Below are positions 1-64,000 of a stretch of 64,000 nt of DNA, piece by piece. This stretch comes from Coleofasciculus sp. FACHB-1120 (GTDB lineage Bacteria > Cyanobacteriota > Cyanobacteriia > Cyanobacteriales > FACHB-T130). Under the pieces are notes generated by a model, which worked only from the letters and a program-made list of their open reading frames with translations, ran no database searches and was not told where the DNA came from. Made by a program: the position numbers and the translations under genes. Location: contig NZ_JACJTV010000005.1 of the NCBI RefSeq assembly GCF_014698845.1, positions 186,001 through 250,000 of the forward strand, written 5' to 3'. The first letter of the stretch is position 1. Each line of letters opens with the position of its first letter.

Positions 1-662
1 TTTCGGCAGCGTTTAAAACCTTGCTCTATGCCTACACGGGACAGCAAGATATCCTCATCGGATCGCCGATTGCCAATCGCGATCGCGTTGAACTAGAGCC
101 ACTCATTGGATTCTTTGTCAATACCTTAGTTCTTCGCACTGATTTATCTGGAAATCCCAGCTTTCGAGAATTATTAGCACGGGTGCGCGAAGTCACTTTA
201 GGCGCTTATGCTCACCAAGATTTGCCATTTGAGAAGTTAGTAGAGGCGCTACAACCCAATCGTAAACAAAGTGAATTTCCCTTGTTTAAGGTATGGTTCG
301 CGCTGGAAAATGCTCCAATTCCAGATGTAAAACTGCCGAAATTAACGCTTAGTTCAGTTGAATTTTACAGCGGTATCGCACGATACGACTTAAGACTGGG
401 ATTAACGGAGACAGGCGCAGGTTTAAGAGGCTCATTAGAGTACAAAACTGAGTTATTCGATGCTGCAACGATTGCTCGAATCGTCGAACATTTAGAAGCT
501 ATTGTGCGCCAAGCCGTGGCACAACCAGAGATTAAATTAGAACAACTTGCAGCAATAATTACGCAAGCCGAACAACAACAGCAAATCGCCCAAGAAAAAG
601 AACTCGCACAAACTAGCCTGCAAAAGTTAAAGCGAGTTAAACGTAAGGCACTGCATGGATAG
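1..662 (+). CDS. NRPS, C-terminal end of a condensation domain (5' end outside window)
   Basis: This is the 3' end of an NRPS gene that begins before the window; the frame is open to the left edge. What remains is the second half of a condensation domain, with the usual landmarks for the solvent-channel and latch region (GSPIANR, IGFFVNT, HQDLPFEKLVE). After the domain comes a basic tail rich in Gln, Lys and Arg, ending at TAG 660-662. There is no adenylation or carrier domain after it, so this C domain must work in trans with the Asp-type module encoded at 1873-5550. The same order (C domain, then hydroxylase, then Asp module) recurs at 8860-14600, where the C domain and hydroxylase are one polypeptide. 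The family and domain call is firm; the upstream module content is unknown. Confidence 0.93.
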   Translation, partial: SAAFKTLLYAYTGQQDILIGSPIANRDRVELEPLIGFFVNTLVLRTDLSGNPSFRELLARVREVTLGAYAHQDLPFEKLVEALQPNRKQSEFPLFKVWFALENAPIPDVKLPKLTLSSVEFYSGIARYDLRLGLTETGAGLRGSLEYKTELFDAATIARIVEHLEAIVRQAVAQPEIKLEQLAAIITQAEQQQQIAQEKELAQTSLQKLKRVKRKALHG

Positions 663-664
663 AA

Positions 665-738
665 CCTAACCCCCCAAGCCCTTCCCTTGCAGGGAAGGGG
701 GAGGCGGAAGATCCTCTACTACGAGGATAGGGGTTAGG
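665..738. repeat. composite palindromic repeat between NRPS and hydroxylase genes
   Basis: Outer arms CCTAACCCC (665-673) and GGGGTTAGG (730-738) enclose an inner inverted repeat, CCCTTCCCT (679-687) with AGGGAAGGG. It belongs to the same C-run/G-run class found elsewhere in the window, including inside NRPS genes. It fills most of the 131-base gap before the hydroxylase and could act as an attenuator, but nothing in the sequence proves a function. Confidence 0.75.
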
Positions 739-793
739 GATAGGTCAGATCGGGAGTTACGCACAATATTCTGCTTTCTGCAAGAAACTAAGT

Positions 794-1849
794 ATGACAA
801 TGAACATCCCAAAATCGCCCAAACTCAGCCTTAAAAAAGTAGGGACCGCCCAGAGAAAATCAATTACTGTCTCAGAAGGTGAATTGATTAAAGTAGCACC
901 CCTACAACCTAACCAACCTTTGCCGCTCGTTATCGAACCAATAGTAGACGGCTTAGACTTAATTAGTTGGATGCGAAATAATCGTTTATTTATTGAGACT
1001 CAACTTCCCAATTCTGGAGGAATACTCTTCCGCAACTTCAAAATTAATGGGATTGAAGTATTTGAGCAGTTCGTTAAAGCCAGTTCTGATGGTAAACTTT
1101 TACCGTATCAAGAAGGTTCATCACCGCGTACTCTGGTGAAGGACAATGTTTATACTTCCACCGACTATCCAGCCGATCAAACTATCTTTCTTCACAGCGA
1201 ACTTTCCTACGCCAATATATGGCCTTTAAAGATTTATTTTCATTGTGTAAAGGCTGCGGAACAAGGTGGAGAAACGCCAATTGCGGATATTCGGAAAGTC
1301 TGCGATCACATTTCCCCCAAAACACGCGATCGCTTTCTCCAAAAACAAGTGATGTATGTTCGCAACTTTAGCGGTGGACTCGGACTTCCCTGGCAAAAAG
1401 CGTTTCAAACTTCAGATAAAACCGTTGTCGAAGCATACTGTCATGAGAACGGCATTGAGATGGAGTGGAAAGAAGGCGACAAGCTGCGAACTCGTCAAAT
1501 TCGTCCGGCGGTAGTTAACCACCCGAAAACTGGCGAAACAGTTTGGTTTAATCATGCAGCTTTCTTTCACGTATCAACGCTAGAAGCAAAAATTCGCCAA
1601 GCATTGTCAGCCTTTTCGGAAATTGAGCTTCCCTATAACACTTATTACGGAGATGGTTCCCCCATTGAACCCGAAGTTTTAGAGGAAATTCGTTCCGCTT
1701 ATCGCCAAGAAACTGTGATGTTTCCTTGGCAAGCCGGAGATATTTTGATGCTCGACAATATGTTAACGGCTCACGGAAGAACACCCTTCGCCGGTTCGCG
1801 CCAAGTTGTTGTAGGCATGGCTGAACCTTTTAGCAGCAGCCATATTTAA
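794..1849 (+). CDS. TauD/SyrP-like Fe(II)/2-oxoglutarate dioxygenase, probable Asp beta-hydroxylase
   Basis: A 351-residue protein of the TauD/TfdA fold, SyrP branch, whose members hydroxylate the beta carbon of an aspartate held on an NRPS carrier protein. Visible features are the proximal metal ligands in LHSELSY (about residue 133), the typical WPLKIYF-HCVKAAEQGGETPI stretch, and the distal His with the 2-oxoglutarate-binding Arg near AHGRTPFAGSR (about 326-336). It lies between a C-domain gene and a module whose adenylation pocket reads as Asp, so hydroxylation of that Asp is the likely role. A close relative is fused to the NRPS at 5547-11258. The N-terminal 35 residues resemble the linker of that fusion, which suggests fission or fusion between the two arrangements. 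Start at ATG 794; ATG 800 is also possible. Confidence 0.9.
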   Translation: MTMNIPKSPKLSLKKVGTAQRKSITVSEGELIKVAPLQPNQPLPLVIEPIVDGLDLISWMRNNRLFIETQLPNSGGILFRNFKINGIEVFEQFVKASSDGKLLPYQEGSSPRTLVKDNVYTSTDYPADQTIFLHSELSYANIWPLKIYFHCVKAAEQGGETPIADIRKVCDHISPKTRDRFLQKQVMYVRNFSGGLGLPWQKAFQTSDKTVVEAYCHENGIEMEWKEGDKLRTRQIRPAVVNHPKTGETVWFNHAAFFHVSTLEAKIRQALSAFSEIELPYNTYYGDGSPIEPEVLEEIRSAYRQETVMFPWQAGDILMLDNMLTAHGRTPFAGSRQVVVGMAEPFSSSHI

Positions 1850-1872
1850 TACAGCCTAGATGAAGTTTAAAA

Positions 1873-4800
1873 ATGGAAAATAAAGTTTTAAAAATGCCAA
1901 ACGATACTATTCAGGGATTCCAAATCTCTCCCCAGCAAAAACGCCTTTGGGGATTGCAACAACTTGATTCAAATCAAGATTATCAAGCTAGGTGTTATCT
2001 CTTAATAGAAGGGTGTCTCAATATAGAGATGTTGAAAACGTCCCTGCAAGAAATTGTCGAGCGACATGAAATCCTTCGTACCCATTTTCGCTGCCTACCG
2101 GGAATGACGATTCCCCTGCAAGTTATTTCAGAGAGTAGCGCTCTTCACTGGCAATCTATTGATTTAAGTGCTAGAAATAGCCAAGAACAAAGCCTTCAAC
2201 TTGAAACATTTTTTAATTCAATCGGTCATCAACCCTGTAATTTCGAGGAAGATTCCCTATTACAGTTAAGCTTAATTACTCTGTCAGAGCAGAAGCATAT
2301 TTTGCTGATTAACTTACCTGCTCTTTGTGCCGATACTGCAACTTTACAGCATTTAGCAAAAGAAATTAGTCGGACATACGCTGCTTGCTGTCTTGGTACG
2401 GAACTGGACGATGAAATAATGCAGTATGCCGATATCTCTGAATGGCAGAATGAATTGCTGGAAGGAGAAGATACGGAAGCGGGACGGAACTATTGGGAAA
2501 AGCAAGACTTTTCGGCACTGTTAAATATTGAGCTACCGCTGGAAATATTAGTTTCAAAACAAGCTAAATTTCAACCGCAATTGATTACCCAGACAATCAA
2601 TTCCGATAAAGTAGCCAAAATAACCGCATTCGTGAGTAAGTATGAAACTTCTGTGCCTTCATTCCTGCTGACTTGCTGGACAATTTTGCTTTGGCGGCTC
2701 ACGAAACAATCAAATTTGGTAATTGGGACAGCTTTCGATGGACGAAAATACGAGGAGTTAGAATCGGCGTTGGGATTATTTTCCAAATATTTGCCAATTG
2801 AAAGCCATTTAGAAGCTAAGCTTTCTTTCGGTGAATTACTGCAAAAAATTCATCAAGCGCAACAAGAAGTTTACCAATGGCAAGAATATTTTAGCTGGGA
2901 CTTGAACGCTTCGGCTGATTCACCCTTTTTCCCAGTTTGTTTTGAATTTAATCAAGCGACTGATAAGTGTTCTGCTGCTGGCGTTACCTTTTCAATTGAA
3001 CGCCAATATATCTGTATTGACCGCTTCAAGATTAAGCTTGCTGGCGTTGAGCGGGAAGACGCTTTGAGTATCGAGTTTCACTACGACGCAAACTTATTTG
3101 ATGCAGCGGATATTCAGCGGTTAGCCGGACAATTTAGCACTTTAGTTGATAGTATTCTCGAAACTCCAAATGTTGCGATTAGGGAGTTAAAAATTCTTAG
3201 CGATGTAGAACGCCAGCAATTGATTGAGTTTAACAATACCAAGATTGATTTTCCTCAATTTCAGGGAATACATCAACGATTTGAGCAACAGGTTGAAAAA
3301 ACGCCGGACGCGATTGCGCTAAGCGCACGCTCCGCGAACGCACTCGTTTACGAAGGCGAACAACTCACTTATCAGCAGTTAAATCAACGCGCTAACCAAC
3401 TCGCTCATTCCTTGCGAAAGCTGGGTGTCGCACCAGAAGTTTTAGTCGGTCTTTATCTAGAACGCTCTCTAGAGATGGTTGTTGGACTGTTGGGAGTGCT
3501 GAAAGCTGGGGGAGCTTATGTCCCCTTAGACCCAGCCTTACCGCTGGAGCGTCTAGCGTTCATCCTGCAAGATACTCAGGCAAAGGTGCTGTTAACGCAA
3601 CAACATTTAGTTACCAACCTTCCTGGCTCGACAGCTACCGTTTTCTGCTTAGATTCCGAGTCGGAACTGCAACAAGAGAGCGATTGCGCTACCGCGCAGC
3701 CTTCGGATCGCAACTTAGAGACTCAATACATTTCGGCTAGTGATATTCACCCTTCAAAGATCCCCCCAACCCCCCTTACAAAGGGGGGCTATGTTCCCCC
3801 AACCCCTCCTAAAAAGGGAGGCTATGTCCCCCCAACCCCCTTAAAAAGGGGGTCGCCGCAGGCGGGGGAATCGGAAGCTGGGGGAGGGCAAGCAAATCTT
3901 GCCTATGTCATTTACACCTCCGGTTCTACCGGAACACCCAAAGGCGTTGCGGTAGAACATCGACAAATTCTCAACTATCTCAATGGCATTTTGGAAAGAT
4001 TGGATCTTCCCGATGGTGCCAGTTTTGCAATGGTTTCTACCTTTGCTGCCGACTTGGGAAATACAGTTTTATTCCCCTCTTTGTGTACGGGAGGATGTCT
4101 GCATATCATCTCCCAAGATCGCGCCGCTGATGCTGAAGCGCTATCGCAATATTTTCAACAGCATCCAATTGATTGCCTCAAGATAGTTCCTTCTCATTTA
4201 TCGGCTTTACTGGCATCCTCTCACCCAGAATTTATTTTGCCTCGTCAGCGATTAATTTTGGGTGGAGAAGCCTCTAGTTGGACTTTGATTGAGAAAATCC
4301 AGAATTTGGCTCCATCCTGTCGCATTCTCAATCACTATGGGCCAACAGAAACAACGGTCGGCGTACTTACCTATCAGGTAGAAAGTGGGAACTTAGCTAA
4401 TGTTTCAAAGACCGTTCCACTCGGTCGTCCCCTAGCAAATACCCAGATTTATATCCTGGATAATCATCTTCAGCCTGTGCCTATTGGTGTGTCTGGTGAA
4501 GTTTATATTGGGGGAGATAATCTGGCGCGTGGTTATTTAAATCAGCCGGAACTAACAGCCAAGAAATTTATTTCCAACCCATTTTTAAAGAATTCAGGAG
4601 TCATATCAAGTCCGCTTCATGAACCAGCATTCCCTCTGAACCCCACCCCGCCACAGCCTGCGGCTCCGGCTCCCCTCCCCGCAGGCGGGGAGGGGTTGGG
4701 GGTGGGGTTCTATGAGGAATTAACTGGATTTGATATCCAGAGTCAGGAGTCAGAGGAAAATTCAGAATTCAGAATAAAACATTCTAAATTCTTATACAAA

Positions 4801-5550
4801 ACTGGCGACTTAGCTCGCTATTTACCGGATGGAAACATTGAGTTTCTGGGACGAATTGACCATCAGGTAAAAATCCGGGGCTTCCGCATCGAACTAGGGG
4901 AAATTGAGGCGGTGCTAAAGCAGCATCCCGCCGTAGAACAGGCTGTGGTTGTAGTTCGCGAGGATGTGCCTGGTGACAAGCGTTTAGTCGTTTATTCGAT
5001 TTTGAGTCAGCAGCAGGGGAGTAGAGAAGAATCCACTCAATCAAATCTAATGGGTGACTTACGTTCTTTTGTAAAAGCGAAGTTGCCGGAATACATGATA
5101 CCTTCTGCTTTTGTGATTTTAAAGACTCTGCCTTTAACTGCTAATGGGAAAGTGGATCGGGAAAAACTGCCAGCACCTGAGCAAATTCGACCAGAGTTAG
5201 CAGGAACGTTTGTTGCTCCCCGCACCAATGTTGAGGAGATATTAGCTGGAATTTGGGCTGAAGCAATCGGGATTGAACAAGTGGGCATTTACGACAACTT
5301 TTTTGAGCTAGGAGGGCATTCGCTGCTAGCAACTCAGGTGATTTCCCGATTGCGTGACGCCTTTAATGTGGAGTTGCCTTTGCGGCAGTTTTTCGACTTT
5401 CCTACTGTTGCGGATTTAGCAGTCGCGATCGCGCAAAAACTCGCTGAACAGACCGATGAGGAAATGATGGCTCAAATGTTAGCAGAGCTAGATGAAATAT
5501 CGGAGGAAGAAGTTCGAGAAGTTTTGGCTAAGGAAGGAGTAGGCAAATGA
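1873..5550 (+). CDS. NRPS module: interface-type C-like domain, A (Asp), T
   Basis: A 1225-residue NRPS. Residues about 15-440 form a condensation-like domain whose HHxxxDG motif is replaced by LPALCAD (about 147). Such degenerate domains are known as interface domains that recruit beta-hydroxylases, which fits the hydroxylase gene 23 bases upstream. The adenylation domain (about 455-1115) gives pocket residues D, L, T, K, I, G, H, V, G plus the A10 Lys, close to the aspartate code DLTKVGHIGK. The carrier domain has [10 protein letters not shown] (about 1142). There is no release domain, so the chain passes to the next protein, whose ATG overlaps this stop (ATGA). The A domain is swollen by at least four in-frame repeat insertions (about codons 480, 605, 630-670 and 920-960), which might affect activity. 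Confidence 0.93.
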   Translation: MENKVLKMPNDTIQGFQISPQQKRLWGLQQLDSNQDYQARCYLLIEGCLNIEMLKTSLQEIVERHEILRTHFRCLPGMTIPLQVISESSALHWQSIDLSARNSQEQSLQLETFFNSIGHQPCNFEEDSLLQLSLITLSEQKHILLINLPALCADTATLQHLAKEISRTYAACCLGTELDDEIMQYADISEWQNELLEGEDTEAGRNYWEKQDFSALLNIELPLEILVSKQAKFQPQLITQTINSDKVAKITAFVSKYETSVPSFLLTCWTILLWRLTKQSNLVIGTAFDGRKYEELESALGLFSKYLPIESHLEAKLSFGELLQKIHQAQQEVYQWQEYFSWDLNASADSPFFPVCFEFNQATDKCSAAGVTFSIERQYICIDRFKIKLAGVEREDALSIEFHYDANLFDAADIQRLAGQFSTLVDSILETPNVAIRELKILSDVERQQLIEFNNTKIDFPQFQGIHQRFEQQVEKTPDAIALSARSANALVYEGEQLTYQQLNQRANQLAHSLRKLGVAPEVLVGLYLERSLEMVVGLLGVLKAGGAYVPLDPALPLERLAFILQDTQAKVLLTQQHLVTNLPGSTATVFCLDSESELQQESDCATAQPSDRNLETQYISASDIHPSKIPPTPLTKGGYVPPTPPKKGGYVPPTPLKRGSPQAGESEAGGGQANLAYVIYTSGSTGTPKGVAVEHRQILNYLNGILERLDLPDGASFAMVSTFAADLGNTVLFPSLCTGGCLHIISQDRAADAEALSQYFQQHPIDCLKIVPSHLSALLASSHPEFILPRQRLILGGEASSWTLIEKIQNLAPSCRILNHYGPTETTVGVLTYQVESGNLANVSKTVPLGRPLANTQIYILDNHLQPVPIGVSGEVYIGGDNLARGYLNQPELTAKKFISNPFLKNSGVISSPLHEPAFPLNPTPPQPAAPAPLPAGGEGLGVGFYEELTGFDIQSQESEENSEFRIKHSKFLYKTGDLARYLPDGNIEFLGRIDHQVKIRGFRIELGEIEAVLKQHPAVEQAVVVVREDVPGDKRLVVYSILSQQQGSREESTQSNLMGDLRSFVKAKLPEYMIPSAFVILKTLPLTANGKVDREKLPAPEQIRPELAGTFVAPRTNVEEILAGIWAEAIGIEQVGIYDNFFELGGHSLLATQVISRLRDAFNVELPLRQFFDFPTVADLAVAIAQKLAEQTDEEMMAQMLAELDEISEEEVREVLAKEGVGK
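3317..3346 (+). repeat. in-frame GCGCTAAGCGCACGC-type repeat inside an A domain
   Basis: This short GC-rich unit (GCGCTAAGCGCACGCTCCGC and following bases) encodes SARSANALVYEG between the A-domain start and QLTY. The paralogous A domains in this window have only VVFDNQ or VVFENQ there, so the unit looks inserted in frame. Similar units occur outside genes, for example near 29140-29165. Confidence 0.65.
3681..3713 (+). repeat. in-frame GCGATTGCGCTACCGCGCAG-type repeat inside an A domain
   Basis: An inverted-repeat unit that starts CGATTGCG and ends CGGATCGCAA. It adds residues ESDCATAQPSDRN in the linker before the TSGSTG nucleotide-binding motif. The other A domains here lack this segment. 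Confidence 0.6.
3759..3887 (+). repeat. three in-frame C-run/G-run repeat units inside an A domain
   Basis: Three tandem units, each of the form CCCCCAACCCC..(T/A)AAAAGGGGG(G), are translated as repeated VPPTP(L/P)KKGGY-like peptides immediately upstream of NLAYVIYTSGSTG. Identical-looking units are found between genes at 22760-22842. The insertion keeps the reading frame and adds roughly 45 residues relative to the paralogous domains. Confidence 0.8.
4639..4709 (+). repeat. in-frame palindromic repeat before A-domain motif YKTGDLARY
   Basis: Perfect 11-base outer arms AACCCCACCCC (4639-4649) and GGGGTGGGGTT (4699-4709) flank an inner palindrome. The unit is translated as a Pro/Ala/Gly-rich stretch. 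It sits between the NPF motif of the A domain and the conserved YKTGDLARY, the same place as the repeats at 13905 and 55275. Confidence 0.8.
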
Positions 5551-8500
5551 GTAATTTAAGCGAGCGCATCGCCGGACTTTCTCCAGAAAAACGCGAGTTG
5601 CTGCTAAAACGGCTTAATCAGAAAAAAGAGCCGATAGCACCAACCCAAATCCCCCGCCAAAACCGGGACTCTAACTCGTTTCCCTTGTCATTTGCTCAAC
5701 AGCGGTTGTGGTTTTTTGACCAACTAGACCCGGGAAATACCAGCTATAACATTTCTGCGGCTGTGCGCGTTAAGGGAACGCTGGATGCGATCGCTCTGGA
5801 GCAAAGTCTCAACGCAATTATCCAGCGTCACGAAGTCCTACGAACTGCTTTCACAACAGTGAATGGGCAACCTGTCCAAGTCATTACGCCTGATTTTAAA
5901 TTCACGCTTCCACTCATCGATTTGCGGTCACTCTCCAACACCGAACGAGAGCAAGCAGTACGGCAATTCGCCACCGCAGAAGCGCAAAAACCCTTTGACC
6001 TCACACAGGCACCTTTGCTGCGAGTTAGGTTGCTGCATCTGAACGAATTCGAGTATGTGGTGTTATTTACTATGCACCACATCGTCTCAGATGGGTGGTC
6101 AATGGGGATATTTATTCAAGAGTTAGTCACTTTTTATAAAGCTTTCGCTTGTAGAGACGAGATTAATTGCGTCTCTACACTCCTTCCTGAATTAAGTATC
6201 CAATATGCAGACTTTGCAGTTTGGCAGCGACAGTGGCTACAAGGAGAAGTTTTAGAAGCCCAGATTGCTTATTGGAAAAAGCAATTGGGGGGCAATCTTC
6301 CCGTACTAGATTTGCCGACAGACCGACCGCGACCTGCGGTGCAAACCTTCCAAGGCGCTGAGGAAAAATTTGTCTTGTCCAAGGCGTTGATTGAGGAACT
6401 GACTAAAGTAGGTCAGCAGCAAGGAGCGACTTTATTTATCGTTTTGCTGGCGGCGTTCAAAACTCTGCTTTATCGCTACACCGGACAGGAAGATATTTTA
6501 GTTGGTTCGCCAATTGCCAACCGCAACCGCGCCGAACTAGAAGGATTAATTGGCTTTTTTGCGAATACTTTAGTTCTGCGTACTGACTTAGCAAATAATC
6601 CTACTTTTAAGGAGTTGTTAGGACGGGTGCGCGAGGTGGCGCTGGGAGCATACAGCCACCAGGATTTACCCTTCGAGAAGCTGGTAGAAGTGTTGCAGCC
6701 AAATCGGGATTTGAGCCGGAACCCGCTGTTTCAAGTGTTGTTTGCTCTGCGTAATGTTCCCACGCAAACTTTAGAATTGCCGGGAGTTAGGCTCAGTCTC
6801 GAAGAGATGGAGAGCCAAACGGCAAGATTCGATTTTGTACTCAACTTAGCCCAGGAATCAGAAGGTCTTACTGGCATATTTGAGTACAACAAAAACTTAT
6901 TTGATGCCAGCACGATCCAGCGGATGGCAGGACATTTTCAAACCTTGTTAGAAAGTATTGTTGCCAATAGCGATCGCGCTATCTCCACTTTGCCATTTTT
7001 GACGCAACCCGAACAACATCAGTTGTTATGGGAGTGGAACAATACTCACACAAACGACTCGCCGGATCGGTGTCTGCATGAGTTGTTTGAAGAACAAGCG
7101 GAACGAACACCCGATGCTATTGCAGTTGTTTTTGACAACCAACAACTCACCTACGCCGAACTCAATACCAAGGCGCATCAACTCGCACATCATCTACAGA
7201 AACTCGGTGTGAAGCCTGAAGTTTTAGTAGGGATTTGTGTAGAGCGTTCCCTAGAAATGGTAATCGGATTGCTGGGCATTCTCAAAGCAGGGGGAGCCTA
7301 CCTTCCCCTAGATCCAGCCTATCCCCCAGAGCGCCTCGCTTTCATGTTAGAGGATGCTCAAGTTCCGGTATTATTAACCCAAAAACGCCTGTTAAATCTC
7401 CTACCCTCCCAGAATGCTCAGGTTGTATGCCTGGACAGCGATTGGGGAAATCAACAAATCCACAGTCAAAATCCAATCCCAAATCCCTCAAACTTAGCTT
7501 ATGTTATCTATACTTCCGGCTCAACCGGACGACCCAAAGGCGTACAAATTTCCCACGCCTGTGTCGTCAACTTCCTAATTTCTATGCGCCAGAAATTAGG
7601 AATAAATCAGCTAGATATTTTATTAGCTGTCACCTCCTTATCTTTTGATATTGCGGCGCTAGAAATATTCCTCCCCATAACTGTAGGCTCTCGCGTTGTT
7701 GTAGTCAGCCGTGAAATCGCCTCTGACGGGGCACAGTTGTTAACAACATTGACCGATTCTGGGGCGACCATCATGCAAGCAACGCCTGCGACTTGGCGAA
7801 TGCTTTTGGCAGCAGGATGGCAGGGGAACAAGAACTTGAAAATCCTCTGTGGTGGCGAAGCCTTACCGCGACAACTCGCCGCTCAATTGCTGGTGCGGGG
7901 CGATCGCTTGTGGAACTTGTACGGCCCTACGGAAACTACCATTTGGTCTACTATCCATCTGGTGGAAAGTAGGGATGCGATTTCTATCGGTCGTCCGATT
8001 GCTAATACGCAAGTTTACATCTTAGACCGCTCTCTACAGCCTGTCCCTGTGGGTGTTACGGGTGAACTGTATATTGGCGGGAAAGGGTTATCCAGAGGCT
8101 ACCTAAATCGACCTGAACTAACAGCCGAGAAGTTCATTGCCAATCCGTTTTTAGACCAATCCGAAAAGTCGGAATTACTGTATAAAACTGGAGATTTAGC
8201 GAGATATCTCCCGAATGGTGAATTGGAATATTTGGGACGCATCGACCACCAAGTTAAAGTGCGAGGCTTCCGGATTGAACTGGGCGAAATTGAAGCGGTA
8301 CTCAGCCAACATCCAGCCGTGCAGCAAGCGGTAGTGATTGCTAGAGAGGCTAATTCTAGCGACAAGAATTTGCTTGCTTATGTCGTACCGATGCCAGCGG
8401 AAGCTGCAACAACACCCGCACAACTGCGCTCATTTCTCAAGGAGAAGCTACCCGATTACATGGTGCCTTCTGCCTTTGTACTGCTAGAAGCAATTCCTTT

Positions 8501-11258
8501 AACGCCTAATGGAAAAATTGACCGTCGCGCATTACCAGAACCTGACACCACCAGACCTGAATTAGAAAGGATTTTTGTCAGTCCCCGCACCGCAATGGAG
8601 GAAGTTGTAGCAGGGATTTGGACTCAAGTTTTAGGTCTTCAGCAAGTCGGTGTATGCGATCGCTTCTTTGACTTAGGCGGACACTCGCTGCTGGCAACTC
8701 AGGTAATGTCTCGCCTCCGCGAAGCGTTTCAAGTTGAACTCCCCTTGCGCTATCTGTTTGAGTCGCCGACAGTAGCGGGTTTGGCAGAACGCATCGAAAC
8801 AGCTTGTCGCGCCCAACAAGGTCTTCAAACTCCGCCCCTCGTGCCAGTTGTGCGGGATAGAGAATTCCCCCTCTCCTTTGCCCAACAGCGACTGTGGTTT
8901 CTCGACCAATTAAATCCAGGCGATTCTGCCTATAACATTCCCGCCGCAGTGCGTCTAGTCGGTGCGCTGAATATCGTAGCGCTAGAGCAAAGCTTTCAAG
9001 AGATTATCCAGCGTCACGAAGCTTTGCGGACAATCTTTGCGACGGTGGAAGGGCAACCCGTGCAGGTAATTATCCCATCGGCTACTTTTAAGCTACCAGT
9101 AATCGACCTGCGACAGTTGCCACCATCCGAACGAGAAGCGGAGGTGCTGCGACTTGCCACCGAGGAAGCGCAACGACCTTTTGACCTCACTCAATTGCCG
9201 TTGCTGCGCGTCACTTTATTACAACTGGATGAGGCAGAAAATGCGGTACTGCTGACCCTACACCACATCATCGCTGATGGCTGGTCGATGGGGGTACTGA
9301 TTCGGGAAGTGGCGGCACTCTACGAAGCTTTTTGTGCCAGGAAACCCTCGCCGCTGCCGGAATTGCCCATACAGTACGCAGATTATGCAGTTTGGCAACG
9401 ACAATGGCTGCAAGGAGAGGTTTTGGAAGCCAAACTTGATTACTGGAAGCAGCAGTTAGGTCACAATCCGCCCCAGATGAAACTACCCACCAAACAACCT
9501 GCTGCTTCTACTTTTCAAGCTGGCATTCAATCCTTTGAGCTATCTCCAAAGCTGTCTGGGGCACTAAATGTACTCAGCCGCCAAGAAGGTGTAACTCTCT
9601 TCATGACACTGCTGGCAGCCTTTCAGACGCTGCTGCACCGCTATACTAGTCAGGATGACATCATTGTTGGCACCGATGTCGCCAATCGCACTCAAGTTGA
9701 AACTGAATTGTTGATTGGTTTCTTTGTCAACATTTTGGTCTTACGCACCGATATGCGTGGCAACCCCACTTTCCGCGAGTTGCTCAAGCGAGTGCGCGAC
9801 ATCACTTTAAAAGCTTATGTCCATCAAGACTTGCCTTTTGAGAAGTTGGTCGAGGAACTGCGTCCAGAAAGAAATTTGAGCCGCACTCCCCTGTTTCAAG
9901 TGTTGTTCGTGATGCAAAATACGCCCGTGCCTACTTTAGAAGTTTCGGGTTTAACTTTAACCCCAATTGAAGTAGAGGGCGGGACAGCGAAATTTGATTT
10001 AGTGCTGTTCGTGTCAGAAACAAAGGATGGCATTGTTGGCAGTTGGAAGTACAACGCCGATTTATTTGATGCGGATGCGATCGCTCGTCTATCAGCTCAT
10101 TTTGAAACCCTCCTCAACAGCATCGTCGCCCAGCCGGATACGCGCCTCAATCCTTTGGAAATACTCACCGAAGCTGAAAAGAAACAACAAGCCATGCAAG
10201 AGATCAAACGGGAAAAGAGTAACTTCAGCAAGTTCAAAAACATCAAACCAAAAGCAGTTACTCTGCCCAAAGGCGAATTAGTCAAAACCGAATATTTACA
10301 AGCCGGAGAAACATTCCCCTTAGTTCTCAAACCTGCCGTAAACGAGGTTGATATCGTTGACTGGGCAAAAAACAACCAAGACTTCATCGAAACCAAGTTA
10401 TTACAACATGGAGGAATTCTGTTTCGAGGCTTTAACGAACCTTTAGTGTCCGTTTTTGAGCAATTTGCCCAAGCCATTTGTCCCCAGTTGTTCGGAGAAT
10501 ATGGAGACTTACCTCGTGAAGGAGTTAGCGGGCAAGTTTACGGTTCTACTCCTTATCCGGCGGATAAAGCTATCTTGTTTCATAACGAGAGTTCGCATTT
10601 ACACCGCTGGCCTTTAAAAATTTGGTTTTTCTGCGTCAAAGCTGCACAGCAAGGCGGAGAAACTCCGATTATTGACAGCCGCAAAGTTTATCATTTACTC
10701 AATTCTCAACTTCAAGAAAGATTTGCCCAAAAGCAAATTATGTACGTCCGCAACTATACAGATGGATTAGATGTGAGCTGGCAAGAGTTTTTTCGAACGA
10801 CCGATAAAAGTGTGGTAGAAGATTATTGCCGAAAAGCTGCAATCGAATTTGAGTGGAGAGAAGACAATGGGTTGAGAACTCGCCAAATTCGTCCAGCGAT
10901 ATCCAAGCATCCAAAAACGGGAGAAACGGTATTTTTTAATCAACTTTTCTTGCACCATATCTCCTGCTTAGATCCAGCAGTCCGCGCCTCTTTATTATCT
11001 GTATTTGGAGAAGAAAACCTGCCCCGGAATGTTTATTACGGAGATGGCACGACCATTGAAGATTCTGTAATAGCCGAAATTCAAGAAGTTTATCGGCAGG
11101 CATCTGTTAGTTTTCCTTGGCAGGAAGGAGACATATTAATGCTGGACAATATGTTGGCTGCACACAGCCGTAACCCATTTGTAGGTTCGCGGAAGATTGT
11201 GGTAGCGATGGGAGAAATGATGAGTGATGAAGAACGTTGCCGTCCCGCCGGGGAATAA
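5547..11258 (+). CDS. NRPS: C-A(Gly)-T-C fused to a TauD/SyrP-like beta-hydroxylase
   Basis: A 1903-residue protein. Domain order: C1 (about 45-480, with MHHIVSDGWS), A (about 500-990), T (FFDLGGHSLL, about 1042), C2 (about 1105-1545, with LHHIIADGWS), then a TauD/SyrP domain (about 1573-1895, with ligands in FHNESSH near 1678 and AHSRNPF near 1871). The A-domain pocket reads D, I, L, Q, L, G, L, I, W, K, which I recall as a glycine code. C2 has no A-T of its own in this protein, so it should condense onto the Asp module of the next protein while the fused hydroxylase oxidises that Asp. The start overlaps the previous stop. A palindromic repeat lies in frame in C1 (6151-6178), and the last residues are encoded within a hairpin repeat at 11249-11266. 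Confidence 0.93.
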   Translation: MSNLSERIAGLSPEKRELLLKRLNQKKEPIAPTQIPRQNRDSNSFPLSFAQQRLWFFDQLDPGNTSYNISAAVRVKGTLDAIALEQSLNAIIQRHEVLRTAFTTVNGQPVQVITPDFKFTLPLIDLRSLSNTEREQAVRQFATAEAQKPFDLTQAPLLRVRLLHLNEFEYVVLFTMHHIVSDGWSMGIFIQELVTFYKAFACRDEINCVSTLLPELSIQYADFAVWQRQWLQGEVLEAQIAYWKKQLGGNLPVLDLPTDRPRPAVQTFQGAEEKFVLSKALIEELTKVGQQQGATLFIVLLAAFKTLLYRYTGQEDILVGSPIANRNRAELEGLIGFFANTLVLRTDLANNPTFKELLGRVREVALGAYSHQDLPFEKLVEVLQPNRDLSRNPLFQVLFALRNVPTQTLELPGVRLSLEEMESQTARFDFVLNLAQESEGLTGIFEYNKNLFDASTIQRMAGHFQTLLESIVANSDRAISTLPFLTQPEQHQLLWEWNNTHTNDSPDRCLHELFEEQAERTPDAIAVVFDNQQLTYAELNTKAHQLAHHLQKLGVKPEVLVGICVERSLEMVIGLLGILKAGGAYLPLDPAYPPERLAFMLEDAQVPVLLTQKRLLNLLPSQNAQVVCLDSDWGNQQIHSQNPIPNPSNLAYVIYTSGSTGRPKGVQISHACVVNFLISMRQKLGINQLDILLAVTSLSFDIAALEIFLPITVGSRVVVVSREIASDGAQLLTTLTDSGATIMQATPATWRMLLAAGWQGNKNLKILCGGEALPRQLAAQLLVRGDRLWNLYGPTETTIWSTIHLVESRDAISIGRPIANTQVYILDRSLQPVPVGVTGELYIGGKGLSRGYLNRPELTAEKFIANPFLDQSEKSELLYKTGDLARYLPNGELEYLGRIDHQVKVRGFRIELGEIEAVLSQHPAVQQAVVIAREANSSDKNLLAYVVPMPAEAATTPAQLRSFLKEKLPDYMVPSAFVLLEAIPLTPNGKIDRRALPEPDTTRPELERIFVSPRTAMEEVVAGIWTQVLGLQQVGVCDRFFDLGGHSLLATQVMSRLREAFQVELPLRYLFESPTVAGLAERIETACRAQQGLQTPPLVPVVRDREFPLSFAQQRLWFLDQLNPGDSAYNIPAAVRLVGALNIVALEQSFQEIIQRHEALRTIFATVEGQPVQVIIPSATFKLPVIDLRQLPPSEREAEVLRLATEEAQRPFDLTQLPLLRVTLLQLDEAENAVLLTLHHIIADGWSMGVLIREVAALYEAFCARKPSPLPELPIQYADYAVWQRQWLQGEVLEAKLDYWKQQLGHNPPQMKLPTKQPAASTFQAGIQSFELSPKLSGALNVLSRQEGVTLFMTLLAAFQTLLHRYTSQDDIIVGTDVANRTQVETELLIGFFVNILVLRTDMRGNPTFRELLKRVRDITLKAYVHQDLPFEKLVEELRPERNLSRTPLFQVLFVMQNTPVPTLEVSGLTLTPIEVEGGTAKFDLVLFVSETKDGIVGSWKYNADLFDADAIARLSAHFETLLNSIVAQPDTRLNPLEILTEAEKKQQAMQEIKREKSNFSKFKNIKPKAVTLPKGELVKTEYLQAGETFPLVLKPAVNEVDIVDWAKNNQDFIETKLLQHGGILFRGFNEPLVSVFEQFAQAICPQLFGEYGDLPREGVSGQVYGSTPYPADKAILFHNESSHLHRWPLKIWFFCVKAAQQGGETPIIDSRKVYHLLNSQLQERFAQKQIMYVRNYTDGLDVSWQEFFRTTDKSVVEDYCRKAAIEFEWREDNGLRTRQIRPAISKHPKTGETVFFNQLFLHHISCLDPAVRASLLSVFGEENLPRNVYYGDGTTIEDSVIAEIQEVYRQASVSFPWQEGDILMLDNMLAAHSRNPFVGSRKIVVAMGEMMSDEERCRPAGE
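6151..6178 (+). repeat. in-frame GTAGAGACG...CGTCTCTAC palindrome inside a C domain
   Basis: Perfect 9-base arms at 6151-6159 and 6170-6178. It adds the residues CRDEINCVST just before LPELSIQYADF, a place where other C domains here have a few residues only. A close relative of the same repeat is intergenic at 31748-31775. Confidence 0.75.
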
Positions 11259-11266
11259 ATTCCCCG
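11249..11266 (+). repeat. hairpin repeat spanning the stop of the C-A-T-C-hydroxylase gene
   Basis: CGGGGAAT (11249-11256) and ATTCCCCG (11259-11266) form an 8-base hairpin that contains the TAA stop. It resembles dispersed cyanobacterial repeats and may also attenuate transcription into the next NRPS gene, which starts at 11409. The rest of the 150-base gap shows nothing recognisable. Confidence 0.55.
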
Positions 11267-11408
11267 TCTGATAGCTTAAGTCTGTTTTAACGAACTGAAA
11301 AATCTAAATATTGGTCGGTTTAAGTAGACTTTCGCTATTAGAGAGGAATTTAAACCCCTGGCGGGTGAGTGGAAACAAGAAACATATTAAAAACGAGCAA
11401 TTTTAACA

Positions 11409-14400
11409 ATGCAAACAATTAATGGATTTCGGGTATCTCCTCAACAAAGGTATCTTTGGTTATTGCAACAAGATAGCGCTGCTTATTGCGCCCAATGTGC
11501 CATTTTGATAGAGGGCAATCTCAAGACAACAGCTTTAAAAGAAGCTGTGCAGGAAATCATAAATCGGCACGAAATCCTCAGGACAAGTTTCCATCGAGAA
11601 CCAGGGATAAAAGTACCAATCCAAGTAGTTAGTGATCGCTTCCACATCACCTCTTGGCATTCCATCAATCTAAGCAATTGCAATCCCCAGGAACAAAAAG
11701 CAAAAATCGAGGCAATTCTTCAAGAAGAAAGACGTTCAATTTCTACTTCCGAACCTACTGGTTCGCTACTGCGTGCATCTTTAATTACTCTGTCGGATGA
11801 CAAACATATTTTAATTGTTACTTTGCCTTCCCTTTGCGCTGACAGTTGGACATTGAAGAATCTGGTCCAAGAAATTAGTCAAAGATATGTCGCAAATCTT
11901 CAAGGTGAAATAGCCGAGGAAGAAGTTGTGCAATACGTGCAATTTTCCGAGTGGCAGAATCAATTGCTTAAGGATGAAGAGGATTTAACAGGTAAAGAAT
12001 ACTGGAACCAGCAAGATTTCTCTAACTTGGCTAATTTAAAGCTACCTTTAGAGAAGAAATTGCTTGGCTTACCCGCTAATTTTGAACTAAACTCTATCGA
12101 GTGCCAGATTGAGCCGGATTTAGTTGCCAAAATTACAGCGATCGCGCAAAAATACAATATTTCTATTTCAGCCGTTTTACTCACTTGCTGGAAAACTCTA
12201 CTTTGTCGGCTAACTAGAGAGCCAAATATTATTGTTAGCACTGGTTTTAATGGTCGAAAATATGAAGAATTAGAGCCAGCGCTAGGACTGTTTACCAAAT
12301 TCTTACCGCTTCGCAGTCATCTAGAAAACAGCTTTACATTCAGGGAAATCGTACAGCAAGTTCAGCAGTCTGTAAGCGATGCCGATAACTGGCAAGAGTA
12401 TTTCTGCCGGGAAGATATTAGCACTGCAACCTTATCCGGTTTCCCCTTTGGTTTCGAGTTTGAAGAACAGCTAAACAAATATTCTGCTGGTGATTTATCA
12501 TTTTCGCTTTACCAGCAGTACGTCTGCTGCGATCGCTTCAAAGTAAAACTCTCTTGCGTGCGTCGGGATGAGTCGCTGAGTGCAAAGTTTGACTATGATG
12601 CCAGCATCATCAGTGTAGAGGCAATTCAATCCTTAGCAGAACAATTTCATGCCTTAGTAGAAAGTGCTGCTAACAACCCAGAAACCGCAGTTGGTGAGTT
12701 AAATATACTCAGCGATCGCTCTCGACACCAATTATTAGTTGAATTCAACAATACTCAAGTCGATTACCCCCAATCCAAGTGCATCCACCAACTATTTGAA
12801 GAACAAGCGGAACGCACCCCAGACAACATTGCCGTTGTATTTGAAAATCAACAATTAACCTACCGAGAACTCAATGCGCGTGCCAACCAAATAGCGCATC
12901 ACCTGCAAAAGTTGGGAGTTCAACCAGAGGTAGTGGTAGGTATTTGCGTTGAACGTTCCCTGGAAATAGTAATTGGATTGCTTGGCATTCTCAAAGCAGG
13001 TGGTGCATATCTACCGCTAGATCCGGCAATGCCAACAGAACGCCTCTCCTTGATGTTGCAAGATGCTCAAGTGCCAGTGTTGTTAACTCAAAAACAATTT
13101 TTAGAAATTCCCCAACACAGCGCCAAGGTCGTATGTCTGGATACAGAATTGGAAACCATAGAAGTCGAAAGTCAAAATTCCATCCAAAATCCCTCAAACC
13201 TCGCTTATGTAATCTACACCTCCGGTTCCACTGGCACGCCTAAAGGAGTTGCCGTCGAGCATCAACAACTACTGAATTATGTCAACGGTATTATCAACAG
13301 AGTAGATTTGCCAGCAGGTGCTAGTTATGCCATTATTTCCACCTTCGCCGCCGATTTAGGTCATACAGTTGTTTTCCCGGCGTTGTGTACGGGTGGATGT
13401 CTCCATATAATCTCGCAAGAACGCGCAACTGACCCAGAGGCCCTGGCAAATTACTTTCAACAACATCCAGTTGATTGTCTCAAGATTGTTCCTTCTCACT
13501 TATCTGCTTTACTGACAGCTTCTAACCCCGCGCACATCTTACCTAGAAAGCGATTAATCCTTGGTGGTGAAGCTTTAAGTTGGAATTTGATTGAGACAAT
13601 TCAAAAACAAGCTTCCGACTGCCAAATCTTCAATCATTACGGGCCAACAGAAGCCACAGTAGGCGTACTTACTTATCAGGTAGCGGGTCAGAAAGCGGAG
13701 CAGAATTCTGAAACAGTTCCTCTAGGTCGTCCAATCCCGAACACGGAGATTTATATCTTGGATGCTCATCTTCAGCCAGTTCCCATTGGCGTACCGGGTG
13801 AGTTATACATCGGCGGTGCTTGTTTGGCGCGGGGTTATTTAAATCAGCCGGAACTTACAGCCAAAAAATTTATTGCGAATCCACTTAATCAAAACCTAAC
13901 GATTCAACCCTCTCCCCTAGTAGGGGAGGAGAATTGCTCCCCTCCCCTACTAGGGGAGGGGTTGGGGGAGAGGTCTGAATCCCGCCTTTACAAAACCGGA
14001 GACTTGGCTCGTTATTTACCCGACGGAAACATCGAGTTTCTCGGACGAATTGACGACCAGGTGAAGATTCGGGGTTTCCGTGTTGAGTTAGGGGAAATTG
14101 AAGCGGTACTGTCGCAACATCCATCTGTACGCCAGAGTATTGTTTTGCTGCGAGAAAATGTGGGACAGCGTTTAGTGGCTTATATCGTTTCAAATTCAGC
14201 ACTCATTAACGATAACGATTTGCGTTCCTTCCTCAAGGAGAAATTACCTGATTACATGGTGCCTTCTGCTTTCGTGATGCTGAAAGCGTTGCCACTCACT
14301 CCAAATGGCAAAATAGACCGTTCGGCATTGCCAGCACCGGAGACAATAAAACCCGTAGCAGATACGTTTGTAGCTCCTCGCAACAGCGTTGAGGAGGTAC

Positions 14401-15842
14401 TAGCTGGAATTTGGGTTCAACTTCTCAAACTTCAAAAGGTCGGGATTTATGACAATTTCTTCGACCTAGGGGGACACTCTTTACTCATCCCGCAGTTACT
14501 TGCTAAGGTGCGAGAAACTTTCCAGATAGAACTGTCCTTACGGGATTTTTTTGATGCTCTTACCATTGCCGATTTAGGGAAAAGCATCGAAATGAAACAG
14601 GGAGTCATTCCTTTTGTTTCTCCCGCCTCGAAGTTAAATCTAAACGCTGAAGCTGTCCTAGATCCGACAATTCGCCCTGACTCTATACCTATTGAGTTAG
14701 TTACTGAACCAAATTGCATCTTTTTAACTGGAGCAACCGGATTTTTAGGAGCATTTTTACTCTCCGAACTTTTGCAACAAACCCAAGCAGATATCTATTG
14801 TCTGGTACGGGCTACCAATACAGAGTCCGGGAAAGAACGGCTACAAAATAGCCTGGAATCTTACTTACTTTGGGAGGAAAGGTTTAACTCACGAATTATA
14901 CCCATTTTAGGAGATTTATCTCAACCGCTTTTAGGGCTTTCCAATGATAAATTCCGAGAAATGGGTAGTCAAATCGATGTTATCTATCACAATGGTGCCT
15001 TAGTTAATTTTACTTTCCCTTACTCTGCCCTGAAACCTGCCAATGTGCTGGGAACTCAGGAAGTTTTGAGATTGGCAAGTCTACTCAAAATCAAGCCAGT
15101 GCATTTTATTTCTACAATTGGCGTCATCTCGGCGGCTGATTCGGGTTTGCAAATCGTTCGGGAACAGGACAGAATTGATGATTGGGAAGGAATAAATAGC
15201 GGCTACACCCAGAGTAAATGGGTTGCCGAAAAGTTAGTCACGATTGCTAGCGAAAGAGGACTTCCGATATCTATTTACAGACCCGGACGTATCTCAGGAC
15301 ACAGCCAAACAGGTGCCTGCAATCCCGACGATCATACTTTCAGAATGATTAAAGGTTGCATTCAGATCGGAAGTGCCCCAAAGCGTAGCACAATGGTGAA
15401 TTTAATTTCCGGGGACTATGCAAGTCAAGCTATCGTTCATTTATCAAGACAGAAAGCTTCTTTGGGCAAGGTTTTTCATATTGTCAATCCCCGCCCTATC
15501 CAGTGGAACGAACTGGTTAATTTGATTCGCTCATTTGGCTATCCACTCCGGCAAATTTCTGATGAACAGTGGCGAGGAGAATTAGGAAATTTGGCTGAGC
15601 GATCGCCTGATAATGCCCTATATCCGCTACTGCCAACTTTTTCGGAAAGCGAATCTCATCAAACTAGCAGTAGTGAGTCAGTAATTCGCCACATTGACTG
15701 CCAGAATACACGCACTGGACTGGAAGGAACTTCTATTGTGTGTCCGCCAGTAAATAGGGAATTGCTCAGTACCTACTTCTCATATCTCATTCGCAGCGGA
15801 TTTCTAAAGGCTCCAGAAATGATTGGAATACAGACATCCTAA
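11409..15842 (+). CDS. NRPS terminal module: interface-type C-like domain, A (Asp), T, thioester reductase
   Basis: A 1477-residue protein and the last module of this assembly line. The N-terminal C-like domain (about 5-430) has LPSLCAD where HHxxxDG is expected (about 138), like its paralogue at 1873-5550. The A-domain pocket (D, L, T, K, I, G, H, V, G, K) again reads as Asp. The carrier domain has FFDLGGHSLL (about 1016). Residues about 1080-1465 form a reductase domain of the short-chain dehydrogenase type, with NADPH-binding GATGFLG (about 1108) and catalytic YTQSK. It should release the peptide as an aldehyde or alcohol instead of an acid. A repeat lies in frame at 13905-13973, before YKTGDLARY. 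The following aminotransferase gene suggests the aldehyde is aminated. Confidence 0.94.
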   Translation: MQTINGFRVSPQQRYLWLLQQDSAAYCAQCAILIEGNLKTTALKEAVQEIINRHEILRTSFHREPGIKVPIQVVSDRFHITSWHSINLSNCNPQEQKAKIEAILQEERRSISTSEPTGSLLRASLITLSDDKHILIVTLPSLCADSWTLKNLVQEISQRYVANLQGEIAEEEVVQYVQFSEWQNQLLKDEEDLTGKEYWNQQDFSNLANLKLPLEKKLLGLPANFELNSIECQIEPDLVAKITAIAQKYNISISAVLLTCWKTLLCRLTREPNIIVSTGFNGRKYEELEPALGLFTKFLPLRSHLENSFTFREIVQQVQQSVSDADNWQEYFCREDISTATLSGFPFGFEFEEQLNKYSAGDLSFSLYQQYVCCDRFKVKLSCVRRDESLSAKFDYDASIISVEAIQSLAEQFHALVESAANNPETAVGELNILSDRSRHQLLVEFNNTQVDYPQSKCIHQLFEEQAERTPDNIAVVFENQQLTYRELNARANQIAHHLQKLGVQPEVVVGICVERSLEIVIGLLGILKAGGAYLPLDPAMPTERLSLMLQDAQVPVLLTQKQFLEIPQHSAKVVCLDTELETIEVESQNSIQNPSNLAYVIYTSGSTGTPKGVAVEHQQLLNYVNGIINRVDLPAGASYAIISTFAADLGHTVVFPALCTGGCLHIISQERATDPEALANYFQQHPVDCLKIVPSHLSALLTASNPAHILPRKRLILGGEALSWNLIETIQKQASDCQIFNHYGPTEATVGVLTYQVAGQKAEQNSETVPLGRPIPNTEIYILDAHLQPVPIGVPGELYIGGACLARGYLNQPELTAKKFIANPLNQNLTIQPSPLVGEENCSPPLLGEGLGERSESRLYKTGDLARYLPDGNIEFLGRIDDQVKIRGFRVELGEIEAVLSQHPSVRQSIVLLRENVGQRLVAYIVSNSALINDNDLRSFLKEKLPDYMVPSAFVMLKALPLTPNGKIDRSALPAPETIKPVADTFVAPRNSVEEVLAGIWVQLLKLQKVGIYDNFFDLGGHSLLIPQLLAKVRETFQIELSLRDFFDALTIADLGKSIEMKQGVIPFVSPASKLNLNAEAVLDPTIRPDSIPIELVTEPNCIFLTGATGFLGAFLLSELLQQTQADIYCLVRATNTESGKERLQNSLESYLLWEERFNSRIIPILGDLSQPLLGLSNDKFREMGSQIDVIYHNGALVNFTFPYSALKPANVLGTQEVLRLASLLKIKPVHFISTIGVISAADSGLQIVREQDRIDDWEGINSGYTQSKWVAEKLVTIASERGLPISIYRPGRISGHSQTGACNPDDHTFRMIKGCIQIGSAPKRSTMVNLISGDYASQAIVHLSRQKASLGKVFHIVNPRPIQWNELVNLIRSFGYPLRQISDEQWRGELGNLAERSPDNALYPLLPTFSESESHQTSSSESVIRHIDCQNTRTGLEGTSIVCPPVNRELLSTYFSYLIRSGFLKAPEMIGIQTS
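13905..13973 (+). repeat. in-frame palindromic repeat before A-domain motif YKTGDLARY
   Basis: Outer arms CCTCTCCCC (13909-13917) and GGGGAGAGG (13965-13973) enclose a further pair, CTCCCCTA...TAGGGGAG. The translated segment is rich in Pro, Gly and Glu. The place in the A domain matches the unrelated-sequence insertion at 4639-4709. Confidence 0.75.
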
Positions 15843-15966
15843 ATAAGTGAAGAACGTAGAGAGAAGAAAGAGAATTTTATAGTTCATTTAGGATTGCTAG
15901 CAACTCATTCCCAATAACTGCCCAAACCCGAAAGAAACGTTAGTTTTAACCAAAGGAAACTTCATC

Positions 15967-17370
15967 ATGCAAACCATTCAATCAGAATCTACAAATAGCC
16001 CAATCTCCCCTCAGCAAAAGCATTTAGAAAACCTAATTGAACGCCATATCAATCGCACAAAAACTTCAAAAGAATTCGCTCAAACGTATCGTCCAGTTCT
16101 AGCTGACAACAAAACCTTAGTAGGTTTCAGTTTCCCCTTAAAGGAAATGTTTTATCCAATTGTTGCTAAGCGCTCCCAAGGCTCTAAAATTTGGGATGTT
16201 GATGGAAACGAATATATAGATGTAACGATGGGATTCGGGGTCAATCTTTTTGGTCACAATCCACTCTTTATCAAAGAAGCTTTGCAAGAGCAACTTGAGC
16301 AAGGAATCCAAGTTGGCCCTCAAGCCGAGTGTGCCGGTGAGGTTGCCCAACTAATTTCTGAACTGACAGGAATGGAGCGAGTTACTTTTAGCAATACAGG
16401 CACAGAAGCCGTAATGACGGCGATCCGTTTGGCAAGGGCTGCAACAGGTCGTAACAAAATCGCCATGTTTTCAGGCTCTTATCACGGTCATTTTAATGAA
16501 GCATTAGCAAAAGCTAAAAAAGTAGAAGGAAAGGTACAAACAGCGCCAGCTTTTCCAGGAATACCGCAAAATATTGTTGAAGATGTTTTAATTTTAGATT
16601 ATGGAAATCCTCAATCTTTAGATGTAATAAAATCACATAGTCAAGAATTAGCAGCTGTGCTAGTTGAACCCGTGCAATCGCGCAGACTTGATTTACAACC
16701 TAAAGAATATCTGCAACAATTAAGGCAATTAACTCAAGAATTAGGGATAACCTTAATCTTTGATGAAATGGTTACTGGGTTCCGAATTCATCCAGGCGGC
16801 GCACAAGCATGGTTTGGCATTGAAGCTGATATCGCAACTTATGGAAAAATTGTCGGTGGTGGAATGCCAATTGGAATTATTGCTGGCAAAGCCAACTATA
16901 TGGATGGCATTGATGGCGGTAATTGGAACTACGGAGACTCATCATATCCTCAAGCAAAAACAACGTTTTTTGCCGGTACTTTTTGTAAGCATCCACTAGC
17001 GATGGCTGCTGCGAAAGTAGTTCTTCAGCATCTTAAAACTCAAGGAGTGAGTCTACAGGAGCAGTTAAATTCCCGCACATCGCACTTTGTTGAAACACTC
17101 AATAATTACTTTGAAATGGAGAATATGCCTATCCGAATGGCACATTTTGGTTCTCTGTTCGGTCCTGCTTCTTCTGGTAATGCTTCCTCCTCGGAAGAGT
17201 CTAGTTCTTTAAGTGCTTTGGACTTGTTATACTATCACTTGCTCGACAGGGGAATTATGCTCCGAGGCGGGGGTGGTTTCTTATCCACAGCCCATACAAA
17301 TGAGGATATGGAGCGGATGGTTTGGGCAGTTAAAGATAGTGTAGAAGAATTACGGAAGGGAGGTTTTTGA
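15967..17370 (+). CDS. class III (glutamate-1-semialdehyde-like) PLP aminotransferase
   Basis: A 467-residue fold-type I PLP enzyme. It shows SNTGTEAVMTAIRLARAAT and SYHGHF for cofactor binding, the PLP-contacting Asp in FDEMVTGF (about 265), and the Schiff-base Lys in YGKIVGGGMPIG (about 293). The sequence resembles glutamate-1-semialdehyde aminomutases but has an N-terminal extension of about 40 residues and lies directly behind an NRPS ending in a reductase. In the myxochelin pathway an enzyme of this class (MxcL) converts a reductase-released aldehyde to an amine, so the same role is inferred here. A housekeeping HemL role is less likely because of the context. The gap to the NRPS stop is 124 bases, so it is probably in the same operon. 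Confidence 0.87.
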   Translation: MQTIQSESTNSPISPQQKHLENLIERHINRTKTSKEFAQTYRPVLADNKTLVGFSFPLKEMFYPIVAKRSQGSKIWDVDGNEYIDVTMGFGVNLFGHNPLFIKEALQEQLEQGIQVGPQAECAGEVAQLISELTGMERVTFSNTGTEAVMTAIRLARAATGRNKIAMFSGSYHGHFNEALAKAKKVEGKVQTAPAFPGIPQNIVEDVLILDYGNPQSLDVIKSHSQELAAVLVEPVQSRRLDLQPKEYLQQLRQLTQELGITLIFDEMVTGFRIHPGGAQAWFGIEADIATYGKIVGGGMPIGIIAGKANYMDGIDGGNWNYGDSSYPQAKTTFFAGTFCKHPLAMAAAKVVLQHLKTQGVSLQEQLNSRTSHFVETLNNYFEMENMPIRMAHFGSLFGPASSGNASSSEESSSLSALDLLYYHLLDRGIMLRGGGGFLSTAHTNEDMERMVWAVKDSVEELRKGGF

Positions 17371-17433
17371 TTTTTATATTTAGCGTCATCTAAGTTGATT
17401 TAAAAACCATTCTTGTAAACAGGAGAGAATTTT

Positions 17434-18180
17434 ATGTCTTCAGCAACGTTCTATTCTAATTACGATCCTTTCGCTCAGATATATAACGAAAGTTGGGGGC
17501 CGGATCACATTAAAACGGCACTGCCATACTTAGAACATTTGCTGCTACCACATCTCCCGGAAGAAGGGCATATCCTCGACCTTTGTTGTGGAACCGGGCA
17601 GTTGGCACAATACCTACGAAAAAAAGGCTATCAAGTAACTGGAGTTGATAGCTCTGAGGCAATGTTAACTTATGCTCGCCAGCAGGCATCGGATAGCAAA
17701 TTTATTCTGAGCGATGTACGCTTTTTAAAATTACCATCAACCTTTCATGCGGTTGTTTCCACAAGTTATGGACTTAATCATGTCCTCGACATTGATGAAC
17801 TAATTAGCGTTTTTAAAAACGTATATGCGGCGTTGCTGGAAAACGGCTTATTTGTGTTCGACTTGAGCTTGCAACAACGGTATCAGTCAAGTTGGAACGG
17901 TTCAATGCTGGGCGATGTTAAAGATGATTATGCCTGGGCGATGGTACGCAATTATGACGCAGAAGAACAAGTAGGTCAAATCAACATGACTATCTTTTCC
18001 AAAGCGGAAATAAACTGGCAACGTTTAGATACGACTTGGTTGGTGAAAGGGTATTCTATTGCAGAAGTTCAGTCGGCTCTAAATGATGCAGGCTTTGAGA
18101 AAGTAAGTGTTTACAATACAGAATCTGAATTGGCACCCCCCGATGAGGCTGGCATAGTCTACTTTGTGTGTCGGAAATAA
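17434..18180 (+). CDS. class I SAM-dependent methyltransferase
   Basis: A 248-residue methyltransferase with the glycine-rich SAM motif I, ILDLCCGTGQLAQYL (about 46-60), followed by the acidic residue in VTGVDSS. It lies 63 bases after the aminotransferase and its stop overlaps the start of the thioesterase gene (TAATG), so it belongs to the NRPS operon. N- or O-methylation of the released peptide is a reasonable guess, but the substrate cannot be read from the sequence. A good ribosome-binding site (AGGAGAG) precedes ATG 17434. Confidence 0.88.
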   Translation: MSSATFYSNYDPFAQIYNESWGPDHIKTALPYLEHLLLPHLPEEGHILDLCCGTGQLAQYLRKKGYQVTGVDSSEAMLTYARQQASDSKFILSDVRFLKLPSTFHAVVSTSYGLNHVLDIDELISVFKNVYAALLENGLFVFDLSLQQRYQSSWNGSMLGDVKDDYAWAMVRNYDAEEQVGQINMTIFSKAEINWQRLDTTWLVKGYSIAEVQSALNDAGFEKVSVYNTESELAPPDEAGIVYFVCRK

Positions 18181-18947
18181 TGATGATAACTGATGATGCC
18201 TGGATAATCTTTCCGAAGTCAAAGACCCAGGCAAGTCTGCGCCTGTTCTGCTTCCCCTATGCGGGTGGTGGGGCGCTAAATTTCCGCACTTGGTCTCAGG
18301 CTCTACCTGTGAGTGTCGAAGTTTGTGCTGTCGAACTCCCCGGACGAGGAAAGCGGATTTGGGAAGCGCCATTTACTCAGGCTTTACCTCTGGTGCAGGC
18401 GATCGCTCGTGCCCTTTTGCCATACTTAGACAAGCCATTTGCTTTCTTCGGTCACAGCATGGGCGCACTCGTCAGCTTCGAGGTGGCTCGTCTACTCCGC
18501 AGAGAGTATGGGATGAGTCCAGTCCATCTGTTTGTATCCGGTCGCAGCGCCCCTCAAATCCCGCCAAAAGAGCTACCTATCCACGCCCTGCCAGAACCCG
18601 CTTTTATCGAGGAATTGCGTCGTCTTAACGGGACTCCCGAAGCAGTGCTAGAGAATACCGAATTGATGGAACTGCTGCTCCCCATCCTTCGGGCAGATTT
18701 TGCTGTTCTCGAAACTTATGTTTATGCTACCGAACCGCCGCTTCAGTGTCCTATCACTGCTTTTGGTGGTTTGCAGGATGTCAAAGTCAGTGTTGAGCGT
18801 CTTGAGGCTTGGCGACAGCAGACAAGCGCTGACTTCTCCCGGCAAATGCTTCCCGGAGACCATTTCTTTGTGCAATCAGCCCAACCCCTGCTGCTTCAAT
18901 TTCTTTCTAGAGAACTGGAATCAATCAGCAGAGCGGTGGGAAAGTAG
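18180..18947 (+). CDS. type II thioesterase (editing hydrolase of the NRPS)
   Basis: An alpha/beta hydrolase of about 255 residues in the GrsT/TE-II family, with LFCFPYAGGG near the N-terminus, ELPGRG, the nucleophile elbow GHSMGAL, and the late His in PGDHFF. Such enzymes remove stalled or misprimed acyl groups from carrier domains. I place the start at ATG 18180, which overlaps the methyltransferase stop as TAATG; an in-frame GTG exists at 18168. It is the last gene of the apparent NRPS operon, which has no chain-releasing thioesterase domain of its own because release is reductive. The 212 bases after it show no clear gene. Confidence 0.9.
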   Translation: MMITDDAWIIFPKSKTQASLRLFCFPYAGGGALNFRTWSQALPVSVEVCAVELPGRGKRIWEAPFTQALPLVQAIARALLPYLDKPFAFFGHSMGALVSFEVARLLRREYGMSPVHLFVSGRSAPQIPPKELPIHALPEPAFIEELRRLNGTPEAVLENTELMELLLPILRADFAVLETYVYATEPPLQCPITAFGGLQDVKVSVERLEAWRQQTSADFSRQMLPGDHFFVQSAQPLLLQFLSRELESISRAVGK

Positions 18948-19159
18948 GGTTAACGCCTGCTTTCCCACTGCAGTTTGCGGTCTATCGTCCAACCTTTGCA
19001 GCGCTCCGCCTCAAATGATAGAAACGGCGAAAACGTCTTAATTACACTATCCCTCCGACGCATGACTTCAGGGAAGTGCATAAAAAATTGACAGCCAACC
19101 TATCAATCAAGTGAAAGCGTTTTCACCCAAAACGCCTAACCCAAATTGAGGAACATCCC

Positions 19160-20446
19160 ATGAAAGTTACGCGCCCTACAAAAGATGCCAAGAATTTTCC
19201 TTTTAACGGCAAGCGTTTATCCTTGTCTCTAGTCGTTCTCGTCGGGAGCTTGGCAAATTTTTATGCTCCTATCAGCCGGATGGCTGTAGCTCAGAAGCCA
19301 ATCGGAACTGGAGCTAGCCGAGTCGTCAGTGCTGATGAAGCCCGATACATCGAGTTGAGCCAGCAAGCAGAGGAAAAAGACCATCAAGAAGCTAGTCGTT
19401 TGCAGCCAACCAGAGCTGGCGTGTCAGGGCAAACTCAACAACCATCCGGTCGCATCGTCTCTAACGCCAAAGCTTTTGACCCCGCAAAGATGGAAAGCTA
19501 CTTGAAACAAGAACTCACCAAAAAAGGAGCCGTTGGTTTTTCTTACGCCATTGTGCAGTCGGGACAGCTAGTAAAATCAGGCGCTCAAGGCTGGGCACGG
19601 GCACCTTGGGAAGGGAAGCCCTTAAACCCAGATCCAAATGCTCAAAAGCAGCCAAGCGTAGGGCTAACTGCCACAAAAAGAATGACTGTTGCGAGTATTT
19701 CCAAGCCGATTACAGCCGTAGCGGTGATGAAATTAGTTGAACAGAAGAAGCTCTCGCTGGATGACAAATTTTATCCGCTGATCAAGAATAAATTTCCTGT
19801 CGCTGGCAAAGGTGTTGAGAATGTTACCATTCGGCAGCTTTTGACTCATACCAGTGGTTTGAAAGCCGGGGTCGGTTGCGGCAACTTGCCTGGTTTGTTA
19901 TCACAGGGAACATCGGGAAACCCTTATGACTACGAAAACTCTAATTTCTGTCTGTTGCGAGAAGTCATTGAGAAGGTTTCCGGTCAGAATTATGTGAGTT
20001 ATGTTCAGACTGAAATCCTGAGCAAGATGACAATTGCGAATATGTCTTGCCAGCCGGATGTCAATAACCCCACTCTTTACTACAACACCAGCAAAACGCC
20101 AGGGAAGTTATGGGGAGACTATAGCGACTCTTGTAGCGCCTTTGGCTGGTATGCATCCGCCACAGACCTGGCAAAGTTTCTTGCTTACATCCGTTACCAC
20201 AAAGTCCTTTCAAAACCGACCACCGAACAAATGTTGAGCGAGGGATTAGGTTGGAAAAAAACAAGCGGGACGCGAGGCACATACTACCAGCATGGCGGCG
20301 ATTGGATCGCCTCTGAGAAGAAAGGATTTACGGGTGTAATCATGCATTTTCCAGACGGTATCGATGCTGTAGTCTTGGTGAATACACGAGGCGATTTCAA
20401 CAAGACAACCGTAATGAAGAATGCCTATGAGGCGGCATTCAAGTAA
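19160..20446 (+). CDS. exported beta-lactamase-fold serine hydrolase (class C/PBP-like)
   Basis: A 428-residue protein with a basic N-terminus and a hydrophobic segment (about 18-35) followed by Ala-rich residues, so probably exported. The penicillin-binding/class C beta-lactamase motifs are all present: SISK (about 177, nucleophile Ser and general base Lys), YEN (about 258) and HGGDW (about 377). Members include D-aminopeptidases, esterases and true beta-lactamases, and the sequence does not say which. Residues 50-110 form a Gln/Ser-rich, low-complexity linker. It sits between the NRPS operon and a convergent acylase gene. A role in maturing the peptide is possible, but a general cell-wall role is equally possible. 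Confidence 0.85.
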   Translation: MKVTRPTKDAKNFPFNGKRLSLSLVVLVGSLANFYAPISRMAVAQKPIGTGASRVVSADEARYIELSQQAEEKDHQEASRLQPTRAGVSGQTQQPSGRIVSNAKAFDPAKMESYLKQELTKKGAVGFSYAIVQSGQLVKSGAQGWARAPWEGKPLNPDPNAQKQPSVGLTATKRMTVASISKPITAVAVMKLVEQKKLSLDDKFYPLIKNKFPVAGKGVENVTIRQLLTHTSGLKAGVGCGNLPGLLSQGTSGNPYDYENSNFCLLREVIEKVSGQNYVSYVQTEILSKMTIANMSCQPDVNNPTLYYNTSKTPGKLWGDYSDSCSAFGWYASATDLAKFLAYIRYHKVLSKPTTEQMLSEGLGWKKTSGTRGTYYQHGGDWIASEKKGFTGVIMHFPDGIDAVVLVNTRGDFNKTTVMKNAYEAAFK

Positions 20447-20517
20447 CAAAACGATTTGCTTTGAATGAAGAGCGATCGCTTCTAGCTTCTATTAAGTACA
20501 AAGCAAGTAATAAAGCC

Positions 20518-20555
20518 AACTGGTGTCATTGAGTCCGACTTCAATGACACCAGTT
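20518..20555. terminator. hairpin between convergent genes, probable bidirectional terminator
   Basis: A perfect 15-base inverted repeat, AACTGGTGTCATTGA (20518-20532) and TCAATGACACCAGTT (20541-20555), with an 8-base loop. It lies between the ends of two convergent genes. There is no strong T-run beyond the short T/A ends, so efficiency is uncertain. Confidence 0.65.
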
Positions 20556-20562
20556 ATCTGCC

Positions 20563-22659
20563 TCAGAATACCTTGCGCTCATCCAAATGAGCAACGATAT
20601 CCTGACGCGATCGCCATACCGGACGCAACTGATTGCGGGCGGATAGCGATAACTGATCGCTAATATGGGGCGATCGCGGTTGAGTTGCATTCCCGTAGCC
20701 GATCAGTGCCATCGCCTTGACTGGGTTAGAAAACTCGACCGCAGCGATGTAAGAATCGCCCCCGACCGCTTGGAAGCGACCATCTTTCGTCGGGGCAAAA
20801 TCGAGAACGCGGAAGATGCCAAGGTCTCCAGAACCGCCATTGGCAGGCAGATCCACACCCTCAGAGCGCAGTCGGAAAACATCCCCCCAGGGGACATCTA
20901 GGGCTTTATAAGCCTCTTCCACCTTGGCGGCTGCGGTAGAAAGCACCTTCACTGCACTCTGAGGATCTGCTAAGCCGTTGGGTGTGGTGCGCGGGGAATT
21001 CTCGTTCCAGGGGGTACTAAATGCATTATCGAATTCCATCTCTTCCGCCCAGAGGTAAAAGAGTACCGCACCCCGGCTATCTGCATCGGCATTCCGATCC
21101 CAAGATTGCAGGACATCAGCGGCTCGACGTGCTAATTTATCTCCATACTGCCGTGCGGCGGGAATTAGGTCATCCAGGAAACGATCTGCCACTTCCATGC
21201 GTGTCGAGTGCTTGTACTGAATCATTTCCTCGAAAGAAATCTTTTTATCCTCATCCAGCATTCTCGCGGAGCGTTGCGCTCGAAAGTGCATGAACTGCGG
21301 AGCCATGTAGGGCGGGAAGTCGGCTGGATTTAACGCCACTGGGAAAGTCGTTGTCCACGGTGGATCGTTGGCATTTTGTAGCCAGCCGCCGGGGGGGTCT
21401 AGGACGCGGGGCAGATCGCGGTAGGGATGAGTTTTCGTCCACAAGGTTGTCGAGGTGTCGCCAGGAACGATATCTTCCCAGTAGTCAAAGTCTCCAGATG
21501 GGCGAATTGGCACCTGACCGTTAAAGAGGTGCATAATGTGCCCGTCGCGGTCTGCATACATCACGGTGAACATCGGAATCTGCAACCGCTTTAGGGCAGC
21601 CTCAAACTCAGGCAATTTGGTGGCACGCGCCATCGCGTACCATTGCTCTAACGCTCCGGGTTGCTCAAGCCCCACAACCCGCAATGCCACGGCTTTTCCC
21701 TCCTTGCCTGCGACAACAGAACCGTGAAGAGAACGTTGCACCACAAGTGATTCTGAGCGCAGTGTGCCATCATCCTGCTTCACCTTCAAGATTTTCTTTT
21801 CTGTCTCAAAGGCTTGAACTTTACCGTCGAAGCGATAGCCGCCGTCTTTTAGTTCCAGTTCGTAAGCGTCCCACCCGTCATGGGTGTTTACCGTGTGAGT
21901 CCAGCCGAGATTATTGTTGAATGCGATCGCGAGTACGGGAAGTCCAACGAGTGTCGCCCCATAAGCATCAATTCCTGGTGCGGTAATCTGAGCTTCGTAC
22001 CAAACAAATAAATCTGACCAAGGCAGGTGCGGGTTTGCCAGTAGCATCGCGTTCCCGCTTGCAGAATGCTTAGGCGCGATCGCCCATCCATTAGAACCCA
22101 TTGATTTGTTATCGGCAAGGCCTTGAACAATCTGTGGATTTACAATAAATGTAAAATTCATTACCCGCTGTTCGTGAGCCAGAATATCCACTGGCTGGAC
22201 TGGTAGCACTGCCTTCACTTCATCATCAATCAGGTCGGGATGTTCCTTAGCATAGGCATTGATTCCAGCGGCAAAGGCATCTAGATAACTGCGGAAAGTG
22301 GGATTCTGCGCTTTATACCACTCGCTGGCACGTTCGGGAATTCCCATCGTTTGTACCCATCGATCGGAGTCTAGGTACTCTTCTCCCCAGTATTGGGCAC
22401 TTTGTCCCCGTGCCTGACCGTAGAGGCGCAACAGCAGGTTGCCATGACTTTGCATCTGCGCCCAACCAAAGGCGCGAAATGCACTTCCTGCATCCTTGCC
22501 GTAAATATGCGGGATGCCGTAGGTGTCCCAGAGGATTTCAGTCGAGGAAGCCGGTAAGCTTAGACTTTGGCTGCCCAAAAATAAAGTAAAGATGAAACCT
22601 AATATTAACGGTAAAATTCGGGAAAATTTTCTTTTCAAATATCCGATTTGATGGCGCAT
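20563..22659 (-). CDS. penicillin-acylase-family Ntn amidohydrolase (PvdQ/quinoprotein-acylase-like)
   Basis: A protein of about 698 residues. The N-terminus has basic residues and a hydrophobic segment (LPLILGFIFTLFLG), a signal peptide for periplasmic export. The family's self-cleavage site is visible as MG/SNGW (new N-terminal Ser about residue 187), followed by LLANPHLPW and a VGLPVLAIAFNNNLGWTHT region. Enzymes of this fold hydrolyse amides of fatty acids or penicillins; PvdQ removes the acyl chain from pyoverdine precursors. Its place between a beta-hydroxyaspartate NRPS operon and a siderophore importer suggests deacylation of the siderophore or its precursor, which is inference. I prefer ATG 22659 over the upstream TTG 22692 because the signal peptide begins there. 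Confidence 0.88.
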   Translation of the reverse strand: MRHQIGYLKRKFSRILPLILGFIFTLFLGSQSLSLPASSTEILWDTYGIPHIYGKDAGSAFRAFGWAQMQSHGNLLLRLYGQARGQSAQYWGEEYLDSDRWVQTMGIPERASEWYKAQNPTFRSYLDAFAAGINAYAKEHPDLIDDEVKAVLPVQPVDILAHEQRVMNFTFIVNPQIVQGLADNKSMGSNGWAIAPKHSASGNAMLLANPHLPWSDLFVWYEAQITAPGIDAYGATLVGLPVLAIAFNNNLGWTHTVNTHDGWDAYELELKDGGYRFDGKVQAFETEKKILKVKQDDGTLRSESLVVQRSLHGSVVAGKEGKAVALRVVGLEQPGALEQWYAMARATKLPEFEAALKRLQIPMFTVMYADRDGHIMHLFNGQVPIRPSGDFDYWEDIVPGDTSTTLWTKTHPYRDLPRVLDPPGGWLQNANDPPWTTTFPVALNPADFPPYMAPQFMHFRAQRSARMLDEDKKISFEEMIQYKHSTRMEVADRFLDDLIPAARQYGDKLARRAADVLQSWDRNADADSRGAVLFYLWAEEMEFDNAFSTPWNENSPRTTPNGLADPQSAVKVLSTAAAKVEEAYKALDVPWGDVFRLRSEGVDLPANGGSGDLGIFRVLDFAPTKDGRFQAVGGDSYIAAVEFSNPVKAMALIGYGNATQPRSPHISDQLSLSARNQLRPVWRSRQDIVAHLDERKVF

Positions 22660-22756
22660 GCTACCCTTTTTAAACTGATGAATGAAAGGCAAAGAATCTC
22701 TAATAAAAACCTGCTGCTATTAGATGTCTGAAAAGCCATAATCGAGACGCTTAAAT

Positions 22757-22842
22757 GGTAGAGATCCCCCTAAATCCCCCTTTTCAAGGGGGACTTTGAC
22801 TTAATTCGCCCCCCTTTTCAAGGGGGGTTGGGGGGATCAAAA
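22757..22842. repeat. intergenic C-run/G-run palindromic repeats
   Basis: Two units, GATCCCCCTAAATCCCCC..AAGGGGGACTT and CCCCCCTTTTCAAGGGGGG with a GGTTGGGGGGATC tail, form strong hairpins. They are the dispersed repeat class also found in frame inside the NRPS genes. The rest of the 22660-23028 gap has a decayed relative at 22880-22915 and no gene that I can see. Confidence 0.8.
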
Positions 22843-23028
22843 CGGGACTTGCCAGTTTAAGAAGACTTGTGTGTACACGGTAGGCTTTTTAAAGAGGGCT
22901 GGGGGGAGCGAAGCAACTTTTGACACTTCTCTAGACATCCTCTAAGAATTAAACATTACATTTTTTGCGAATTGATAATAGACTTCTTGCCTCAATCAAG
23001 ATGTGAATAATTGGGATTCGCCAAAGTT

Positions 23029-23871
23029 TCAAGGAGAAATGCGATCGCCCTTCAAGGCAGCTTCTTGACCGATCTTCAGTTTCCGCCCCAGCGGAATACA
23101 CATCGGTGTCCCGGCTACGGGATCTTCCACAATGCGACAACCCAGCCCAAATACTTCGCGCACCATTTCTTCTGTCATCACTTGCATCGGGGTTCCGTGG
23201 GCATAAACGCAACCTTCTTTCACCGCTACTAGGTAATCTGCATAGCGACAAGCCTGGTTCAAATCGTGCAACACCATTACCAGTGTTCGTCCTTGCGTTT
23301 GATTTAACTCCAAAAGCAAATCCAACACCTCGATTTGGTGCGCCAAGTCTAAGAAAGTGGTGGGTTCATCTAAGAGTAAAATCTCTGTATCCTGAGCTAG
23401 CGCCATTGCAATCCAAGCGCGTTGTCGCTGTCCGCCCGAAAGAGTATCGAGCGATCGCTCTGCCAATTCGGTCATCCCAGTCGTCGCCAGCGCTAACGCG
23501 ACCAACCGCTCATCTTCTTTTGACCACTGTTGCAACCAGTTCTGATAAGGATAACGCCCCAGCGCCACTAAATCTCGCACGGTTAACCCTTCGGGTGCCA
23601 CTGGCCCTTGGGGAAGAATCCCCAATTGCTTGGCGACCTCTTTTGTGGATAACTTGAACAAATCAGCCGCATCCAGATAAACCGTCCCGTTCCGGGGTTT
23701 GAGCAATCTTGCCAAACCCCGCAGCAACGTAGACTTACCGCAACCGTTGGCACCCACTAAAGCGGTTATTTTCCCTTCGGGAATCGCCAAATCAAGGTTT
23801 TTGATAATTGGCACACCTTCATAAGCCAAGGTGAGCTTGCGGGTGGAGAGTCGGTTCATCTTTGGGTTCAT
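23029..23871 (-). CDS. ABC transporter ATP-binding protein, FecE/FepC type
   Basis: A 280-residue ATPase with Walker [10 protein letters not shown] (about 37-45), signature LSGGQRQR, Walker B ILLLDEPT and the switch His in [14 protein letters not shown]. The sequence is typical of ferric-siderophore/haem importers. Its ATG overlaps the stop of the upstream permease gene (ATGA), so the three transporter genes form one operon reading leftwards. Substrate import of the siderophore made by the adjacent NRPS is the likely job. No periplasmic binding protein or TonB-dependent receptor gene is in the window, so those must be elsewhere. Confidence 0.93.
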
Positions 23872-24914
23872 CGTTTGCGGTTTTGCACCAACAGATAGAT
23901 AAAGTAAGGAGCGCCAATCACGGCTGTAATTACACCACAGGGAAGTTCAGTCGGAGCAAATAGCGATCGCCCTAGCAAATCAGCAACCACCACAATCATT
24001 GCCCCAATCGTTGCCGAGACAGGAATTAACCCCTCATGAGTTGAACCCACCAATTGACGGGCGATGTGCGGTGCCATTAACCCAACAAAGCTAATCGTAC
24101 CAGCGGTAGCAACCGCCGCCCCCGTCAACGCAGTAGCGATCGCAAGTAACCAGCCGCGTTCCCATTCCAGCGAACTACCCAGCCCTTTGGCAACATCATC
24201 TCCCAAATTTAAAGCATTCAGCTGTCGCGCTTTCCCCAAAGCCAATGGCACCAACACCGCGAACCAGGGCGCAACCGACCATACCTCCTCCCAACTGCGA
24301 CCGTAGACACTCCCCGCCAACCACACCAACGCCTGACTCACACTATTAATCTCACCGAATGTCACCATCAAGCTAGTCAAAGCGCCGATGACTGCGGCAA
24401 TCCCGACACCAATCAAAATCAGGCGAACCGGAGAACTCCCCTTATCCCATGCCAAAAAGTAAATCAGGAAAGCGACCGCCAATGCTCCCCCAAAGGCAGA
24501 CACCGGCAAGATTGCAATCGGGACGTTGGGAAACAAAACAATCAGACTAACTGCTGCCAGACTTGCACCCGCGTTAATCCCGATGATGCCTGGGTCAGCT
24601 AGGGGATTGCGGGTAATGCCTTGCAAGATCGTACCGGAAACCGCCAATGCCACTCCCACAAGAGCCGCGACTAAGGTTCTCGGCAGTCGCAGGGTATTGA
24701 TAATGAAGGGATAGTCAGGGTTTCCGGTTTCCAGTCCGAGTAAGGTTTTGATGACGGAGATGATGGGAATTGGATATTCCCCATACGAAACACTGACAAC
24801 CATCGCCGTCAGGGTAACGAACAGCAGGATACTTAGAATCGTTGGGATACGACGATCGATCCGGAAGGAGACCGGAAGCGCCCTAGAACGAACGACCAAC
24901 CAGCTTTTGTTCAT
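23868..24914 (-). CDS. FecCD-family siderophore ABC permease (second subunit)
   Basis: A 348-residue polytopic inner-membrane protein with the FecCD landmarks [33 protein letters not shown] and the C-terminal [20 protein letters not shown]. About ten hydrophobic segments are visible. It pairs with the permease encoded immediately upstream (4-base overlap) to form the transmembrane channel of a ferric-siderophore importer driven by the FecE-type ATPase. Confidence 0.93.
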
Positions 24915-25963
24915 TTTTTCACCTTGAAGCGGGCAAGATAAACGAACAAGGGCGCACCAACTAAAGCAGTCATGACTCCGACTGGGAGTTCTTGCGGCTT
25001 AATCAGCAATCTGGCACCGATATCTGCGGTTAACAGTAAGATGGCTCCAAAAACCGCAGAATAGGGCATAATCCAGCGGTAATCAACGCCAACCAGCAAG
25101 CGGACAACGTGGGGGATGACTAAACCGATAAATCCAATCGGGCCAGCGGCAGCAACGGCACTGCCTGCCAGTAAGATGACACTGAAAGCAGCGGCAACTT
25201 TTACCCATGCGGTTCGTTGACCTAAGCCTTTAGCGACATCTTCACCGAGATTCAAGGTAGTGATTTGTTTACCTAAAGCGAAGGCTAATATCAGTCCGAG
25301 GGTAATATAGGGCAGCACTTGCCAGACAATCGTGAAGTCACGACCCGCAATCGATCCAGCCATCCAAAAACGGATTTCATCAAGGGTGCGTTGGCTGAAA
25401 ATCAGGATGCCGGTTGTCACTGAAGACAGGAAGGTACTAATCGCTGCACCGGCGATGGTGAGGTTGAGTGGGGTGAGTCCACCGCGACCCAAGGAACCGA
25501 GGAAATAGACAGCGATCGCAGCGGCACCGGCACCCAGAAAGGCATACCAAGCATAAAAACTTGGATCGGTTGTTCCGAAAGCAAATACGGCGATGACCAC
25601 CGCCATTGCGGCACCGGCGTTGATTCCCAGGATTCCGGGGTCAGCTAAGGGGTTGCGGGTGATGCCTTGCATAATCGCACCCGCGATCGCCATTGCGGCA
25701 CCAACCAGGATGGCGATGAGCGATCGCGGTATCCTGATCGTCCGAATAATCAAGTGATCCGCAGACCCATCAAACGCTGTCAACGCTTCATAAATGGTGC
25801 TTGCAGAAATGTCGGCTGCACCATAGCCAATACTGACTACCAGGCAAATGAGGAGAATCAAGAGGCTCAGAATTAAGCCAACAAGCAGAGAGGGCCGTGG
25901 CTGTATAAATCCTAAGACTTCCCCGATTAACCGATTTTTTACTATTTTCTGGATTGGTGCCAA
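24911..25963 (-). CDS. FecCD-family siderophore ABC permease (first subunit)
   Basis: A 350-residue polytopic membrane protein and the first gene of the importer operon. It has [37 protein letters not shown] and [20 protein letters not shown], the family signatures shared with the following subunit. The two permeases are clearly homologous. As the promoter-proximal gene, any iron control of the operon should act upstream of 25963; no clear Fur box can be asserted there. Confidence 0.93.
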
Positions 25964-26602
25964 ATCTATCGATGCCTTCTGCCTTGTGTTTCTTGCTATT
26001 GCAACCCTAAATATGCTGTCTTAACGTCAAGCGCCTCGGAACGATGGGAAACCGCCGCTTTGGTGCGCTCAACCAGTAAACTAGAAATTACTTTAGACTT
26101 ATTGCGATTATTTATCAATATCTTTGCGAAAATTATCCTTGAATTGCCAGTAATACAAGGATTCTAGATTTCAACAACGGCAAACCCCGCAGTTGCCTGG
26201 TGAGTCGAAGTTGCAGTCTGGCATAACATTGAGACATCACCGAATCGCAAGATCCCACTTGCCTAAAACTGAGGCGAGTTGAGAAAAATAAGATAGCTGA
26301 CCGATGCTGAAGATAACATGCGATCGCTCATCAAAGAGCTAATCAACAACTCCGATGATCGTGTAGTGCGTAGTTAGTGCTACGACATGGAACTCAAAGG
26401 TAGAACCTAAATAAGTCAGAGGGCAATGTCAACATTGTGAATGTTGTTAGATATCGAAGGTTGGAAAATCGCTTTATCGGATTTAGAATTATTGGTTAGA
26501 TATTTTCTGATTTAAGTGTTAGCTTTAAAGTACACAAACGCCCTTAGACCGTAATAAAGCTCAGGTTGCCTGTAAGTTCTTGTCTTAAGCTGCATTTTTA
26601 AT
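25964..26602. other. 639-base intergenic region, divergent promoters
   Basis: I see no gene in this stretch. It must hold the promoter of the leftward importer operon and of the rightward AlbA_2-type gene. The A+T-rich segment ATTGCGATTATTTATCAAT (26101-26119) has some likeness to hexameric Fur-box repeats, but the match is too weak to call. Two HIP1-like sites are present. Confidence 0.4.
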
Positions 26603-27781
26603 ATGTCACTCAGTAATAAATTATTAGAATCTATCGACGAAGCCGACCTTCAGGAGCTATTATTCAACCAGATCGCTGAGGGAAAGGCACTAGAATATAA
26701 GCAAGAATTACCTGGTAATAGTGACCCAGATAAGAAAGAATTCCTCTATGATATTTCATCGTTTGCTAATGCATCCGGGGGTTATTTAATTTACGGGATT
26801 AAAGAAGATGCGGGTATCCCTACAGAGATTTGTGGTTTAGATATCAGCGATGTAGACGCTGTACTCTTGAGACTTGAGAGCAGCATCCAAGACGGCATAG
26901 CACCACGAATACCAGGGTTGAGGGTTAAGGCTATTCGTTTGCATAACACGCGAATAGTTATTGTCTTCAACATACCCAGAAGTTTCTCGCTGCCTCACAT
27001 GGTGAAATTTAAAAATGCATCAAGATTCTATTCCCGTAACTCAGCAGGTAAGTATCAGCTCGATGTAGGGGAATTAAGGACAGCTTTTACTCTATCGCAA
27101 AGCCTTACCGATCGCATCCGACACTTCCGCCAAGAGCGTCTTAGCAATATTGTGGCGCAAGAAACTCCGGTTCTTATGAATGCAGGAGCTAAGTTGGTGC
27201 TGCACATTATCCCCATTGGCGCGTTTGATCCGGCATCCAGCTTTGATGTCGCTTCTCTTTACAATAAATACTCTCAGCTTTTTAAGCCATTAACCAGCGA
27301 TGGTTGGCAGCAGAGGCATAACTTTGATGGACACCTGACGTTTAGCAAGGCTCCCAATGAGAATTTTGCTTATTCTTATCTACAGACTTTTAGAAATGGG
27401 ATTATCGAAGCTGTTGATGCTGTAACAGTTACTGTCTACAACGGCAGAGGCGTTATCTTTAAAGAGTACGAACAAGAGATTCTTCAGGCAATCTACAGGT
27501 TCTTACCCCTTCAGCAAAATCTTGGTGTTGAACCGCCTCTTTTCATCATACTGAGCTTCTTAGGAGTGAAGGATTACATCATGGAGGTTAATCCAGAATT
27601 TGGCCGGTCATCTGGTAGTCCCATTGACCGAGATAACCTTTTGGTTCCGGAAGTTGTAGTTGAAGACTTCAATTTCGCTCCTGCTCAAGTCATGAAACCT
27701 ATCTTTGATGCTGTCTGGAACGCGGCTGGATACACCCGCTCGCTCAACTATGATAATGATGGACAGTGGGTTGGAACGTAA
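26603..27781 (+). CDS. AlbA_2 (Schlafen-like) domain protein
   Basis: A 392-residue protein. The first 150 residues match the AlbA_2/divergent AAA-4 family: EGKALEYKQELP, then DISSFANASGGYLIYGIKE, then an IVFNIPRS strand. This domain often occurs in putative transcription regulators and in defence-related proteins. The remaining 240 residues are predicted as mixed alpha/beta with no motif I recognise. It stands alone, with no close operon partner. The start is ATG 26603. The function is unknown. Confidence 0.75.
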   Translation: MSLSNKLLESIDEADLQELLFNQIAEGKALEYKQELPGNSDPDKKEFLYDISSFANASGGYLIYGIKEDAGIPTEICGLDISDVDAVLLRLESSIQDGIAPRIPGLRVKAIRLHNTRIVIVFNIPRSFSLPHMVKFKNASRFYSRNSAGKYQLDVGELRTAFTLSQSLTDRIRHFRQERLSNIVAQETPVLMNAGAKLVLHIIPIGAFDPASSFDVASLYNKYSQLFKPLTSDGWQQRHNFDGHLTFSKAPNENFAYSYLQTFRNGIIEAVDAVTVTVYNGRGVIFKEYEQEILQAIYRFLPLQQNLGVEPPLFIILSFLGVKDYIMEVNPEFGRSSGSPIDRDNLLVPEVVVEDFNFAPAQVMKPIFDAVWNAAGYTRSLNYDNDGQWVGT

Positions 27782-27891
27782 TCGAATGTAAGTTGATTTT
27801 GCAGCAAAACCTCTGAAAAAATGAGGTAATTATCTATAATCTTGGACTACTGAATTGACCTGTTAAAATACTCAGTCTCAAAACTGTCAGC

Positions 27892-28023
27892 ATGACTCTC
27901 ATTTCCAGTGTCGGGGGTGCCAGCGGGCCGTTGTATGGCACGATGTTCCTACGAGCTAGTACGGCAGTCGCAGGCAAGTCAGAACTGACCGATGAGGAGA
28001 TGCTGCCACCTCTACTTATCTAA
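27892..28023 (+). pseudogene. dhaL: remnant of dihydroxyacetone kinase subunit DhaL
   Basis: A 43-codon open stretch whose translation begins [20 protein letters not shown], the strongly conserved phosphate/ADP-binding segment of DhaL, followed by a plausible continuation to TDEEMLPPL. The rest of the roughly 200-residue subunit and its DhaK partner are missing on both sides. This is therefore a decayed fragment left in the 298-base gap, not a working gene. Confidence 0.8.
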
Positions 28024-28079
28024 TTCTCAAGACCCTGTGGGAAACTGTCAATAGCCAATCGTGATTTGTTAATCGTCAT

Positions 28080-29105
28080 TTGTCATCCCTGATTAATCGC
28101 CGCCAGTTTCTTAAAACCGTTGCACTTTCCGCGATCGCAACTGAGTTGCCACAGATCGCGATCGCAAATCCATTTTTAAAAACCGCCGTAAAACCACCCC
28201 GCCTCAAAGTCGGCGATACGGTGGGATTAATTAATCCCGCCAGTCCCATTGAACCGAAAGACATTGCACAGGTACAGAAAACCCTGGCAAGTTTGGGGTT
28301 AAAGGTCAAATTAGGGAAGCATCTTCTCGATCGTTACGGTTATTTGGCAGGAAGCGATCGCGATCGCGCATCTGATGTAAATGCCATGTTTGCCGATGCT
28401 TCTGTAAAAGCGATTGTTGCTGTGCGTGGCGGTTGGGGCTGCAATCGGATTTTGCCACTCTTGAATTATCCTCTAATCCAAGCTTCTCCCAAAATCATCA
28501 TCGGTTACAGCGATATTACTTCGCTGCTGTTAGCAATTTATGCCAAAAGTGGCGTTGTCACTTTTCATGGTCCTGTCGGCACATCCACTTGGAATCCATT
28601 TACAGTCGATTACGTTAAACGCATTCTCTTTAATGGGGAAGCCGTCACCATGCAAAATCCCCCGAATGCTGGCATTAAAGTGGAAATAATTACGCCTGGA
28701 AAGGCTAGGGGAAAATTAGCCGGGGGTAATTTATCGGTACTGGCGGCAATGGTGGGGTCATCTTATCTGCCAGATTGGAAACAAAGTATCTTATTTGTAG
28801 AAGAAATTGGCGAGGAAGCTTACCGGATCGACCGGATGCTGACTCAGCTAAAATTAGCGGGTATTCTCAACCAAATTTCTGGGTTTATTTTTGGGCAATG
28901 TACTGATTGCCAACCCAAAGATAATCAGCCTTCCCTAACTTTATCTCAAGTATTGAGAGAACACATTCAACCTTTAGGAATCCCAGCTTGGTATGGTTCA
29001 CCGATTGGTCATGTCAAAGATAAATTTACCTTGCCAGTCGGTGTGCAAGTAGAAATTGATGCCAATAAAAATACAATTCGGATGTTAGAATCATCTATTA
29101 AATGA
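28080..29105 (+). CDS. S66-family LD-carboxypeptidase (MccF/LdcA-like), probable Tat export
   Basis: A 341-residue protein of peptidase family S66. Catalytic Ser lies in GYSDIT (about 141), preceded by VRGGWGCNRIL. The later acidic and His positions fit FVEEIGEEAYRIDRML and GSPIGHVKDKFTLPVG. These enzymes cleave the L,D-peptide bond of murein tetrapeptides or inactivate peptide antibiotics such as microcin C. The N-terminus NRRQFLKTVALSAIA is a twin-arginine-type signal. The only start compatible with that signal is TTG 28080, because a stop lies just upstream. The gene stands alone. Confidence 0.88.
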   Translation: MSSLINRRQFLKTVALSAIATELPQIAIANPFLKTAVKPPRLKVGDTVGLINPASPIEPKDIAQVQKTLASLGLKVKLGKHLLDRYGYLAGSDRDRASDVNAMFADASVKAIVAVRGGWGCNRILPLLNYPLIQASPKIIIGYSDITSLLLAIYAKSGVVTFHGPVGTSTWNPFTVDYVKRILFNGEAVTMQNPPNAGIKVEIITPGKARGKLAGGNLSVLAAMVGSSYLPDWKQSILFVEEIGEEAYRIDRMLTQLKLAGILNQISGFIFGQCTDCQPKDNQPSLTLSQVLREHIQPLGIPAWYGSPIGHVKDKFTLPVGVQVEIDANKNTIRMLESSIK

Positions 29106-29138
29106 CCAACTCCGCCCTGACATAAATTACCCTACCTT

Positions 29139-29320
29139 CGGGAACGCTAACGCGAACGCGCTAATCTCTAAAGCTAAAGTTAGCTAAGAGAAGGTCTGAG
29201 AAGTGTCGAAAGTCGTTTTGATATCCGCCAGCCCCCGCGAAGAGAGCGCCGCTACGCTTGTAAAGAGGGGGGAGAATCAACTCATGAGTCTCCCTTTTGA
29301 AGGGGGATTTAGGTGAACCT
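29139..29320. repeat. cluster of dispersed repeats downstream of the LD-carboxypeptidase
   Basis: The region contains an ACGCTAACGCGAACGCGCTA-type unit (about 29148-29165), a GAGAGCGCCGCTACGCTTGT unit, and a C-run/G-run unit ending CTCCCTTTTGAAGGGGGATT (about 29290-29312). All three classes recur elsewhere in the window. The remaining gap to 29596 is A+T-rich and should hold the promoter of the small gene that follows. Confidence 0.65.
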
Positions 29321-29596
29321 AAAGTGCCGCAACGTAGTAATAGAAACTTTTCAGAAATCCTTTAAAACTAACTGGAGATTAATGTGATGTTGCAAGGAGT
29401 TTGAGCAACAGCGAGAGATTGTACTTCATGCAAAATATTACTGAAAACTAAGTAGCCAATTTTACATTAAAATTCAGTTAAACAAAATACAAATAGTTAA
29501 CAAGGGTTTAACCCTTTAGTGGGATGCAAATTTTAAACTTATTAGTAATAATAGAGAATAAAGCCCAGAATCACACTTTTACTTAGTAGGTAAATT

Positions 29597-29737
29597 ATGG
29601 CAAGTGCAGATGACCGCAAGAAGCGAATTATGGAGCATTTATCTCGGAGTTCGGGACAGTTTATCAAGGCATCTCCTCAAAACTCAGAGGAACGTAAGCA
29701 GCGAATTGCCGATCATGTTCGCCGAACCAAAGGTTAA
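29597..29737 (+). CDS. 46-residue protein with a twofold internal repeat
   Basis: ATG 29597 opens a 46-codon frame ending at TAA 29735-29737. The product is highly charged and consists of two similar halves: DDRKKRIMEHLSRSSG and SEERKQRIADHVRRTKG, each a short amphipathic helix of the pattern (D/E)RK.RI..H..R, joined by a Gln/Ser/Pro linker. There is no signal or membrane segment. Both flanking gaps lack other genes, and the composition is clearly coding-like. I have an impression that similar small proteins occur in other cyanobacteria, but I cannot name a family or function. Confidence 0.7.
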   Translation: MASADDRKKRIMEHLSRSSGQFIKASPQNSEERKQRIADHVRRTKG

Positions 29738-29949
29738 GGCAATCTGAAAGCGATCGCTTGTAGCATCGTTTTAATCCCAGTGCGTTATCCCAGCACATTA
29801 TCTTAGTGCGATTTTTGGATAGTTTTTGGTACTGTAAATGGTTAAGGAATTTATTTCTGGCTATTTACGGTATCAAAGACAATGTAATTATTTTACAAAT
29901 CCTTTATATAATAATTAAATAAATTCATCTATTATTAGAGTAATCTGTA

Positions 29950-31473
29950 ATGCTTTCCTCATCTCCTAAAACGACGCTTCCTGTTTTATCCGAAATAATT
30001 GATGGATTGCCTAACATTTCTGGATGGGAAAAAGAAGTTAGTTCGGTCGTAAACCAGGATGACCCTGTATTTTTGCCTACCACAAATATTCGGTTAGAAG
30101 AAGTAACGGCTGGATTTGCGATCGCGCTCCATATGCACCAACCTACCATCCCCACTGGTGCGAATGGCGAACTCCAGAACAACCTGCAATATATGTTTGA
30201 GCATCCCTACGAAGGAGACAACCATAATGCAGGGCCATTTGCCTATTGTTATAGCCGTATAGCGGATTTTATTCCCGAACTGGTTGCGAATGGTTGTAAT
30301 CCCCGCGTCATGCTAGATTTCTCCGGCAATCTCTTCTGGGGACTGCGGCAAATGGGACGAGGAGACATCTTAGAAAATCTCAAGCGCATCACCTGTAACC
30401 CTACTTACCAGCCTTATGTAGAATGGCTGGGGACGATGTGGAGTCATGCGGTTATTCCTTCTACCCCGATTCCCGATATCAAATTACATATTCAAGCATG
30501 GCAACATCATTTTGCTGCCATTTTTGGATGGGATGCACTGGCGCGAGTGAAAGGATTTTCTCCTCCAGAAATGCACCTTCCCAACCACCCAGATACCCTG
30601 TTTGAATTTGTAAAAGCACTGAAAGAATGTGGATACCGTTGGGTAATGGTTCAAGAGCATTCTGTTGAAACGCTAACGGGTCAATCTTTGCCCTATAAGC
30701 ATTTGCCTCACCGCTTGGTTGCGCGAAATTCTAATGGCGAAACGATTAGTATTACGGCACTGATTAAGACTCAAGGTTCCGATACAAAATTAGTGGCGCA
30801 AATGCAGCCTTACTACGAAGCTAAAACCCTATCTCGGCAGCAATTAGGTAAAGTTTCGGTACCCCCCATCGTTACCCAGATTGGAGATGGTGAAAATGGC
30901 GGCGTGATGATGAATGAATTTCCTAGCGCTTTCAACCAAGCCTGGTATCAAATGGCAAATGAAGGCGGAGGAAAAACAGGGGTTGTCGGAATGACAGGTA
31001 CAGAATACTTAGAACTCATAGAAGCCGCAGGTTGCACGCCTGAAGATTATCCAACTTGTCAAGCAATTGGTCAACACCAAATTTGGGAGCGAGTAAGTGT
31101 CGAAAATTGTACCCCAGAAGCGGTTGCCAATGCGATTGCAGAATTGAAGCAGATTAATCCAAACTTTCACATGGATGGCGCTTCTTGGACGAATCACCTG
31201 AGTTGGGTGAAGGGATATGAAAATGTCTTGACTCCGATGAATAAACTCAGTGCTTTATTTCACGATAAAATCGACCGATTGCTCCAAGGGGAAGCAGAAT
31301 CAAGCTATTCTGCTGGGGAATCTGTTACCCAACAATCCAGCTATCGAGAGGCACTGATGAATAATCTTTTGCTTCAAACAAGCTGTTTTCGTTACTGGGG
31401 ACAAGGAGCTTGGACTGACTATGCTCGTGAAATATATCAACGAGGTGAAACACTTCTTCAGGATACTTTCTAA
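29950..31473 (+). CDS. glycoside hydrolase family 57 protein
   Basis: A 507-residue protein. After a 55-residue N-terminal extension the GH57 domain begins with the hallmark FAIALHMHQPTIP; RVMLDFSGNLFWGL and the PEMHLPN segment follow. GH57 includes alpha-amylases, 4-alpha-glucanotransferases and branching enzymes acting on glycogen. Which one is made here cannot be decided, though the length is at the short end and the C-terminus lacks the extra domains of branching enzymes. It stands alone; an imperfect hairpin (31565-31593) lies about 90 bases downstream. Confidence 0.85.
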   Translation: MLSSSPKTTLPVLSEIIDGLPNISGWEKEVSSVVNQDDPVFLPTTNIRLEEVTAGFAIALHMHQPTIPTGANGELQNNLQYMFEHPYEGDNHNAGPFAYCYSRIADFIPELVANGCNPRVMLDFSGNLFWGLRQMGRGDILENLKRITCNPTYQPYVEWLGTMWSHAVIPSTPIPDIKLHIQAWQHHFAAIFGWDALARVKGFSPPEMHLPNHPDTLFEFVKALKECGYRWVMVQEHSVETLTGQSLPYKHLPHRLVARNSNGETISITALIKTQGSDTKLVAQMQPYYEAKTLSRQQLGKVSVPPIVTQIGDGENGGVMMNEFPSAFNQAWYQMANEGGGKTGVVGMTGTEYLELIEAAGCTPEDYPTCQAIGQHQIWERVSVENCTPEAVANAIAELKQINPNFHMDGASWTNHLSWVKGYENVLTPMNKLSALFHDKIDRLLQGEAESSYSAGESVTQQSSYREALMNNLLLQTSCFRYWGQGAWTDYAREIYQRGETLLQDTF

Positions 31474-31564
31474 GGCGAGTCTAAAACGAGAGGTTGTACT
31501 GGCTGATGTCAGATTTAAAGAGATTCCCCAACTCCCGCGCTGACATGCCGCTACCCTAGTAAAA

Positions 31565-31593
31565 AGGAGGCGATCGCACTTTCCGATCCTCCT
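31565..31593 (+). terminator. possible terminator after the GH57 gene
   Basis: AGGAGG-C-GATCG can pair with CGATC-CTCCT across a 6-base loop, with one bulged C. The T content after it is modest. It could be a terminator or simply a HIP1-containing repeat. Confidence 0.35.
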
Positions 31594-31747
31594 GGGGGTT
31601 CTTGTGGTGTTTTTCTTCGCAGATTAGCTTTACTAGCGGGTATCAATGCTTATCCGAAGCTTATCCGAAATAATAGAATAGTCAAATCTCACCGTTGCGG
31701 GGGTGTCTCACCGATGTGGAGTTGCAGAAGCAATCCTCTAGCGATTA

Positions 31748-31775
31748 GTAGAGATGCGATTAATCGCGTCTCTAC
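31748..31775. repeat. GTAGAGATGCGAT/ATCGCGTCTCTAC palindrome
   Basis: Arms 31748-31760 and 31763-31775 pair over 13 bases with one G-T wobble. It is intergenic and belongs to the same class as the in-frame insertion at 6151-6178. Around it (31600-31930) I see no gene. Confidence 0.75.
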
Positions 31776-31935
31776 AGGGGAGGCGGACTAGAAGCGCATC
31801 AGCTGCGCGATTCGCCCTCGACAAAAGCCCTTGCCATAAGCCAGATTTGTAAAACCATTCAGCAGCCATCAGAAATTAAAAAATTGAGCAATAATCAATC
31901 TGCTGGGCGCTCAATTAATGAGACAGGAAAGCAAG

Positions 31936-32475
31936 ATGAAACGATTTCTAAGCGTGGTAGTTTCTCTAACTGGGCTGGTTTCCTACGCAGCTGTAGCGGG
32001 GGTGCCAGAGGCGGCGAAGGCTCAGGACGCGGCTTGCTTCATGGTAGCACCGGGGGGCAGAACGATAGATTTGGGGAGCCTCTGCGGCACCGATGAGGGG
32101 AACAAACGAGTCTTTCAAGCCAGAATCAAACGTCGCGCCGGTGGCACACCCGTCATTGATGTAACCTTTAATGGCGGGCAGACTTTTGAGATGATTGTAG
32201 ACACCGGGGCCAGCGGCACGATGATTACCCGCCGGATGGCATCAGCGTTGCGAGTGGTGCCGGTGAAGACTGTCAAGGCAGATACAGCGAGTGCGGTGGG
32301 AGTTGAGTTTCCCGTCGGCTATGTGCAATCGATTGCCGTAGATGGTGCTGTCGCCAGCAAAGTGCTAGTAGCGATCGCTGGCCCAGAACAAGATATGGGA
32401 TTGTTAGGACACGACTTCTTTGGCAATTACGATGTCACAATTAAACGCGATGTCGTCGAGTTCCACCGTCGCTAA
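31936..32475 (+). CDS. retropepsin-like aspartic protease, exported
   Basis: A protein of about 179 residues. It starts MKRFLSVVVSLTGLVSYAAVAG, a clear signal peptide, and has a small Cys-containing N-terminal part (ACFMVAPGG, DLGSLCG). A clan AA retropepsin-like domain follows, with catalytic Asp in MIVDTGASGTMI, the flap, and GLLGHDFFGNYDV. Cyanobacterial proteins of this kind are short and presumably dimerise to form the active site, as viral retropepsins do. I choose ATG 31936 because a purine-rich AGGAAAG precedes it and it opens the signal peptide directly; ATG 31918 is in frame. Substrate unknown. Confidence 0.83.
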   Translation: MKRFLSVVVSLTGLVSYAAVAGVPEAAKAQDAACFMVAPGGRTIDLGSLCGTDEGNKRVFQARIKRRAGGTPVIDVTFNGGQTFEMIVDTGASGTMITRRMASALRVVPVKTVKADTASAVGVEFPVGYVQSIAVDGAVASKVLVAIAGPEQDMGLLGHDFFGNYDVTIKRDVVEFHRR

Positions 32476-32746
32476 GGTTGTGCGGTGAGGCTATGCAGTG
32501 AGGCTAAAGTTGGGGGAGAATCGCTCTTTCGGCACTTTGATACTTGCGATCGCTTAAGCGATTTTCCCATTCTGCGCCTACGCACCCGCCTAATTTCTGC
32601 ATACCTCCAACTTGAGTTGGGTTTTGTATTTGCGTCAACCGAGAACAGCGAAAACAGCGTTGACGAGTTCTCCAAAAAAGGCGATCGCTTTTGGCAATTA
32701 TATAGTACATTTATACTATTTACACAGCAAGCCTTGAGACACTCGT

Positions 32747-35700
32747 ATGGAACTCATCCAACGGACTACGCTTCTCTACCAAGCCGGGAGTTCAGATAAA
32801 GTCTACGAAGTCGATCTCTGCAAGACAGGTGAAAACCGCTACCTCGTTAACTTTCGCTACGGACGACGCGGCACAACGCTCAAGGAAGGTACAAAGACGG
32901 TTCAGGCTGTACCTTTAGCCCAAGCGCAGCGAGTGTTCGATAAGCTGATTGACTCCCAAATTCAGAAGGGCTATCGGGATGTCACCGCTGGGGCAGTTAG
33001 CGAGGCGGCTGCACCCGCACCAGTCCAAACTGCAAGTAATGTACCAGTCACCAGCGACCCACGCCACCAAGCCATCCTCAACCGTTTGGCGAACCGGGAC
33101 AATCGAAAATGGCCTCTGGAACGGGCGATTTGGCGGGCTGGCGAACTTAAAATCGGGGAAGCTACGCCGTTGTTAATTCAACTCATTAGAACTGGCGAAC
33201 CTTTGAGAGATTACTGCATCGCTTGGGCGTTGGGTTGGTGTGGGGATGAAAGTGCCATTCCCTTTGTCAGAGAACTTTCCCAGCATAAATCGGTTGCTGA
33301 ATTCGTCCGCCGCATCGCCTGGGAAGCACTATTTAAATTATCAGATGAACAGACACAAGGGCAGATGCGTTCTGAGAAGATAGAACAACTGCCCTTAGAG
33401 TTGCGGGATTTAGCCCGAAATGGAACAGCAGAAGCATTTGCAACTACACTTCGCGATTATTTAAATAGCAGCGACTACAGGCGTTTTGCCGTCCTCGATA
33501 CTATTTATCAAATCGATAACGAGTACGTGCGTCCAGCACTACTTGATATTTTATGCGAAACACCTTTTAAATCTAACTACTTCCAGCGAATTCGCCATAT
33601 TTTCAAAATGGCTGAATATCGCCATGATGCAGAAGTTTTTGGCATCCTTGCTTATGCCTTTGAGAAAGAACCGGGGACGTTTAATAATAAACGTACAGGT
33701 TGGCAATGGGACTCGGCAAGACGCGAATATTATAGGACCGGGCAACGTCGTTACACTGAAGAACTCAAGAGTCCGCAGTCAAATAAAGTTTACAGCCAAC
33801 AAACTCGTGAATATCTGCGGCGGCGAGTTTGGCGTACTCTTAAAACTTTGGGTGAAGAAAGCGATTCTAACTATATCAATCTTGCAGTCAATATTCTCCT
33901 ACAGTATTCGGATGATGACGCTCAACCAGCCAAGCAGTCAACTTTCAGGAGATGGAACGGACAACGCCGTTCCTATGAAAGCTTTACTAGAGGTTGGGAT
34001 ACTTATGCGGGCTATGTAATTTTTAATCATATTCTCTACGAAAACAGTCCCCGCTATGCCTCTCATCATAAAGCGTGGCGTTGTCGAGACGGTTACAAAC
34101 CAGGAGATCCAGAACCGAAAGTTAGAGAAGAAGCTTTTCCCGAACTTTGGCAGCAAAACCCAGCAGCACTTGTACAGTTATTAATAGAAAGTGATTGCCG
34201 TCCGGTGCATCATTTTGCAGTTAAGGCGTTGCGCGTCTGCAAAGAATTTTGCGATCGCCTTGACACAGACACATTAATCAAATTCCTGAATAAACCCTAC
34301 GCAATAACTGCTGAATTCGGATTTTTACTGGCACGCGATCGCTACAACCCCGCCCAACCCAACAGCGAGTTAGTTTTGGCTCTTGCTAATTGTGCATTCC
34401 AAGAAGCACGTACACAAGCCTATCGCTGGATCGAACAGCAACGAGAATTCTTTTTTGAATCCAGTGACTTTATCGCGGGTTTAGTGACCAGTCAACAAGC
34501 TGATACCCGTTCTTTTGCGCGAAGGTTACTAAGTTCATCAATTTTAACCGATACAACCGCCAGGGTACTCATCGGAAGAATCATTGCTGCTGTGTTGGTA
34601 CTAGAACCTACGCAAACAGATATGTCAAGAGAAATTAGTGAAACTTTGTTGCTCTGTTTTGCGCCGCAACTGTGTAATTTGGGGTTGGGTGTAATCCTTG
34701 ATTTACTTAATCACCCGATGCCGGAGATTCAAGAATTAGGCGCAAGAATTCTATTAAATCATGATATTCGTGCTGTTGATCTACCGCCAGATTTAATTGA
34801 ATTACTTCTTTCCTCTCCTTATGAGTCGGTGCGGGGGATTGGGGTGAGGATTTTTGGACAACTACCTGATGAGAGATTATTAAGCGATCGCATCCTCATC
34901 GTCTCAATGGCAATTAACGCTGTCGCTGATATTCGTAACGCAATCCGTCCAGTGATTCGACGTTTGGCAGCTAATAATCCAAATTTTGCTACCGAGTTAG
35001 CATCTGATTTTATTGATGTCTTAATTACGCCAGAGAGACACGAAGGTGTCCACAAGGATGTAGTACAACTGATGCGAGAAGACATACCAGGATGGATGTC
35101 TAATATCAGCAAAGAACGCGCGATGCAGCTCCTTCGTGCTAAATCTTCAGTCGCACAGGAATTAGGTGGTTTGGTATTGAGAGAAAATAGCGATCGCTTT
35201 CTCCCTGACTTCGAGACAAGTGAGATTGTCAAGCTGGCAAATCACGAAATTTTATCAGTGCGTGAAGCAGCAAGAGAAATGTTTTTAAAAACCTTAAACC
35301 GTATCCGCACCAACTCCCAAGAAATGTTATCAGCAGTGCGGCTACTAGAGTCAAAGTGGGATGATTCGCGAGAATTTGCATCTAGAATTTTTAGCACAGA
35401 TTTCACTAATGAAGATTGGACACCAGAAGTAATGGTTAGCGTCTGTGACAGCATTCGCGAAGATGTTCGTTCTTTTGGGCGCGATTTAGTAACTCGCAAC
35501 TTCAAAGAAACCGATGGACAAGAATACCTACTCAAATTCAGCGAACATCCCTCAACAGATATGCAGACCTTTGCTACTAACTATCTAGAAAACCATGCTG
35601 TAAATAATTCCCAACGGTTGCGAGACCTAACGCCATACTTTATCAGCGTCCTGTCCGGTGTCAATCGGGGAAGAGTTTCCAAACAAAGAATATTTGCTTT

Positions 35701-35890
35701 TCTAGATACCGAAGCCCAAAAAAGCGAGGAAGCTGCACAAATTGTCACTGAAATTCTCACCCGACAATCTGTCACAATGGCAATCGGCGACAAAGCCACA
35801 GCAATTCAGATAATGCTGAAAATTCAAAAAGCTTACCCTCAGATATCCTTACCGATTCAGGTAAAAGCCATCTCCCAAATCAGAAACTAA
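32747..35890 (+). CDS. WGR-domain protein with long HEAT/ARM repeat array, retron-associated
   Basis: A 1047-residue protein. Residues 1-85 form a WGR-type domain (KVYEVDL, then NFRYGRRGTTLKEGTKTV), a nucleic-acid-associated module best known from PARPs and MolR-type proteins. Residues about 105-1045 are helical repeats of HEAT/ARM character, for example WRAGELKIGEATPLLIQLI followed by DYCIAWALGWCGDESAI. There is no obvious enzymatic motif. It is followed 162 bases later by the winged-helix/SWIM gene, then by the retron RNAs and reverse transcriptase. As I recall the published retron classification, an ARM-fold protein plus a winged-helix/SWIM protein define type XIII, so this is probably one accessory protein of that system. 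Confidence 0.82.
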   Translation: MELIQRTTLLYQAGSSDKVYEVDLCKTGENRYLVNFRYGRRGTTLKEGTKTVQAVPLAQAQRVFDKLIDSQIQKGYRDVTAGAVSEAAAPAPVQTASNVPVTSDPRHQAILNRLANRDNRKWPLERAIWRAGELKIGEATPLLIQLIRTGEPLRDYCIAWALGWCGDESAIPFVRELSQHKSVAEFVRRIAWEALFKLSDEQTQGQMRSEKIEQLPLELRDLARNGTAEAFATTLRDYLNSSDYRRFAVLDTIYQIDNEYVRPALLDILCETPFKSNYFQRIRHIFKMAEYRHDAEVFGILAYAFEKEPGTFNNKRTGWQWDSARREYYRTGQRRYTEELKSPQSNKVYSQQTREYLRRRVWRTLKTLGEESDSNYINLAVNILLQYSDDDAQPAKQSTFRRWNGQRRSYESFTRGWDTYAGYVIFNHILYENSPRYASHHKAWRCRDGYKPGDPEPKVREEAFPELWQQNPAALVQLLIESDCRPVHHFAVKALRVCKEFCDRLDTDTLIKFLNKPYAITAEFGFLLARDRYNPAQPNSELVLALANCAFQEARTQAYRWIEQQREFFFESSDFIAGLVTSQQADTRSFARRLLSSSILTDTTARVLIGRIIAAVLVLEPTQTDMSREISETLLLCFAPQLCNLGLGVILDLLNHPMPEIQELGARILLNHDIRAVDLPPDLIELLLSSPYESVRGIGVRIFGQLPDERLLSDRILIVSMAINAVADIRNAIRPVIRRLAANNPNFATELASDFIDVLITPERHEGVHKDVVQLMREDIPGWMSNISKERAMQLLRAKSSVAQELGGLVLRENSDRFLPDFETSEIVKLANHEILSVREAAREMFLKTLNRIRTNSQEMLSAVRLLESKWDDSREFASRIFSTDFTNEDWTPEVMVSVCDSIREDVRSFGRDLVTRNFKETDGQEYLLKFSEHPSTDMQTFATNYLENHAVNNSQRLRDLTPYFISVLSGVNRGRVSKQRIFAFLDTEAQKSEEAAQIVTEILTRQSVTMAIGDKATAIQIMLKIQKAYPQISLPIQVKAISQIRN

Positions 35891-36052
35891 AGCTAACCAT
35901 CAAACCTTTTCCTCTCTTTCTTCTCTTCGGGTCTTTGCGCTTCATTCCTCATCCCTAAAAACCATTAAGTATCTTATCTCTTCTCTCAGCGCCCTCAGCG
36001 CCTCTGCGGTTCTTTAAATCTACTTTCTCCCATTTCCTAGAAGTCAAACCTT

Positions 36053-37693
36053 ATGGAATTTAACTACGCCTACAACGGAAGTACATCTGTTAATGAAAGC
36101 GGTGCAAACACCCAGATGTCCTTTTCTCCCGATATTAAACGCGAACCCACGTACTTTATTGGAGAATTGCGTCAGAATGTCGCTTTTCGGGAAGCGATTA
36201 GCGCCTTACACGATGTTGTCGTCTCTGATATGCGGTTCAAACCCAAAGACAAAACGGCATATAAAGAATGGGCAGCAAAACAACAGGATCTAGACTGGCA
36301 ACTCATCGCCGCGCAACACCAAGAAGTTGCGAATCAAATCAAGCCCTTGCAGGATGAACTCAATCAATTAAGCCAGCATAGTTACCAGCGGCGGGAATCT
36401 TTCTACAAAGCACAACGCCGCTATTTTAATTACCTTTTTCAAAAAGACCGCGATGCTTGGTTTGTTCTCGATCCGGTGATTACAGTTCATCCCGATGAAG
36501 TATTTTTTGAATGTTTCAGCCAGGATGAATCAAGTTATGGTCGTCTCGGTGCCAGCTACGAAGTTTTTAAAAACATCAACGAGTTTGCCTGCGGTACGAC
36601 TAATATTGATTATTCAGCGGCACTTTACGACGAGTTTCAGAAAATCCGCAGTTACAAAAATACCAAATTTGAAATAGATCCATCGGGTTTTGAAGTTCAA
36701 ACTACGCACGAAGAAACTTTTAAAGAAGTCAAAATCGATTTACCCGACAGTTGGGTAAGAGGTTTTTTGCAAGTTAGTTCTGCAATGTCTTTACCAGCAA
36801 CGCGAGTTGATTTGCATCCGATGGATATTTACAATATGTGCTTTGTGCTGCGTCGCCACAAGGAAAAACAAGGGCCTCGCAGTATGCGCTACCATCTTAA
36901 ACCTGGGGAACCCGTGCGGATAACGTTCGATCCGTGGGGAATTGAAATCGTTTGTGCGCGATCGCTCTACACTGGATCGCAATCACAAGAAATCCGCGTT
37001 TGGGGACGCCGCCGCCTCCACATCCTCGAACGTCTCATCCCCGTCGCCAAAAAGTTTACCGTTCACCTACTCGGTACGGGTATGCCTTCCTTCTATGTCG
37101 CTGACTTAGGCGATATGTCTTTTACCCTCGGTTTATCGGGATGGACGGCAAACGACTGGGCGCAATCTGGTAACTTTGACTTGATGGCACCCCGCGCCGA
37201 CATCGACAAATGGACGCAGCAACAAATTTTCGAGGCGCTGAAGAAGAATTGGGTAGAAAGTCCAGACTCGCTTGCGGAACGCCTTGGTTTAAACCGTGCC
37301 GTAGTTCTCGGTGCTTTAAGTGCTTATACGCAAGCCGGACGTGCAATTTACGACTTAAACAAGCAAGTTTATCGAGTGCGGGAACTGACGCGAGAACCTT
37401 TACCGATGGAACGCCTGCGCTTTGCCAACGAGCGAGAAGAGAAGGCAACCCGTTTCTTGGTTTACAATGCTGTGCAGGTGACTAATGTTACCAGCGATGC
37501 CACGAAAGCGTTTAGTCTGCAAGGTAATGTTTCAGACAAAGATAAAACCTTGAATCCTTCATTGACAGTTGACGCAGATGAGCGTATAATAGCCGCAGAA
37601 TGTACTTGCAACTGGCATCAACAGAATAAGCTGTACAAAGGCCCTTGCGAACACATTCTGGCGTTGCGAATGCAACACGCCCGTCAGTATTGA
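36053..37693 (+). CDS. winged-helix SWIM zinc-finger protein, retron-associated
   Basis: A 546-residue protein. The C-terminal end carries a SWIM zinc finger, CTC-x(11-13)-C-x-H (CTCNWHQQ...GPCEHILAL, about residues 519-540). A winged-helix-like segment precedes it at about 398-450 (SLAERLGLNRAVVLGALSAY, then YDLNKQVYRVREL). The N-terminal 370 residues include a helical part (about 60-130) and a beta-rich part that I cannot assign. SWIM domains bind DNA or proteins. The gene lies between the WGR-HEAT gene and the first retron-like RNA, which starts 3 bases after its stop. E. coli yehQ-type proteins associated with WGR and VWA genes offer a distant parallel. Confidence 0.82.
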   Translation: MEFNYAYNGSTSVNESGANTQMSFSPDIKREPTYFIGELRQNVAFREAISALHDVVVSDMRFKPKDKTAYKEWAAKQQDLDWQLIAAQHQEVANQIKPLQDELNQLSQHSYQRRESFYKAQRRYFNYLFQKDRDAWFVLDPVITVHPDEVFFECFSQDESSYGRLGASYEVFKNINEFACGTTNIDYSAALYDEFQKIRSYKNTKFEIDPSGFEVQTTHEETFKEVKIDLPDSWVRGFLQVSSAMSLPATRVDLHPMDIYNMCFVLRRHKEKQGPRSMRYHLKPGEPVRITFDPWGIEIVCARSLYTGSQSQEIRVWGRRRLHILERLIPVAKKFTVHLLGTGMPSFYVADLGDMSFTLGLSGWTANDWAQSGNFDLMAPRADIDKWTQQQIFEALKKNWVESPDSLAERLGLNRAVVLGALSAYTQAGRAIYDLNKQVYRVRELTREPLPMERLRFANEREEKATRFLVYNAVQVTNVTSDATKAFSLQGNVSDKDKTLNPSLTVDADERIIAAECTCNWHQQNKLYKGPCEHILALRMQHARQY

Positions 37694-37695
37694 CG

Positions 37696-37945
37696 AATCA
37701 CGCGCACCTAATCAGTTGGTAAACAGCCTTGCAATCCGGACGATGGATCGTCGTCCTTGCGTTTAGCCTAGCCATGCACCACTAGCCTGCTCTTAACTGT
37801 GCGGTCATTCAGGGCTACCCCCTTTTCCGGTGGGACTTCCCTGAAGTGTAAGAAGGGGGTAGCCCTGAGACCGCTTGAGTTGAGCAATCTAGTCCTGAGA
37901 TGTTTACGAAGGGGCAACCAACTGACAGCTGCGCGTGATTTTTTT
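37696..37945 (+). ncRNA. retron-like msr-msd RNA, copy 1
   Basis: The 5' arm AATCACGCGCA (37696-37706) is perfectly complementary to TGCGCGTGATT (37930-37940), the a1/a2 pairing expected of a retron RNA, and a T7 run (37939-37945) closes it. Next come a hairpin GGACGA..TCGTCC wrapped by GCAA..TTGC (37731-37760, msr-like) and a long stem: GCGGTC (37801-37806) with GACCGC (37869-37874), then 16 perfect pairs, 37809-37824 with 37853-37868 (msd-like). Blocks 37712-37766 and 37883-37945 match copy 2 with 1 mismatch in 55 and 4 in 63. The base after a1 is CCTAATC instead of TTAGC, so the priming guanosine seems lost; this copy may be inactive. Confidence 0.8.
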
Positions 37946-37958
37946 CTCAATTGATGTT

Positions 37959-38699
37959 TCAGTTCTCAGGTAATCCCACGCCGTGATACGCATAAATACT
38001 GAAACCATCGGCAAACTCCATTGCTGGTTCTTCTTCAGCGTGAAGAAGTTGCTGATGATCGTAGAGCAGTTTTGTGGGGCGATCGCACACAATGCAAACA
38101 AATTCGCAATTATCTTCGCTAGTATGTTTAACAAATATATATATCCAGCCGCAACTTTTGACGAGCGACTGCAACACTTCCCATTCTCTCTGCTCGCTTT
38201 CATTGAGAGAGCAATTTAAGACAGAAAAACAGAAGTCAATAAAAATACATTGAACAAGCCAGTCTTGAGGATTCACGTCGTGAGTAAAGTTGGTAACGGC
38301 CCTCCTTGAGATTTCCGGTTGCTGGTAAAACCGATCCAATAGTGGGTTCCACAGCCTACTCAACAGCTCATCCATTGGCTCAAGCAGTTGGTCGCAAAGT
38401 TGGCTAGTAACAGGGTCGGACAGTTGCTCAAACAATTCGTCTTCTAACTTAGCCAACCAGTCAATCTGGTCTTCCTCTTCCCAGTCCGGAAAGTAAACAT
38501 CAATATCCTTCAAAAAGCTATAAAGGCTATCGAAAAAAAGAATTTTAGGTTCTTCATTCCAACAAACAGTGCAGGCAACATTTACGGCTTCAGCAGCTTT
38601 TTGACGAGCGATTGGCTCGGTGGAAAGTGCCAGGGATATCCATTTTTCTATGTAAACCGGAATCAGAGCTTCTTGCTCTGGAGTAAGCTTGTTAATCAA
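37959..38699 (-). pseudogene. truncated DUF6745-like cyanobacterial protein between the two retron RNAs
   Basis: An open frame of 246 codons starting at TTG 38699, with LTPEQEALIPVY, EPIARQKAAEAV, EPKILFFDS, CGWIYIFV, VCDRPTKLLYD and EPAMEFADGFSIYAYHGVGLPE. These are landmarks I associate with large cyanobacterial proteins ending in a DUF6745 domain. In those proteins the chain continues for roughly another hundred residues after the HGVxLPE motif. Here it stops two residues later, 14 bases from the end of RNA copy 1. I read it as a gene cut by insertion or rearrangement of the retron RNA. It may still be expressed; the middle part is rich in acidic residues. Confidence 0.65.
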
Positions 38700-38934
38700 G
38701 GTTGCCGACCTCGTAAGAAAATCTTTGCCTACTCTAATAGTGAGCGAGGCTTTCCCTTGGGGTCACAAATTTTTATTTTCCCATATCCAGCATCTAGCCG
38801 GAAGATTTCCTTTTTCAGTGGAAGAGTTGAACTTGCCTGAGTAGTTAAAACTTTTCAACCACCTTCTAAGTCGCTACATATAGCGTTATAGTGCGACATC
38901 TACACTACTAATAGCGTTTTTACAAAAATACTGG

Positions 38935-38940
38935 TAGAAT
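38935..38940 (+). promoter_or_regulatory. possible -10 element for RNA copy 2
   Basis: TAGAAT at 38935-38940 lies 7 bases before the predicted 5' end of RNA copy 2. No convincing -35 element is seen. The position fits direct transcription from the start of the a1 arm. Confidence 0.35.
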
Positions 38941-38946
38941 AATCCG

Positions 38947-39235
38947 ATCGCGCGCCTTAGCTCAATTGGTAAACAGCCTTGCAATCCGGACGATGGATCG
39001 TCGTCCTTGCGTTTAGTTTAGACACGCATCACTAGACTGCTCTTTACTAAGCGGAGCCACCCCGGAGTATTACGGTTTGGTTTCCGTGAAATACTAGCCT
39101 ACCCAGAGCATTGTGGGTGAGTTTCACCAACTAATGACTCCAAAATTGTTAGGGGGTGGCTCCGCTGAGTAGAGCAATCTAGTCCTGAGGGGTTTACGAA
39201 GGGGCAACCAACTGATAGCGGCGCGTGATTTTTTT
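38947..39235 (+). ncRNA. retron-like msr-msd RNA, copy 2 (adjacent to the reverse transcriptase)
   Basis: The a1 arm ATCGCGCGCC (38947-38956) pairs with a2 GGCGCGTGAT (39220-39229) with one G-U wobble, followed by a T7 run. Immediately after a1 comes TTAGC (38957-38961), the context in which known retrons place the branching guanosine (here G38960). The msr-like hairpin GGACGA..TCGTCC is identical to copy 1. The msd-like stem is GCGGAGCCACCCC (39051-39063) with GGGGTGGCTCCGC (39153-39165), 13 perfect pairs, and its 89-base loop contains further small hairpins (AGTATTACGG..CCGT..AATACT; ACCC..GGGT). An outer stem, CTAGACTGCTCT with AGAGCAATCTAG, embraces it. It ends 147 bases before the RT start, the usual retron order. 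Confidence 0.85.
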
Positions 39236-39381
39236 ATATTCTCTCGTTCCCAAGCCGATCGTGGGAATGATTTTTTGGAGGCTCCAGCCTCCATTAGTTC
39301 AAGGTTTCAGGGATTATTGTGCTGTTGACATAAAGTACATATGTACTATAATTGCGGAAACGCATCGCTACTTCTACAAAT

Positions 39382-40785
39382 ATGTCAGATCAGCCTCGTA
39401 CCCGCCAGGAACTCTACGATCGCATCCGACAAATGGGCAAAGAGGAATTCATCCTCGAAGAGATGATACGTTATGGGTTCTGGCCTGCACAAGGCGAGAT
39501 ACCCCAAGATCCCGCCGATGACATTCGGCGGATGGGAGAGATCCGGCGAGAACTTGATGAACTGCGACAGCAGAGTTCGCGTCTTCACAACGAAAAGGAA
39601 CTCCGCAAGCAGCTACTCAAGCAACGCCTCGCCGAGTCGCGGCGAAAGCGACAGGAGACGAAAGAACGGCGGGAACGGGAAAGGCAAGAACGAGCGGAAG
39701 ATTGGCGACAAAGAAAAGAGCGAGAAATCCTTTATCTCGGTGAAGATGTCTCAGGCGGACTCAACTATACTGAGTGCGATGAGGAAAGGTTGCGAAGTTA
39801 TGGATTACCTTTGTGCGGTACACCCTACGAAATTGCCGCTGCAATGGGAATTACTGTGGGACAATTGCGCTTTCTCGCTTTTTCCCGCAAGACTTCGACA
39901 ATTTCTCACTATATCCGCTTCAAGATTCCTAAAAAAACGGGTGGCGAACGGTTGATTTCGGCACCGATGCCACGCTTGAAGCAGGCGCAGCATTGGATTT
40001 TGGGTAATATTTTGGAAAAGCTAGAACTGCACGATGCAGCTCATGGTTTTAGACGCGATCGCTCTATCGTCAGCAACGCTCAACCTCACGTAAAACGTGA
40101 CGTAATTATCAACTTTGACCTGAAAGATTTCTTTCCCTCTATTTCCTATAAGCGAGTTAAAGGACTTTTTCACTCATTCGGTTATTCGGAAGCTGCGGCA
40201 ACAATTTTCGGGTTGCTGTGTACCCAACCGGATATCGAGGAGGTTGAATTAGACGGCAAAACTTATTATGTAGCCCTCACAGAGCGACATTTACCCCAAG
40301 GTTCGCCAGCTTCTCCAGCAATTACGAATCTAATGTGTCGCCGCTTAGATAGACGACTTACCAGTATGGCTGACGAATTGGGTTTTGTTTATACTCGCTA
40401 CGCTGACGACTTAACTTTTTCAGCTTCTGGTGACAGTCTCCGAAATATCTGCAACATTCTCAAACGCACTCAGTCAATCGTGGCTCATGAAGGGTTTACG
40501 ATTAACGAACAGAAGACTAGAATATTGCGGAAAAATCGGCAACAGGAAGTTACTGGAGTTGTGGTGAATGATTATCCGAATATTTCTAAAAAAGAGCTAA
40601 AACGTTTTCGTGCTACTTTGTTCCAAATTGAGAAAGATGGCTTGGAAGGTAAGCATTGGGGAAATTCTAATAATGTGATGTCTTCGATTCAGGGTTATGC
40701 CAATTTTGTCGCTATGGTTAATCCGCAAAAGGGTGTTGAGTTTCAAGAGCAAATTCGACGAATTCGAGATAAATACAGATGCTAA
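39382..40785 (+). CDS. retron-type reverse transcriptase with long charged N-terminal extension
   Basis: A 467-residue reverse transcriptase. RT motifs in order: FDLKDFFPSI, the retron-specific NAxxH (SNAQPH), LPQGSPASPAITNL, catalytic YADD in TRYADDLTF, and the retron-specific VTG in EVTGVVVND. Together they place it with retron RTs, away from group II intron or DGR enzymes. Residues about 50-125 form a strongly charged, Arg/Glu-rich helix or coiled coil that typical retron RTs of about 320 residues lack. The start is ATG 39382; a TTG at 39352 would add ten residues. It should reverse-transcribe the RNA encoded just upstream to make multicopy single-stranded DNA. Accessory proteins are likely the WGR-HEAT and SWIM proteins upstream. 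Confidence 0.92.
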   Translation: MSDQPRTRQELYDRIRQMGKEEFILEEMIRYGFWPAQGEIPQDPADDIRRMGEIRRELDELRQQSSRLHNEKELRKQLLKQRLAESRRKRQETKERRERERQERAEDWRQRKEREILYLGEDVSGGLNYTECDEERLRSYGLPLCGTPYEIAAAMGITVGQLRFLAFSRKTSTISHYIRFKIPKKTGGERLISAPMPRLKQAQHWILGNILEKLELHDAAHGFRRDRSIVSNAQPHVKRDVIINFDLKDFFPSISYKRVKGLFHSFGYSEAAATIFGLLCTQPDIEEVELDGKTYYVALTERHLPQGSPASPAITNLMCRRLDRRLTSMADELGFVYTRYADDLTFSASGDSLRNICNILKRTQSIVAHEGFTINEQKTRILRKNRQQEVTGVVVNDYPNISKKELKRFRATLFQIEKDGLEGKHWGNSNNVMSSIQGYANFVAMVNPQKGVEFQEQIRRIRDKYRC

Positions 40786-40823
40786 TACTGAAAAAAAAAT
40801 ATCACGGGTTAGCGATATATCTG

Positions 40824-40850
40824 TAGGGGCATGGCAATGCCATGCCCCTA
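40824..40850 (+). terminator. 12-base hairpin after the reverse transcriptase
   Basis: TAGGGGCATGGC (40824-40835) and GCCATGCCCCTA (40839-40850) form a perfect stem with a 3-base loop, followed by AAAATTTT. It lies 38 bases after the RT stop and could terminate its transcript. The sequence is also a common dispersed repeat of cyanobacteria, so it may be only that. Confidence 0.55.
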
Positions 40851-41012
40851 AAAATTTTGATTTTGTTGGAATCTCAAAAGTATGCAATTTTCTCCATAAA
40901 AAATCCGAAATTTCTATCTCTACTCTTGTAGTTTATCTAAGTCACAAATCACCAAAACGGCATTCTCGACTCGACGCTAGAAACTGCACAAAATATCTAG
41001 AGGACGCTACAA

Positions 41013-42851
41013 ATGAAAGCAACTTCCTCCCTGAGTCAATCGCTTATTGCAGCCGCTACCCCGTCCACTGTAGACTTGATTGTTAGTTTCCAGGCTGAAG
41101 AAGAAACGCGCAACAAAGTACCGCGTCTTCCGCTTAATTTGAGTGTAGTAATTGATAGATCGGGTTCGATGGCGGGAGCGCCGCTTAAGAATGCTATTCA
41201 AGCTGCACAAAGGCTTGTGGAATATTTGACCCCGGAGGATTTTCTTTCAGTTGTAATATATGACGATACGCCGGAAACAATTCTTCCGCACCAACTGGTT
41301 CAGGATAAATCTGCCATTCGTTCGCTAATTGGTAGGGTGAAAGCTGGCGGATGTACTAACTTGAGTGGCGGTTGGCTAATGGGATGCGACAATGTAAAAT
41401 CTCAGCAGTCCACAGAACGCATCAATCGCGTTTTATTATTAACAGATGGACAGGCGAATGTTGGGATTACCAATTCTCAGGTATTAATTAACACTGCAAG
41501 ACAACAAGCTGAACAAGGAATCATTACAACAACTTTAGGGTTTGGAACTTATTTTAATGAAGATTTGCTCATCGGTATGGCAAATGCTGCCGGGGGAAAC
41601 TTCTATTTCATTCAATCACCTGACGATGCTACTGATGTATTCAGAATTGAACTAGAAAGCCTCACGTCTGTTGTCGCGCAAAATCTGACGGTGACGCTGC
41701 AACCAGAAGATTCTGTAAAAATAACCGGGATTCTCAACAATTACCGATCCAATCTGATTGGCAACAACCTGGAAGTTTTCTGCGGCGATGTTTATGAGGT
41801 AGAAAATAAGCAGCTAGCCGTAGAATTGCCAATTCCTCCGCAAACAAATATTGGGGTGATAAATATTGCCACCATTGCTTATAAATATCAAGCGGTTGTC
41901 GATGGCAGCATTCAACAATTCACTAACGAAATCCCAATTAGTATAACGGTTGCTGATGCTGAATCAGCCAGCAAGGTGCAGCCAGATGCAGCGGTTGTGG
42001 AGCAAGCAAGTAAGCTGAGGATTGGTAAGGTAAAAGATGAAGCGATCGCACTCGCTGACAAAGGAGATTATACCGCCGCATCCCAGAAACTTCGCAAGAC
42101 GATTGAGGATCTCAAGCTCAAAGCATTGCATGAATCCTTTGAAGTTGCCGAAGAGATGGAACAACTGGATTATTATGCACAACGGCTGGAAAGCAAAAAG
42201 TTTGATAGTATCAGTCGTAAGGAGATGCGAGATCAATCTTACCAGGCTCTTACACGCGATCGCGGCGATTTAAAATTGCGCGGACTTGCTGCGAGTGCCA
42301 ACAGCTTACAAGCTGTTTCCAGCGTGGATGAGGGAGTTTTGGTGAAATGCGATCGCGTTAGTGGTAAGTTGCGGATTCACGTCATTTCTGACGGTTACAA
42401 TCCTAATTTCAACGTGCAATTCCCCCGCAATATTCGGGAAGAAGGTGTCACCTACATCGTTGATGAAATCAATCTATCTGCTGACGGTAGCTTTTATCGC
42501 GTCTCCGGTAACATTCGCCGCTTAGTGCAACCCGGACAGGAACGCGCCGCATCATCTCAAAATGGTACGTCTTCTTCCAGTCCAAAACGACAAAAGCTGA
42601 ATGCACCTGCTTCTGCTGCTGATTTAGAAACAATTGATACTGTAGGTGATGGAGTTCTCGTGCAGTGCGTGAAAGAAGGCAGTAAATTGAGAGCGAGAGT
42701 CGTGTCCGATGGGTACGATCCTAACTACAACATCCGCTTTCCCCGCGACATTCGAGAAGAAAACGTTCTCTATGTTGTTGATGAAGTGGAAGAGGCAAAG
42801 AATGGCGGATCTTATGTCGCTTATGGGAAGATTCGTAGGTTAGTTCAGTAA
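41013..42851 (+). CDS. VWA-domain protein with two C-terminal copies of an unnamed ~65-residue domain
   Basis: A 612-residue protein. A von Willebrand A domain (about 35-230) has the MIDAS motif in VIDRSGSMAG (about 48) and the later Thr and Asp in GGCTNLSGG and LLTDGQANVG. A beta-rich segment and a helical part with alternating Lys/Glu (about 330-420) follow. The last 175 residues contain two copies (about 438-510 and 544-612) of a domain with the pattern (E/D)GVLV.C, SDGY(N/D)PN, (F)PR(N/D)IRE(E), YVVDE, and ending IRRLVQ. The same domain ends the WGR protein at 45132-46556. The gene follows the retron RT by 227 bases on the same strand, so it may belong to the system, perhaps as a metal-dependent adaptor. 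Confidence 0.85.
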   Translation: MKATSSLSQSLIAAATPSTVDLIVSFQAEEETRNKVPRLPLNLSVVIDRSGSMAGAPLKNAIQAAQRLVEYLTPEDFLSVVIYDDTPETILPHQLVQDKSAIRSLIGRVKAGGCTNLSGGWLMGCDNVKSQQSTERINRVLLLTDGQANVGITNSQVLINTARQQAEQGIITTTLGFGTYFNEDLLIGMANAAGGNFYFIQSPDDATDVFRIELESLTSVVAQNLTVTLQPEDSVKITGILNNYRSNLIGNNLEVFCGDVYEVENKQLAVELPIPPQTNIGVINIATIAYKYQAVVDGSIQQFTNEIPISITVADAESASKVQPDAAVVEQASKLRIGKVKDEAIALADKGDYTAASQKLRKTIEDLKLKALHESFEVAEEMEQLDYYAQRLESKKFDSISRKEMRDQSYQALTRDRGDLKLRGLAASANSLQAVSSVDEGVLVKCDRVSGKLRIHVISDGYNPNFNVQFPRNIREEGVTYIVDEINLSADGSFYRVSGNIRRLVQPGQERAASSQNGTSSSSPKRQKLNAPASAADLETIDTVGDGVLVQCVKEGSKLRARVVSDGYDPNYNIRFPRDIREENVLYVVDEVEEAKNGGSYVAYGKIRRLVQ

Positions 42852-42860
42852 ACTTTTAAC

Positions 42861-42898
42861 GCAGAGGTACGCAAAGGATAGCGCAGAGGTACGCAAAG
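42861..42898. repeat. tandem GCAGAGGTACGCAAAG repeat
   Basis: Two copies of a 16-base unit (42861-42876 and 42883-42898) with a 22-base period follow the VWA gene. It resembles the dispersed CGCAGAGGCGC-type repeats of cyanobacteria; a relative in the opposite orientation lies at about 35985-36015. Confidence 0.7.
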
Positions 42899-42913
42899 AG
42901 TGTCTGTGTTCTT

Positions 42914-43417
42914 TTATCCAAGATTCTTTTTCACATCCGCAAGTGTCACCATCAGCGTCAAGGGATGAACCGGAGAGGGCATGAAACCACACTTATCCAC
43001 ATAGAATCTTTTCGCCTCTTCATCAAGTGCGTGAACCATAATAGCTCTAATCCCGGCAATCTCTGATGCTTGTAAAGTACGCAATATTGCATCCTTGACC
43101 AAACCTTTACCGATTCCCTTCCCTCTGTGGTTAATATCAACTGCAAGTCTGCCCAATACCATAACTGGAATTGGATCGGGCATATTCCTTTTGATTTTGC
43201 CAGGAGCCTCACTATGAATGACACTACCATTCGCTAAACTGTAGTACCCCACTACCCGATCTCCACAGCAGACAACGTATGTACGAGACGCTCCGGTTGC
43301 CTCGTTTTCAAGAGCGCGTTTCCTCAACCAGTCATTTAGAGATGGCTTACCACAATCGAATGTCTCTACATCGTGTGTCTGCTGAAGGGTTTCTGGTGGG
43401 GTGTATTTTATTCCCAA
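42914..43417 (-). CDS. GNAT acetyltransferase toxin of a DUF1778/GNAT pair
   Basis: A 167-residue GNAT-fold protein with FDCGKPSLNDWLRKRA near the N-terminus and the acetyl-CoA loop RLAVDINHRGKGIGKGLVKDA (the family's R/Q-x-x-G-x-G/A). The later ALDEEAKRFYVDKCGF is also typical. Toxins of this class (TacT, AtaT, KacT) acetylate charged tRNAs and block translation. The start is a TTG at 43417, overlapping the end of the antitoxin gene by 10 bases; no ATG lies close by. The pair stands between the VWA gene and the Uma2 gene. Confidence 0.88.
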   Translation of the reverse strand: MGIKYTPPETLQQTHDVETFDCGKPSLNDWLRKRALENEATGASRTYVVCCGDRVVGYYSLANGSVIHSEAPGKIKRNMPDPIPVMVLGRLAVDINHRGKGIGKGLVKDAILRTLQASEIAGIRAIMVHALDEEAKRFYVDKCGFMPSPVHPLTLMVTLADVKKNLG

Positions 43418-43698
43418 GGGGTTGGTGCCTGAAGCAACTCAATTAACTTTTCATTTTTCGTTGGAGAGGTGTCAAGAGCCTTGTTAAAAGCTTTCCACTG
43501 TTCATCACTAAGACGAAACAATCTGCGATCGAGCAAAGCCTCTTCTGCCGCTCGATATGCCGCATCTAGCATGAAAGCACTCCGAGTTTTACCAGAAAGA
43601 CTCGCCGCACTATCTATGAGGTCGAGCTGATTTGGCTCAATTCTCATATTGACAACCTCGGATCGCTTAATTTTTTCGGTTTTATCAAGTACTGCCAT
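43408..43698 (-). CDS. DUF1778 (TacA-type) antitoxin
   Basis: A 96-residue protein. The N-terminal ribbon-helix-helix part (VNMRIEPNQLDLIDSAASLSGKTRSAFMLDAAYRAA) binds operator DNA, and the C-terminal tail (LSDEQWKAFNKALD) is the stretch that neutralises the GNAT toxin in known pairs. It is the first gene of the two-gene operon. A TATAAT-containing palindrome lies 35 bases upstream of its start. Confidence 0.9.
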   Translation of the reverse strand: MAVLDKTEKIKRSEVVNMRIEPNQLDLIDSAASLSGKTRSAFMLDAAYRAAEEALLDRRLFRLSDEQWKAFNKALDTSPTKNEKLIELLQAPTPWE

Positions 43699-43732
43699 AG
43701 CGACTCACCTTCTCTATAGTGCTTAGTGTCTG

Positions 43733-43744
43733 ATATTATAATAT
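43733..43744 (-). promoter_or_regulatory. palindromic promoter/operator of the toxin-antitoxin operon
   Basis: ATATTATAATAT is a perfect 12-base palindrome. On the minus strand it contains TATAAT (43740-43735), a consensus -10, with a possible TTATGT -35 at 43763-43758 (17-base spacer). Overlap of a palindrome with the -10 fits autoregulation by a ribbon-helix-helix antitoxin. Confidence 0.45.
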
Positions 43745-43872
43745 ACACATTGTACATACATAATTCCCGAATAGTCAATGCTGAATTATGATGATGTAGA
43801 GGCGGCTATCTAAAAACTGCACGGATAATTCACAGCCTGCAACCCGTGGCAAGTTTCCACATGCGATCGCGT

Positions 43873-44451
43873 TCACGAACCAGGAAATACACGATTTAGA
43901 TCGAGCGACAAGTCAGGAAAATTAGGGAGTGTAACCGTTTCATTGGGTAATGCAATCTCTCTGAGGCGATAGCCGAAATTCCCTTGAGTGTCTTGATAAG
44001 GCTGACTGTAACGTTCTAGTTGATTAGCAACCAAATTGACAATCCAATAATTCTGAATTTGGTTCTCTGCATATAGGGATAGCTTTACAGTCCGGTCATA
44101 TTCCAAGGTTAAGTTTGATACTTCAATTACTAGCCGAATATCGTTTGGATAGGGATGATTGGAGAAGTAATCATCCGGCTGCCCTTGTGCGATCGCAACA
44201 TCCGTTTCTGGTTCGCTGTCGGCAGGTAGTGTAATTGGTTCCTGTCCTCGTACCACTGCAAGGTTGCCAACCAATCTATCTAACTCCCGTACTAACTTGG
44301 TATTGCAAACAGAGTGAAGCGTGCCTTTTGCAAGCATTTGCACTAGCTCTCCCCGAATCAACTCCACGCGATCACCCTCGTTTAGACAATCCAATTCAAT
44401 CAGGCGATGATACTCAGCTAGTGTAAAACGTTTAGTTGCGGCCTGGGTCAT
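43873..44451 (-). CDS. Uma2-family (DUF820) PD-(D/E)XK-like protein
   Basis: A 192-residue member of the Uma2/DUF820 family, very abundant in cyanobacteria. Visible landmarks are FTLAEYHRLIE, GDRVELIRGELVQM, PETDVAIAQG, LVIEVSNLTLEYDRTVKLSLYAE and YWIVNLVANQLERY, which follow the order of the family and include the nuclease-like E...D...ExS/K residues. The family is annotated as putative endonuclease; its biological role is not settled. No partner gene is evident. Confidence 0.9.
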   Translation of the reverse strand: MTQAATKRFTLAEYHRLIELDCLNEGDRVELIRGELVQMLAKGTLHSVCNTKLVRELDRLVGNLAVVRGQEPITLPADSEPETDVAIAQGQPDDYFSNHPYPNDIRLVIEVSNLTLEYDRTVKLSLYAENQIQNYWIVNLVANQLERYSQPYQDTQGNFGYRLREIALPNETVTLPNFPDLSLDLNRVFPGS

Positions 44452-44491
44452 AATGACTCAGCAGGAAACGACACTTTCATTTTCGCGTATG

Positions 44492-44968
44492 TTAGAAGGT
44501 TCCACGAAGCTGCAACTCATAGTCCTGGCGAGCGAAAATAAAGGAACCAAGGTTATATGTCCACCAATCCCGATGAAACTGCTGGAAATCCGACCAGGTG
44601 ACGGTAGTTTCTGTCAGTGAGATACGAGCAAGCAGAAACCAGCACTCAATGATGCCGCAAGTACAACCAAGAATAGTGGTTTTCCCTCTGCGTGAATCTT
44701 CAGGTTTCAGGATAAAGCCTTCCTCGGCAATTCTGTAGGGTTCGTCAAGCAGGTGTTTAGAAGGAAACATCACCATCCAAGGAGGGAGGTAGCTATAATC
44801 CCCAGCAATTAAATCCACTTTCCTGAGATTCTCACCCATTGTATTCCGCTCGTTATATTCCTCCTGGGCAAAAGGTAACTCAATTTCCCGCACAAGGTCA
44901 ATCAGAGGCCGGTCATTGATGCGGATTTCTCCACTTGGCAGAATTGCAAATTGATCGCGGGGACTCAT
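44492..44968 (-). CDS. hypothetical protein, 158 residues
   Basis: A soluble protein without signal or membrane segment. It begins SPRDQFAILPSGEIRIND, contains a Cys-rich centre (TTILGCTCGIIECWFLLARI) and a Trp/aromatic-rich end (TWSDFQQFHRDWWTYNLGSF). I do not recognise a family name. It sits 163 bases downstream of the WGR-propeller gene on the same strand and 40 bases upstream of the Uma2 gene, so it might share a transcript with either. Confidence 0.7.
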   Translation of the reverse strand: MSPRDQFAILPSGEIRINDRPLIDLVREIELPFAQEEYNERNTMGENLRKVDLIAGDYSYLPPWMVMFPSKHLLDEPYRIAEEGFILKPEDSRRGKTTILGCTCGIIECWFLLARISLTETTVTWSDFQQFHRDWWTYNLGSFIFARQDYELQLRGTF

Positions 44969-45131
44969 GGAGAAAAAAGCCTACTAATAGTAGGTTGGGT
45001 TTCACTATTATTCAACTCAACCAATGCGATCGCAACTCCTGAAAATGATAAGACTTTTCGAGAGCGATCGCATTCTGTAAAAGAGGCGCGATCGCATAAG
45101 TTAGAGTAAGCGATCGCGCAAACTACAACTA

Positions 45132-46556
45132 CTACACTAATTTCTGAATATCCCCAAAAGCCCGATAGAAACCACCGCGAGAAGATTCGCGCACCTCTTC
45201 CACCAGATAACGCGCACCATCGGAGCGAATATCTTGAGGAAATTGTACTTTCCAATTGGGATTGTAACCAGGAGAAACAGCGCGTATTCTTAACTTCCCG
45301 TCTTCTTTGAAACATTCCACAATCACTCCCTGAGTGGCGTTTGATGTCGTTTCCAAAGTATTAGAAGGAACGGCTGGTGCAACGGCGGTAGGTGCTTTAA
45401 TATTAATAGCCTGGGGAACCGTACCCGCTTGTGCTGCTTTGATGGCTGTTTCCCCCGCATCAATGCAAGCAAGAGAACCATCGGTGGTGACGATGTAGAG
45501 ATGGTCATCTATAAACTGCATGGAGAAGGCGGAACCGCAGCCAGTGGCAAGTTTCCAAAGACGCTCTCCTTGTTGACTAAAACAATAAATCGAGGAGCAA
45601 TTGTCGCCGGCAAAGACATATTTACCTTCTTCAGCAGTGGCGCAAGAATAAACAGGGGCATCACATTGATAAATTGTGCTAATTTCCCCTCTCTTGGTAA
45701 AGCAATAAACTTGATTATCACTGGTACTAGCATATACAAATGCTTCTTCTTGCCAGCCAAATAGTACCTCACCGCGAGTTTTCTGGTTCCAGATCGTCTT
45801 TCCATCTTCCCAGTCATACATTGTCACGCCACTGCTGTGACCGTGATAAATGCCAATTTCGTCGCAGCGCACCATCCAGCCATACTCACCACTACTTTTT
45901 TTAGTCCATTGAGATTCATCTTCGTGATTAATCGTTGTGACATTACCAGCATCATCAGAAACGCCGAGAATTGCATCTTTGATATCAAGCCAGAAGATAT
46001 TTACATCGGGGGCAATTTCATAAGCAACACGGGGTATTTTGCCTGTTAAATCGTATACTTTACCATCATCACATCCCGCATAAAGCCAACCTTCATCCGC
46101 GACAATACACTTCACGCCGTCAGGAAGACGAAACTGATTTTGCACAATTCCCGTATGACTGAGAGCGAAAATCTGACCTGCTTGATTTCCAACCCAGCAC
46201 CGAGAATTGTCGATGAAAATGCCAAAAGCAGGGGAAGAAGAGGCAAATTTCCAAACTACAGGTGCTTGGTTTGCAGTTGAGCGATCGCTCTTTATTTCCC
46301 GTCGAGTCACGGGACGTTTGCTCCTTACTCCCATAACCGCTGGTTCGTAACCTTTCTTCAGTTTCTCGTTAATCTTTTTCGTCGCTTCAGCTTTGGCTTT
46401 TTCTGGCGTTGGATAGGTTTTTACCTGAGTTTGTCCTGAGTCGCCAATGCGACCGTAGCGAATTAATACTTCCGTACCGTTGACAATCACTTCATAAAAT
46501 TTGTGAGAACTACTCTCTGACTCTGACAATTCTAGATACGTTTTATCTTGGATCAT
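45132..46556 (-). CDS. WGR domain + beta-propeller-like repeats + unnamed C-terminal domain
   Basis: A 474-residue protein. Residues 1-80 form a WGR domain (YLELSESESSSHKFYEVIV, then VLIRYGRIGDSGQTQVKTY), homologous in layout to the N-terminus of the WGR-HEAT protein. Residues about 100-385 contain repeated blade-like units with Trp/Asp motifs (WVGNQAGQIFALS, YAGCDDGKVYDL, YVFAGDNCSSIYCFS), typical of a PQQ/WD-like propeller. After an Ala/Pro linker, residues about 404-474 are the same domain that occurs twice in the VWA protein (GVIVECF, PGYNPNW, VQFPQDIR, YLVEEV). It faces the VWA gene from 4 kb away. It may be a partner in the same retron-linked system, but direct evidence is lacking. Confidence 0.8.
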   Translation of the reverse strand: MIQDKTYLELSESESSSHKFYEVIVNGTEVLIRYGRIGDSGQTQVKTYPTPEKAKAEATKKINEKLKKGYEPAVMGVRSKRPVTRREIKSDRSTANQAPVVWKFASSSPAFGIFIDNSRCWVGNQAGQIFALSHTGIVQNQFRLPDGVKCIVADEGWLYAGCDDGKVYDLTGKIPRVAYEIAPDVNIFWLDIKDAILGVSDDAGNVTTINHEDESQWTKKSSGEYGWMVRCDEIGIYHGHSSGVTMYDWEDGKTIWNQKTRGEVLFGWQEEAFVYASTSDNQVYCFTKRGEISTIYQCDAPVYSCATAEEGKYVFAGDNCSSIYCFSQQGERLWKLATGCGSAFSMQFIDDHLYIVTTDGSLACIDAGETAIKAAQAGTVPQAINIKAPTAVAPAVPSNTLETTSNATQGVIVECFKEDGKLRIRAVSPGYNPNWKVQFPQDIRSDGARYLVEEVRESSRGGFYRAFGDIQKLV

Positions 46557-47345
46557 TTTTCTACCCGACTCTGTATGTATTTAAAAATTTCTACATCCTC
46601 TCAACTTACCCATTGATAAGCCAGTATTCTGCCGCGACACGAACTGAAAGATACAATTCATCAAAATACCAAAAATCCTGTTTTAACCTTGCTGAGCATT
46701 AGAAAGTGGTAATAAGTCAAACTTCAAATCAAGCTTTTTTAGGGAAATTCACCTTTTTATGTCAATTTTATATCAAATAAATATAGGCATAAAGGCAAAG
46801 TTAAGAAACAAGTGCATTTGTGAATCTTTATAAAACTTGGAATACTAAATATGTTTTAAAGGTAAATAAAGATTAATATATTTTTTATGGAACATAATTC
46901 ATACATAAGACTGTTTGGTTAGTCTTACAATCCTTGAAAATATCCGCCAAAGGGGCAGTATCAAAAATAAGTTTTTTATACAAAGCTTGCGTGGGGTTCC
47001 AGATAACCAGTAATGTTTTCGCAAGCATTGAAATGCACTCATGCAGGCTATTTTAATGTTTTCTCTCAAACTATTACTAACACTTTACTACAGTTTTTGT
47101 GACAATCTTACGAAGAAATTAGTATTCTAAATTACATTTTTTGGGGCGGTCAAAACGATGCTTCCCAACAAACTGTGTATACACTGATATTTGCTGATAA
47201 GCAAATTATATTTCCGTATAAATACGCTTTCAACTCCTTGAATAAAGCTTTATTTTTACTTCAGTGCAACTATGAGGATTTAGAAACCTATCCCCAAAAT
47301 TGCCCATAACTGAACTGGAGCAACTACAAATCTGTAGATTACACA
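46557..47345. other. 789-base A+T-rich intergenic region
   Basis: I see no convincing gene in this stretch. It is notably A+T-rich with many short homopolymer runs and should contain the divergent promoters of the WGR-propeller gene (leftwards) and the giant kinase gene (rightwards). Confidence 0.5.
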
Positions 47346-50300
47346 ATGATGACAACGATTCCCGGGTACCAATTTTTTGAGCTAATCTATGAAAGTAGCA
47401 AGTCTCTGGTGTATCGGGGATGCCGACTTCAGGATAATTTACCTCTTATTCTTAAAGTTATTAAAGAAGACTATCCATTACCAGAAGAAATTTCTAGGTA
47501 TAAGCAAGAATATGAAATTACCCGTTCGCTGAATATAGATGGTGTTGCTAAGGCGTATGATTTAAAACCCTATCAAAACACTCTAGTGATGCTGTTGGAG
47601 GATTTTGGTGGTCAATCTCTAAAAAAATTGATAGACAACCAAAGCTTTACAGTTTTAGAAGTTATTAAAATTGCTATAAAAATTACCGAGACTTTAGCTA
47701 AGCTTCATACTTCAAACATTATTCACAAAGATATTAATCCATCTAATATTGTTTTTGACCCAAAAAGTGGGCAAGTAAAATTTATTGATTTTGGAATTTC
47801 CAGCGTTTTGTCGCGGGAAAACCCTACCCTAAAAAGTCCTAATGTTTTAGAAGGCACTCTTGCCTATATGTCGCCAGAGCAAACTGGCAGAATGAACCGT
47901 TCGCTAGATTACCGCACTGACTTTTACTCTTTTGGTGTCACCTTCTACGAACTCCTCACTGGCAGACTACCTTTTAATGGTACTGATGCAATGGAGTTAG
48001 TGCATAGTCATATTGCGCTTACGCCAATTCCGCCTCATAAGTTCAATCAAAATATTCCCAAAGCAGTTTCAGACATTGTGATGAAATTGCTGGCTAAAAC
48101 TGCTGAAGATAGATACCAAAGTGCTTATGGAATTCAAGCAGATTTAGAATATTGTCTAACCCAACTAGAAATAAACAACCAAATTCCAGAGTTCTCTCTT
48201 GGTCGTCATGATATCTCCAATAAATTTCAAATTCCAGAGAAGCTCTATGGCAGAGAGCAAGAAATTAATATTTTACTAACAGCATTTGAACGAGTGAGTC
48301 AATTCTCGTTTGGTAAGCCAATGCCAGGGGATATTGAGATGATGTTGGTGTCGGGATATTCTGGCATCGGCAAGTCATGTTTAGTGCAGGAAATTTACAA
48401 ACCAATCACTCAACAGCGAGCTTATTTCATTTCTGGAAAATTTGACCAATTTCAGCGGAGTATTCCCTATTCTGCTGTCGTTTGCGCCTTTTCTGCCTTA
48501 ATTCAGCAACTTTTAACGGAAAGCGAAGCACAGCTCAACCAGTGGAAAGAAAAACTCCTAGAAGCCATTGGCTCGAACGGGCAAATTATTATTGATGTGA
48601 TTCCAGAGGTGGAACTAATTGTCGGTCCTCAGCCTAGGGTTCAAGAGTTAGGGTCAACTGAATCTCAAAACCGCTTTAATTTAGTCTTTCAAAACTTTAT
48701 TCGGGTATTTTGCCAACAAGAACATCCATTAGTCATCTTTCTAGATGATTTGCAGTGGGCTGACTCTGCCACGCTCAAATTGATAGAGTTGATGATGAGG
48801 GATGAGCAAACGCACTATCTATTTCTCATTGGAGCATATCGGGATAATGAAGTCAGCTCTACTCATCCCTTGATGATGACGCTGGATAGTTTACGCGATG
48901 ATGGAGCTATCATCAACCAAATTAATCTAGCACCTTTAGAACTTGAGCATATTACCCACTTGATTGCCGACACCTTACATAGGGATAGGGAATCAGTAAG
49001 ACCCTTAGCTTCCCTCATCCTGCGTAAAACAGAAGGTAATCCCTTCTTTGTCAATGAATTTCTAAAAACTCTATATCAGGAAAACCTGCTTACCTTCACC
49101 CCCCCTCAGACGCTCCTTACTCAAGGAGAAAAAGAGGTAAGTAACGCCCTGTGGCAATGGGACATCACTCAAATTGAAGCGTTGGGTATTACTGATAATG
49201 TTGTGGAGTTAATGATAGGAAAGTTAAAAAAATTGCCGAATTCAACACAGCAGGCTTTACGGTTAGCAGCTTGTGTCGGCAATAGTTTCGATTTAAATAC
49301 TCTGTCTATCATTTATGAAAAATCAATTTCTGAAACTTTTAAAGACCTTTTGCCAGCCCTGAAAGAAGAATTAATTAAGCCCACTTCCGTCTTGGAAACA
49401 GCCGAGGAAGAAGGGGTTATTTCTCAATTATTAGTTTTTAATTATAAGTTTTCACACGACCGCGTGCAACAGGCAGCTTATGCACTGATTGATAACTCGC
49501 TTCAAAAATCAGTTCATCTCAAAATTGGCAATCTCCTGTTAGCAAATACCCCCTTAGGAGACCAGATAGAAATAATTTTTAAATTGGTTGATCATCTGAA
49601 TATTGGGTCTGATTTAATCGTCGATGAAGAGGCAAAAGTTGAATTAGTAATATTGAATTTGGAAGCAGCTCGAAAAGCGAAAGATGCAACTGCATACAGC
49701 TCAGCACTTCACTATTTGACTGCTTGTATGAGCGTTTTACCGAGCGATATTTGGGTAAAACGCTACGAGCTGGCTTTTGCATTGCATAAAAAACGAGCTG
49801 AAATTGAGTATTTAAACGGTAATTTTTCTCAGTCTGAAGCCTTGCTGGAGCTAACTCTATCTCAAGCAAAATCAGTCCTCGATAAAGCTGAAGTTTATAA
49901 TATGCTGATTGTGCAGCATACCATGCTTGCTAAATACCAAGAGGCAATTCAAGCAGGGCGTAATGCTCTTAGTCTGCTAGGAATTGACTTACCTGAAGGG
50001 GAATTAGCAACAGCAGTTGAGCTAGAACTAGACGAAGTTAATAAGAAATTAGAAAACCAAGAGATTGCGTCTTTAATTAATTTAGAAAGAATAAAAGTTC
50101 CCGAAGTAAAAGCAGCAGTCAAATTATTAGCAAATATGGGACCTTTGGCATATTTTGTTAATTTAGACCTTTGGCAGCTAGTTACTGTTAAAACAATCAA
50201 TCTTTCTCTCACCTATGGTTATGCCTCAGGAGCAGCGTATAGCTACTCGTGTTATGGAATGATACTTAGCACAATTTTAGGGAATTATCACTCTGGTTAT

Positions 50301-52880
50301 GAGTTTGGTGTGCTAGCAACTAAACTAAGTAATAAGTTTAATAATGTAGCTCAAAAATGTGCAGAACTGGTGGTTCTTGCCAATTACTTGAGTAATTGGG
50401 TGAAGCCAATTAAGTTTAGTCATACAATTAATGATGAGGCATATAAAACGGGGCTAGACTTTGGAGATTTGCAATGGGCAGGTTATACTCGTCTTCACAA
50501 AGTCATTGCTTCCTTCCATCAATGTAAAAGTTTAGAGCAAAGTTTAAAACAAATACCTCAGTCTTTGCTATTTTGCCAAAAAAGTAAAAATCAGTGGGCA
50601 ATTGATATCATTTTAGGTTATAACCTGGCGGTATCAAACTTGATAGGCATGACTGCCGGAACCTTATCTTTTGATAATGACGGGATTATCGAATCCAACT
50701 TCTTGACAAGTTGCGAACAACATCAAAGTTCGGCGGCAATTTGTGAATTCCATATTTTAAAAGCCCAAATTCTCTATTTATACGAAAAACCGGATTTAGC
50801 TTTGAACAGTAGCTTGTTAGCTTCAAAGCTACTTACTTCTATTTTCGGTCATATTTCCGTATCTACACATAACTTTTATCACTCATTGATTCTGGTTGCT
50901 CTCTATCCCAATGTTTCAGAATCAGTACAAAAACAATCTTGGGAGACGTTAGCAGCGAATCAAAAGCAGATGAAAATTTGGGCAGACAACTGCCCAGAAA
51001 ATTTTCTACACAAGTACCTGTTAGTAGAAGCTGAAATTAGTCGCATCACTGGCAATGATTTAGAGGCGATAGAATTGTATGAACGCGCCATCGAGTCAGC
51101 AAAAGAAAATGAGTTTATTCAGAATGAAGCTTTAGCGAATGAACTCGCTGCTAAGTTCTGGTTAGCTAAAAGAAAAGAGAAGTATGCCAAAGTCCATATT
51201 ACAGAAGCTTATTACGGCTATCAACGTTGGGGAGCTAAGCGCAAAGTAGAAGATTTGGAGGAAAAATATCCGCATTTTCTGACTAAAACATCTATTTTGC
51301 CTCGTGTTAAAGATACTCCCACGACTACTGGACATTCCTCTACGGGTAGTAGTTCTAATGTGCTGGATTTAACCACTGTGATGAAAGCTAGCCAAGCGAT
51401 CGCTGCTTGTATCGTGTTGGATAAATTACTGGCTTCTTTAATGAAAATATCTATCGAGAATGCTGGCGCACAAAAAGGTTTACTACTCTTGGTCAGAGAT
51501 GAAAAACTGCTAATTGAAGCCCGCTCATCGATTGAATCTAAACAGGTTATTGTTCGGCAATCAACTCCACTTAAAGGTTGTCAGGAATTACCTCTGACAG
51601 TGATTAATTATGTAAAGAGAACTCGCTCAGATGTGGTTCTAAATGATGCGGCTAGCGAGGGAAAGTTTATTAATGACTCTTATATAGAGCTAAATAAATT
51701 GAAGTCAGTTCTTTGCACTCCCATCATTAATCAAGGTAAATTAATCGGGATTCTCTATTTAGAAAATAATCTAACATCCGGAGCTTTTACTCCCGATAGA
51801 ATAGAAGTTTTAAAACTGCTTTCAGCTCAGGCAGCAATTTCTTTGGAAAATGCTATGCTTTACAATTCAATGGAGCAGAAAGTCCAAGAGAGGACGCATG
51901 AGTTAAATGAAAAAAATGTACGGTTGTCCCAAACTCTACAAGAACTTAAGCGTACTCAGACTCAATTAATTCAAACTGAGAAAATGTCTAGCTTGGGTCA
52001 ATTAGTAGCGGGTGTTGCCCACGAAATTAATAACCCAGTTAACTTTATCTACGGCAATCTTGTCCACGTTAATGAATATACTCAAGACCTACTAAACCTA
52101 ATGCAGCTATATGCAAAGCATTATCCCAATCCGGTGTCGGAGATTCAAGACGAAGCGGAGGCAATTGAAGTAGATTTCTTAGTTGAAGATTTGCCAAAAA
52201 TGCTGTCCTCTATGAAGGTGGGGGCTGACAGAATTCGTCAGATTGTCCTGAGTTTGAGGAATTTTTCGCGCCTTGATGAGGCAGAAATGAAGGAGGTTGA
52301 TGTTCACTCTGGGCTAGATAGTACGTTGTTAATTCTGCAAAACCGCCTGAAAGCTAAGACAGAAATTCCCGCCATTAAAGTGATTAAAGAGTATGGTTCG
52401 CTGCCATTAATAGAGTGTTATGCGGGTCAGCTCAACCAAGTTTTTATGAATCTCCTGGCTAATGCGATTGATACTTTGGAAGAAGTCATGAGCAATGGTT
52501 CAAAAACAATAGGAGATTGCCAGGAAATAGCCCAGGTATCTTGTTCGTCTTCTTGGGAACGAAAAGAACAGAATCCTCATAACCAATTGCCAATGAGCGA
52601 TTACCAATTACCAACAATTCGGATTCGCACCTATGTCGTAGACGAAAGTCGGGTTCTGATTGCCATCGCCGATAATGGGCCTGGGATGACAGAGGAAGTC
52701 AAAAAACGTATTTTCGACCCTTTCTTTACTACAAAACCGATTGGTAAAGGGACAGGGCTAGGGTTAGCAATTAGCTACCAGATTGTGGTAGAAAAACATG
52801 GCGGTCAATTGCAGTGTTTTTCCACACTTGGGCAGGGAACTGAATTTATTGTTGAGATTCCGATCCGTCCGCAACATTAA
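47346..52880 (+). CDS. giant Ser/Thr kinase - AAA ATPase - GAF - histidine kinase (HstK type)
   Basis: A 1844-residue signalling protein of the kind widespread in filamentous cyanobacteria. The Ser/Thr kinase domain (about 1-270) has HKDINPSN, DFG in FIDFGISS and SPEQTGRMNR. An AAA/STAND ATPase (about 290-700) has Walker A GYSGIGKS (about 336) and Walker B VIFLDDLQWAD. A long helical, TPR-like region (about 730-1310) follows, then a GAF domain (about 1352-1508), a coiled coil, the histidine kinase H-box GVAHEINNPVN (about 1554), N-box NLLANAID and G-boxes IADNGPGM and GKGTGLGLA. It lacks a receiver domain, so it should signal to a separate response regulator. Ligand and target are unknown. 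A short low-complexity insertion lies at about residues 1720-1750. Confidence 0.93.
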   Translation: MMTTIPGYQFFELIYESSKSLVYRGCRLQDNLPLILKVIKEDYPLPEEISRYKQEYEITRSLNIDGVAKAYDLKPYQNTLVMLLEDFGGQSLKKLIDNQSFTVLEVIKIAIKITETLAKLHTSNIIHKDINPSNIVFDPKSGQVKFIDFGISSVLSRENPTLKSPNVLEGTLAYMSPEQTGRMNRSLDYRTDFYSFGVTFYELLTGRLPFNGTDAMELVHSHIALTPIPPHKFNQNIPKAVSDIVMKLLAKTAEDRYQSAYGIQADLEYCLTQLEINNQIPEFSLGRHDISNKFQIPEKLYGREQEINILLTAFERVSQFSFGKPMPGDIEMMLVSGYSGIGKSCLVQEIYKPITQQRAYFISGKFDQFQRSIPYSAVVCAFSALIQQLLTESEAQLNQWKEKLLEAIGSNGQIIIDVIPEVELIVGPQPRVQELGSTESQNRFNLVFQNFIRVFCQQEHPLVIFLDDLQWADSATLKLIELMMRDEQTHYLFLIGAYRDNEVSSTHPLMMTLDSLRDDGAIINQINLAPLELEHITHLIADTLHRDRESVRPLASLILRKTEGNPFFVNEFLKTLYQENLLTFTPPQTLLTQGEKEVSNALWQWDITQIEALGITDNVVELMIGKLKKLPNSTQQALRLAACVGNSFDLNTLSIIYEKSISETFKDLLPALKEELIKPTSVLETAEEEGVISQLLVFNYKFSHDRVQQAAYALIDNSLQKSVHLKIGNLLLANTPLGDQIEIIFKLVDHLNIGSDLIVDEEAKVELVILNLEAARKAKDATAYSSALHYLTACMSVLPSDIWVKRYELAFALHKKRAEIEYLNGNFSQSEALLELTLSQAKSVLDKAEVYNMLIVQHTMLAKYQEAIQAGRNALSLLGIDLPEGELATAVELELDEVNKKLENQEIASLINLERIKVPEVKAAVKLLANMGPLAYFVNLDLWQLVTVKTINLSLTYGYASGAAYSYSCYGMILSTILGNYHSGYEFGVLATKLSNKFNNVAQKCAELVVLANYLSNWVKPIKFSHTINDEAYKTGLDFGDLQWAGYTRLHKVIASFHQCKSLEQSLKQIPQSLLFCQKSKNQWAIDIILGYNLAVSNLIGMTAGTLSFDNDGIIESNFLTSCEQHQSSAAICEFHILKAQILYLYEKPDLALNSSLLASKLLTSIFGHISVSTHNFYHSLILVALYPNVSESVQKQSWETLAANQKQMKIWADNCPENFLHKYLLVEAEISRITGNDLEAIELYERAIESAKENEFIQNEALANELAAKFWLAKRKEKYAKVHITEAYYGYQRWGAKRKVEDLEEKYPHFLTKTSILPRVKDTPTTTGHSSTGSSSNVLDLTTVMKASQAIAACIVLDKLLASLMKISIENAGAQKGLLLLVRDEKLLIEARSSIESKQVIVRQSTPLKGCQELPLTVINYVKRTRSDVVLNDAASEGKFINDSYIELNKLKSVLCTPIINQGKLIGILYLENNLTSGAFTPDRIEVLKLLSAQAAISLENAMLYNSMEQKVQERTHELNEKNVRLSQTLQELKRTQTQLIQTEKMSSLGQLVAGVAHEINNPVNFIYGNLVHVNEYTQDLLNLMQLYAKHYPNPVSEIQDEAEAIEVDFLVEDLPKMLSSMKVGADRIRQIVLSLRNFSRLDEAEMKEVDVHSGLDSTLLILQNRLKAKTEIPAIKVIKEYGSLPLIECYAGQLNQVFMNLLANAIDTLEEVMSNGSKTIGDCQEIAQVSCSSSWERKEQNPHNQLPMSDYQLPTIRIRTYVVDESRVLIAIADNGPGMTEEVKKRIFDPFFTTKPIGKGTGLGLAISYQIVVEKHGGQLQCFSTLGQGTEFIVEIPIRPQH

Positions 52881-53055
52881 CCTTTGTCTTAAGAAGCTAA
52901 TCTCCTTTATCAGACATAGAAGACAAGCAGTATTTTCAGTAATTTTGCCTAGGCATTTCTTTATACAAAGTTCATAGTTAGGCACATTCACGGTGGACTA
53001 TGGATTTAAAGAAAGGCTACCACTGAGTGGTAAGGTTAGCAGGAAGAAGTAAGTC

Positions 53056-53784
53056 ATGCAGCTCCTAGACAATTGCTCGATTGGTACTGAGAGAAAAGTA
53101 GGACTTCACCAATTGTATGTAGAAGATATCGTGAGATGCACCACGCTATCAGAAGCAGTGCTGATGGTAAATAAGGCTTATGATTTCCACCGTCATCCTT
53201 ACTTTATGTGGATGCAGGCACCTTCTACCTCACGGGCGCAATTTCTTTGCACACAGCTACCAATTTGTTTTGCAATTGAGTCATTTTCGCAATCATTAGC
53301 GGCAGTTTTGGCTCGGACTCCAGTATTAGAACGGCGACTTTCGGTGATGGAAAACGTGGCTGAAGAACATGGTCACGGCAATTTATTGAACTCTCACAAA
53401 TACACCTTCCGCCAATTTTTGCGGGCTTTGGGTGCCACTCCAGAAGATTTAGAAATACCCTGTCCTGCATCAGTGTTAGCTTTCAATCATTCACTTCTGG
53501 GCTACTGTCTGACACAATCCAGTGACGCGGGTGCAGCCGCTTTGGGGATGCTGGAGCATCTGTATTCGAGTGTTAGTGGGATGATCGCCCGCACGATTAA
53601 AGAGCGAGCTTGGGCAGCACCGGGTAGCCAGTCACACTATACTGTCCACGAGGAACTTGACGTAGAACACGCACGAGAATTGTTGGTTTTGGCAGAACCC
53701 TGTTGGGAGGAGCCACGCAACCGCGCTCATGTTGCTCAAGGGCTGGTGCTGGGTGCCCACTACTTATGGGCTTTGTACGAATAG
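53056..53784 (+). CDS. haem-oxygenase-like diiron oxidase (iron-containing redox enzyme family)
   Basis: A 242-residue, mostly helical protein of the haem-oxygenase/TenA/PqqC-like fold. Candidate metal ligands are ENVAEEHGHGN (about 98-108), and HEELDVEH near the end (His, Asp and His with the spacing H-x3-D-x2-H typical of this diiron group). Members such as UndA, BesC and SznF oxidise fatty acids or amino acids in secondary metabolism. The gene runs towards the terminal NRPS gene at 53833-57915 and lies 175 bases after the kinase gene. The start at ATG 53056 has AGGAAG upstream. Action on an NRPS precursor is a guess from location. Confidence 0.72.
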   Translation: MQLLDNCSIGTERKVGLHQLYVEDIVRCTTLSEAVLMVNKAYDFHRHPYFMWMQAPSTSRAQFLCTQLPICFAIESFSQSLAAVLARTPVLERRLSVMENVAEEHGHGNLLNSHKYTFRQFLRALGATPEDLEIPCPASVLAFNHSLLGYCLTQSSDAGAAALGMLEHLYSSVSGMIARTIKERAWAAPGSQSHYTVHEELDVEHARELLVLAEPCWEEPRNRAHVAQGLVLGAHYLWALYE

Positions 53785-53795
53785 TAGGCCACGGG

Positions 53796-53834
53796 AAGAG
53801 CGATCGCTACATCACAGAGTAAGCGATCGCTCTT
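53796..53834. terminator. HIP1-containing hairpin between convergent genes
   Basis: AAGAGCGATCGCT (53796-53808) pairs perfectly over 13 bases with AGCGATCGCTCTT (53822-53834), with a 13-base loop. It lies between the ends of the convergent diiron-oxidase and NRPS genes and touches the NRPS stop codon, so it can act as a two-way terminator. Confidence 0.6.
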
Positions 53835-56800
53835 ATCTTCCTACCTGTGCATTCTCAATACAGGTTCTTAACTGTTCCGTGAGAACCTGGACATGGGGTT
53901 TTTTTAGCATGGTTAGGTGATTGCCAGGAATGTTATAAATTTCCATTCCTCCTCCAGCTAGCTCGCCCCAACCCATACTCGGATCTTGATTCGCAGCGAT
54001 ACTTTGTTCGCTATTTTTCAAAAGAGTAATTTTCCTAGGATAGGCTTGCGGCACATAGCTGAGAGCGGCTTGACTATTCGCTTGAAAAACTCTAAGTATA
54101 GATTTACTTTTTAGCTCTTTTAATATTCTTTTTTTAGACTCTTGAGAGATTAACTTGCTTTGGGGTTTGTCGGTATCAGCGATAAGATCAAAATAATCCA
54201 TAAAATAAGGCCATATATATCGCGCTCCTGTGGTCATGAGAAACTTTAAACCACCCCAGAAAGAAGGTTTGTTATTAGAAACTGGGGCTGAAGTATCCAG
54301 CACAGCAAGTAAAGCTACTTTATGCCCAGCTTTTTGCAGTTGTTGAGCCATTTCAAAAGCAACCAAACCTCCAAAAGACCAACCTCCTAAAAAATAAGGG
54401 CCATTCGGCTGCACTACACGCAAGGCGTCAATATAATAAGTCGCCATATCCTCAATCCGAGTTAATGGGGATTGTTCTCCGTCCATACCCAGAGGTTGTA
54501 ACCCGTAGAATGGTTGCTCTGTCCCTAGATGATACGCAAATTCATAATAAGGGAAGACTACTCCAAAAATGGGATGAACACAAAAGAAAGGTGGATTTGA
54601 ACCTTTAGGCTGAATTGCAACCAAGGGCGACCAAAATGGAGGATCTGTGTCGGGAGATAGAGTGTTGGCTAGACCTTCAATGGTTGGACTTAAAAAGAGA
54701 GTAGACAGCGGTAATTCGCGTTCAAATTGCTTGTGTATCTGCTCTATGAGGGTGATACTCAGCAGCGAATTCCCCCCTAAATCGAAGAAGTTATCGTGAA
54801 TACTTACACGCTTGATGTTAAGAACTTCAGCCCAGATTTTTGCAAGGGTTGATTCAGTAGGATTACGGGGTTCAATGTAAACCTTATCTAGGATTTGGCT
54901 AGTTGAATTACCGGGAGCGGGTAAGTTACGACGATCGACTTTGCCATTAGGTGTTAACGGCAGGGATTCAATCACGACAAAAGCTGAAGGAACCATGTAT
55001 TCTGGCAACTTCTTTTTTATAAAATCGCGGAGTTTAATAATTGTAGGGTTAAAATTTTGGGCTGGCACAATATAAGCGATTAAACGCTTATCACCAGACA
55101 TCTCTGTAGCAATTACCACCGCTTCTCTAACTGTTGGATGCTGAGTCAGTATTGCCTCAATCTCTCCTAATTCGATGCGGAAACCGCGAATTTTTACCTG
55201 GTCATCGAGGCGACCTAAAAATTCAATGTTGCCGTCTGGTTGATAACGAGCTAGGTCGCCGGTTTTATAAAGATGATCCCCCCTACCCCCCTTCCAAAGG
55301 GGGGAGAAGAAAGAATTATTTCGGATTTCTTCTTCATTTTGTATTCCTAATTTTGCCTTTTTGAAAGGATTAGGAATAAACCGTTCGATAGTTAAATCAG
55401 GGCGATTGAGATATCCCTGCGCCAGTCCATCACCACTGATGTACAATTCGCCAGTAATTCCGATGGGGACCGGCTGTAAATGAGCATCTAATATATAAAT
55501 TTTAGTATTAGCAATTGGGCGACCAATGGAGGGTTTTTGGCTGTCGTAACTAATTTCTGCAATCGTAGCCCAAACAGTTGCTTCAGTTGGCCCATAAGCA
55601 TTAAAAAACTTACGACCAACAGCCCAGCGCTTTACAATATCCTGGGAACAAGATTCGCCTGCACAGATGATAGTTTGCAGCGCGGGAAGTTTTTCTGGTA
55701 ATAGTGCGAGTACAGTAGGCGGGAGCGTGGCGTGAGTAATCGCATTCTCGCGCAATAACTTTATTAAGGGTTGTCCAGGCAGAAGAGATTCTTTTTTTGC
55801 TAAATAGAGGGTTGCTCCCGATCGCAATGCCATGACAATCTCGAAAATTGAGGCATCAAAACTCAAGGATGCAAATTGCAGGATGCGATCGCTTGGCTGG
55901 ACATTGAAAACTTCGCGCTGAGCTTCTGCTAAGTTAGACAGTCCTCTGTGCTGTACTAAAACGCCTTTAGGCTTTCCGGTTGAGCCAGAGGTGTAGATGA
56001 TATAAGCTAGATTTTCAGATGTTATGCTGCTGGTTGGTTTGTGTTGGGGATGGTGAGAGATCGCATCCAAGTCCGTATCCAAACAAACTACAGATAAACC
56101 GTCTTGGCGATCCCCCCAACAGGTCTTCAACAGGGAGGCTAGATGGGAATGAGTTAGCAAGATGGATACCTGAGCGTCTTCTAGCATGAAGCTAAGACGT
56201 TCTTGAGGATAGGTCGGATCTAAAGGCAGGTATGCTCCTCCTGCTTTGAGGATGCCCAAAAGTCCCACTATCATATCTACAGAACGGTCTATACAGATGC
56301 CAACTAGAACGTCTGGAACTATCCCCAATTGTTGCAGGTAGTGTGCAAGTTGATTGGCTCTGATGTTGAGTTCGCGGTAGGTTAATTGCTGATTTTCAAA
56401 TATGAGCGCGATCGCATCCGGAGTCTGCTCTACTTGTGCCTCAAACAACTGATGAAAACACTGGTTTTGCGGGTAATCTCTTCTGGTATTATTCCAATCA
56501 ATTAATAACTGTTGCCGTTCGGCTGCTGTTAATAAACACAACTCGCAAAGGCTTTGCTCTGGATTGGCAACAATATCTTCCAGCAGCGTTTGAAAATGCC
56601 CCAGCATCCGGGTAATGGTAGCGTCATCAAATAAATCGGTGCTGTAAATTACCTGTCCTCTGAGAGCTTCCGGAGATTCCCACAGGTGAAACTCTAGGTC
56701 AAACTTGGCGCTGGGGTTATCAAAATCTAGATGGGAGAGTGTTAGCCCAGGTAACTCTAGCGCCTCGATTGGTGTATTTTGCAGACTGAATGCAACCTGA

Positions 56801-57915
56801 AATAATGGATGCTGGCTCAGGTTGCGCTCTGGATGCAGTTCCTCTACTAGCTTCTCAAAGGGTAAGTCCTGATGGGCATAAGCGCCTAGCGCCACCTCCC
56901 GGACTCTGCTCAGCAATTCCAGAAATGTTGGATTACCTGATAAGTTGGTACGCAGCACCAAACTATTAACAAAAAAACCAATTAATCCCTCAATTTCGCG
57001 GCGGTTGCGGTTGGCAATGGGCGAACCGACTACAATATCTGATTGCTGTGTGTAGCGGTAAAGTAAGGTTTGAAATGCCGCTAAAAGAGTCATGAACAGA
57101 GTCACCCCTTGGCGTTGCGTAAGTACCTCTAGTTCCTCACTCAGGCTTTTCGGTAACTCTAGAAATTGCGTCGCGCCTCGGTAGGTTGGAGTAGCTGGGC
57201 GAGGTTTGTCAGTGGGCAAGTTTAGTGAGGGGATATTGTCCAGCTGCTGCTTCCAGTAGGCTAACTGAGTCTCCAGAACCTCACCCTGTAGCCATTCGTG
57301 TTGCCAGTCAGCAAAGTCTGCATATTGGATGGGGAGTTCTGGCAAGGGCGATCGCTCGTTATTGCCAAAAGCGGTATACAGCGTTCCGAGTTCCCGAATT
57401 AGCACTCCAATCGACCAGCCATCGGAGACAATGTGATGCAGATTCAGCAAAAGTACGTGTTCTGAGGAATCTAGCTGTAGCAGCATTACTCGTAGTAACG
57501 AGTCTTGAGATAAATCGAAAGGACGTGATCGCTCCTCAGTAGCCAACCGTCGAGTTTCCACGTCCCGTTCGGTTGCAGGTAGATGCCGCAAATCTACAAG
57601 GGGCAGGGGTATCGTTAAGCTGGAAGCAATGACTTGAACGGGTTGCCCATCCAGCATCCTAAAAGTGGTACGCAAAGCTTCATGGCGACGCACAATTTCG
57701 TTGAACGTCTCCTCTAGTGCCGAAGTGTTGAGCGAACCCGTCAGGCGAAGTGCAGTCGCTACATTGTAGAAAGTATTGCCTGGGAACAACTGGTCGAGAA
57801 ACCACAATCGCTGTTGGGCAAAAGATGCCGGAAATACAAAAACTTCTGTTTCCTCAGAGGTATTGACTTTTTCCTCAGCTGCCGTGAGGGAATTGTCAGA
57901 AAGATAAGGGTTCAT
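53833..57915 (-). CDS. NRPS termination module: C-A-T-thioesterase
   Basis: About 1360 residues. C domain (about 30-465, LHHIVSDGWS), A domain (about 485-1005), T domain (FFDLGGNSLL, about 1043) and a type I thioesterase (about 1110-1355) with nucleophile GWSFGG (about 1178). The pocket residues read D, A, F, T, I, A, A, V, W, K; this is nearest the aromatic (Phe-like) codes, but I cannot assign it firmly. The thioesterase should release the finished peptide by hydrolysis or cyclisation, so this product differs from the reductively released one of the first cluster. A repeat lies in frame before YKTGDLARY (55275-55305). I prefer ATG 57915 over TTG 57936. Upstream modules should be those at 62797-64000, now separated by other genes. 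Confidence 0.93.
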   Translation of the reverse strand: MNPYLSDNSLTAAEEKVNTSEETEVFVFPASFAQQRLWFLDQLFPGNTFYNVATALRLTGSLNTSALEETFNEIVRRHEALRTTFRMLDGQPVQVIASSLTIPLPLVDLRHLPATERDVETRRLATEERSRPFDLSQDSLLRVMLLQLDSSEHVLLLNLHHIVSDGWSIGVLIRELGTLYTAFGNNERSPLPELPIQYADFADWQHEWLQGEVLETQLAYWKQQLDNIPSLNLPTDKPRPATPTYRGATQFLELPKSLSEELEVLTQRQGVTLFMTLLAAFQTLLYRYTQQSDIVVGSPIANRNRREIEGLIGFFVNSLVLRTNLSGNPTFLELLSRVREVALGAYAHQDLPFEKLVEELHPERNLSQHPLFQVAFSLQNTPIEALELPGLTLSHLDFDNPSAKFDLEFHLWESPEALRGQVIYSTDLFDDATITRMLGHFQTLLEDIVANPEQSLCELCLLTAAERQQLLIDWNNTRRDYPQNQCFHQLFEAQVEQTPDAIALIFENQQLTYRELNIRANQLAHYLQQLGIVPDVLVGICIDRSVDMIVGLLGILKAGGAYLPLDPTYPQERLSFMLEDAQVSILLTHSHLASLLKTCWGDRQDGLSVVCLDTDLDAISHHPQHKPTSSITSENLAYIIYTSGSTGKPKGVLVQHRGLSNLAEAQREVFNVQPSDRILQFASLSFDASIFEIVMALRSGATLYLAKKESLLPGQPLIKLLRENAITHATLPPTVLALLPEKLPALQTIICAGESCSQDIVKRWAVGRKFFNAYGPTEATVWATIAEISYDSQKPSIGRPIANTKIYILDAHLQPVPIGITGELYISGDGLAQGYLNRPDLTIERFIPNPFKKAKLGIQNEEEIRNNSFFSPLWKGGRGDHLYKTGDLARYQPDGNIEFLGRLDDQVKIRGFRIELGEIEAILTQHPTVREAVVIATEMSGDKRLIAYIVPAQNFNPTIIKLRDFIKKKLPEYMVPSAFVVIESLPLTPNGKVDRRNLPAPGNSTSQILDKVYIEPRNPTESTLAKIWAEVLNIKRVSIHDNFFDLGGNSLLSITLIEQIHKQFERELPLSTLFLSPTIEGLANTLSPDTDPPFWSPLVAIQPKGSNPPFFCVHPIFGVVFPYYEFAYHLGTEQPFYGLQPLGMDGEQSPLTRIEDMATYYIDALRVVQPNGPYFLGGWSFGGLVAFEMAQQLQKAGHKVALLAVLDTSAPVSNNKPSFWGGLKFLMTTGARYIWPYFMDYFDLIADTDKPQSKLISQESKKRILKELKSKSILRVFQANSQAALSYVPQAYPRKITLLKNSEQSIAANQDPSMGWGELAGGGMEIYNIPGNHLTMLKKPHVQVLTEQLRTCIENAQVGR
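55275..55305 (-). repeat. in-frame C-run/G-run repeat before YKTGDLARY
   Basis: GATCCCCCCTACCCCCCTTCC followed by AAAGGGGGG is a palindromic unit of the dispersed class, translated on the minus strand as FSPLWKGGRGDHL. It is at the same place in the A domain as the repeats at 4639 and 13905. Confidence 0.75.
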
Positions 57916-57974
57916 AAGCTGCTTGGATTTCCGCAATTTGAGAGCCAGTAAATTTATAGTAGGTTGCGATCGCT

Positions 57975-58472
57975 ATGACTAAAACACAAACGGAAATGTC
58001 TACAACTTCTGGACAATATGAGACAGACTTTTATGCTTGGACGATTGAACAAGCTAAATTTCTCAAAGATGGTGCTTGGGACTGCTTAGATATCTCAAAT
58101 TTGGTTGAGGAGATTGAATCGTTGGGAAAACAACAACGACAGGAGTTAAGGAACCGTTTGGGGATTTTACTAGGACATTTCCTCAAGTGGGAGTTTCAGT
58201 CTAGTCATCGTTCTAAAAGCTGGTTTGCCACAATTCGAGAACAGCGTCGCCGAATTGCAGATTTACTTGAAGAAAGTCCCAGCTTGCAACCTTACTTATT
58301 TGAAGAGTTGAAGAAAGCTTATCAGGATGGAGTAGACCTCGGTGTTCGCGAAACTTCTTTAAATTACAAAAATTTTCCCCAAGAGTGCCTTTATAGCTTA
58401 GAGCAGGTATTAGACTCTTCGTTTTTCCCAGGTGAAAAAATTGAGTCAGACTCCAACTGGGATGGTAACTAA
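57975..58472 (+). CDS. DUF29-family protein
   Basis: A 165-residue member of the cyanobacteria-rich DUF29 family: YETDFYAWTIEQAKFLKDG, then LVEEIESLGKQQRQELRNRL, then LLGHFLKWEFQ and SWFATIREQRRRI. The family is helical and of unknown function. The gene starts 59 bases from the divergent NRPS start and shares the intergenic promoter region with it. A HIP1-like GCGATCGC lies directly before the ATG. Confidence 0.92.
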   Translation: MTKTQTEMSTTSGQYETDFYAWTIEQAKFLKDGAWDCLDISNLVEEIESLGKQQRQELRNRLGILLGHFLKWEFQSSHRSKSWFATIREQRRRIADLLEESPSLQPYLFEELKKAYQDGVDLGVRETSLNYKNFPQECLYSLEQVLDSSFFPGEKIESDSNWDGN

Positions 58473-58660
58473 ATATAAATTGAAAGGACGCGATCGCTCC
58501 TTAATAGCTAGCAGTCGGGTTTCATCTGCTAGCTACTTATATGAATTCATTTTTGACACTTCCACTTGGCGCATAAGCCAGAATTGTGGTGCAGTATATT
58601 GTGTAACAGGACAAAGCTGCACCCGGTATAGGGGCGGCAGAGTACCGAAAAGGAGCAAAA

Positions 58661-59167
58661 ATGGATACCATATCTTCATCCGATGTCCGCTGGTGCGTCG
58701 TTGAGAAACTCTACTCGCGCCTGCAACGCCTCGCCCCTGGGACTAGAGAGTACGAAATTACCGATCGCGCAATCTCCCTGGCTTTAAATTCGGGTCGCCA
58801 GTCAAGGAGTGTTGAATTTCTTTTTCACGATGTTTTGCGTAACGCACAGCACAGCATACTCCGAACTTATGCTCGCAGAGTCGTTTTTCTCAAAAATTTT
58901 ACAGCCTACTCTGCACAAGCCTTAGACAGTATCAACGAAAAGACACCCGAAGCCAACTGCATTGCAAGTGAGATGGAGGACAAGATTCGGGAGGCTTTGG
59001 CGCAGAATGGTTCTGAGCTAATTAACTGCTTTGATGGAATGCTCGTTGGCGAGAGTATTGCTGAGACTGCTGCACGATGTGGAATTTCGCGCAGGAGTGT
59101 AGACCGGGCACGGCAGAAAATACGTGAGATTTCTCGGAGCTTCTTTTTCCCTCAAGAGGAGGCATGA
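58661..59167 (+). CDS. HTH protein with sigma-70 region-4-like C-terminus, partner of a GHKL ATPase
   Basis: A 168-residue protein. The C-terminal third (SIAETAARCGISRRSVDRA, about 132-150) is a clear helix-turn-helix of the sigma region 4 type. The N-terminal part is helical and rich in Arg/Ser, without a family I can name. A strong ribosome-binding site (AAGGAG) precedes ATG 58661. Its TGA overlaps the ATG of a 23-residue peptide gene, and the GHKL ATPase gene follows, so the three form an apparent operon. It may be a dedicated regulator of that operon. Confidence 0.75.
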   Translation: MDTISSSDVRWCVVEKLYSRLQRLAPGTREYEITDRAISLALNSGRQSRSVEFLFHDVLRNAQHSILRTYARRVVFLKNFTAYSAQALDSINEKTPEANCIASEMEDKIREALAQNGSELINCFDGMLVGESIAETAARCGISRRSVDRARQKIREISRSFFFPQEEA

Positions 59168-59235
59168 TGGCAGGGCTAATTCTGCTTTTGATAGGGACAC
59201 TGATGCTACTGCGACCTGCTTTAGGTGATCGCTAG
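59164..59235 (+). CDS. 23-residue single-membrane-span peptide
   Basis: ATG 59164 overlaps the preceding stop as ATGA and is served by a consensus AGGAGG at 59155-59160. The frame encodes MMAGLILLLIGTLMLLRP plus ALGDR and ends at TAG 59233-59235. The product is one hydrophobic helix with a positively charged end, a typical small membrane peptide. Because the ribosome-binding site is so strong and the coupling exact, I think it is translated. Its role is unknown; a toxin-like or membrane-anchoring function for the adjacent ATPase system can be imagined. Confidence 0.55.
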   Translation: MMAGLILLLIGTLMLLRPALGDR

Positions 59236-59320
59236 GCAGCAACAGCTAGAACGCTAATTCGTGAAGTTTGATAACAAGACGCACGCTTAGGTGCGCCAAA
59301 AATCCTCAAAGGAGAATGAA

Positions 59321-61096
59321 ATGGCAATAACGACAACGGATATATCCAAAACGACAAAGCGGATTCCGGTGGTTCTCAGTGGTCACGCTCTCAGGTCTCT
59401 GCGTGACTCCGGCTATAGTCTTGCGGCGGCATTAGGAGAGGTGATTGACAACAGTCTCGAAGCCGATGCAAACAACATTTTGCTACGCCTAGAGGAGACG
59501 CAGGATAAGCATGGCAAGAAGCACATCCATCGGATTGTTGTTGTTGATGACGGAAGTGGCATGGGCACCGAGATACTTCCGTACTACTTGCAAGTTGGGT
59601 TCTCCACCAGGTATATGCAAAAGGACACCATTGGGAAGTACGGTGTGGGTGCCAAGCTTGCGGCACTGAACTACGGGCGTCGAATTGATGTGTGGAGCCG
59701 GACGCGAGAGGAGGAGCCTTGGCAGCACGTCTATTTTGATTTAGATGATGCTATTGAACAGGAAGAGAAAGGTGAAGTGGTAGGCATTGAGATGCCAAAC
59801 CAGGAACCTGTTCCTGATGAGCTAGTTTCATTGCTGCCTAATGACTCCGGGACTGTGGTCGTCTGGTCGAAGGTTGACCGTCTTGAAGAGGGACGGCGAG
59901 CGCCCGACGCTAAGACTCTGCGGGTTGAAGTTGAGAAAGAACTTTCTCGTATGTTTCGTTATTTCCTTCATGGTGGCATTAAGATTTCCGTCAACGATAC
60001 AAAGCTCCTTCCTTACGATCCACTGTTTCTTATGGAAGGAACCTGGACAGATAAAGAGCTCACAAAATACTACTCTCGTATTAGCAAAGCTAACGAGCAA
60101 GAGAGTCAAGATAATTACCAATCGAGCCGTAAAACACACTTTCCCGCTCTAATTATTGCTAATAAGGAGCGGATCGAGATCGGAGGATCTATAGCAGAAC
60201 TCACCGTAACAGTTTACCCAAAAGAGGTGGCGCGGGAACCAGGTACAGGCGGAGATGAACTTGCTAAAAAGCTTCGAGTAGTAGATAACGGAGGATGTAT
60301 CAGCTTTGTGCGGCTTGAGCGCGAAATTAACTACACGAATGTACCGAGGATATTCCCAAGAGGTGTGCAGACAGAAGATCGCTTCCTGGGTATTGAAGTA
60401 GCCTTTAAGCCTGAGCTTGACGACTATTTTGGCGTTCGGAACGTAAAGCGGGGTGTCGAACCGCATGATGAACTCCGAGCCAAAATGTTTGATCTTCTCA
60501 AGAAGTATGTTGCTGAGGCTCGTGCAAAGCTTGATGACATAAGGGGCGAGGCAGCAAGAGATAATCAAACGCATCAGGGTGAACACACTCCCCTTGTTAA
60601 GGCTAGCAAAAAGGCAAATCGTACCCTTCCCAAAAGCCGCGCTAAGGGGCCCGACGATCGGGTAGAGCAGGAGCGTGTAAAACTTGACTTAGCTAAAGAT
60701 GTAATTGGGAATGACAAGAAGGCGCAGGAGGAATATCTAGAGTCGATTAAGGATCTCCCCTTTGTGATTGAGTCAGTAGATTTCCCTGGTCACACGTTCA
60801 TCGACATCCAACATCTAAACGGTCAGGTTATTATCCGGCTCAACACTCGGCATCGGTTCTATCGGGAAATGTGGGAACCGATCCGGTCTATCGCTCAACG
60901 CACACCAGGAGGCGTATCCGGCGATGAGGCTGTTCGAGCTGCAAAAAGGACAATCGAGGCTTTGACCCTCCTGATAATTGCATACGGCAAGGCGGAATCA
61001 ATGGACGAAAATCCTCGTGAACGCTACGGAGACCTGCGGATGTACTGGGGCCAGTTCTCAGACTCTTTAATTGGAAAGGTCAAGGATGTGATTTAG
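59321..61096 (+). CDS. MORC/MutL-like GHKL ATPase
   Basis: About 591 residues. The GHKL ATP-binding motifs are clear: N-box EVIDNSLEADA (about 40), G1 VVDDGSGMG (about 80), and G2 with the ATP lid in GKYGVGAKLAALN. A second (S5-like) domain follows, then a basic, charged segment (about 430-480, KASKKANRTLPKSRAK) and a C-terminal helical part. Prokaryotic MORC-type ATPases are reported from restriction and other conflict systems. I choose ATG 59321 with AAAGGAG directly upstream; a GTG at 59291 is in frame. Together with the HTH gene and the 23-residue peptide, this forms a compact island inserted in the opposite orientation inside the minus-strand NRPS locus. Confidence 0.82.
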   Translation: MAITTTDISKTTKRIPVVLSGHALRSLRDSGYSLAAALGEVIDNSLEADANNILLRLEETQDKHGKKHIHRIVVVDDGSGMGTEILPYYLQVGFSTRYMQKDTIGKYGVGAKLAALNYGRRIDVWSRTREEEPWQHVYFDLDDAIEQEEKGEVVGIEMPNQEPVPDELVSLLPNDSGTVVVWSKVDRLEEGRRAPDAKTLRVEVEKELSRMFRYFLHGGIKISVNDTKLLPYDPLFLMEGTWTDKELTKYYSRISKANEQESQDNYQSSRKTHFPALIIANKERIEIGGSIAELTVTVYPKEVAREPGTGGDELAKKLRVVDNGGCISFVRLEREINYTNVPRIFPRGVQTEDRFLGIEVAFKPELDDYFGVRNVKRGVEPHDELRAKMFDLLKKYVAEARAKLDDIRGEAARDNQTHQGEHTPLVKASKKANRTLPKSRAKGPDDRVEQERVKLDLAKDVIGNDKKAQEEYLESIKDLPFVIESVDFPGHTFIDIQHLNGQVIIRLNTRHRFYREMWEPIRSIAQRTPGGVSGDEAVRAAKRTIEALTLLIIAYGKAESMDENPRERYGDLRMYWGQFSDSLIGKVKDVI

Positions 61097-61158
61097 ACTT
61101 GTCACCTTCAATAAAGTAGCCCTACTGAGAAATCAGCATCAGCTACCTTACAGCCAAA

Positions 61159-61192
61159 GGATCGCTCCTTGTCCAAATTGTGGGGGCGATCC
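61159..61192 (+). terminator. hairpin after the GHKL ATPase gene
   Basis: GGATCGCTCC (61159-61168) can pair with GGGGCGATCC (61183-61192) through 10 positions, one a G-U wobble, with a 14-base loop. It lies 62 bases after the ATPase stop, between convergent transcription units. Confidence 0.5.
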
Positions 61193-61220
61193 ATTATTGC
61201 TAATAGATTTTACCTCCCGG

Positions 61221-61348
61221 TCATATCTCTTTGCTTTCTTTGTTAAGGGAGGATAGTTTCATGCGCCGACTCTCATAAGAAATCGGGATTAAGGCTGGGG
61301 CTTTACTTTTAGCATTGCTGTCTTTCAAACTTTCAACAACTTTGGATA
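61221..61348 (-). pseudogene. vestige of an NRPS C-terminal tail
   Basis: Read leftwards, this stretch encodes AQLSKVVESLK, then SKAPALIPIS, then [11 protein letters not shown] and a TGA at 61223-61221. It matches, in order, the end of the NRPS at 62797-64000 ([31 protein letters not shown]). No carrier domain or upstream module precedes it; the frame runs into a GCTACGCGAGCGCAC-type repeat. It is therefore the leftover 3' end of a second, deleted NRPS gene downstream of the beta-glucosidase. Confidence 0.8.
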
Positions 61349-61414
61349 GTTGTGCGCTCGCGTAGCTCCACCACTTGCACCAGTATGATTAAGGCGCGAT
61401 CGCACGATTTTATC

Positions 61415-62791
61415 TCAAACCACCCGGTTCTGACGAATGCACTCTGCATACCAATTGAAGCTGGCTTTGGGAATGCGTTGTTGTGTCTTGTAATCGATAT
61501 AGGTAATTCCAAAGCGGCGACTATAACCGTAAGGCCACTCAAAGTTATCCATGAAACTCCAAAGGAAGTAACCTTTCAGGGGATAGCCTTCACGAATGGC
61601 TCGATTAGCCGCCTTCAAATACTGGCGCAAATACATAATGCGGTCTGTATCAATTACCTCGCCTTGAGCGTTCAGTTCGTCTTCGGCAGCACAACCATTC
61701 TCCGTAATGAACACGGGCAAATCTTGTCGCCCAAGCGTCTCACTAATATGGCGAATTCCCCAATAGATACTCTCAGGAACGATATGCAGCCAAGGCATAT
61801 TCATTCGCGGGTAGCCTTTCGGGAAGTCAAGAAACTCGTAACCGTCTTTATTATCTGCGGCACGAACATAAGTGCCAGTGTAAATATTGATACCGATTGA
61901 GTCGAGGGGCTGGTGAATGATTTCTAAATCGCCCGACTGAATATCTGGGGCATCAACGCCCAATTTCTCAAGCATTGCTGGACTGTAGGCACCCGTCAGC
62001 GCTGGAAAAATAATCCCACCATTGAGCCAAGAAGTATGGAAAGCTTGCTGAGCCGCCGTTATATCAGCTGCTGATTCGGTGAGGGGAACGGTGACAGAAA
62101 TATTGTCTACAAGTGCTACAGAACAAGGAACGGGCGAGGCAGCACGGATAGCTTGACAGCCCATTCCATGAGCGAGGAGGGCATGGTGAGAAGTCTGCCA
62201 CACTTGTTTGCGAGTTTTGACACGAGTGCCGGGGGCAAAGGGTGGGTCTTTATCCACATCGTAGGCGAAATCAGTGAAGCAGGGGATTTCGTTGATGGTC
62301 ATCCAGTTGGTGATGCGATCGCCTAACCGACTGACAACGGCAGTAACATAGTCAGCAAAATCTGAAGCCATCTCCCGGCTGCGCCAAGAACCGTACAAAT
62401 CCTCTAGTGCTTGAGGACTGTCCCAATGAAACAAGGTGGCGTGGGGAGTAATCCCGTGTTTGTGCAAGCAATCAACTAGGCGCTTGTAGAAATCGACTCC
62501 CTTTTCATTCACGTTTCCCCGACCATCAGGAATAATTCGGGGCCAAGCGATACTGAAGCGATATTGCTTGATACCCAGTTTTGCCATCAGTTCTACGTCT
62601 GTTTCGTAGCGGTGGTAATGGTCGCAAGCAACAGCACCTGTATCGCCATTCTCAACCCGTCCGGGGGTAGCACTGAAGGTATCCCAGACGCTGGGTTTGC
62701 GATCGCCTTCTGTTGCCGCACCCTCTATCTGATAGGCGGAGGTAGCCGCGCCCCAGATGAAATTTTCTGGAAATTGGTCGTTGGCTTTCAT
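61415..62791 (-). CDS. GH1 beta-glucosidase embedded in the NRPS locus
   Basis: A 458-residue family 1 glycoside hydrolase. The acid/base Glu is in MTINEIP (about 167) and the nucleophile Glu in FITENGC (about 365). The N-terminal FIWGAATSAYQIEG and C-terminal LWSFMDNFEWPYGY complete the signature. No signal peptide is visible, so it is cytoplasmic. The ATG lies only 5 bases after the NRPS stop at 62797, so the two are co-transcribed and probably translationally linked. That suggests a task in the pathway, such as removing a sugar from the peptide, though an unrelated gene captured by the operon is also possible. Confidence 0.93.
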   Translation of the reverse strand: MKANDQFPENFIWGAATSAYQIEGAATEGDRKPSVWDTFSATPGRVENGDTGAVACDHYHRYETDVELMAKLGIKQYRFSIAWPRIIPDGRGNVNEKGVDFYKRLVDCLHKHGITPHATLFHWDSPQALEDLYGSWRSREMASDFADYVTAVVSRLGDRITNWMTINEIPCFTDFAYDVDKDPPFAPGTRVKTRKQVWQTSHHALLAHGMGCQAIRAASPVPCSVALVDNISVTVPLTESAADITAAQQAFHTSWLNGGIIFPALTGAYSPAMLEKLGVDAPDIQSGDLEIIHQPLDSIGINIYTGTYVRAADNKDGYEFLDFPKGYPRMNMPWLHIVPESIYWGIRHISETLGRQDLPVFITENGCAAEDELNAQGEVIDTDRIMYLRQYLKAANRAIREGYPLKGYFLWSFMDNFEWPYGYSRRFGITYIDYKTQQRIPKASFNWYAECIRQNRVV

Positions 62792-62796
62792 CTGGT

Positions 62797-64000
62797 TTAC
62801 GGTTGTTGGTTTTCTTTATTGAGAGAAGATAGCTTCATGCGACGATTTTCACGAGAAATTGGCACTAAGGCTGGGGCTTTGCTTTGAGTAGTGGTCTGCT
62901 GAAAACTAGCGATCGCTTTCGATAATTCTGCAATTGTCGGTGCCTCAAAGACACTACGCAAAGGTAACTCCACCCCGAATGCGTCGCGCACTCTAGAAAC
63001 AAGCTGAGTCGCTAGTAATGAATGTCCTCCTAATTCAAAGAAATTATCCTGAATACCCACCCGTTTAACTCCCAAAACCTCTGCAAAAATTTTCACTAAC
63101 ACTTCCTCAACCGGAGTTTGAGGTGCAACATAACTTCCTGCCAATTCTAGTTTGACTGGTTCGGGTGCAGGTAAAGCACGGCGATCGACTTTGCCATTAG
63201 GTGTAAGCGGTAGAGATTCCAGCACCACAAAAGCCGATGACACCATGTACTCAGGTAGCTTTTGGGTGAGATAAGTCTGCAATTGAGGGATTAACTTACG
63301 GGCTGCTTTTGCTTGTAGGGGATTATTCGCATAAGATTGTAGCGATCGCAATTTAGCGCTGAGTGGCAAAGTAGTTTTTTTGTCTATTTCTTTGCTTACA
63401 AACACTACATCGTAGCGTCCTTCAGTGCCGGAATCTGACCAGCTAATTTCAATGTTGTAAGGGACATCTAGGCTATAGAAATCTTCTGGATCTACTCCCA
63501 AATTTTGGAGTTTTTGCAAAGCTTCATGGATCTGTCGGACAGTTTTAAATTCTGCTGGGTCTGACAGCCATTCTGCTGTTTTAACTGCTGCTGTTACCCG
63601 CGCATTAGGCACATTGGTAATGCTTAAGGTTTCTGGTTGGTTATCAATTAATAGCTGATGTACAGCGGAGATGGTTAAGTTATTTTCGTGCCAGTCTAGC
63701 GAGGAACCTCTCCCCAGCCCTCCCCGCAACGGGGAGGGAGCCGGAGTATTCTTACTTCCCCCCGCTTCGGGGGGATTGAGGGGGGTTCTTTCAGAACCTA
63801 TTTCTGTGCCAATATGCAAAATTGCGTTATAACGAAACTGCGTTAATTCATTGTGAGAACAACCCCGGATCAGTTGAATTTGTACGTCGCTAATCTGGGG
63901 AAATCGCTGCTTTAATGCACTGAAGAAAGCTGGATCAATTACTAACTCAGTTTCTTGGAACATTTGCATTTCTACCCGTTGCTGCAACTGTTCGCGGGTG
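62797..64000 (-). CDS. NRPS with methyltransferase embedded in the A domain, then T (5' end outside window)
   Basis: The frame is open to the right edge of the window. The first visible 190 residues are the C-terminal part of a SAM methyltransferase embedded in an A domain ([41 protein letters not shown]). The end of the A domain follows ([20 protein letters not shown], with A10 Lys), then a carrier domain ([13 protein letters not shown]) and a Lys/Ser-rich tail that may dock to the next subunit. The residue activated cannot be read because the A4-A5 region is outside. N-methylation of the activated amino acid is the usual function. Two repeats lie in frame at 63703-63790. Confidence 0.9.
63703..63790 (-). 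repeat. two in-frame palindromic repeats inside the methyltransferase region of an NRPS
   Basis: Unit one: GAACCTCTCCCCAGCCCTCC with CCGCAACGGGGAGGG. Unit two: TTCCCCCCGCTTCGGGGGGA with TTGAGGGGGGTTC. Both are of the dispersed C-run/G-run class and are translated as a Pro/Gly/Ser-rich stretch (about 30 residues) between ILHIGTEIG and the conserved LDWHEN. Confidence 0.8.

Follow-up and report, generated by a model that had tools for sequence, protein, structure and literature searches.

Retrons are described as one reverse transcriptase (RT), one non-coding RNA (ncRNA) and one or more effectors. The locus analysed here raises the question of whether a single retron RT may act on two RNAs with different msd parts, as a preliminary description of the DNA had proposed. 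It lies in a window of 64,000 nucleotides (the whole stretch of DNA that was analysed), part of contig C5 of a cyanobacterial genome of 6.2 Mb.

A type XIII retron with two complete ncRNAs

The order of the locus is WGR, SWIM, ncRNA 1, DUF6745, ncRNA 2 and RT, all on the plus strand except DUF6745 (Table 1). The next-best PADLOC model for the RT reaches only 324 bits, against 671 for RT_XIII, which places the enzyme in the XIII clade, and the retron RT motifs NAxxH, YxDD and VTG are present at residues 232, 340 and 390, respectively. The type XIII accessory genes WGR-HEAT and SWIM are both recognised by their PADLOC models, the WGR_XIII protein being a putative effector or partner of the retron. 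Retron types are numbered, reportedly, after Mestre et al. 2020. For both copies a structured msr-msd ncRNA with complementary a1/a2 adjoins the RT, and a whole-genome match search found no other type XIII RT in this genome. The locus is a type XIII retron, a phage-defence element, with two complete ncRNAs beside a single RT.

Table 1 Features of the retron locus, in window coordinates.
Feature	Position	Strand	Basis
WGR + HEAT-repeat protein (WGR_XIII)	32747..35890	+	PADLOC WGR_XIII 1294 bits; Pfam WGR, HEAT_2
SWIM zinc-finger protein (SWIM_XIII), second retron accessory protein	36053..37693	+	PADLOC SWIM_XIII 822 bits
Sigma-70-type promoter TTGACA-17-TATAAT	37562..37590	+	12/12 match; inside SWIM gene 3' end, ~105 nt upstream of ncRNA 1
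ncRNA 1 (copy 1, short class): a1 37696-37731, hairpin 37738-37756, msd centre 37802-37873, a2 37910-37940, T7 end	37696..37945	+	R1 match 192.9 bits
Candidate branch (priming) guanosine, ncRNA 1	37731	+	Inner end of a1 stem; role inferred
DUF6745 protein gene, between both ncRNAs	37959..38699	-	Pfam PF20530
Possible extended -10 element TGGTAGAAT, immediately 5' of ncRNA 2	38933..38941	+	Weak; read from sequence
ncRNA 2 (copy 2, long class): a1 38945-38981, hairpin 38988-39006, msd centre 39052-39164, a2 39200-39231, T7 end	38945..39235	+	R1 match 137.6 bits; long-class alignment A5
Candidate branch guanosine, ncRNA 2	38981	+	Position equivalent to ncRNA 1; role inferred
Promoter TTGACA-16-TATAAT before RT gene	39325..39352	+	12/12 match; conserved in L005
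Retron reverse transcriptase, type XIII	39382..40785	+	PADLOC RT_XIII 671 bits; NAQPH, YADD, VTG motifs

The two RNAs were said to have common ends and unrelated centres, and almost all of that description was borne out. Blocks 37712-37766 and 38962-39016 differ at 1 of 55 bases, and blocks 37883-37945 and 39173-39235 at 4 of 63; each copy has its own a1/a2 arms, forming duplexes of -36.5 (copy 1) and -31.8 kcal/mol (copy 2), and both have the GGACGA-type hairpin (GGACGATGGATCGTCGTCC), the T7 end and also the lower msd stem. Identity between the msd centres is 43.0%, compared to 43.9 +/- 2.4% for shuffles. The perfect stem of 13 pairs claimed for copy 2 was recovered, whilst the 22 pairs claimed for copy 1 were not, its longest perfect stem having 16 pairs (18 in the fold). 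Both copies fold far better than dinucleotide shuffles (z -8.4 for copy 1 and -6.9 for copy 2; 0 of 200 shuffles as good). The candidate branch guanosine, the inferred site of 2'-5' priming, is found at a1's inner end, within a (U/A)GC motif; it is invariant in all 39 aligned short-form RNAs, and in the long-class alignment too.

Neither the window nor the locus contains an Rfam family match at gathering score; a mir-616 match (E 0.079, 24 bits against a cut-off of 100) was dismissed as chance. A dispersed repeat unlinked to RT genes was likewise rejected, since within its own genome the shared blocks are found only at this locus, and, of the 20 genomes in the class sample that carry the RNA, 19 also encode the RT.

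The two RNAs differ in their upstream signals. The TTGACA-17-TATAAT element is the probable promoter of ncRNA 1; it overlaps coding sequence, and its hexamers and spacing are identical in L005, L183, L184 and L006. No strong promoter was found for copy 2, where the possible extended -10 element lacks a -35 hexamer and was missed by the promoter scan. The RT has a promoter of its own, as the element at its start lies 3' of both ncRNAs.

Downstream of the RT, the window encodes a VWA protein (41013-42851) and a WGR-beta-propeller protein (45132-46556), with a C-terminal segment that by eye is common to both; the VWA gene is retained beside the retron in L005, L006, L183 and L184. A GNAT acetyltransferase and a TacA-like antitoxin, likely a toxin-antitoxin pair, are encoded at 42914-43698 on the minus strand, just downstream of the retron. 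In three other cyanobacteria a gene whose sequence start looks RNase III-like by eye lies directly 5' of the RT (L008 8139-8825, L009 8117-8803 and L015 8122-8895), and its product could process the ncRNAs there.

Arrival and class of the second RNA

Close relatives have one RNA only, namely the same-genus genome G437 and the same-family genomes G438 (locus L005) and G439. The L005 locus matches the window up to 37942, continues with 78 bp, and matches again from 39236 onward; in G439 window-left and window-right sequence meet directly at the only RNA, whose 3' block matches both copies. The window carries one extra repeat unit of 1,290 bp, comprising the DUF6745 gene and the long RNA; a second 3' block closes the unit, the outcome that recombination at the ncRNA would be expected to give. 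DUF6745 is a passenger. A role as a retron part was rejected, as the gene is missing from every other retron locus fetched and is one of several in its genome, where six further, only partly alike matches were found.

Such an arrival leaves room for a reading in which only copy 1 works, copy 2 being a by-product of the insertion, DUF6745 and an ncRNA of foreign origin having entered as a passenger unit by recombination at the repeat, with the RNA now silent or being lost. Copy 2 and DUF6745 are absent from the three close relatives, which manage with one RNA, so that the second RNA is not essential; the genes between paired RNAs elsewhere are varied rather than conserved; and the want of a strong promoter 5' of copy 2 both favours silence and counts against two templates, whilst the T7 at the copy 1 end may stop read-through into copy 2. 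We nevertheless consider this reading unlikely, as copy 2 retains the defining features of its RNA family together with a stable fold, and the class to which it belongs has a history of its own.

This family was delineated by taking related RTs from 78 contigs and a sample of 390 cyanobacterial genomes and searching their loci for the RNA, R1 being the covariance model built from a 39-sequence alignment. Covariance-model folding, the check put forward in the preliminary description, assigned both copies to one covarying family. Across the 39 sequences 91.4% of cells pair, compared to 74.8% when shuffled and 33-48% for slid structures; two-sided changes occur in 40 of 52 pairs, and covariation scores 0.464, compared with 0.169 after shuffling. 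The short-form core, which starts immediately ahead of the branch region and stops immediately past CGAAG, measures 192-195 nt in most members, a fixed length that spans cyanobacteria to Nannocystis, Haloferula and Motilimonas.

Copy 1 belongs to this common short class and copy 2 to a separate long class with a core of 233-243 nt. Beyond the window, long-class RNAs were found in G380 (L157 5777-6015), G451 (L214 10272-10506) and G650 (L215 5518-5760), and at L040, L042 and L045. Their lower msd arms, AGCCACC with GGTGGCT, are recognisable across lineages; the 5' and 3' arms covary, pairing being kept via two-sided changes across five lineages. The centre of window copy 2 is 60-66% alike to other long-class centres, versus shuffle level against its own short copy. 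At L040, L042 and L045, which are Calothrix/Dulcicalothrix loci, no ncRNA other than the long-class RNA was found with the type XIII RT, WGR and SWIM. Copy 2 is therefore not a decayed duplicate, given that its class recurs beside short copies in three more genomes and as sole RNA at three loci, and it is a credible RT template, given that such RNAs are the sole ncRNA of those three retrons.

A 220-nt copy in G444, long class by its length, was rejected as such, being a short-class RNA with an enlarged msr hairpin. Shortened or rearranged ncRNA relatives (weak R1 matches) stand beside more distant RTs at L100, L101 and L102, the msd of L102 being nearly gone.

Recurrence, centre replacement and dispersal of type XIII RNAs

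Searching genomes with related RTs for paired RNAs, as had also been suggested, revealed that the paired layout recurs across families. Tandem pairs sit between SWIM and RT, or 3' of SWIM where the RT is elsewhere. Short-plus-long pairs occur in the window and G380 (short first) and in G451 and G650 (long first), and pairs of short RNAs with different stems in L027, L035, L047, L059, G444, G545 and G727; in every paired locus the flanks are more alike than the centres. Hassallia byssoidea VB512170 and Calothrix sp. NIES-4105 are among the strains that carry pairs. Nine of the 55 RTs examined are linked to a tandem pair, with nine state changes on the RT tree, at least five of them forced by starred (supported) branches; pairs have thus been gained or lost repeatedly. 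An order-level scan detected the RNA in 80 of 391 genomes, 13 of which have at least two matches of 90 bits or more, counted as strong, and ncRNAs often outnumber RTs within a genome. Each genome with a pair that was examined has a single full type XIII RT, apart from HK-06 (L035), with two RTs and four RNAs; the G444 genome has an extra distant RT-like match at 38%. A conserved cargo between paired RNAs was considered and rejected, as the intervening genes differ by locus (one ORF family is found in both L038 and G545).

The centres can change rapidly inside nearly constant flanks. Between copy 1 and the RNAs of L005 and G437, 1 of 121 flank positions differs as compared to 22 of 74 in the centre (Fisher p 1e-9), and the stem is re-paired; the centres of L005, G437 and G439 are identical to one another. 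These comparisons show that the msd stem of copy 1 was replaced in the window lineage. The second copies of L027 and L035 are 98% identical in the flanks and 56% in the centre, and flanks that are 100% identical accompany centres of 84% (L031 and L030) or 82% (L090 and L087). Many pairs with near-identical flanks, in Nannocystis, are also near-identical in the centre, so centre change is episodic. The flanks group the short with the long RNA of G650 (96/90), which is suggestive only of recent gene conversion of flanks between both copies, and a single origin of the long class is not rejected by flanks alone (AU p 0.26). The data suggest, but do not prove, that msd parts are actively swapped. 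An msd stem starting GGTACTTCACC and ending GGTGGTACC is common to L033 8751-8945, L059 8661-8853 and L035 8660-8853, where the flanks differ; exchange of msd cassettes may have left these traces.

The RNA need not be encoded close to the RT. Of 45 RT-bearing genomes, 44 contain the RNA, which frequently lies away from the RT. Three hard cases were measured on large contigs: Moorena bouillonii, with the RT at 1.86 Mb and SWIM plus ncRNA at 7.56 Mb; Calothrix NIES-267, with the RT at 3.05 Mb and the ncRNAs at 1.86 Mb; and ESFC-1, with RT, ncRNA and SWIM at 2.30, 3.41 and 3.46 Mb. If such systems work, an RT megabases from the ncRNA must act on RNA made elsewhere. Split type XIII retrons, with the RT unlinked from ncRNA and WGR/SWIM, were also seen in G405, G411, G433, G341 and G051 (L158, L159, L180, L175 and L181), several with their parts megabases apart on one contig.

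At five Calothrix-type loci with the RT elsewhere (L169, L170, L171, L172 and L222), an additional WGR-HEAT gene, accompanied by neither SWIM nor RT, has its own type XIII ncRNA of 186-190 nt just downstream, the unit at L169 spanning 4164-8099. These units lend some weight to the idea that type XIII ncRNAs travel with separate effector genes, one RT supplying all, and that copy 2 works with a different effector; the window, too, has WGR-beta-propeller and VWA genes downstream. This seems to us a rather remote prospect, given that the neighbour of copy 2 is DUF6745, in which no effector features were seen, and that paired RNAs elsewhere lie mostly between the same SWIM and RT genes. A few type XIII RNAs are solitary among housekeeping genes, and no neighbour genes common to these solo ncRNAs were seen by eye. 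Solo RNAs far from RT or effector genes could be regulators, and the RT-facing flanks are present in copy 2, but the notion that both RNAs are transcribed and that copy 2, without being a template, binds the RT or WGR/SWIM as RNA, regulating the copy 1 complex or serving as its decoy, is the most improbable of those considered, as the long class is the only RNA at complete Calothrix-type retrons and copy 2 retains the branch G and a1/a2.

A probable two-template retron and its precedents

The proposal that one RT may act on two RNAs with different msd parts is supported by the sole RT, the long-class RNAs that stand alone elsewhere, the recurrence of pairs and the constant flanks; transcription and reverse transcription of both RNAs are inferred. 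We consider it quite probable that this type XIII retron has one RT serving two template RNAs, with two msDNAs and wider sensing as the outcome. Its first part, the two templates, is firmer than the whole and is likely; its second, the two sensors, is plausible without yet being probable, and sensing is itself an inference.

According to current thinking, a toxic effector is restrained by the retron msDNA until phage infection disturbs that msDNA (PMC12548924). Common to both RNAs are the RT-recognition parts (a1/a2, msr hairpin, lower msd stem and branch G), and on our proposal the RT would prime on each, yielding two branched msDNAs with different stem-loops. Each msDNA-RT complex may then restrain the WGR/SWIM effector pair, a role inferred by analogy with studied retrons, until a phage function disturbs the msDNA and WGR/SWIM is released. 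With two msds, one effector could answer two kinds of disturbance, the fast-changing stem of the short class and the more constant stem of the long class each reading one. In the window lineage the second RNA came as the 1,290-bp unit with DUF6745, joined at the ncRNA repeat, and the copy 1 msd stem was replaced also.

Searches of open full texts revealed no description of a retron RT with two ncRNAs; subscription papers and supplements were not covered, and an earlier mention is not excluded. Known type XIII retrons have the same three proteins in the same order, with an ncRNA upstream of the RT that belongs to the same family as the relatives' ncRNAs; they have one ncRNA, whereas the window has two of different msd class. 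At Retron-Sen1 (Se72) a second RNA element has likewise been suspected, a hairpin-containing ORF having been proposed as a possible alternative msr (PMC6868368), in contrast to the two full msr-msd units of the window.

So far as the citing literature describes them, the nearest precedents are the retrons of Nannocystis exedens, namely the Ne160 repeats and a partial msDNA copy. In Retron-Nex1 (Ne160) the msr/msd repeats are duplicated and no RT lies near them (Lampson and Rice 1997, as cited in PMC6868368); like the window, it has more than one msr/msd, there for a distant RT. In that secondary account the repeats are duplicates, whilst the msds of the window are of two unrelated classes kept across lineages. 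The N. exedens RT at L049, which we infer to be Retron-Nex2 (Ne144), has WGR, SWIM and an ncRNA of the window's family. The N. exedens DSM 71 genome also has a separate partial msd copy far from any RT (L178 9073-9194; 87% over 117 nt, model 50-171). Judging by its title alone, in the reference list of PMC6868368, a 2002 report concerned a partial msDNA copy in N. exedens; the L178 sequence fits such a retrotransposed copy and may link the old observation to the type XIII RNA family. This extra copy is only part of an msd and lies far from the RT, unlike the complete, adjacent copies of the window.

More broadly, type XIII retrons may be modular multi-sensor systems, in which one RT, often encoded elsewhere, serves several ncRNAs, and msd-centre classes are replaced as cassettes inside constant flanks, changing the msDNA sensor repertoire; we regard this generalisation as evenly balanced. 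Should a single RT make several msDNAs, then the msDNA is a sensor part that can be exchanged, and the rapid change of msd stems between fixed ends would be explained. An RT accepting several templates in trans would be of interest for retron-based DNA production in cells, and the paired loci are natural experiments, with the same RT and effector and two msds, for asking what each msd senses.
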